A stretch of 37,675 nucleotides of DNA from NCBI GenBank assembly GCA_022925895.1, contig JAKSYS010000615.1, forward strand, positions 1 through 37,675, written 5' to 3'. Shown piece by piece: positions 1 to 37,675 of this stretch; the stretch's first letter is position 1, and each line of letters opens with the position of its first letter. Both the position numbers and the translations under genes were made by a program. The notes beneath the pieces are model-generated. The model ran no database searches. It was given only the letters and a program-made list of their open reading frames with translations, and was not told where the DNA came from. The DNA comes from Fragilaria crotonensis. Lineage: Eukaryota > Bacillariophyta > Fragilariophyceae > Fragilariales > Fragilariaceae.

Positions 1-1
1 C

Positions 2-1285
2 AACGGGCAGTGCACGTGCCAATGTGAAAGTGGTCGAGACTCTGGAAACGGCGGCAAGAGGAAACTCCGAGAGCGGCAAGAAGGAACTCTGGCAAGGGCG
101 GCAAGAAGGGGAACTCTGGCGAGAGCAAGAAGGGAACTCTGGTGAGAGCGGCAAGAAGGGAATTCTGGAAACGGCGGCAAGAAAGGGAACGCCGGAAGTG
201 GATCACTGGCGCCTTCGACTCCTCCGCCGACTTCGATTCCTGAAATAGTTCTGCCGCCGAGTCTTTTTGTATCCACCAGCCCAACTTCTGCGCCCACCAA
301 GGAGCTGTTCCGCACTGTTTCCTGCGAAGGGTTCGTCCCCGAACAGGCCGTCGCTCTGGACGTCCCATACCGTTACCAGGTTACAATTGATGAGAGCCTG
401 ATGGACATTGACGAGGCACGCGAAATCATTGAAAAAGCATTCTTGGATTCAGTTGCCAAGGAGCTTGTGGTTTGCGATGACGAAGGAGGTGGACGCGGAT
501 TGAGTTCCGGCGGCGGCGTTGCCGTGTCGGCTCTTCCTGAGGACAAATCTTGCGGAAACACTTGCACTGAGGGAGGAATGACTGTCTTTGTGCCGGAAAG
601 CGAATCAAATTCAACGGAAAGCCAGTGTCGCGCCCTTGCGACGATGAACGCGACCATTGCTGACATTTTGGCCGAAAATCCTGGGATCACCAGCATCACC
701 TTGCCAGAGAATGAGGATTTGCAGTGCGACAACGAAAGTGACACTCCACCACCTGTTTCTGTTGTAAGCATGAATTCGGCTGAACCATCCTTCCCAGTTG
801 CTGGGGTGACAGCGGGTGCAGTAGCGGCTGCTCTGTTTGCACTCTTGGCCTTCTTCGTATTGCGGCGACGTCGCAAACCTCAAGCTCGTCAGGATGTTGT
901 TCATGTCTGGTCACCAGATGGTGGAGCGACAGAAGCGTATAAATGTGGCTACATGGATGGATATGCATATCGTGTTGATGAATTCAAGGCTGGGCGTCAA
1001 AACAAGGATGACTCTGCGAGTGTGTGCGACGACATGCCAACTCGGACGGAGCTAGAGGGAAACGCCTTTGTTTTGGGATTCAATCTTGAAGATTCGATCG
1101 ATGCCTACTGCAATGGGTTCAGGGACGGATACGACGCTGCGTCTGCTGACTTGATTCATACTACGTGTGATGTCCATAAATGTAACTCTGCTCGGTGTGA
1201 GCTCTGTCGCAAAGATACGAAACCGCAGTTTCAGCCGCTCGTGAAGGAGCCTGACTGTTGCTCGTTCGATTTGTGTTGCACCTGA
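2..1285 (+). CDS. Single-pass membrane protein, 5'-partial and frame-broken paralogue of the 2304-4416 gene
   Basis: The 5' end lies outside the window. From about 146 to 1285 the frame is open: a Pro/Ser/Thr linker, a folded ectodomain (SCEGFVPEQ, then YQVTIDESLMDIDEAREIIE, then LPEDKSCGNTC), a membrane helix at about 790-860 (AAALFALLAFFVLRRRR) and a cytosolic tail with GYMDGYAYR, YCNGFRDGYDAA and HKCNSARCELC. Each block matches the downstream paralogue in order. At the far left the same frame reads a Cys-rich piece (CTCQC) like the CDCQC of the paralogue. Between them (about 50-165) is a GKKGNSG-type repeat that fits no single frame: several units lack one or two bases and the frame meets a TGA at 143-145. 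The missing bases total about six, so frame is regained. This is either repeat mis-assembly or a real pseudogene. Function unknown; probably surface or endomembrane, type I topology. Confidence 0.7.
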
Positions 1286-2303
1286 AAGCAATTCTGAACA
1301 GAATGTTGCCCGAGAAATGCACGCCTCCTTGGAATGGCCGCGCTATTTCTGCGAACATGAACGACATGAAGGTTCGGTTTGAGGCGACCACGTCATGTTT
1401 TGTGTCGATGTGACGGCGTCAGCCAGACCGTTACCTCATCGACTCAAGACTTTGTGAAAGTGACCATTCGTAAATGTATAGTAAAGAAAATGCATCTGGT
1501 ACACTAGTGTGAGCAATAGCCTGGCTGCACTAACGCCGGATATCATTTGGCTTTATCTCACAAACTGTGTGCTTGACCGGTCGAGCAGATTCGGGGAAGC
1601 CATATAGAGCATACGCGTGTCGAGTGAGGAGGGAAAGGCAAAGGCGTCCACATGCTGCCGGTACCTTAGAAATGCCAAAACGTTAGACTCATAGCTTCGG
1701 CATTCCCCTTGGACCTTGGATATCGTGATGGAGGGGCATCCGCGGTACCGCGGAGTATGAACTATTCAACAGGGACCAAACAACTAAGGTTTTGGTTTAT
1801 GTATTATTTATTATGTACTCCGTAGTCAAGATCGGCATGCAAAGGTGCGGCCAGGAGCCAAATTTTGCATGTGGATCCGTATGATGCTTACGAAACGGGT
1901 GATCATACGCGCACTCTTGAATAAAGTTTGAAATGATGGCCGAATAATGAGCTAAATTTTCTGCAACGTAGCCAATTATATGTGTGATATCCTATACCAC
2001 ATTCCGTTTCGCGGGATTGTCGTCCTTTTCCCCCTATAGTGGAAACGGTTCCACAGCTCGTTTATGGAGTGTCACGAGCCGACTATCGGTTCAAAATTGG
2101 TTCTACCAAACAACAAATTTGTGATCTGTCGCCAGGTTTTCTCTGCAACTCAGACCGGCAAATTCGAACCACATTTGGCGCTTGACAAAGTGAAGAAAGG
2201 AACGCGAAAACGGAACGGAAGATCTCTAGGAAAGCCAAAGTTCGGCAAACAAGTCTCCCTGAGCAGCATCGACGAAAGGCATAAATAAAATCCAACAGTT
2301 CCA
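1286..2303. other. Intergenic spacer between the two paralogues
   Basis: No protein-like frame of note. A 74-codon frame at 2064-2288 ends just before the next start codon, but it has ordinary composition and no recognisable motif, so I treat it as chance or 5' leader. The promoter of the downstream gene must lie here; no single element stands out. Confidence 0.5.
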
Positions 2304-3264
2304 ATGAAGGCAGCTCAACTCTTGACGTTGACCATTATATTCGGCTTGACAGCCCCTTCCGTCGCCAGAGTACAAAAGAGCGGACGACTGGCTTCCACAA
2401 GGACAAATCCAACATCGCTTGGTGTGAACGAAGACGGAGTTGGCTCTCGCGCGCTGGATCACAAGAATACTCGTCGAACATTGGGCTTGGGTGGAGGCCT
2501 CGTGAATCAAAGGTACGTCTCTTTCGATACACTCACATTAAGATTCAGTTTGATGTCTCGATTTATGCGCTTTCGACAGAGAGGGAAGTGGTGACAAGGA
2601 GTGACTTAGGAGATCCACACCTAGGCTTGTCTACGGAAAATGATGATCCTACTTACCTACATTTCATTCTTTAGTTTGCTTCTTTGAATCCAAGGTTTTT
2701 CGAACATGACACTGTCTTTATCCTTTTCTTACTCACATTACGTGTATCAGACGAGCTGAGTCGGACGAGGAAGGATGGTACAAATCCAACGACGACGACG
2801 ATTGCGATTGTCAATGTTATCACGACGAGTGTGAATGTGATTGCGGCGGTGAGTCGGTAATCATGAAAGGCCACAAGGAAGGTAAGAAAGGCGGAAAGAA
2901 GGGAAACGACGATCATGGCTCTGATGACGATGGCAGTGATTGCAATGATCATGGTAGTGATCACGGAGATGATGACGAAGCCGATGACGAGGCCGCAGAT
3001 GACTACACCGAAAAGGAAGGGAAGAAAGGCGGCAAAAAGGGAGGCAAGAAGGGAGGCAAGAAGGGCTATGACGACGACGGCTCTGACGACGACGGAAGTG
3101 ATTGTAGCGATGATGGTACTGCTGATCAAGGAGATGATGAACCGGAAGATGACTACACCGAAGTGGAAGGCAAGAAAGGCGGGAAGAAAGGTGGAAAAAA
3201 GGGAGGCAAGAAAGGAGGCAAGAAAGGTGGTAAGAAGGGAGGGAAGAAGGGATGTGATGGCAAT

Positions 3265-3299
<35 letters not shown>

Positions 3300-4416
3300 C
3301 GATGATGATGATGATGACGATGATGATGACGATGCAGGTTCACCCGCGGCACCTGGGCTCTATGATATTGTTTCATGCGATGGAAATGTCCCAGAAGATG
3401 CTGTCGGCGTGGAAATTTTGTATACTTACGATGTCGCCATTGATGACAGCCTGATTGACATGGATGAGACACGCAAGGTAATTGAAAAGGCACTTCTGGA
3501 TGCTGTTGCAGAGGAGCTTGTAGTTTGTGACGAGAAAAGCGATCGACGTCGCTTGAATTCATTCCTAGCCGTGTCTGCACTTCCAGAAGACGTTCCTGGT
3601 GAATCCTGCGGAGAAGGGTGCACTGAGGGAGGGATCACTGTCTATGTGGCAAAAGAAGAAAGCTCAAACGCTACTGATGTCAAGTGCCGTGTCCTCACCA
3701 TTATCGAGCAATCCCTGGATGACGTTGCCGACAAGGATGAGAGAATCAAAAGCATTTCCATGACAAACGATGTCTCGGAGTGCGACGGCGGGGACGACGC
3801 TGCAGACGCTGGGTCTTCGGTAGTGACTCTTGGGTCGCCTGAGCCTTCCTTTCCCATTGCTGCAGTGGCAGCTGCTGTTGCCGGTGCTGCGCTTCTCGCA
3901 CTCCTTGCTCTTCTGATCGTCAGGCGACGCGCGCACCGGGAACGTGAAGTTGATGGTCTGCCGGATGGAGGACCGGAGGAAGCTTACAGTCGAGGGTACA
4001 AAGACGGATATGCCTATCGTGTCGCTCAGTTCAAGGAGTTTCGGAACGGGAAGGGCGATCGCGAAAGTAGGGACAGCAACAAGCCTCCTTCTCAAGAAGC
4101 TCTCGAAGAATTTGCCACATCTTTGGGTTACACCAGTGAAGAATCGATGGCTGCGTACTGCAAAGGCTTCATAGACGGCTTCAATGCAGCGTGTGCTGAC
4201 TTGATAGAGACGACGTTGGACGTCCACAAGTGTACCTCGGCCGGATGCGATCGATGCCGCCGTTCCGCAGAGCCCCAATTCTTGCCGCTCTCGAAGGAAA
4301 CCAAACCCATGCTAACATGGAGAAACTTCCTACCGTCAGGAAGTACGAATGACAGGGACGACGAAGATTCCATTGCTCACGAAGTACGCCGTGCCTACCG
4401 TAAAAGGCGGAAGTGA
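2304..4416 (+). CDS. Secretory-pathway single-pass membrane protein with Lys/Gly and poly-Asp ectodomain
   Basis: Two exons, 2304-2512 and 2751-4416, give 624 residues. Residues 1-21 are a signal peptide (LLTLTIIFGLTAPSVA). A short linker leads to an Asp/Cys-rich patch (DCDCQC, CECDCGG). Next come three Lys/Gly blocks (GKKGGKKG) alternating with acidic stretches, then 23 consecutive Asp codons (3265-3333). A folded ectodomain follows (about 3340-3800: DIVSCDGNVPEDAV, IEKALLDAVAEELVVC, GESCGEGCTEGGITVYV). A membrane helix lies at about residues 436-459, then a basic stop-transfer RRR, then a tail with GYKDGYAYR, YCKGFIDGFNAA and HKCTSAGCDRC. The intron joins the Cys patch in frame with the signal peptide, supporting the start. 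The alternating strong charges recall proteins that organise mineral or extracellular matrix in diatoms, but no known family was recognised; that role is inference. Tandem paralogue of the gene to its left. Confidence 0.82.
2513..2750 (+). other. Intron of the Lys/Gly-Asp membrane protein gene
   Basis: The donor is AG|GTACGT at 2513 and the acceptor is TATCAG at 2750 after a pyrimidine-rich stretch (TCCTTTTCTTACTC). Removing 238 bases joins phase-2 exon 1 to the frame open through 4416; without splicing the first exon runs to a stop at 2592-2594. The two sides form signal peptide and Cys/Asp patch as expected. Confidence 0.8.
2863..3333 (+). repeat. Lys/Gly repeat blocks and 23-codon Asp run
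   Basis: Within the coding exon, GKKGG-type codons (GGC/GGA/GGT then AAG/AAA) recur in three blocks at about 2866-2904, 3010-3066 and 3169-3252, separated by SDDDGSDC-type acidic spacers. The run ends with 23 GAC/GAT codons at 3265-3333. Such tracts change length easily, so copy number here should be read with care. Confidence 0.85.
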
Positions 4417-5314
4417 AGAGCCATGGGAAGTTATTAAGGGCCGTCAGCACCAAAATGGAGGAATCTTATGTGCACCCTCCGTTCGAAAAAAACTCACCTT
4501 ATGCATTTTGAATGGAGAAAAAGCTGACATTTGAGCGAAACGTCAGGTCGTTCGGAAAAAGCGAAATGAGAGGCTCATATGGCTGTATAAAAACTATCGA
4601 ATACACAGAATGATGAGTTTGCATTTTCATTTTATGCTTTATCCATATTAGGAATCTTGCCCATCCATGAATCGAAAAGATATCGGAGGATGGCGCGTTT
4701 TACGGTACAAGTACTACTACAACATAAAAATGGCTGAGTCCATAAAAACAATGTTTTCGACTAAAAATATCTCGACGAAAAGCAGTTGCAACGCACTCAG
4801 CGCCATGACGAAGAGGGAGATCATGCTTCGAAGTACACATCGATTTAATCATTTATGTACTGGAGGATGAATTCATTGAGATCTCGACGATCTTGCAAGC
4901 ATCGTTTTAGATTTAGGGACTCAACGCCATTCATGGAATTATCCTAGTACACGTGTCTTTTTTATATTCTTCCGTTAAGCTTTTTTATACCATTCGACGT
5001 AAATTTTGGGATGTACTTTTCGTACTGCTACGCTGACTTCCCGCAGTTAACTCGGAGTGGTGTGCAGTGTGCATGGTGTACTACGTATCATATTGTAGAA
5101 TTCAGACGAGTTCACAAGTCATCACAACGTTGTTGCGACGATCACTCTATTCTCTTGCACATGCTCATCGTTGACTCACGCAATTGAACAATCATGTTTT
5201 GACTGGATGTGTACTCTTGTTGACTACCTTATCGTTTGGGGTTCTGCTGGCATTGGCAATGGTGTACGAGCATAGAACGGAATTGGCTCTTTTGGCTCAT
5301 CACGAGCGCAGGTG
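4417..5314. other. Intergenic, AT-rich, no gene seen
   Basis: Only short unrelated frames on both strands; none longer than about 67 codons and none with recognisable motifs. No repeat or hairpin stood out on reading. Confidence 0.5.
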
Positions 5315-6242
5315 TCACACAACCTGGTAGCTAAGTAACGATTGTCGGTTTGTTGGTGCCGATGAGTCGGCCGGGCGCTTAAACCACAATACTATGGTCC
5401 TCAATTCTGATACAGTCATTTGATCATGCAGTTTGTTGCGAGCTAGTTCCTGAAACTTTGTCTTGCAGGGTCCTAAACTATCGTATCTCCTTCTGAATTT
5501 TCTCACACTCGTCTTCTTCATCCCAAACCCTATCTCGGTCAGCAATATCCTTCAACAAATCAGGACCTAGTGCATGCAATCCAGAAGCAACAAGGCAACC
5601 AGCGGTGACTCTTTTGCCAGTTTCCATGGCATCAATTGCTGACTGCTTTTGTTTGCGGCGAGTTTCTAATACGCCAAGCTTGTCGATGCTTTCAAGTATA
5701 GCAACCAGTAAGTCACCAGTAGTGCTCCCACTTTCTGATGCACAGCAGAGTGAAGGTTGGAGCCTCAATGCCATTGACGTTATAGGTACTAGGTCCCATT
5801 GGAAGGGGTTTTCCCATGCCCGCATTCCTTTCTTGTAAGTGTTCGTCGTCTCCATCCCACGATGCGCTTGCGTCAAACCCAAGCACCCAACTTTCTTGCA
5901 GCTTTTTGGCAGCAAAAATTTTCAGTTGTGAATCCAAGCACCGTGAAATGGGAGTTTTTTTGTTGCAGCTCAAACTTGTGGTTGCCATTGTACAAGACAA
6001 AGAAATTTCTCACCCCAGACATTTCCATCTTTTGTGGTTGTTGAAGTATTGGATCCGACCTTGTCAACAAAGATGAGCTTGTCAGGGCGGCACATTGTGT
6101 ATCCTCTGGTTGGAAAACCTGTGGCGGTGTTGGCGTCAGTGGTCGTAGGGTCGCCATCAGTGTCCAGAAACGCTTTGTCAGTATTCTTTGTAGCAAGACC
6201 TCCCTTGACCAGCATCTCCTTGTAAAACTCCTGGTAGTACAT
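5315..6242 (-). pseudogene. Decayed DNA-transposon transposase (diatom repeat family)
   Basis: Read right to left, consecutive pieces in shifting frames make one protein. First KGGLATKNTDKAFLDTDGDPT and CRPDKLIFVDKVGSNTS (5970-6242), then HFTVLGFT and WVLGFDASASWDGDDEH (about 5713-5930). Next come SESGSTTGDLLVAILESIDKL and RVTAGCLVASGLHALGPDLL (5478-5760), then MTVSELRTIVLWFKRPADS (5315-5470). This order matches, from memory and not from a search, a transposase-like protein abundant in diatom genomes, in which FVDE-x-GSN supplies the first acidic active-site residue. At least three frame changes are needed. The central stretch, which in intact copies carries a DGHGSR-like motif, appears to be missing between LGVL and ETRRKQ, so it is an old inactive copy. 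No terminal repeats were found around it. Confidence 0.65.
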
Positions 6243-7173
6243 TGTTGAGAAGTTATGGTACGTTCACCAATCGACCCTTTTCAACTCAAACTTTACGGCT
6301 TCGTTACTCTTTACCTGATGTCCATTTTGTTTCATAAATCCATTATTTCAGTATTCCCACCAAGATCCGAGGAGGAGAGGACCACAGCCAGGATCATCGG
6401 ATTTCATTCAATATTGAATGTTGTGCTTCTGTTTCCAGGCTTTGATCTCCAATTTCAATAAAGTCCCAGCAACATTGGAGTTTGCCAGCTGAAGTTCAGT
6501 TGTGACATTGATTGGCAATTGCATTCGTGATAGTTGTGTAGTCAGGTCGACAATTCAGGGTTCAACAGTGAGCATTAGAGATGGAGTTCCTTGGCGCACA
6601 GCAGGGTTGACTTTCTTCTCAACCAAACCCTAACAGTTGCGAGATGACATGATACTACCGGTACCGGAATACGGACGATGCTGACTTGTTAAGTTATAGC
6701 AGTAGCGTGATGAAAGTTGCAATTAAACCGTTATCTAGTAGATTTCTCGAAATCATTTACGAACATACGGCTTCGGTATGTCTAAATCAAAACAGAAGGT
6801 CCGGCTTAATAATGTAAGTTTAGTAGATTCCAACACTGCCGAACGTGCGAACGTCCATTTTTCAGTGTCATTATCAGCAGACATGCCTCTCAAGTGATTG
6901 TTGCTCCCTGCAAATATCAGGCAGGAGCTCCACATGGCAAGGAACATTCTCCCCGTTTGTGATATCCTGATAAGTTGTCAGATTCGAAGTTAATATTGCA
7001 CTTTTAGGGACTCCAAGCCATTTTTAGGTGGTAGTTCAGTGTGCTTACCACCGTTTACGGTAAGTTTGAGGTTTGAGGTGGTCAGGGTAGGGTAGTCTAC
7101 GGTCTACGGTAGTGTCAAACCAAATATGTACATGTAGCATCCTATTCGAGAAGACTTCGGTGGGTTGCTAGTA
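6243..7173. other. Intergenic, no gene seen; one dispersed repeat copy at its right end
   Basis: No convincing frame. At 7011-7033 lies CCAAGCCATTTTTAGGTGGTA, a diverged copy of the terminal motif of the element at 30869-31549. Downstream (about 7040-7120) are short G/T-rich microrepeats such as TTTGAGGTTTGAGG and TCTACGGTCTACGG. Confidence 0.5.
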
Positions 7174-7201
7174 CTCCCTCCGTCCGAATATAGTAGTCCC
7201 A
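7174..7201 (+). repeat. Left terminal inverted repeat of the Stowaway-like element
   Basis: Starts CTCCCTCCGTCCG directly after TA (7172-7173); pairs with 8542-8569 over 28 bases with two mismatches. Confidence 0.85.
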
Positions 7202-7500
7202 CTTAAACTTTCAGTCGAGAAAATTCTGGCATTTCACCGAAACGTCATGTCATTTGCATTGCTCTAAATGAACACTATCGATCTATGTATAACATCAAAT
7301 GCATGCGTTTCGATCTGAATGTTCAAAATTGAGTTTTCAGGTCGCAATTTTCGAAATAAATTTTTCTTAAGGCTTTAACTCGCGCAGATGACCTCCCCGG
7401 TCCCAAAGCTTCCGTTACGACTTTTTCAACTATACATGACGAACACAAAACGTACTGGGGGCTAAACAAAAAAAATCGTTTACAGAACGCTGTGATACCT

Positions 7501-8130
7501 GGGACATCCGGAATTCCTTCTTATTCTGTTAGTGCGTGACACAGATATACGTATGTCATAGATTTAAAACTGAAATTTAATCAATATTCAAAACTGAATA
7601 TGTTCATTACGATGTCGGAAGAGTATTGGCTAGCGTGCGAGCCAGCGTGGCATCGTGGCGAACTTATTTACGAGAAGAAATCTGATTGTGAACTTATTTA
7701 CGAGAAGAAATCTTCTCGTGAACTTATTTACGAGAAGAATTCTTCTCATGAACTTATTCATAAGAAGAAATCTTCTTATGAACTTATTTAAGAGAAGATT
7801 TCATCCTGTCAATACACTTTCTCGTAGAAGTCCAACTTAAAAACGAGAAGGTATCTAATCGTGAACTTATTTACGAGAAGAAATCTTCTCATCAACTTAT
7901 TTAAGAGAAGAAATCTTCTCATCAACTTATTCATGAGATGCTTTCTAATCGTGGACTTATTTACGAGAAGAAATAACCTCCGAGCGTGCCAAGCCCCCAA
8001 TTGCATTCATGACGCCAGCCAGTATCCATTGACGTTATTTATTAAGCGGTCGTGTGTCACGTGACTCGATTTGACAGCCCTAAAAAAACTCTCGGTACAG
8101 TGAGGTTCAAGAAGGAATTCCGGATGTCCC
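7501..8130. mobile_element. Inner inverted-repeat unit nested in the Stowaway-like element
   Basis: A perfect 22-base inverted repeat, GGGACATCCGGAATTCC..., sits at 7501-7522 and 8109-8130 and encloses the minisatellite. It may be a second small element inserted into the first, or internal structure of one element. I see no clear target duplication (flanks ACCT and TGAA), so the nesting is inference while the repeat is certain. Confidence 0.55.
7660..7975 (+). repeat. 30-bp minisatellite, about nine units, each with a hairpin core
   Basis: Units of 30 bases begin GAACTTATTTACGAGAAG. Five stand at 7660-7809 and four at 7863-7975, with a diverged stretch between. Most units contain GAGAAGAAATCTTCTC, a six-base inverted repeat around AAAT. 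Both strands read open in the array only because 30 is a multiple of three; I do not regard it as coding. Confidence 0.85.
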
Positions 8131-8541
8131 TGAAAGGTTGCAGTCCTGACGGTAGTTTTGCATGAAGTCATTAACGGTCATTGTTCACCCCTTTTATGTG
8201 CTTACTAAATCAATATCGCACCATATAGGAAAAACTAACGGATTTGGTTAATTAAAAATCGTGTCTCGAATTGCAAGGACACTTTTCCTCATACAAGGCT
8301 CATTCAAAACTCTATGTAACTATTAGTGGCCTTTACTTTGAATACTGTTCCGTTTCCATGTGTTTCATTCGACATGACATATTGAATGCCAATTATGCGG
8401 AATTTTTTGTCACAATGCGGAAATTTCTCTAAGTAGCGTCGGTTGAGAGAGCGCATGCCTCGCCATCGTGTAGAAAGATACCAACAGCCTACGTCCAAAT
8501 GACTGAAAGACACCGGATGGGAACCCCTTTAAAATATTAGT

Positions 8542-8569
8542 TGGGACTGCTATATCCGGACGGAGGGAG
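8542..8569 (-). repeat. Right terminal inverted repeat of the Stowaway-like element
   Basis: Ends CGGACGGAGGGAG directly before TA (8570-8571); reverse complement of 7174-7201 with two mismatches. Confidence 0.85.
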
Positions 8570-8849
8570 TAGTTGCTAACCGTTTAGGTATATATGTACA
8601 GTACAAGTACAAGATTCAACACGTTGTGAAGAACAGAATGGAAGGGGTATTCTCATGTTTCATGCTGCACTCGCACTATTTCGCACGATCCTCACGAATT
8701 CCTATGTCATACTCCGAGTACTCTCTCTAGAGAGAAGCGTACTGGAGTACCTAAGTCCTAGTACCAGTACCTACCAGTTTCATACACAACCATACATTGC
8801 AGCATTGAGATCGCGCACGAAGCGAATTGTTCAGCCTTTCTTACATCCC

Positions 8850-10436
8850 ATGATGATCCCTTCTTTTCCATCATGGTCGATTGCATCGCTGGTTACCGTC
8901 GCCGTCGGACTTGGCAGCGCCCTGTATTTCGGTCTGACCTACGTCTTCCAAGTTCGTAAACAAAGGAAACAATTTGCAACACTCCCCACACCGCCCAACG
9001 CGCACTGGCTACTCGGTCACATCTCCAGTCTTGGTGGAGACTTTCGTACCGGCCAGCCGCGATTAACTCGGGACTATTCCAACAAATATGGACAAACAGC
9101 ACTTTGGTTCATGTCCAGAAAGGCTGTTACTGTCACCAGCGTCGACGATGCACGAGCCGTGTTGAATGGATCCAACTACCGAAAGCCTGTCCCCGCTTTT
9201 CGGGTCCACATGGACAAATTTCTCGGTCCCCAAAATATTGGTTTTCTCACTGGGAAGGAATGGAAATTTCATCGCAGTTCCATCCTGCGAGCCTTCACTC
9301 CTGCTGCACTTAATGAGGCACAGCCGGAAATTCTAAAGGTAATGTCTGTATTGCTCGCGTCACTCAAGGAACATGGGAATTCCCACGAACCAATTCAGAG
9401 AGATATTGGAGCCCTCATGAAGATGATTACCATTGATATTTTTGGTCAAACCGCCCTAAGTCGAGACTTGGGCTGCTGTAGCAAGCTCCAACCTTCGTCT
9501 CGCCATTGCATTTGATTACTTGGGAGAAGAGTTGAGCAGGCGACTGTTCAATCCGTCGTCTGTGACAGATTATTTCTACTGGATTCCAACAGCGCGAAAT
9601 CGTCGTCACCATCGAGAACGAAAGCTTCTACAAGATTTTCTGGGAGAGCTCGTCCGAGAACGATTGGCCATGCCGAAGGATAAACGCCCCAAAGACTTGC
9701 TGAATGGGCTTTTGCTGGGCATGGAGGAGGGCAAGGACAATATTGACAGCAGTCACCTTTCCGAGACTGCAGTTTCGGACGTGCTCATGTCCTTGCTGTT
9801 TGCAGGCTACGATACGACTTCCATCACATTGACGTACGCACTGTACCATATCGCGACGTTTCCAGACGTGGAGAAGACGTGCCTGGCTGAGATTGCTCAA
9901 GCAGGTGTGACCAATCTAGACGCATTGCCATACTGCAAGGGTGTCCTATTGGAAACGCTGCGTTTATACCCTCCAGCCATTTTCACTTCGCGAACGTTGG
10001 AAAACCATTGACACTCAGCGGAGGATTGACTCTGCCTCCGGACACCTTCGCAATGATCCCCATCTGGACCATTCAGCGCATGGAGGAACACTTTGAACGC
10101 CCTGCCGAATTTCGCCCTGATCGATGGGCGTATCAAGATGAAGACGGGGTATGGAAGGAGCGGTTTGAGAACGACACTGTCGCGTCGCCCAGTGCTGGAG
10201 GCCACAAGGATGGAATCGCCCCAGCCAATCGCAAAGCCTTTTTAGCCTTTTCAGGTGGCGCTCGTTCCTGTGCCGGCACGAAATTTGCCATGACCGAAGC
10301 CGTCTTGGTATTGGCGCAACTTGTCAAGCACTTTTCGTTGGAACTCCCTCCCGACTATGAGCTCGTCCCAGAGCGTGTTGGTCTCGTTCAAAGGCCACGA
10401 GATGATATGATCATGACACTGAAATGGAGGGAGTGA
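8850..10436 (+). CDS. Cytochrome P450 monooxygenase (CYP4/CYP97-like), two frame breaks
   Basis: Membrane-bound haem-thiolate monooxygenase, about 528 residues from ATG 8850. Order of features: N-terminal anchor (SIASLVTVAVGLGSALYFGL), Pro-rich hinge (LPTPPNAHWLLGH), C-helix (GKEWKFHRSSILRAF), I-helix oxygen-binding AGYDTTS (about 9803), ExxR as ETLR with LYPP (about 9952), PERF-like ERPAEFRPDRW, and haem loop FSGGARSCAG (10248-10277) with the Cys ligand. Two frame changes break it. One near 9498 (net +1, or two bases lost) falls between LQPS and LAIAFDYLG. The other at the A-run 10001-10004 is one A short and falls between TLE and KPLTLSGG. They compensate, and all catalytic motifs are intact, so I favour sequence error over a pseudogene. 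An in-frame upstream extension to 8655 exists, but 8850 sits directly before the anchor. Substrate unknown. Confidence 0.85.
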
Positions 10437-10929
10437 GGATTGTATGCCGTTCTGTTTTTTAATCTTATGTTTACCTCACCCATCACAACGGTCAACCGCA
10501 TCGTAGACGACATGTATCAATGGAAGAATCGTTAAAGACCATGCTCTATTTCAACAATTTCTTTAATGCTTAGATTGACTCCGAGAATGTTCGGCCCGCG
10601 TCGTCATTGTACCTCTCATTCACCATGTCTTATGAGCCTTAGTCTCAAATTCCCAACGGATAGTTCACATTGACTACTTTAGCATTGGAGCATATGTGTA
10701 TAGCTTTGCGAGTAATGAAGTCTGGGAGTCTGTGGTATTGGAAGCACGGAGCACCGTGAATCTTCAAGTCACCGTTCTGTGACTTGTCTTGACCAAACAG
10801 CAGACTGTTCACGTCAATGCGTAATCAAGGTGCTCTCCTCATTTTTGACAGACCCCTTGTACGGTAGAATATGGATATAACAATACATAAGTTGCGTTGC
10901 AATCTACATCTTCCCAAAGTCTATCGATC
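10437..10929. other. Spacer between the P450 gene and the P450 relic
   Basis: No gene-like frame on either strand. It may contain unrecognisable remains of the duplicated P450, but I could not align any. Confidence 0.4.
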
Positions 10930-11172
10930 ATGGTTCTCTTCCTTTCTTCGTGGTTGGTAACATCCCTGGTCATTGGAGTTGTCATAATTCTGATTGCTCT
11001 GTGGTTTCGAAGGATTCGCCTCACTTAGATGCTTCAGGAAAGGAGGCCCTTCCGCGGACTCCCCGCACTGTAAGTTCGAACTCCCTCGATACTTTGAATT
11101 GTACCCCAAAATGCAGGCACTGTTGAATCGCCTCGTTATGATATGCTCATGACGATGACATCGAGGAAGTGA
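10930..11172 (+). pseudogene. Internally deleted relic of a second P450
   Basis: A 32-codon frame at 10930-11028 encodes a membrane anchor (SSWLVTSLVIGVVIILIALWF) laid out like the anchor of the intact P450 (PSWSIASLVTVAVG). Only about 45 bases later comes FELPRYFELYPK, comparable to the LELPPDYELVPE of the intact gene, and then, after a frame change, PRYDMLMTMTSRK and a stop at 11170-11172, comparable to PRDDMIMTLKWRE-stop. N- and C-terminal ends are thus present and the whole catalytic middle is gone. I infer a tandem duplicate reduced by a large deletion. Confidence 0.6.
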
Positions 11173-11277
11173 AGCTGCCGCAAATAATCACGACAGAGCT
11201 GGCTTTAAACTTTCATTGACGGTACGCGATCGTCAAGAAAAGCGTGTTCTATGCAATGCTGTTCGGCATAGCCAATG

Positions 11278-14213
11278 CTACTCATTCAGAACATGCTCTT
11301 TCGAACCCTCGTCCATTGTCGGTAGATCAAAACTCCGATTGCGGGGACGAGCACTTTCATCAAAGCGAGAAGTCGAAAGGCCACCAAATGAGACACGAGA
11401 ACTTCCATCTAGATTTGATGTCGAAAGTCCACCTAACGAGTCATCAAAACTCGATTGTCTCAACCTCGAGACAGGGACGACCTCTGCAGTGGCAGCTTTC
11501 GACAGGGAGCTTCGTTTTAAATTCGCACTGGCTACTCTCGCTCGTATCGCTTCAATCGTATCCGAAGGAGGAAGACTCTGGACGCTGGCGCCACTGGAGC
11601 GACGACCAACATTTGCGCTGTGACGTGCGCCAGACCCTTGTTGCATGGATGTTTTCCAGGCAGACACCGTCAATGACCGTGATTGCTCAACATTGATCAG
11701 TCGGAGCTTGGAAACAAATAGAGGGAGTAAAATGGCGAAGCATAGGAGAGTGACGAGAATGGATCGAACCACAAGGTCGACCTTCGGCCTTTCCTTGGAC
11801 AGAAAAATCATAGGAACTCCAATAAGTAAACTTTCGAGAACACTAAGCATCGACAGGCCAATGTAGCTCGTCTCGTTGAATTCAGCTGGCATCATTCGTG
11901 TCCGATAGGTTTGATAATTGCCAATGACGACAAAGATCAGATTGACGGCAAACAGAGTTCCGACGAAGGCTCGATCTGCTTCGGTCTCAGTGTAACCACA
12001 TCGACCTACAGACTCGATCGACCTGCCGTACTTGTCAAAGTTCATGAGATCCGACCGAATCCATGTCAAAGGTGCGGTAGCAGTCCAACTTATCAGAAGA
12101 GCAACATTAATTATCGAAACAAGGACAAACGGGTAGATGACATCCCGGATGGTGACATTCTTCCGCCTCATTTTGACAGAGTGATGAAATAATAGATTGA
12201 TACGGAGCGACTTGCAGAGAAGAGACGAACTCGCAGTGCCAAACCCCAACACAAACAACCAAGGAGTAGCCATGCAGGCGGCGTCCAACCCTGCCTGTGG
12301 TATTGGTTCTTGTAGACTCATTGGTATGATACAGGATGCCATGAGCAATGTTCCGGCACACAACATGAGGAGAAAGAATGGTTGCGACGAACGAACCACG
12401 TGCTTTTGTCGGTACCAAATCGTCCAAGCAGCGAAACCGATTGACGCTAGAATGGCCAAAACTGACAAGGACCACATGAATGCTTGAATTCCCAACGGTA
12501 GGTCATTGTTGGACACTTCGATTGGCGGCAACTCCATGGGACGTTCCGATGAGCCTCCGTTGAAAACAAATGGTGACAAAATTGTGACGTTGCCGCTCGC
12601 TACGCGTATTAGTGCAGATGCTCGCACGTCAAGCCCAATGCTTTCATCGTCGGCGGAAATGACCACATTCATGACATTGAACGCCAATCCATTCGAAGTT
12701 CTTGTGCCAGTCACTGGATCGAAAGAAATTGGTCCGGATACGCCTTCAAATTGAGTTGATTTGACTTGCAGCAACATTTGATCAGAAGTAATGAACTCTT
12801 CCTGGGAATCGCACAATGCGATACCGAGGACATGATTGCATCGTAATTCGTGTACTGGTACAGAGAGGGCGTCGCAGCAAAGTGAAAACCTTCAAAAGTC
12901 GTCAAATTATCATGCCTCGAAATATAGTAATCAATAAGCTCTTGATCCTTCCCCATTTCCGCCATGGCTTGTTCAAATGGAGGATACGGCGGTGGACTGA
13001 ACAATATGACACCAATTCCGGAAAGGGCTTGTGCAATGGCGCGGTCCTCTGCGACCGTCGCTTGGAGCGTCGTATTGTAAAACGAAGGTAACAGGAGTGG
13101 GGCAAATCCATCACCAAAGTGCCACGAATACAGTGGATTCCCAATAACACCGGCATTCATCCCTTCTGTCACAATCATTTTGACGCTGGTCGTCGCCGCC
13201 GAAATTATACCAAACATATATCGCATTCCCGTTCCCTTGAGTTCCAGCATGGCCCTCCGTATGGATTCAACATCACCACCTTCATAGGGGACGGCCTTGA
13301 TGATAATGTTTTGTTCACTCGCGGCAGATGCCAAATCCTTGGCAAATTGGCTCCCGTACGCGTCTCGGATAAAGAGAACACCCAATCGAGTCACGTGCAA
13401 GTGTTGTTTAAAGTATAATGCCGCGGCACGGGCATCGACGGCATTGGTCGGGACTGTCCTCATGAATGTGGGAGATTGGTCCTTATTTTCTAGAGAAGAT
13501 GATGTGGAAGCACAATTCATGTGCGGTATGTTGTAGGATCCTGAAATAATGGAAAGTGGTACAGATGAGGAGGAGCGAAAATCTCCCAAAATTGATACTG
13601 GTTGAGGATTTTGAAGGGAGCGTTTCTCAACACGTGAATTGTAGAGAAGGCGTGATGCTTGAATGGGAGAAAATGAAGAATCCTTCATGTCCATGGTCAA
13701 GTAAACATTGCAATTCGCTAGTCGTTCCGACAAGTACGGCAAAACCTGGTCTGATCGTTGGTTGAAATGATGCATCGCCAGAAATCCGGCAGCCTCAATG
13801 TAAATATTCGTTGTCGCAGGACTCTTGACTCCGTTCGTGATTTGCGTACTCGGCATTATGCTCAAGATGTGAGCAAGTCGATAGCTATCCACTTTGATGA
13901 CAGCCGAGGATGTTGAGAATTCAACACTTTCACCTCCTGATATTCGAAGATCATCCCAATATGATAACGACCTGTTTGTATTGTCATCTGCGTACTGATA
14001 TTGTCTAGCCTTCGATGCTGTGGTTGGTGCCGAATTATTCGATGATTGATCCATGCTAGCTGCGAAATGCAGCATTTGAAGTGAATCCATGAATGGCAAC
14101 ACGATCGATCCGAAATTGATATGCAATGGACTCAGTACCTGCGTTCGATGCGTCACTCTATTCGAATGTATACAGCGACGGCCACGGCAGCAACGATGAT
14201 TGGCAAATGCCAA
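11278..14213 (-). CDS. Class C (GABA-B/mGluR-like) G-protein-coupled receptor, one frame break
   Basis: About 978 residues if one frame change is bridged. The N-terminal half (about 14000-12720) is a bilobed periplasmic-binding-like ligand domain, with FMRTVPTNAVDARAAALYF, RLGVLFIRDAYGSQFAKDL and a C-terminal YQYTNYDAIM. The second half has seven membrane helices in class C order: LGIQAFMWSLSVLAILASIG, SSQPFFLLMLCAGTLLMAS, CMATPWLFVLGFGTASSSLL, IYPFVLVSIINVALLISW, FVGTLFAVNLIFVVIGNY, SYIGLSMLSVLESLLIGVP and ILVTLLCFAILLPLFVSKL. A Ser-rich cytosolic tail follows. The frame breaks at about 12828, where a GG (CC on the coding strand) needs a third base to read MSLGIALCDSQEEF. The N-terminus is uncertain: no ATG plus signal peptide is in frame, and a hydrophobic stretch (PIIVAAVAVAVYI) just upstream is in another frame. 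Ligand unknown; receptors of this class are known to be numerous in diatoms. Confidence 0.85.
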
Positions 14214-14959
14214 TAAAGCGTAGATTGATATAGTGTTCCTTTTCGATACTGGCGTGGTTCAAGATAATGGTGCGTTGTGCAGGAAGCGCCCCATGTGACT
14301 TCCCGTTAAGTTGTACGACTACATACATATATATAGTATGATCGCTGGCCGGAAAGCCAAACCAACATGCTCGTGTCTTTCCTCCAAAAAAAGCTCCAGC
14401 TTTGTCTACAATTTGTCTCGTAGATGACCTTCTTTGTTGTTCCAATGATATGAATTAACGACCTCAATGACTCCTGGACGCAGAATAGGAACCTCGTGAA
14501 AGGTCTACCAATACATCTACATTCATTGACATTTTCGGTGTGAGACATGGATATGCCCCTTGAAGAAACTTGCCTCCTCCTAACTTCCTCTTAAACTCGA
14601 ATATTTACTATTTACGTTTTATTACTGTCGATTTCATCTTCATCTATCTGTCGAGGGACTTTTCCACGGACAACGAACCATGGCTTGTCCTTCCAAGGAC
14701 ATGTTTCCTACACATAACTAAGCGTATGATACATTTGGCAAACAGGCATGATGCATGAAGAATAGAAACAACGAATGCGACATATTTGGCCGTGAGTTTT
14801 TGGAAGAGCATGACTGCGCAGAACAAATTCGTGCACGCGCGGCATGGAACAGCACTCGGCGCATGTCACCGAAGATAGCTTCGCTCCATATGCGAAATGC
14901 GAACTCATCGCACGCCAGCTGTCAACATGCACCCAATTGTTGTTACTGGTAGAAATGAC
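14214..14959. other. Shared upstream region of two divergent genes
   Basis: Lies between the minus-strand receptor and the plus-strand DUF3067-like gene, so promoters of both should be here. No protein-like frame except possibly the missing N-terminus of the receptor near 14160-14260. Confidence 0.45.
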
Positions 14960-15720
14960 ATGCTACTGCTGACCCTCTTTATTGTTTTCATATTGAAATG
15001 CCATTCATTTCTGATTTTGCCCCATCATCATCATCATCATCATTATGCTACTCACAAGATACAGTCGTGCATTCGGAATCGGTTCTTGTTGTTGGGAGCG
15101 GAGCGTTCCAACAATAATGACAACAGGACGAACGTTTGGAATGGAATTTCCCTACTGTGGGAGGAAGTTATTGAAATGTCAACCTATGGTCCCAGCGAAC
15201 GACGAATGAGGAAAAAGGCTAGACAAGCTGCGAACGCAAGACAAAGTCAACAAGAGGAGGAGGAGGACGAGGATGCATTATCGTTAGGGAACTTTCGAAA
15301 GGCAGTGGCCAATCAAGCATCCTCATTATCCAGTAATGATGTTGTTGATGATGACAACGACCCAACTATGATGGTCAACAAACAAAGCAACTTGAGTTTG
15401 ATGGCTATGCCCTGCGTGATTTGCTAGTGGCAAAATGGGGTGTTGCTCTGGATGTGGATTTTCAACGAGTTGCTGGTGACTCGGTCTACTGTACGATCCT
15501 TCCAGTGGCATTTGGATCGCGCAAATGCCAGCATGAAACGGAACTGGCCTACCTTATGCATTTACAAGGTGTGGTGGAGGTACTCGAAAAATACCAAAAC
15601 CTGGATTTGTTTGTTGACTTTATTGCAACGACGCCAAAAGTCCCAAAGGCAGGGACAGATTCAGTGCCATTTCGAATGGAATTGAGTGACAATGATCTCA
15701 ACAAGATTCTGAACAAGTAG
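14960..15720 (+). CDS. DUF3067-like protein with N-terminal signal sequence, one frame break
   Basis: ATG 14960 begins a strong signal sequence (LLLTLFIVFILKCHS) followed by FLILP and seven His codons, consistent with secretory or bipartite plastid import. Then comes a charged acidic linker (SERRMRKKARQAANARQ, EEEEDEDA). The conserved C-terminal domain at about 15390-15720 reads FDGYALRDLLVAKWGVALDV, VYCTILPVAFGSRKC, ETELAYLMHLQGVVEVLEKY and TDSVPFRMELSDNDLNKIL. This resembles DUF3067, known from cyanobacteria and plastid-bearing eukaryotes, by recall only. The two halves are in different frames; a fourth C in the CCC at 15361-15363 would read DPNYDGQQTKQLEFDG straight through. Function of the family is unknown to me. 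Confidence 0.7.
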
Positions 15721-16130
15721 TCCTGTATAGTTGGGTGGGGGCTCGAGGTCCCACTACAGTTCACCCGTTCACCCTCTATCATAACATCTTAACTTGTACA
15801 TTCGTCAAGCAGCTACAACTGTACCACTCTGTTCCAAAAAAAAGAGTGCCATTTGATTTTTGGTTAGGGTTCTCATTTGGTGTCTTTTGGTCATTATGCT
15901 GTAGACCATCAGTATATCTCAACGTTTTGCCACTGGACAACACGGCGAGAGTTGAGTGGCGAACTGGTGAATTGAGTCCGAAGTACTAGCACCAGTGCTA
16001 CCGGTAGTGGCGTAGAGTTGACGAATAAGACAGTAGCCTCGGAAAAAATTACATTTTTATCTTTTTGATCCATTCTAATTCACAAACAAACTTTACGGCA
16101 CAACACGTCACAAAACTGATGAGGTCGACA
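15721..16130. other. Intergenic, no gene seen
   Basis: Short spacer between two plus-strand genes, without recognisable repeats. The promoter of the peptidase gene is expected here. Confidence 0.5.
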
Positions 16131-17237
16131 ATGGCATCCTGCCAACACCGGAGCATGCTTCTACTCTCTCTTCTTCTATTATTCTGCAAACTTGAGCAGG
16201 TAGTTGGGTTTGTTGGCGCCCCTCCCAGTTTTCATCAAACCAAACATTTGCATGGTCGCCATGATCGTTCGTCCAGGCCGCGTCATCACCGTCACTCTTA
16301 CAGTGTTGGCAGCAGCTTATTCGCCGCTGCTACGAATACGGGTACTTTGCTGGTATCGCGTTCAGATGGCAATGAGTACAAACTGGCATACCGTATAGTT
16401 CGACCCATGACACTATCGTCGCGACAAGCCGCTCCCGTCGTGGTCCTACATGGTGGACCATCTCTACCTGCCGACTATTTGTATCCTCTCGAACAAGCGG
16501 TAGAGTACCGATCGATTGTATTTTACGATCAAATTGGATGTGGTCGGAGTGATGAGCCTAACGATAAGGCATGTTATTCAATCGACATGGCGTTGGATGA
16601 CTTGGAAGCCTTGTTGAAGATACTTGGAATCAGACGATTTCATTTGTACGGCCAAAGCTTTGGTGGTATTCTGGCCTACGAATATCTGAAACGACGGACG
16701 CAACAAAGTCAGCTCAACGTTGCTAAGGATGCAGATCCAGTTTGCCTATCCTGTGTACTATCCTCTACTCCGACAAGTGTCAAGAGAGTGGAGGAGACGT
16801 ATGATCAACTTTTGGATGCACTTGCTCAGGATCCAACATTGGAGGGTATTTCACTACAGGAACGATTCCGCATGACACATCAATGCCGAATGGCTGCATC
16901 ACCACAACCTCTGTTGGACGCCTATGCTCATGCTGGAACGGTCTGGCGTGGTACAGATGCCATCAAGACATGGGAGGCAACTCCCATTTCTGATATCACA
17001 AACATGGAATCATCGTCGGCATCAGGAGCCTGTTTGCCGCCCATGTTGATTCTGCGCGGTGAATATGACTTTGTAACAGAGGAATGCTCTGCGCGTTGGA
17101 AGGAGGTACTATTGCTGCCTGGAACCATCCAGCAGGTTCGATTTCGAGTCCTCAAGAGGTGTTCCCACCATGGATTGCTGGAGGATGGACCAAAGTATGG
17201 TGAAGTACTGGATTCGTTCTTTGCGGAATTCGACTGA
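16131..17237 (+). CDS. Proline iminopeptidase-like alpha/beta hydrolase (S33), probably plastid-targeted
   Basis: Serine hydrolase expected to release N-terminal proline from peptides. Landmarks in order: VVVLHGGPS with the HGGP oxyanion motif; FYDQIGCGRSDEP, typical of this family; GQSFGG with the nucleophile Ser; Asp in LRGEYDFV; His in CSHHGLLEDG. About 368 residues, slightly longer than bacterial enzymes because of the leader. The leader has a signal peptide (MLLLSLLLLFCKLEQVVG) followed by FVGAPP, with Phe directly after the predicted cut as in diatom plastid presequences, then a basic Ser/His-rich stretch. I chose ATG 16131 because its context (ACAATGG) is better than that of the in-frame ATGs at 16065 and 16119. 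No intron or frame break. Other S33 hydrolases remain possible for the exact substrate. Confidence 0.85.
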   Translation: MASCQHRSMLLLSLLLLFCKLEQVVGFVGAPPSFHQTKHLHGRHDRSSRPRHHRHSYSVGSSLFAAATNTGTLLVSRSDGNEYKLAYRIVRPMTLSSRQAAPVVVLHGGPSLPADYLYPLEQAVEYRSIVFYDQIGCGRSDEPNDKACYSIDMALDDLEALLKILGIRRFHLYGQSFGGILAYEYLKRRTQQSQLNVAKDADPVCLSCVLSSTPTSVKRVEETYDQLLDALAQDPTLEGISLQERFRMTHQCRMAASPQPLLDAYAHAGTVWRGTDAIKTWEATPISDITNMESSSASGACLPPMLILRGEYDFVTEECSARWKEVLLLPGTIQQVRFRVLKRCSHHGLLEDGPKYGEVLDSFFAEFD

Positions 17238-18077
17238 GATGATGACATGAAAAATCCATTGCCAGCATACAATCATGAGCTATGGGACTCTGTTCGGCGT
17301 AGCAGTACGAAAGCCTGAAGAACATTAATTGTTTCCTGTTTCTCTCATGACTGAGGTGCACTGAGTGAGCACTCTCAAACATTTTGGTGAGGTAGTTCCG
17401 TTGCACACCGTCGATCTACACTGCACTCGTTATCGATCAAACATAATCTTTGGCATCCTGATGTGGCTGCTCAGAAAAGTTGTGAGAAAGGCCCGTGTCA
17501 CGAGGATATTGTTGCCCCATGTGTGTGTCTGTGTGTGCGCGCAGTTTGGCCTCGACTTCACATCCAAACGAAAACCACTGGTGTGTACACTTTACTGGTA
17601 TTCCCCGAACGATGGGCATTTAGTGCCTCGTACTTCTCTAGAATTGGCCCAAGATGAACTCTGCCACATTAGGCCACAGTCTCAATGCATTGCTCCGCCT
17701 TCATGTTTCTAATATGTTTAATTGAAACTCAACCTTTGTCGTAAGCATTGAGAGATCTGTACAATCTAAGCGGCATCTGCATCACTTGGTGTAAACTTGA
17801 GGAAATATGTTGGTTCTAAGCCATTTTTATGTGGTACTGCAATCCAGTAGTCTGTGGTTTCACGGTTTCACGGTTTCACCATATTGTAGGTGCATTTGGA
17901 ATTTGGATCATATTAAATCATAGGGGAAATTACAATATCACGCATTTTTTTGCCACTTCACATCAAAATACCAAGTGTACCCATCACAGATTACAACATC
18001 GCATCACATCGCACACACGTCGTACACAGTCCACAGACATCACCTTGTCAGCAACTGTCGAACTTAACCCGAGGAAG
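17238..18077. other. Intergenic, with one copy of a dispersed terminal motif
   Basis: No gene. At 17810-17838 is GGTTCTAAGCCATTTTTATG followed by TGGTACT, nearly the same as the right end of the element at 31519-31549; no matching left end was noticed. A short GTGTGTCTGTGTGTGCGCGC tract lies near 17520. Confidence 0.55.
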
Positions 18078-19145
18078 ATGATCCGGAGTTGCCGACGTGC
18101 CATTCGTCACTTATGCCAACCTTGCCGTAATGTCAATAACATAAGTAATGCTGATGATGAAAAAGCTTTCATTATGGCAAGCTATACGGGCCGAGTCGAA
18201 GTTATTCGTGAGTTGTTGCAACGCGGCACCGTTGATGTGAACCTCAAGGAATGGCGTGGCCGAACAGCCCTCGTCATTGCAAGTACGGTAGGCCAATTGG
18301 AAGTTGTTCGTGAATTGTTAAAACATGACATGGTCGATTTGAATGTCCGTGATCGCAATAATGATGAGACTGCCCTCATATGGGCAACCCAAGGAGGAAT
18401 CTTGGAAGTTGTTCGGGCATTGTTAAATCATTACAAAGTGGATGTGAACGTCGCTGATGGGGATGGCAACACAGCCCTCATATGGGCTAGCCAATATGGT
18501 CATTTGCAAATCGTTCGTGAATTGTTAAATCACGACAAGCTGGATGTGAACGTCCGCGATTTCAAAAATGGTGCGACAGCCCTCATCGAGGCAATCCAAG
18601 AAGGCCACTTGGAAGTTGTACTTGAGTTGTTAAAACACGACAAAGTGGATGTGAACGTTGCGGATACGGATGGTACGACAGCCCTCATCTGGGCTACCCG
18701 ATATGGTCGTTTGGAGGTTGTTCGTGCATTGTTGAAACGCGACAAGGTGGATGTGAACGCCGCAAATAATTATGGTGAGACAGCCCTCATAAGGGCAAGT
18801 AGATGCGATCAGGTGGACATTGTTCTTGAATTGTTAAAACACGACAAGGTGGATGTTAATCTTCAAACTCGCATCGGATGTTCCGCCCTTATCTGGGCGA
18901 CCCTTAACGGCAGATTGGGCGTGGTTTCCGCCTTGTTGACACACAAAAACGTGGATTCAATTTTAAAGAATGTTGCAGGATCAACAGCTCTTGATATTGC
19001 CCGCAATTGTAATATGACTGATATTGCCAGACTTCTTGAGGAGCATGCTAATCTGTGTGTGCGTCGCCGCAACGCGGAAGAGTGGAAGCGGACGAGTGAC
19101 TCGAACGGGAGTCGAGAATTGGCGTGGAGACCAGTTGGTTGTTGA
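18078..19145 (+). CDS. Ankyrin-repeat protein, nine repeats
   Basis: 355 residues. A short basic Cys-containing N-terminus (MIRSCRRAIRHLCQPCRN) precedes nine ankyrin repeats of 34-35 residues. The repeats share the pattern G-TALIWA--GHLEVVRELL-HDKVDVN, with TALxxA and the VVxxLL second helix well kept. The eighth and ninth are most diverged. A basic tail (CVRRRNAEEWKRTSD) ends the protein. There is no membrane segment or catalytic domain, so it should be a protein-binding solenoid in cytosol or nucleus; the partner cannot be told. The frame stays open upstream to 17829, but 18078 is the ATG next to the domain. The repeats resemble each other at DNA level, suggesting recent internal duplication. 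Confidence 0.85.
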   Translation: MIRSCRRAIRHLCQPCRNVNNISNADDEKAFIMASYTGRVEVIRELLQRGTVDVNLKEWRGRTALVIASTVGQLEVVRELLKHDMVDLNVRDRNNDETALIWATQGGILEVVRALLNHYKVDVNVADGDGNTALIWASQYGHLQIVRELLNHDKLDVNVRDFKNGATALIEAIQEGHLEVVLELLKHDKVDVNVADTDGTTALIWATRYGRLEVVRALLKRDKVDVNAANNYGETALIRASRCDQVDIVLELLKHDKVDVNLQTRIGCSALIWATLNGRLGVVSALLTHKNVDSILKNVAGSTALDIARNCNMTDIARLLEEHANLCVRRRNAEEWKRTSDSNGSRELAWRPVGC

Positions 19146-19422
19146 ATGAAATTGTTTTTGATAATGTCCATAGCACCTTGTTTCATGAATGCATGTTCCC
19201 TGCCGGATGTGCAACTTGATGTGAAAACAACCCCTTCCAGGCTAGCGTCTCGGCGCCCTCGCGCAGTGGAGCTCGAAATCTCTTCTTGGACGTTATTCTT
19301 AAGTGACAATGTGGGCGACCGTGCATGAGGCCGGTGTCGGCGGATCTAGATGGTGTGAGTTATCAATTGCGGCGCTTCGTAAATTCATTACCTTTTTATG
19401 TGACATCCTGGTGCGCCTGTGA

Positions 19423-20039
19423 TCAATGGACGGAGACGTTGGAGTGCCAACAATGATAAGACGACCAAACAAGATATGACAAAGCCGTAATCACACTACA
19501 ACAAGACGCCAGTGCCGTGAAGACTGGTGGCTTACCATTCCAAAGCTCCATACTGGCAATTTTGCTGTTGACAGCAGGAACACAACTATCGCGTGTATCT
19601 CCCACAATACCCAATGGAGGACAGGGAGGATCATTGCTATACCAATAAGACTGCCCGTCAGGTATGAAACCGCTCTTTGGGCAAGTTTCAGCCACACAGT
19701 TCAAAGACTTGCCATGGCAATCGCATTTGGAGGGAGGATGGCGTCCGACTTGAAAACAATTTCCGTAGTTTTGCAATTGGAGCTAGTAAGGGGTGGTCCA
19801 GGACAGACGCCACAAGGAACATCGCTGGATGGAGTATAAATCTCGGCTACGATGAAGTTGCGGATAGACTGCTTTTCACTCCATTCACCCTCCCCTCTCC
19901 GAATGGCTGTCGCTGTGGAGTAGATGCCGATAGCGTCCAAAAATATATGACGTGATGTGCTCGACCTGATGTCTCCTGTCCAATCCGAGTTATGCTCTTG
20001 CGCAGAAGAGATCTGTTTCAACAGAAGTAGCCATGGCAA
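19423..20039 (-). CDS. Cys-rich probably secreted or membrane-anchored protein, frame-broken
   Basis: Unrecognised. Two overlapping minus-strand frames make one Cys-rich protein. The first (20039-19770) starts with a hydrophobic stretch (WLLLLKQISSAQE) and reads FIVAEIYTPSSDVPCGVCPG. The second (19776-19423) reads NYGNCFQVGRHPPSKCDCHG, NCVAETCPKSGFIPDGQSYW, PPCPPLGIVGDTRDSCVP and a hydrophobic end (VFTALASCCSVITALSYLVW). A third base at the GG 19779-19780 would fuse them. No ATG lies in frame at the left; the first codon could be TTG 20039 or another start with a further break. Cys spacing and hydrophobic ends suggest an extracellular, anchored protein. Confidence 0.4.
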
Positions 20040-20096
20040 AGCCTACGATGCTATCGCTTCGTACCATTGAGTATGTAAAACATCGTATCGGCTTAA

Positions 20097-21210
20097 CTAC
20101 CTCTTCCAAAACGTCAAAAGCACCTTCTGTATCAGAGTCTTTGATTGGGACGCCCGAGCAATGTCGACAGTAACCGACGCTTCTTTGGCAAAGCCCTTCT
20201 TGATTTGGCTACAGAACAACGCAAATTCCTCCCTTCAAGCCTCCATATCCTTGGCTCCTCCTGAGGTTCCTTGCAATACATCAGCAAGCAAACGATCGTT
20301 CGCGGTGGGATCTTCGTTAACACTCATTGATTTTGATGTCCGAGCAACGTCGACTGTCAGCGACGCTTCTTCTTCCAAGCCGTCATAGATTTTGCTGCAA
20401 GACCTCGAGAATTCTTCACGCAGCGCCGCCATATCAGGTCGCAATGGAGTGGCTTGGACACCAACCGAAATTTCCTTGGCAAGGTCCATATGCATTTGAC
20501 TGCAGGACCTTTTCAACTCTTCCCGTAGTGCCGACAAATCTGTCCCTCCTGAAGTTCGCCTTGGAGCTGCATGCGTCGGGGTTCGGCTCGAGATAGGAAC
20601 GGGAACGTTGACTTCAACAGACGCTTCCTTTGCAAGGTCCATATGCATTTGGCTGTAAGACTTTTTTAATCCCTCCCGTAGAGAAGCCAGATCAGTCCTT
20701 CCTGAGGTTCGCCTTTGAGCTACATTCGTCGGGATTGGACTCCTGATAGGAAAGTTTACTTCAACCGAAGCTTCCTTGGAAAGGTCCGAATGCATTTGAC
20801 TGTATGAAGTTTTGAATTCCTCCCTCAGAGCTCCCAGATCAGGCCCTCTTGAGGTTCGCCTTGTAGCTGCAATCGTTGAGGTAGGACTCTGGGTAGGATT
20901 GTTGATTTCAACCGAAGCTTCCTTTGCGAGGTCCAAATGCAATTGGCTGTATGACCTTTTGAATTCCTCCCTTAGAGCCCCCAGATCAGTCCCTCTTGAG
21001 GTTCGCCTTGGAGCTGCAGTCGTCCTGATTGGGGACCGGAGAGGCGCTTCGACACCCATCGACGCTTCCTTTACCAAGCCGATATTGATTTGGCTACATG
21101 ATCGTTTGAACTCCTCCCGCAGACCCGCCATGTTAGTTCCTCCAGAGGTTCGCAGCGGAGCTGCATTCGTCCAGGCTTGCCCTTCGATAGGAATGTCGTC
21201 CTTCCCTGCC
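20097..21210 (-). repeat. Seven ~150-bp coding tandem repeats
   Basis: Each unit encodes LREEFKRSxSQMHxDLAKEA plus a variable linker. Units two to four are closest to each other; five is short; six and seven share VDVARTSKS / VDIARASQS, forming a separate subtype. Confidence 0.8.
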
Positions 21211-21281
21211 ATTTTGATATTGACACTGGCAGACGTCGCGAAGGTCGAGAGCAACAAAATATATATGGCTGGTTTCACCAT
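20235..21281 (-). CDS. Secreted protein of ~50-aa tandem repeats
   Basis: 348 residues, unrecognised. A signal peptide (MVKPAIYILLLSTFATSA) precedes six complete repeats of about 48-60 residues. The core is ALREEFKRSYSQMHMDLAKE then ASVEVN, followed by a Pro/Ser linker and RRTSGGTDL. The core should form an amphipathic helix; RRTS resembles a basophilic kinase site. After the stop TGA (20235-20237) the same frame stays open to TAG 20097-20099 and encodes a seventh core (REEFALFCSQIKKGFAKEAS). The TGA stands exactly where the other repeats have Leu. So the protein is truncated by a recent nonsense change, or the stop is read through, or the base calls are wrong here. No membrane segment after the signal peptide. 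Function unknown. Confidence 0.7.
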   Translation of the reverse strand: MVKPAIYILLLSTFATSASVNIKMAGKDDIPIEGQAWTNAAPLRTSGGTNMAGLREEFKRSCSQINIGLVKEASMGVEAPLRSPIRTTAAPRRTSRGTDLGALREEFKRSYSQLHLDLAKEASVEINNPTQSPTSTIAATRRTSRGPDLGALREEFKTSYSQMHSDLSKEASVEVNFPIRSPIPTNVAQRRTSGRTDLASLREGLKKSYSQMHMDLAKEASVEVNVPVPISSRTPTHAAPRRTSGGTDLSALREELKRSCSQMHMDLAKEISVGVQATPLRPDMAALREEFSRSCSKIYDGLEEEASLTVDVARTSKSMSVNEDPTANDRLLADVLQGTSGGAKDMEA

Positions 21282-24200
21282 AAAGAATCGGCAGGTAGCC
21301 TATAGTATGTTTTCAACGTCGAAAGTGAAACCCCTTAAGTGTTTTCTTTGGCATGACGTCACCAGAATGAATTTTTATCACGTTGCAACCAAGGGCATTG
21401 ACCATGGGATTACACGGCTGCGAAGCAATCACGAACATGAAGACTATCGTCCTCACAAGGAAAATAGACTTCTTCATTGCCCGAGGGATCGAATAATATG
21501 AGTGAGGACGATAGTCCTCGCACACTTGCAAATATTTTGGCAAGTGTAAGGAGCACCTTTTGCGAACATTTTCTGCAACCGTTTTTCAGTTGCATGTACT
21601 CCACAGATGTCAAGTGCTTCATTAACAGTGAGTCCAGCACCTAACATTCTTCGCAAGGATGTGAGATCCACGGACGCTGTTGTTCAAGAAGTCAGCATTC
21701 AATGACCAGCGTTCAACACATGCCAATCATGTGTTGAAAGATTTTGACGCCTTACAACCAGAATGGTATTTGTTCGATGACGACTGTATCTCCGACAGGA
21801 AAATAAGAGCTGCATCATCTAAAATGATAACGGGGAGGCCAAGATGGAGCAGAGGATGGAGAAGGGGATGATCACGATCGTCAGCAAGACGCTCGTGTCC
21901 TTCGCAGATTGTTTGGCATCATGTCGTTAGCTCAGATTTGGCTACCAGTCGTCGTTGGCCGCTCGTCTTGTCAGCAATTGTACTTGATTTGATTCAGACT
22001 CCTCTGGACAATCGCTCTTTGCTCAAATTGTGCATTGTACGATGCAGATTAGAAACAGAAACAGTTGTAAGTTAATGTGTTCACGTGGTGTTCACATTTT
22101 GCTGAATTGAGACCGCATCACAAACCCTGCGGATTGCGGGATGCAACTGTACATCGCAAAATAGCGATTCCTCAACAGGGTTTCCTTGCAAGCAAGCATA
22201 GTTGGCCATGATATAACAGAAGTACTCTGATTTCAAGTCCTTCATAAACAAGTACAATATCCTTCAAAATAGGTTGGATTGGTCGGAAGCTGTTGATAAG
22301 AACTCAGCACAATTTGTGACTCGAGAAGTTAAACATTACCACTACACTGTGACCATTTTTTTCACTACACCTCCTTCCTAACTGCAAGTGTGACGATGAC
22401 CATAGGGCGGCATGCACACTTGTACATCGACCACCAGGAACTCCAAATCAATGTCGCATACAATGATAGGATTTGTCATCATAGACAATATCGCATCCAT
22501 AGAGTATGCCAGGATCACACCGCCCTCACTGGAGATAAATTGCCTCAGCAGCATGATAATCATAGGACTCTTGTTTTAATTCGTGCCGACCGACTTGCGC
22601 CGCAGCCAAGGCGTATCTGTGAGTTTCAATCGCTCAAGTTTTCGAAGAGACATACGACGCTACCGGCGGTGGGCTTGTTAATCAGTTGGACTGCGAATGC
22701 CAATGACAGCAACATGGTTTGGGACCCCCTCCTTATAACAACGCTGTGTATTCTTCTGAAAACCTCATGCCATAACAGGTTTTCAAGCACAAGATGCTAC
22801 ACGGTGAATTACGACACACCACCATCCACCAACACATTGCACGACTGATGGTGGAAGCCTTGCTACTGCTGCATTAGTTCACTCATCCCAGCAAGAACAG
22901 CAACTTATGTTACTTGACATCGAGCAGCTCATGAAAAAGGTCAATTCGCATGGATGTGCATTGACTTTGGCCAACGCAAGGAAGGAAGGCTGAATAAAGA
23001 GAGAGGAGGTGGTGCCATCGCGTGCAGATACGAGAGTGGACTCAAAAAAGAGAATGTTCACCAAAAATATCTACTATAGAATTTAATGAACGTCTGTACA
23101 AAAGGTACCAAGATCTACCTCGCGAGGGTTGAGGGTGAAACCAGCCATACTCCGAGGGAAGGATACTTGCACCTGTTCTACATATAGATTTCAAAAACCC
23201 ACTCCTATAGGAAGAGTCTTAAGACTTATTGAGAATGTTATTTCTACGAGTATCATAGTCGAGGATTCGAATCGAAATAAAAGATCTCAAGTCGCAGTTA
23301 GGAAGAATTATGACCTTTATGCGCTGTCGTCGGCATCTTGGTTTCTCAAATTCGATACACAGCGATCGAGAAACGTGACAAAAGTGACATGCATTGACGG
23401 GCACCATGACTCTTTTTTAATGCCTCGTGCTCCGAATATGCCCTCAAGAGCCAAGGTCACGATTGGGACATAATGCAACGTTGGGTCACGCCAATTTGAT
23501 TCTTGACCTGACATTTCGTATAGAGTATGGAACTCCAGTGTCCAGTGCTATCAAACAAAATACCTCTTGCAAAGACAGGTTTGGTTCGTATGGGTACCAG
23601 GCGTACTGTCGGAGTTTTGGACTATGGACCGCTTCGACGACAAAAACAGGATTGAAGTTGCGGGAAGAGAACCTCCTCAAAAATTTCGGCCTATTTACCG
23701 TTAACAAATTCTCCGACGACCGACAGGTGAGCTAAAGAAATTTAATGTGACGAGAGGGCTGATTACAACTCTTGTATTTCCACGATTTGGAGGATCCTCA
23801 TCGTACTTGAGGTTTTGTTCGTCGTCATTGGAGTGTTGGGTCGCCATTCCTGGCTGTCCACATTAGTTGTGTGACATGATCAAATAAAGCCAACAAGCAT
23901 GAGCCATACAACTTTGCTCAGCGTGACTACTAGCTAGCAGTGCTCACCCCTCAAGCCAGATGTTGCTTCTTCCCTTCCAATAGGAATCGCCAATCCTAAG
24001 CCTCCTGGATTTGGCCCTACAGATGAGATGGATATTGAGAAACCTCTGGAGAGAACATTTTGGATGATTTAGTCCAGCAGTACTATTCTACCCATTGCAA
24101 TCAAGTATAGTATTGGATATGCATCCCCTGTAATCGAGTCTCTGACAATACTACCTTGGTTAAAAAGGAATAAAGATTGCCCTAAAGATTGCCTCTGTTT

Positions 24201-25675
24201 GAATTGTCATTTACTATAGCACCACATTTGTCTCACAATGTGACTCTGTCTTTGATGTTGACTTCGTTTACTAATCACCAGCAGCACTGGGATTAATTGG
24301 ACCATGTAGCACTCAACATTATCACAAACATGCCAGATTACAATACTTTGGACTATCATGAACAAATGTTAACAGTTGAAGCAGGATACCCACAGATAGT
24401 CTTGCTCTCAATAAAAGTGCAACATCAGGATGAAGGATGTTTTCTGCGAAGAGTGAAACAGCAAGAGCTGTACCATCAGTTATTATGATGTGCTCCAAGA
24501 CTTTCCAATTTTCTGGTTATCATTGAAAGAGTTGTAATGCAAATATATTCGCAAATGAAAGATGTGATATCTACTGAGATTCACATTGCATTTGCTTCCA
24601 CTTTTGCCAACAACACCACCATGCGGGACGACCGCACAACTCAAGATATTGCAATCAGGGCCATTGCTTTAAGTCAGCATTGTCAGACTCAGCACCCTAC
24701 TGGAGGATGGTCGACAAAACAGTTCTTGAGGGTTGACAGGGACAGCAGCAGCCATGCAGTGAACAAAGGTATAAGCAAGCGGACAAACTTATTGATTGAT
24801 CACTTGGAGAGGAGGACTCAAGATGCACTTGTGTAAAAACTGCCGCATGGCCTTGATGACTGCAGATGCCAGTGAGAAAGTCACCACATCATGTGCTTCA
24901 TGGTTTACCTTGCTTGTAATTAGCATCCTTGAAGACGATGCAATATTTCAATGACAACAAAGCAGCAGGTTGGGTACTTTATGCATCTTTGCAAAAGTTT
25001 TGACTGGAGGTAAGTCTATAGTAGTATTTTTTTACATTTTGTTTACAAGGACACAAGCTAGAGAGAGAGCGAAAACGACGGAACAAATTGACGGGTTTGC
25101 TATCCCGCGCGACCTTCATCCATGATAACATCACTCACTCGTCATGTAACGGACAGGAGTACACGATGTACAAGTTTTACGTAGTACTACTGGATTACTG
25201 TTACTCCAGCGTATTCATAAAAAAAAGCTTTCAACGCCTTGTCCACCGATTGCCAACGGTCGACTCGATCACACTTCGCACGTCAATGCGCCGTTTCTGA
25301 TTCAATAGCGTAGGTAACGTGCCACACTGTACCATTACTGCGACAGCAATTTACCGTAGTACCAGCATCGTACAATTCCTACGCGTACATTGCGCACCTG
25401 CAACGACTTTTACTCGAGACTTACGTACAGTACTGGTTTACTCAGTACTCCGTTCTCGTACCTCCAGCTGTAGTAGTATCCTGTATCCCACTCACCTCAA
25501 CAGACTTGCATTTTTCCCTACGCGGTACGAGTAGGTCTAGTAGAAGAACGAACACGACCAACAACGAACGACACAACGCTCTTGACTGCTGTTGGTGATT
25601 TAAATTGCCATCACACAAGATTCGTTCTTGCTTTTGAGATTGCTCGATCAAAGACGACAACAACAACCAAGAACG
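21282..25675. other. 4.4-kb stretch without a recognisable gene
   Basis: Many short frames on both strands, the largest about 152 codons at 22390-22848, none with motifs I can place. Composition and scattered stops suggest old transposon or gene debris. Visible details: a hairpin at 21442-21516, a small direct repeat TAAAGATTGCCCTAAAGATTGCC near 24170, and a GTAC-rich stretch at about 25300-25540 just upstream of the next gene. Confidence 0.45.
21442..21516. repeat. 15-bp perfect inverted repeat with 45-base loop
   Basis: GACTATCGTCCTCAC at 21442-21456 pairs exactly with GTGAGGACGATAGTC at 21502-21516. It lies upstream of the minus-strand repeat-protein gene. Could be a remnant of a small element or a folded RNA. 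Confidence 0.7.
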
Positions 25676-26904
25676 ATGAGTCGTTCAACAACAACATCCC
25701 CAACAATCACACCACAAATGGCAGTATTGGGACGAGATGGCCGCGATTTGAATGTAGGATATCATGAGTCGCCCTTCTTGTTGCATCGCAGTCCAGCAGA
25801 TGCAGCAGCAGCAGCAGCGGCAACATCGTCCTCGTCGTCGTCGACAGCCAACAACAGCAACAACAACAAATCATCTAAATGGTGGGGAAAGTGGAAGCTT
25901 CCATCGACATTGCCCTCCGCCTCCATATTAATGGCTGGTGATCGCGGTAATGTCAATGATGGCATTCCCGAGGACGATGACAACCAGCACGACGATTCCG
26001 CGTCGTACACATCCATGGGCGAGATCATGAATGACGAGGAGAGTGTCGGGAGCAAGAACAGCAACTCCAAGCCGTCGTTGGCAATATTGCGATCCTTGGC
26101 TTTATTTCATCCCACACCATCATCATCCAGCGATCATCCAATGTCTCAACAGCATAATGGCCGCACAACAACTACAACAAGGAGCAATGATAATGGTCTT
26201 TTCACTTCTGTCGCTTCAGATGAATTCGTCAAACCACCCGCTAAAGAAGAGGCGGTTCGAAACGATTGTTCCTTCTTTTATCAAGGTTTTGAGGAAACTC
26301 CAGCAGCGCCTATGACGACGTCGTCATTACAGAATCAAACCTATGGTTTGTCGGTCTACAATCCCTTGGTTCCAACTCCGCCGAGACATCGTGCAGCATA
26401 CCGGGCTCGATTTCAACAACTCAATGAGGAATGGCGACGGCATGCGGATATTTACGGCGAGGACAATGAACTTTGGTTGCGAGATGAAGACGACGAAGTT
26501 GACACCATCGATTCTTCGACTCTCAGTGTATCCAATGTCATGCATTCTTCCCTTTGTTGGGCACAAGATGGACGGATATTGATGACACTACCAAAGATAA
26601 GGTGCGCCTCCTCATGGATGAAGATTTAGAACCTGGGATATTGTCCGTCGAACAGGGTAATCCAATCCAGAGCAATAACGGCGACAATCATCACAACAAG
26701 GACGAAATCATGTATGTTTTGACGGTCGATGAGAATCTCTATCGCCGCGTCATTGGAGAAATATCCGATGCCACCTCGTCACGCTTTGGATTGCACCAAT
26801 TCTGTACCGACGAGGGACGTGTGGATATATCCGTCGCAGTCATGTGTCTCCTACTGGTTATGCTCATTTTGCTCATCAATACCATTATTTGGCCCGTCGA
26901 CTAG
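25676..26904 (+). CDS. Low-complexity protein with C-terminal membrane anchor, one frame break
   Basis: Unrecognised by function. About 409 residues from ATG 25676. The N-terminal half is low complexity: Thr/Ser tract, eight Ala, Ser and Asn runs, then SKWWGKWKLPSTLP. The central part holds SVYNPLVPTPPRHRAAYRAR and FQQLNEEWRRHADIYGEDNE. The C-terminal part holds KDKVRLLMDEDLEPGILSVE, YVLTVDENLYRRVIGEISDA and a final hydrophobic helix (VAVMCLLLVMLILLINTIIW) six codons before the end, so it is tail-anchored with most of the chain in the cytosol. The frame changes at 26570-26571, where GG needs one more G to read WAQDGTDIDDTTKDK; protein-like sequence on both sides argues for an indel error. The conserved C-terminal block resembles uncharacterised diatom proteins as far as I recall. 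Confidence 0.65.
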
Positions 26905-29900
26905 GCACACATGTCGGTTCCTTATGATTTACTCGATCCCGGTGTTGTGGCAGGGCTCTGTCACGGCACATCAAATTCCAATCCCTGATGTTTGGCACCT
27001 ACGCCTACGGGTACCAAACGACAGTACAACCTTCATTCCGTTATGGTTGACACTTGACACTGTTCACTATCCTACTATACATATTACGGCACTAACATCC
27101 AGAAACATCGTGGACCGATGTCGCTCCAAGCTGCCGGATGCACCGCTCTTGGATGGGATCATTATGTCCATTATGCCACCGCCATCACGTCGTTTCCATT
27201 AAGAAAAAGAACAATCGATCGAAGGTTTTGAACTCCCTAGTTCCCCCTTGAAGTCCATGGTAGGTACAGGCACCTGGAACAAACATAAACGATTTATAGT
27301 AGCTGAGCGAGTGGAAGTATAGGCAACGTTGGCAACCTTCTCAACCAACTTCTAACCGCAGCAAGTTTTTGATCTCATTTTGGGCTTCCTTTTCTTCCTC
27401 TCCAAGTAAGGACACTATTTATGTTTATTGACGAACTCATGATTTACCTACTTAGTTTTCGAGATATATAAACATCATAAGTGTACGGTTCAGTACCAGG
27501 TAGCTAATTACTTTGGCCAATTGAGTTTATTGTTGGTCGGAGTACCCAGCAAGACTTTCCTCACGTTACATGCATTACACATACATCCCAATGGTATGTG
27601 CTACCAGTCTGTTTTTAAGCGAAAGGAACGTATTTCACTTTAAGTTGATGAGCATAGAAGCAATTTCAAGCTTGTAGTGAAGCAATCATGGTTGTGATGG
27701 AGGGCAATACAATTAAATTCATAGCATTTGTATGGTAGGTCCCATAGGATTTTACATCTTAAACGTGGTATTTGCTATTACACCTGAAATCTTTGCTCAG
27801 AATGTAAAGCACTTGCTTTCTAGTATTACAATTGCCAATATGACTGCTAAACTAACACATCAAATTTTAGTACCACACATGCAAAACCACACAAGCCAAT
27901 AATCTTTGACCACATTTCACAAACAAATGCTATCTCCATGTGCAATTCTTCTCTACACAACCTTTGATACCAAACCAATACCTGAGGAACATATGGTAAA
28001 CTTGTCATGTCCATGCATACGATGCAATCATAGGATTCACTGTTGGCATTGACATGCATGGATTCACTGCCTGTTGGCATTGACATTCAAGTGACTAGTA
28101 CTATCCATAACTGAAGGTGGTGACCAGCAGCATGGCGCAGAGGCGAACCATGCATAATGCACACTGCACACCCTGTGTTGTGGATGTTATTGTCTCTCCC
28201 AGTCACCGTTGTGCGGCCAACACGCTCTCTTCAGAGAAATCGGCCCCTTATGGCTGGATGCACCAGGAAGATTCTCGAGGTGAGAGCTCTACGTACTAGT
28301 ACCACTATTTTTTAGACGGCGAAAATAGAAAATAGATTAACACGCCGAATCACTTGCTTCTGAGTCCATGGACCATGATGGTGCACATCTCAACCAATCC
28401 TTGATATTCCGTGGAGCTTCTTGCATAAACATCATCTCCTTCCTCATCATGAGTGAAATCACGTGGAAGCTCCACAGAAAACGCTGTTTTGAAAGATTCA
28501 CGGCCAATAATCACATATCTACTGATAATGTGCCAGAAATAGGCGGTATATGCTGAGCATCTACTACAACTTCTCTGGTGATTCCAGAAACATTATCTGA
28601 TGAAGAGGACTGTTGCAATATTTCCAATTTGAGAACTGGCAACCATGTTAACATCGCTGGTTTGCGATCTCGGTTCCGTCCCTGGCTGCTGGATCAATTT
28701 GTCACGGCCTCTTGTGGTAGCCTGTTGTCACAGCTAAATTACAACGTACCCAACATCTTGCAGGACTCGAGTTCTGGACGCGCATGGGGGAACCTGCCTC
28801 TAAACACTGGGATCCCTTCATTGTCACCCAAACTTGGCGGTGGTCCGCGAGTTTCGAGTTTTATCAACATGAACCTGGAATCCAGAAGTTGCCGATTATC
28901 AAGTTCGCTCATGCATTGGAAGAGACAGCATTGGCGGATGTTCGCCAAGAGCAATTCAAATATCCGGACTTGGGCAGCAGTTATTGATATGTTATCAGGA
29001 TCCACCAGGATATGTTGACGACAAAATCATAAGATTCAAGCAGACTTCTCAACCCTGCTGCCCAGCAGTACGGACCTGATTCTTGTCAACAACTTCAAAT
29101 CAATTGTTCTTGATCCGGCGCAAGCCCTCCTATCCCAGCGCCTACCTCTTCCCGCCTGTTACGAACTTTGAAATAATTTGATACTGCCACACGTCCTCGG
29201 ATGCAATTCGAGCGCAGTTATCAGCCACAAGCGGTACTACATGCCCACCATTGCCCGCCACATAGTATAATCACGACGCTGCTTTCTTTCAAAGGTTGGA
29301 TTTCGCTTGGGGCATATAATTTCCATGGCCTTCTCTTTATCCAACAAGCCGGAGGAGGATCAAGAGCATGGCGGAGGAGAAGGGGCTTTGATTAAAGGAG
29401 ATAACGAACATCACGAATCTTGTCATTGTATCTACCATGGCTGCTTTGTGGTGCAGATCTTGTCATGCTGGCGCTCGCATTGCAGGTTCTGAAACACTCG
29501 AACGCCATTTCCATTTTCTTGTGCGTTGATTCGCCATGGCTACCTTTGGGTTTGTGGGTCATCTGGGCATCAGCAGTTCAGTACACAGCTGTACAAGTAC
29601 CGTAGACTTCGTATACTTTTCTCGGTCAGCACCAAAAATCATAATACTAGGCCTACGTTAAGCTACCTAGTGTACCTAAAATATGAACCCAGCCATAGCA
29701 CGTACTCGGAGTAGCACTGTAGTCGAGTAGACTACTAGACTAGTAGTCTACTGTAGTAGTCTTCCGCTACATGTGCGAAAAAAACGTCATGAATTACTGT
29801 ACTCTCTCAATCCGAGTCGTACATTGACAAGTACTTGTACCCACTTCAGGCGGCCCCTCTCAGGGACAGGATTCTTCAATACTAAAATTGCCGAGCTCGT

Positions 29901-30868
29901 GACCAAGTGACCAAGTCAGGAATTCGAACTCTAGCAACTGTGGATTGGTTCAATTTTGCAATGGGCGGACAGCACACGGATGGACTGCATTATGCAGCAC
30001 AAATCAATTACTTCAAGGCACAGCACTTGGTAGCATTAGCCGATCGCATGTGGACCGAACAAAAGTTCATCGAATATCCTGGACCGTAAGGGTAAATGGT
30101 ACAGTATCCGCTGTGTGGTCCAGTTTTGTATGTTGGCCCTGCGTCACAAAGGAGCAGTTTGCGTATGGATGATGGAGGTACGCCATTCCACCTCGCCAAC
30201 ACGAGCTTGGATTACGGAGCGTATTGGTAACGCGAAATTGGGTTAAATGGTGCGTGCTGACACGCAACAACAGGTATCGTTTTGAAATTGTACGAGCATA
30301 CTCAACTATGAAGTAAAAATCATCAGAACATGATGATCCTTGTTGAAAAGTTACAATATTGAAATCGTCATGCCAACGGTTGCGGCACACAATTCATCGC
30401 TTCTGACATTATCTGAGGACGGGGCCTTTTCCAGTGATATAAGTTACTGGAGAGTGTGCTCCATCGTTTGCAAGGTATTGTACTATAGTAGGACGTGATG
30501 TTGAGGAGAGGAATTACTACCTGGTTGGCAACTTGAATGTTCATTCTCTTGATTGCCCGTGGTGTCCACTCATTCGTACACGATGCAGCGCCCCTCCTCC
30601 TTCCTAAATGACTTAACCCAACCACAACACCTCCATGCTCCCAAAATTTCAGGATCGTATCCAGCAATTCCTTGCCAATCAGTTGAGATAATGGGCCAGA
30701 ATGGTCTTTTCGTTTCAAGAGTGGGAGTGATGGCTGATGGGGAATGGGTGTTTGAGTTTGCTTTCATGCCACATTCGATAGCATGAGCAAGCAGTTCACT
30801 CAATGACGCCATTTGATGAAATACCAGGTTTGTTCATTGCTCATGCTTCACCCCGTACTTCGGACTCC
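26905..30868. other. 4-kb stretch without a recognisable gene
   Basis: Short frames only. The plus strand at 28578-29018 has two overlapping frames of 146 and 67 codons; the second reads WDPFIVTQTWRWSASFEFYQ and KFAHALEETALADVRQEQF, which looks like genuine but unplaced coding remains. A partial 28-base tandem duplication (GGATTCACTG...TTGGCATTGACAT) lies at about 28035-28090, and a near-palindrome at 29726-29752. Near 29570-29850 the DNA is rich in GTAC/AGTAC, as in other spacers here. Confidence 0.45.
29726..29752. repeat. 27-bp near-perfect palindrome
   Basis: Arms AGTAGACTACTAG and CTAGTAGTCTACT pair over 13 bases around a single central A, in a spacer without a gene nearby. Confidence 0.75.
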
Positions 30869-31549
30869 AGTACCACATAAAAATGGCCTTGGCCCAATAA
30901 AATGGCTTTGAACCAATCTCTTGTGAAATTCAAGGAACTCTACACAAAAACAATCCATTTTCCATAATTTCACACCATGACCTATTATAAAGCTCTCCTC
31001 AGATAACCAATAGAGATATGTTCTGCTGATAGAAAAGCATTTTAATTGCTCAATTCTCTGAAACATACTGCAGATGAGGCATCAAAACATTGTTGCACGA
31101 CCATTTTCACATGTCGAGGATGCCCTCCCAATTTCTAAAGCTACAGTTCTGAATATTTTCATACGTTTGAGAGAATTCCACTTGGCATTTGTTCTACACT
31201 ATGTGGTACAAACAGCTCGTCAAAACCCTGTACCAATACAATTTCGATTGACGATTCAACATCAAACTCTTGTGAAAATATTAAGAACGCAATATAAAAT
31301 ATTATCTATATATGTATTTATATTTATACATGACTTTGAACCAGTAAATGAAAAATGAAGACTTGTATATCATCGATAGGCAATTCGGATCTTGCTCCAG
31401 TACTTTGATCATTCCTCATTGCTGTTGACAAGCAGATGAAGGATCAATGATATAAGAACTGTTCGTTGAACATTCATGTTTCTACGGAGATGTAGTAATT
31501 TAAAACTCTTGTGAAACTATTGGTTCCAAGCCATTTTTTATGTGGTACT
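30869..31549. mobile_element. MITE-like AT-rich element with terminal inverted repeats, 681 bp
   Basis: The left end, AGTACCACATAAAAATGGC (30869-30887) continuing to TTTGAACCAAT (30905-30915), is inverted at the right end, 31519-31549 (ATTGGTTCCAAGCCATTTTTT then ATGTGGTACT). The left copy has 19 extra bases between the two blocks, itself a partial repeat (CTTGGCCCAATAAAATGGC). The interior is AT-rich with no coding frame. Single-end copies of the same motif stand at 17810-17838 and 7011-7033, so the family is dispersed. TA flanks CCACATAAA at both ends, which would suit a TA target duplication but also follows from the palindrome. Autonomous partner unknown. Confidence 0.6.
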
Positions 31550-31912
31550 ACTACTAGTACCACAGGGTACAAATACCACATTCATTGCGTTCTCGGTGTG
31601 ACACTGGTCACTTGTAGTACTGGTACTGTCTTAACCTCCAGAAAACCAAAGACAGACATCGCTCCAATCTGCCGTCTGCACGTCCATGTATCCTGCATGA
31701 TATCCTATTATGACGAGTCTTTCACGTCACAGCCATCAAGATGAGAAGCCGAATCTATTTGTTTCAGTTGAAGATATCTTGCAACGATCCCTTGAGCCAC
31801 ACATCGCACATCAACCTGTTTCCATTGCTTCTGATAACATCAATCCTCTTCAGATTCATTAGATCCTTATCAAGATCCTTACGTAGTGAACAAGTACTCC
31901 GAGTTGGCGAGT
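31550..31912. other. Upstream region of the ascorbate peroxidase gene
   Basis: No gene. A frame at 31741-32055 overlaps the peroxidase start in another phase and looks accidental. AGTAC-type motifs (CTACTAGTACCAC, GTAGTACTGGTAC) are frequent. Confidence 0.5.
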
Positions 31913-33121
31913 ATGATGTTCTCAACTTGCATTGTAACTGTGCTCGGCGCTGTCGCATGTTTCATGGCGATTCCAAACGTCCACGGCTTTTCGGTGCCGA
32001 CGACCGCAATCTTCCAAAAGTCCATTGCACTGCAGGCCACTCCTCGTCGTCATGATGACAATGGCGACCAATCTCTTATCCGAGAGATGACCATTAAAGA
32101 TCGCCGTACCTTTTTGCTTCTGGGGAGTGCCTTTTTGACAACGACTGCGGGAATGACGGCCAACATTCAACCGGCCATGGCAGCCGACGCTACAACCCCA
32201 GCTGCTGTCGATTACAAGGCCGTTGCTGCAGATATTGCTAAACTCATTACGGAAGACCCCGACAAGGGACCCACCTTGGTCCGACTCGCGTGGCACTCGT
32301 CGGGCACGTATGACAAAATGAGCAAAACGGGAGGTAGTGGAGGTGGAACCATCCGATTCAAGGAAGAACTGGACCATGGAGGCAACGCCGGATTGGCTGT
32401 TACTGCCGTCCAATGGATGGAACCCATTTACAAGGCACATCCAGGAATTTCATATGCTGATCTCTATACCCTAGGCGGAGGTAAGGAACTGACTTTGTGT
32501 GCTGTTTGTTCTTTCATTCGTACATCATCTCACAAAAAGCATTTTCCCTGCAATACCATTTTCTCCCCCCCAATAGTCGCTGCCATCAAGACCCTGGGCG
32601 GTCCCACCATTCCCTGGTCAAGCGGCCGCGTCGATGAATTGGATCCCTCCGCGGTAACACCAGATGGTCGCCTCCCGAATGCCGACGTTGGTCCCAAGGG
32701 TGCTGACCCGTCAGATGCTCAACATTTGCGCGATATTTTTTATCGCATGGGCTTCAATGATGCCGAGATTGTCTGTCTCAGTGGTGCCCATGCCCTCGGT
32801 CGTTGTCATCCGACAGCGTCGGGATATGATGGACCGTGGACTCCAACTCCGACTGTCTTCAACAACGCGTACTATACCATCCTTCAAAACTTGAAATGGG
32901 TCGAGAAGGAATGGGATGGTCCGACACAGTACGTCAATTCTCCATCGGGGAGTCTCATGATGCTCCCTTCCGATTTGGTCTTGCTGCAAGACAAGAAGTT
33001 TGCAAAGTATGTCAGTGTCTACGCCAAGGATGGCGCCAAGTTCAACTCAGACTTTACCAAGGCTTTTCAAAAATTGGAAGAGCTGGGAACCAGCGGCCTT
33101 ACTCCAACCGAGTGGGCTTAG
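31913..33121 (+). CDS. APX: Ascorbate peroxidase, thylakoid-lumen targeted
   Basis: Haem peroxidase of class I; reduces H2O2 using ascorbate. Exons 31913-32480 and 32577-33121 give 370 residues. The distal site is PTLVRLAWHSSGTYD, with catalytic Arg, Trp and His. The proximal haem ligand is His in EIVCLSGAHALGRCH, followed by TASGYDGPWTPTP. IPWSSGRVDE and FNNAYYTILQNLKW also fit. The leader has three parts: a signal peptide (MMFSTCIVTVLGAVACFMAI) cut at HG|FSVPT with the diatom plastid Phe; a transit stretch; then KDRRTFLLLGSAFLTTT...AMA|AD, a twin-Arg thylakoid signal. This places the enzyme in the lumen, next to where photosystem II can form peroxide. ATG 31913 is the first in frame (31916 is alternative). 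No frame break. Cytochrome c peroxidase is the nearest alternative, but overall this reads as APX. Confidence 0.88.
   Translation: MMFSTCIVTVLGAVACFMAIPNVHGFSVPTTAIFQKSIALQATPRRHDDNGDQSLIREMTIKDRRTFLLLGSAFLTTTAGMTANIQPAMAADATTPAAVDYKAVAADIAKLITEDPDKGPTLVRLAWHSSGTYDKMSKTGGSGGGTIRFKEELDHGGNAGLAVTAVQWMEPIYKAHPGISYADLYTLGGGKELTLCAVCSFIRTSSHKKHFPCNTIFSPPIVAAIKTLGGPTIPWSSGRVDELDPSAVTPDGRLPNADVGPKGADPSDAQHLRDIFYRMGFNDAEIVCLSGAHALGRCHPTASGYDGPWTPTPTVFNNAYYTILQNLKWVEKEWDGPTQYVNSPSGSLMMLPSDLVLLQDKKFAKYVSVYAKDGAKFNSDFTKAFQKLEELGTSGLTPTEWA
32481..32576 (+). other. 96-nt stopless intron in the ascorbate peroxidase gene
   Basis: Donor GGAG|GTAAGG and acceptor CCCCCCAATAG|TC. Splicing gives TLGGVAAIKTLGG, as expected for the family. 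The length is a multiple of three and it has no stop in frame, so retention would insert 32 residues and still give a full protein. Confidence 0.85.
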
Positions 33122-33154
33122 TCGAGAAAATGAGAATCATTGTTTTCCTCTCCT

Positions 33155-33760
33155 GTGACAAACACCTGCACCTACTAGAACAGCCCTCACCACTCATTTC
33201 ACACATCCATTATCATACACCTCCTACAACACACACAATCACTGTCGCACAAGTCATTCCAAGTGGGATTCGTGAACAAAGATAAAGCATTGCAGTCCAG
33301 TGACAAACACATGCAACGATCCGAACTCTCTACCTGAGCAGCCCTAGCCACTCAACTTCGCACATCCATCATCACACCTACCACAGCACACCACACACAC
33401 ACAACTCATCCCCGTTGACTTTGCCAAGAGGCAGAAGCCATCGATATCCACGCTGCCCTGCGACATTCACCTGCAACGATCCAAACACGCTACCAGAGCT
33501 GCCCTTGCCACTAACTTCGCATCACCTGCAACGATCCAAACACGCTACCAGAGCAGCCCTTGCCACTTACTTCGCACATCCGTCATCATACACCTTCCAC
33601 TACACTCACTCTGTCACAATCACGCAAGTCATTCCAAGCGGGAAATGCAAGAAACAAAGTCATTGCTGTCCTCCTACTTCGTGACAAACACCTGCAACTG
33701 AGCAGCCCTCGCCCCTCATTTCGCACATCCATCACCATACGCCTACGACACATGCACTTC
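33155..33760. repeat. Degenerate tandem repeat downstream of the peroxidase, with a 55-bp duplication
   Basis: GTGACAAACACCTGCA-type starts recur at about 33155, 33300, 33459 and 33681. Each is followed by GAGCAGCCCT...CCACTCA, TTCGCACATCCATCATCA, CACACAC and CAAGTCATTCCAAG blocks. Inside, 33468-33522 is repeated at 33523-33577 with few differences. Strongly C-rich on this strand and noncoding. Confidence 0.75.
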
Positions 33761-34190
33761 ACCAAACACTCTCATCCCATGCCACCCACAACACATGCAC
33801 ACACAGCGCACATACTTGACCTCTATCTCGCGATAACGTATCTCTAGCCATACTGTCAACAACTCACGCCTCCAATAATTGTCAAACCTGAACCAACGGC
33901 TCTTGTGCCATTGATGTTAGAATGGATCATTGCAGACATTGCTGCTTATTGCTTTCTGTACGTTTTCATGCTCAACATGACTTATCTATATCGTGTGCAA
34001 ACTAATTCAGTAGTTCGCCATATATTTCCACCAACCCTCTTCTTCCCCCTACTGCACATGCACAGGATTGAGTCCGCGTCGCGAGACATCACACTCAGGA
34101 TGGCATCTTTATACTGCCGGCGATGGGACATAGCCTGAATCCGAAGTACCAGTTGTGGTTGTCAATTGACATGCCGCGACGACATCAACA
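33761..34190. other. Spacer, possibly holding the C-terminus of the DUF6824 gene
   Basis: No independent gene. On the minus strand 34109-34324 a frame reading YNTKNKVDKGLLRASVANAS overlaps the last part of the neighbouring gene in another phase and could be its true end after one more frame change. Confidence 0.4.
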
Positions 34191-37124
34191 CTAGTTGTCG
34201 CGGTCGAGGACGACGCATTCGCGACTGACGCCCGGAGCAAGCCCTTGTCGACCTTGTTTTTGGTGTTGTAGTAACCATTTGACGCTGTCGCTTTGCACGG
34301 GGAGGCTGACTGCCTCAACATCACCGCATTTCGAGCGCGGACAACCCTTGTTGTCTGGTATCCTCAATGGACTGACACCTGTTAGATCGATTGTCACCGC
34401 CTTGCCGACTGGTGCTTTAAGGCGAACGAGGGAGGAGATATACCCATGGGTGTCCCAACAATCTTGCCTGCCGGTGCTTTCAAGGTAACGAATCGTGGCT
34501 TTTTGATGATGGGCGGCCCCGGTGTCCCCATGCCTGGTATATGCTTGGCAACATCCTTGCCGGTCGAAGCTTTAAAGACAAAGAATGAAGGCGACTTGTT
34601 GATAGGGTTCGTCAACGTTGCGATGGCTGGTATTTTCTTTGCGACAGTCTTGTCGGCCGGGGCATTTGTGCCAATGAAACTAGGCGATTTGGTGTTTGGT
34701 TCGGCCTTGCTACCAATGTCTCCTTCATTATTTACAACTGGCTTGTCGGTGGACGCATTCACGCCACTGAATGAAGGCGATTTGTTTCTTGGTGCCGGCA
34801 TAGTACCAATGCCTGCTATGTTATTGGCAACAGGCTTGCCGGCCGGTGCATATACGCCAACGAATTGAGGCGATTTGTTGTTTGGTGTCGGCGGAATACC
34901 GATGCCTGCTGCATTCGTTGCGACAGGCTTGTCAGTCGATGCATTCACGCCACCGGATGGTGGTGACGATTTGTTGTTTGGTGCCGCCGAACTGCCAATG
35001 CCTGCTGCATTCTTTGCAAATGGCTTGCCGGCCGATGCATCCACGCCACCGGATGGTGGTGACGATTTGGTATTGTTTGTCGGCGGAGTACCAATACCTG
35101 GCTTTTGTTTGCAACAGCCTTTTTGTGCCTTCCCGCCACTGATCGGAGACGAGTTCGAGAGTAGTCGCTTTTTGAAGGGACCGTAACTAGTTCGAGGAAC
35201 CCGTGAGACTTCTTGCAGGGGCTACCGAATCGGACCGGTATTGTTTTTGATATGTAGGACGGTTTCGGGACCGCCGCACTGCACGTTGACGTTTCATTGG
35301 GGACGGGGACAGGAGGCTCCAGAGGTGGTTTGCAAGCGATGGGTGCTTTCTGCGCAATCTGTTGCAACAGAATCTGGCCAACATCCTTCTTTCGATGAAT
35401 CTTGCTATAGTAGTCGTGTCCGAGGACATCGTATATGCTTCGGCCAATATTTCCAACCGCATCTCGAAGGCCGTGGCCAACTTTTTCCTTGGCAATTTCA
35501 TGGGGAGCGATTTCCCATATACCAGTTGTCCTGTTCCTGCGAATGAAATTTCCTCCAGCGCCATTGACAATTTCCACAATGGAGGAGACAATCGCCGTCT
35601 TGTCAACCTTTCGAAATGTCGTTGCATATCGTGCAGCATGCAACTCCATGATGATTCGAAGTCGACGGTTCCCAATGGCCTTGAATGCCACTTTACTTCG
35701 ACTGCACATGACATCGTACGGGTTCAATACCGGCAGAATAATGCCACTTGTAGTAGTCATTGTTGTAGTTTCGATACATACTCCTTCCTGTTGATGTTGA
35801 TTTCTTGACGAACCTTTCGGTTGGCCTGGTGGTTTCTTCTCACAAGGCAGAGCACTTGTTCCTGAGAGTGTCTTCACGTCAGCCAAGGTTTGGACTCGTG
35901 GTCGCTTTTTGCTACTCTTGTCGACTGTTGGCGGTTCCACCTGCGAATCATCGTCACTTGCATCAGAATAGGGATAACTGACTCCATCGTCATATTCAAC
36001 ATAGTCTTCATGACCAACGTCATTGTCATGCGCCTCACTATGCTCCACGCGATGACTCTGTTCATCATAGATTGTATTGCAAGAGTGTACCGGCGTCGGA
36101 AAAGCCGGTGGTGGCATAGGCGTTGTCTCCTCGCCCTGTGCTCTGTATTCACAGTCATTGTCGTTGCTGTCGTGGGTGTGGGCTTCTTGGTCATCTTGGG
36201 GACCGCTATTCCAAATATCAATTCCATGATGACTACTACTCGTGCACTGCTCATGCGGAACAAAGTTCGCCGGCATGCCGATTCTACCAGCGTGTACGCC
36301 ATCATCATGCCAGGGTGGATGGGTCTCCTGTGGATCAATGGAATCTATTTCTTCAGCGATTGGTGCAGCAGCAGATGCTTGTCGCAACCCCATCAAGGCT
36401 TCCGCCATTCCAATGTCTGTTAGTGTGGGGTTGGCAACCACAGCAGCAAGGCCTGTAGTGTTTGATGAGGGATGAGATTCTGTCACGTCCCTCGATTTCG
36501 ATGTTGGATGAGGAGTATCATTCAATGGTTTGCATGTCGCCATAATGTCAAGGACATGATACGACTGGCTACTCGTTGTCGTTGTGTTGGAGTGCAATGA
36601 TGATTCCGGTGGTCGTTGGATCGCATTAAGAAAATCGGCACGGTTGCAAATTGGTCGTGGTTGGTGTATCACGTCTTCGTTGCTTTTGTTGTTGTTGTAC
36701 TTGTTGTTTGGTTGATAGTAATAATCCGTCACTTCACCAATCTGTCGAGGTGTACAGGAAGCATGAAGTCGAAGTTCGTAACATATGCAGTGTTTGATTT
36801 GCTCCCATGACCATAATTTGGACACAACGTAGGAAAGGCAAGGCGTGTTCTCATCGATACGAAGAATCCAATCCGTGGGATCGAGAAACGGATAGATTCG
36901 TAGATGGACTTCATGGTCCTCAGTGCTCCTATCCGATGGATCGTCATCTGTACGGTTGATTGGTTCAGAAGAAGAAGGACTGTGCGTATTCCTCGCTGAT
37001 GAAAGGGTTACAGTAGTTGCAGTAGTTGTTGTTGAACCCTCGGTTGATTGTGACTCGGTGGTGGGTCATCGTAGTGATCATTGGTGAGGAACAGATCGAC
37101 AAGTTGTGCAACTTTCGATTGCAT
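34191..37124 (-). CDS. DUF6824-domain protein with C-terminal ~31-aa repeats, frame-broken
   Basis: Reading from ATG 37124: MQSKVAQLVDLFLTNDHYDD, a Thr/Ser-rich stretch, then RIYPFLDPTDWILRIDENTP, a long Asp/His/Pro-rich region, a basic SSKKRPR, and the DUF6824 domain at about 35735-35460. The domain reads NPYDVMCSRSKVAFKAIGNR, then DKTAIVSSIVEIVNGAGGNF, then TGIWEIAPHEIAKEKV. DUF6824 is a domain expanded in diatoms with unknown role; basic patches suggest the nucleus. The usual Gly-rich GRG loop is replaced by CSRSK. Seven to eight repeats of about 31 residues (VNASTDKPVATNAAGIG, PNNKSPSF) end the protein. Three one-base deficits break the frame: GGG 37063-37065, the T-run 35169-35173 and C 34415. 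With each restored, protein-like sequence continues. The start is chosen because residues after 37124 are protein-like and no ATG lies nearer. The end is uncertain. Confidence 0.7.
34380..35110 (-). repeat. Coding tandem repeat of about 93 bp, seven to eight units
   Basis: Each unit encodes G-V-(N/D/Y)-A-S-(T/A)-(D/G)-K-P-V, then an Ala/Gly-Ile-Gly patch, then P-x-x-NKSPSF. The units nearest the DUF6824 domain are the most alike; those toward the C-terminus diverge (LKAPAGKIVG, LKAPVGKAV). Confidence 0.8.
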
Positions 37125-37675
37125 TACAATCTGGTAAGAGCTGTGCTGAGTGGCACTGGGACTTGAGGTTGACTCAACGACGGACAAGAGTGATACAGTC
37201 CACTGCCGGGTAATTTAAGTTGGACTTTGTAGTGGAAGAAACTGCTGTGCACGCATCAGTCCATGCCGAATATCATTTTCGGCTGTGCAGCAATTGGTTT
37301 GGGGAATCGGTACTCCATCCCTGTTATTGGGTTTATTCTACGGCAGACTGCTTGTAGGCTATTACGGAGAACACTCTAGTACTCGGGTATTCGTAATTCT
37401 TTTATTCGTATGAAGTATGAACTCGAGCATGAAGTACAAGCATGAAGACTTGTCCTCGACACGCCATGTACAAACTGCAAACTACGAACAGCAAAACCAA
37501 GTATTCATATGTGCATACGAGGACTTGTACCAGGTATGTAGTATGAAGTATGACGTATGACACATTACTCGAGCGATGAAATGTGAAAAACCGGGAAAAA
37601 TGAATTCGACAAATCTGCGTGTGGCGAATGGCGAGTGGCGAGCTGAATACGCGTCGTACTGTACTTGCATCACGT
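37125..37675. other. Upstream region of the DUF6824 gene
   Basis: No gene. At about 37410-37560 the motif GAAGTATGA / CATGAAGTACAAG recurs irregularly (AAGTATGAACTCGAGCATG, GTATGAAGTATGACGTATG), a degenerate short repeat. Confidence 0.5.

Follow-up and report, generated by a model that had tools for sequence, protein, structure and literature searches.

A gene pair in Fragilaria crotonensis encoding candidate membrane-anchored, silaffin-like polyampholytes

Introduction

An open question is how silica patterning is steered by proteins that span the membrane of the silica vesicle; those described in the literature consulted are silicanins and silicalemma associated proteins (SAPs). Silicanins (Sin1) are type 1 membrane proteins with a signal peptide, RXL and a Cys-containing luminal region, and for Sin1 a short-lived membrane anchor was proposed. 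SAPs comprise a signal peptide, RXL, one membrane helix and an adjoining cytoplasmic domain that includes a conserved segment of 28 residues. In both cases, charged or Ser-rich luminal parts are carried on one membrane helix and end in silica. Silaffins, cingulins and silaffin-like proteins (SFLPs) possess a signal peptide, RXL sites and clustered KXXK motifs with Gly/Ser spacers, and silaffins occur in biosilica with modified Lys and phospho-Ser. Silacidins, which have strongly acidic secreted stretches and RXL processing, are phosphopeptides rich in Ser that a repetitive precursor gives rise to. A screen for silaffin-like proteins (PMC5501833) specifies an N-terminal ER signal peptide and KXXK motifs 1–6 residues apart; the silaffin pentalysine cluster consists of five interspaced Lys within 12–14 residues. 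A chain that combined silaffin-like Lys blocks with silacidin-like acidic blocks and was joined across the membrane to a structured tail would be an immediate candidate for such a link, and easy to tag and cut.

Results

Structure of the gene pair

The window analysed was one whole contig (C576) of 37,675 nt, whose 5' end falls inside gene 1. It contains the following features:

2..34, + strand: gene 1, latter half of its Cys patch (NGQCTCQCESG), the gene start lying beyond the contig end
35..205, + strand: gene 1, K/G-N-S-G repeat region, distributed over three frames and containing an in-frame TGA (143-145); unbroken in C702
302..727, + strand: gene 1 ectodomain, with R-G-L (the conserved R-x-L) at 494-502
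791..862, + strand: gene 1 membrane helix
863..1285, + strand: gene 1 tail module, DVHKCNSARCELC, with stop TGA
2304..2512, + strand: gene 2 exon 1, with ATG at 2304, signal peptide (2304-2366) and propeptide containing RAL (2448-2456) and RTL (2475-2483)
2513..2750, + strand: gene 2 intron, GTACGT...TATCAG, predicted from the GT-AG consensus and the boundaries in C702
2751..4416, + strand: gene 2 exon 2, including the stop
2803..2844, + strand: gene 2 Cys patch, CDCQCYHDECECDC
2881..3333, + strand: gene 2 GKKG blocks (2881-2904, 3019-3066, 3169-3252) alternating with acidic blocks, the last being 23 Asp (3265-3333)
3355..3783, + strand: gene 2 ectodomain with six Cys and an exposed R-R-L at 3547-3555
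3850..3921, + strand: gene 2 membrane helix, then RRR
3922..4413, + strand: gene 2 tail, comprising a three-helix GYxDGY module and the DVHKCTSAGCDRC motif (4219-4260)

The gene 2 product is 624 residues long, 164 of which form the tail. Its intron was picked from about 20 in-frame splice pairs, using the consensus and the identical boundaries of the copy in C702. The N-terminus is hydrophobic (best 10-residue mean 2.52) and predicted to act as an ER signal peptide of the kind specified in the silaffin-like screen; it is followed by RAL (residues 49–51) and RTL (residues 58–60) in the propeptide, so that RXL is found after the signal peptide, as in silaffins. Every element that the initial annotation had listed for gene 2 was recovered, including an Asp run of exactly 23. 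The ectodomain, helix and tail are present in both copies, as had also been claimed, with 51% identity over these parts.

A second contig, C702, carries main pieces that are 90–95% identical to the window but rearranged, and represents either the other haplotype or a duplicate; the pair C597/C383 is 98.4% identical. In C702, gene 1 has an unbroken K/G region with real NSG-type spacers and a Cys patch, but no long Asp run; a scan of 1,600 upstream bases gave no convincing start exon. The proposed difference in spacers between the copies holds for NSG-type spacers in this unbroken version, whereas the K/G part of gene 1 in the window is frame-broken. Since gene 1 is strongly constrained from the ectodomain to the stop (dN/dS 0.03), its frame breaks probably reflect an assembly error at the contig end rather than a dead gene. 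The published assembly was generated with Nanopore, Canu and Pilon and is 81% complete.

Composition and evolution of the charged segment

The charged segment of gene 2 comprises 151 residues, including 27 Lys, 6 Ser and 3 Tyr. Across 20,000 shuffles of this segment, the mean length of the longest Asp run was 4.4 and no run was longer than 15 residues, compared with 23 observed. Ten KXXK motifs (X = G) were identified, and neighbours within a block abut with zero residues between them. The Lys residues are arranged as KK pairs, and 44 windows of 14 residues contain at least five Lys. The preceding patch contains six Cys (CxCxC type).

Between C576 and C702, the charged blocks of gene 2 vary in length. 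The dN/dS values, obtained from two sequences with an uncertain repeat alignment, were 0.13 for the aligned charged codons, 0.11 for the ectodomain and 0.26 for the tail. The suggestion that the charged part evolves fast on a stable chassis was therefore borne out for block length but not for the aligned codons, which are constrained.

Ectodomain and tail

The ectodomain occurs at six places in the F. crotonensis genome, representing four gene kinds. All six Cys are invariant in six of six rows, as is the R-x-L in a loop. The structural model predicts a common beta-alpha-beta-beta-alpha-beta arrangement in which the R-x-L occupies an exposed loop that follows the first helix and precedes the second strand. 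SEA-type domains show the order of strands and helices predicted here, beside a membrane helix and with a possible cut site; the ectodomain differs from them in the position of its R-x-L and in its invariant Cys, and up to E 1 none of the four distinct ectodomains matched SEA or another ferredoxin-like family in Pfam. Searches of Pfam, NCBIfam and PDB gave no family over threshold, in agreement with the earlier statement that no described family was recognisable.

The tail is a three-helix module that is repeated in a paralogue and has a predicted core pLDDT of about 95. C61 contains at least seven repeats of this module, and a membrane protein lacking the present ectodomain (C383/C597) carries it as well. 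In the C51 protein the charged blocks are smaller and the tail is of another kind.

Comparison with described silica-associated proteins

As judged from its predicted sequence, the gene 2 product agrees with the published silaffin-like screen except in motif spacing. It has the signal peptide, RXL sites and clustered, Gly-spaced KXXK motifs of silaffins, cingulins and SFLPs, but its Lys blocks alternate with Asp blocks, its KXXK copies abut, and it is predicted to be anchored in the membrane and to combine a folded ectodomain containing six Cys with a tail that is likewise structured. Acidic stretches and RXL are shared with silacidins, yet the acidity stems from Asp, and the Ser-rich acidic repeats typical of silacidins are absent from the 151-residue segment with its 6 Ser.

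Gene 2 resembles silicanins in its predicted type 1 topology, signal peptide, RXL and Cys-containing luminal region. However, its tail comprises 164 rather than 20 residues, GGQKFAL is absent from the membrane border, and the NQ-rich luminal region with 18 conserved Cys has no counterpart (N+Q amount to 4.1% of the luminal part, and Cys count and spacing differ). Given these hallmarks, identity with silicanins was rejected. An exact DNA pattern search for GGQKFAL, which misses intron-split sites and sites with one changed residue, returned zero hits in the whole, 81% complete assembly; this does not show that silicanins are absent, but it provides no known vesicle membrane protein as a positive control. 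With SAPs, gene 2 has in common the signal peptide, RXL, one membrane helix and an adjoining, putatively cytoplasmic domain, but its tail is long, helical and modular, and there is no Ser-rich luminal region (Ser 7% of the luminal part, compared with 15–25% overall in TpSAPs). On this hallmark, SAP identity was likewise rejected.

Related proteins

The pattern GKKGDDDD was detected at 82 sites in the F. crotonensis genome (0 in the control) and GKKGGKKG at 58 sites (11 in the control). All four kinds of ectodomain gene encode charged blocks, and similar blocks are found in numerous secreted proteins that lack the ectodomain, some of which share the Cys patch and RXL sites. Five of nine charged precursors contain R-x-L in the propeptide (about 1.8 expected, p ~0.01); it was not seen in the tested stretch of C61 (exon 1 only), C169, C23 and C51. 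None of 52 pattern stretches in viral_contigs and none of 22 in genome_contigs was confirmed, these collections holding viral, bacterial and archaeal sequence and being uninformative on other diatoms. In a literature search over titles and abstract openings, drawn from a collection with few subscription journals, no description of K/G-Asp diatom proteins came up. The silicon transporter family PF03842 gave 19 matches in the genome, 18 of them over the cut-off, consistent with the silicifying diatom host assumed initially.

Discussion

The initial proposal of a membrane-tethered polyampholyte is supported by the predicted proteins. That the gene pair encodes membrane-anchored, silaffin-like polyampholytes that serve to construct the silica wall or the organic matrix of that wall we rate as an evenly balanced proposition. 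The RXL sites, the KXXK lysines and the set of similar secreted proteins, none of which the initial annotation had drawn on, raise the likelihood of a role at the silica or wall. The wall-building reading is favoured because the host is silicifying, because the KXXK motifs and Lys-rich windows, in which Lys comes as KK pairs, are reminiscent of the silaffin-like screen and pentalysine clusters, and because R-x-L is enriched in the propeptides of the precursors and invariant in the ectodomain loop. Further arguments are the excess of GKKGGKKG and GKKGDDDD sites over the control, the Cys patch common to secreted members, the constraint on codons of the charged part, ectodomain and tail, and the precedent of Sin1 and SAPs for a charged or Ser-rich luminal part on one helix. 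Against it count the abutting KXXK motifs, the four of nine precursors without R-x-L in the tested stretch, the zero hits for a silicanin motif that could have marked a positive control, and the fact that Lys/Gly/Asp repeats could equally serve adhesion or calcium binding.

In such a wall-building role, the signal peptide would direct the chain into the secretory path, where an RXL protease may trim the propeptide. The GKKG blocks, as possible sites of polyamine modification and silica targeting, and the Asp blocks, as a silacidin-like polyanion, would both be exposed to the lumen of the silica deposition vesicle, where they could concentrate polyamines, silicic acid or other charged polymers of the wall along the vesicle membrane. 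Cross-linking of chains or binding of metal may fall to the Cys patch. The compact ectodomain would hold the charged brush at the membrane and could be cut at the R-x-L in its exposed loop, leaving the charged part behind in the wall, while the helical tail might dock cytoplasmic partners. A broader reading, which we put forward tentatively and consider doubtful in its entirety, is an undescribed wall-building kit: secreted K/G-Asp polyampholytes (CxCxC...CxCxC patch, RXL) would act with transmembrane members that carry a new six-Cys ectodomain, cut at R-x-L, and a new helical cytoplasmic repeat, linking a mineral-organising brush in the silica vesicle to the cytoplasm and perhaps to a vesicle-shaping cytoskeleton.

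Alternating Lys-rich and acidic repeats are also suited to coacervation, and the oppositely charged blocks could coacervate on the outside of the frustule and in this way glue cells to each other or to surfaces, with the membrane members anchoring this coat. Such an adhesive or colony coat would suit F. crotonensis, which forms filaments, and candidate diatom adhesion proteins are Lys-rich and modular according to PMC4220933. In that study, however, AC3362 from the adhesion screen proved to belong to the silica-associated insoluble matrix, and Tyr, for which the screen selected, is scarce in the charged segment (3 of 151 residues); we regard an adhesive coat as unlikely. Alternatively, the pair could encode a membrane receptor or scaffold that works through its ectodomain and tail, the charged part being a low-complexity stalk that expands fast and contributes little function itself. 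The confidently predicted tail module, its recurrence in C61 and on the C383/C597 protein, and the combination of smaller charged blocks with a different tail in C51 point in this direction, but charged blocks are shared by all four gene kinds and by a large number of secreted proteins devoid of the ectodomain, and aligned codons are constrained; we regard this reading as distinctly improbable. A function in buffering Ca2+ or binding metal ions, either along the secretory path or on the surface, would account for the 23 consecutive Asp and the six patch Cys; it would leave the Lys blocks (27 of 151 residues) unexplained, and gene 1 in C702 has the patch without a long Asp run; we consider this function very unlikely.

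The wider set of charged secreted proteins had been missed in the initial annotation. Wall proteomics of araphid diatoms can draw on these related proteins as a ready-made list.

Structure of gene 2

Gene 2 is the downstream, complete member of a tandem pair on the plus strand of the window (C576; C plus number denotes contigs of one assembly) and encodes a product of 624 residues. About 20 splice pairs keep the reading frame, among which the pair listed was chosen for its consensus and its recurrence in contig C702.

2304-2512, plus strand: exon 1 of gene 2
2513-2750, plus strand: GT-AG intron of gene 2, best consensus, boundaries identical in C702
2751-4416, plus strand: exon 2 of gene 2

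The N-terminal part comprises a hydrophobic start, a propeptide with RAL and RTL, and the Cys patch CDCQCYHDECECDC. It is followed by three GKKG blocks separated by acidic blocks and then by 23 consecutive Asp. When the charged segment was shuffled 20,000 times, no Asp run was longer than 15. After the Asp run come a six-Cys ectodomain, a single hydrophobic helix, RRR and a tail of 164 residues.

Gene 1, the C702 copy and selection

C576 begins within gene 1, whose start lies outside the contig. Its Lys/Gly region is spread over three frames with an in-frame TGA. C702 carries the tandem pair in identical order, with main aligned pieces 90-95% identical to C576, and shows no break in the Lys/Gly region. 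Its spacers are of the NSG type, and its patch, CHCKCHNGQCTCQC, is complete. The frame breaks in C576 probably reflect an assembly error at the contig end. From the ectodomain to the stop codon, the two copies of gene 1 differ by 1 non-synonymous and 9 synonymous changes (dN/dS 0.03).

For gene 2, the same comparison gave dN/dS values of 0.44 (N-terminal part), 0.13 (charged blocks), 0.11 (ectodomain), 0.42 (helix) and 0.26 (tail), while the stalk of 20 residues reached 1.06 on four changes. The residues of the charged blocks are therefore kept while block length varies, with the alignment of the repeats being ambiguous. The C702 product is ten residues shorter at its end.

The ectodomain family

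The ectodomain was found at six places in the genome (two each on C576 and C702, one each on C51 and C61), representing four gene kinds. The six aligned rows, two of them identical, share six invariant Cys and an invariant R-x-L, a putative protease site. A hydrophobic helix follows the ectodomain on C51 and C61 as well. Searches of Pfam and NCBIfam gave no match over threshold, and a sequence search of the PDB returned one match (E 0.82). An AlphaFold model built from the six rows predicted the order strand-helix-strand-strand-helix-strand (mean pLDDT 66.8, pTM 0.62). In this model the R-x-L sits in a loop, predicted with low confidence, that connects the first helix to the second strand. Structure searches yielded weak, scattered matches, and no fold relationship is claimed.

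The tail module

Alignment of 13 units gave the form AYxxGYxDGY...LSxxxLxxxAxxLGY...AYCxGYxxGF, predicted as three helices (core pLDDT ~95), for which comparison with the PDB produced no convincing match. Each gene of the pair carries one copy and C61 at least seven; the C51 tail differs from the module. The module also occurs, without the six-Cys ectodomain, in a membrane protein on C383 and C597. This protein (locus L036, minus strand, ~C383:139600-142300; L035 on C597) has many copies, and C383 and C597 share 98.4% identity at this locus. Carriers of the module have in common a C-terminal DVHxCxSxxCxxC, in this form or closely similar. Frame changes occur within the tail region of the C61 and C383 genes, representing either introns or assembly error, and their extents are thus provisional.

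A wider set of charged secreted proteins

The GKKGGKKG coding pattern gave 58 exact matches on 13 contigs (reversed-pattern control: 11), and GKKGDDDD, which is absent from gene 2, gave 82 on 6 contigs (control: 0). Charged proteins with a hydrophobic start were found on C19, C23, C169, C290 (two adjoining genes) and C383 (~60 kb), none with a second hydrophobic helix in the translated part. Others, translated without starts, lie on C17, C34/C306, C139, C324/C355 and C851. Among seven proteins of this set, only the one on C17 had a Pfam match at E ≤0.001, to a beta-helix and short of the cut-off.

A similar Cys patch, interrupted by a GKKG block, is present in the C19 and C383 proteins. C-x-C pairs exceeded shuffles in 5/5 members checked, chosen because the patch had already been seen in them; the observed count was reached in 0/5,000 shuffles for four members and 5/5,000 for C383. 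A hydrophobic N-terminus is present in each of the nine charged precursors whose start could be read. An R-x-L falls within residues 21-75 in five of them (~1.8 expected, p ~0.01), with 7 in total against 2.1 expected (p ~0.003), C61 being scored without one on exon 1 only, with an RRL at the start of its next open stretch.

The secreted charged protein on C23 (loci L046 and L050, minus strand) has R-x-L-E-G ahead of Asp runs (LLRTLEGDDDD, LFRILEGGDDDD), recalling precursors that cleavage at RXL divides into repeats. The C-terminal region of this protein appears leucine-rich by eye and has no Pfam match.

Host genome

The assembly (881 contigs, 62.1 Mb) is probably the one described as based on Nanopore, Canu and Pilon (PMC9476933). 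Silicon transporters (family PF03842) account for 19 matches in it, 18 of them over the cut-off, and on these grounds the host is a silicifier. On C97, three adjoin within a single open frame 1456 residues long. Tandem transporter domains in single open frames number three at C97:29749-33762 and two at C771:21664-24330 (L010, L011). A published high-pH study of F. crotonensis excluded genes of unknown function (PMC9732472).

Comparison with known wall proteins and proposed mechanism

Accounts of diatom wall proteins describe clustered KXXK lysines that bear polyamine-type modifications and aid silica targeting, acidic phosphopeptides acting as polyanions, and RXL sites thought to be cut (PMC4557024, PMC5501833, PMC9650480). 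The luminal parts of Sin1 and TpSAP3 are reported to remain in silica. Gene 2 places Lys and acidic blocks on one chain that is predicted to be membrane-tied. Its assignment as a silicanin was rejected, since it lacks an NQ-rich region and GGQKFAL and its tail is long; the Ser-rich region characteristic of SAPs is absent from it as well. It shows the signal peptide part of a published silaffin-like screen, and its KXXK motifs are numerous but abutting. Gene 2 is silaffin-like in composition and is not classed as a silaffin.

Beyond module order and conservation, we infer the mechanism. In the simplest model, the luminal brush of gene 2 would act at the vesicle membrane, gathering polyamines and silica precursors or other polymers of the wall. 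The brush may be released by a cut at the ectodomain loop; if the Cys flanking this loop are paired, the cut halves would be held together until reduction.

Other features of the window

8655-10436: cytochrome P450 gene
11278-14090, minus strand: receptor-like gene, two overlapping open frames with ANF_receptor (ligand-binding region) and 7tm_3 (seven-helix part)
16119-17237: alpha/beta hydrolase gene
17829-19145: ankyrin-repeat gene
20235-21281, minus strand: open frame of 147-bp repeats (~49 residues each) with a hydrophobic start, Pfam match sub-threshold only
31913-33121: peroxidase gene
34945-36543, minus strand: DUF6824 domain protein (E 3e-17)

The two frames of the receptor-like gene are joined by either a frame break or an intron. 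C702 lacks the segment 4384-8633 (~4.2 kb), which separates gene 2 from the P450 gene and includes a 30-bp repeat array at 7660-7974. C702 has a second P450-like stretch at 5131-7075. The initial 639 bases of C702 correspond, in opposite orientation, to 30900-31547 of the window.
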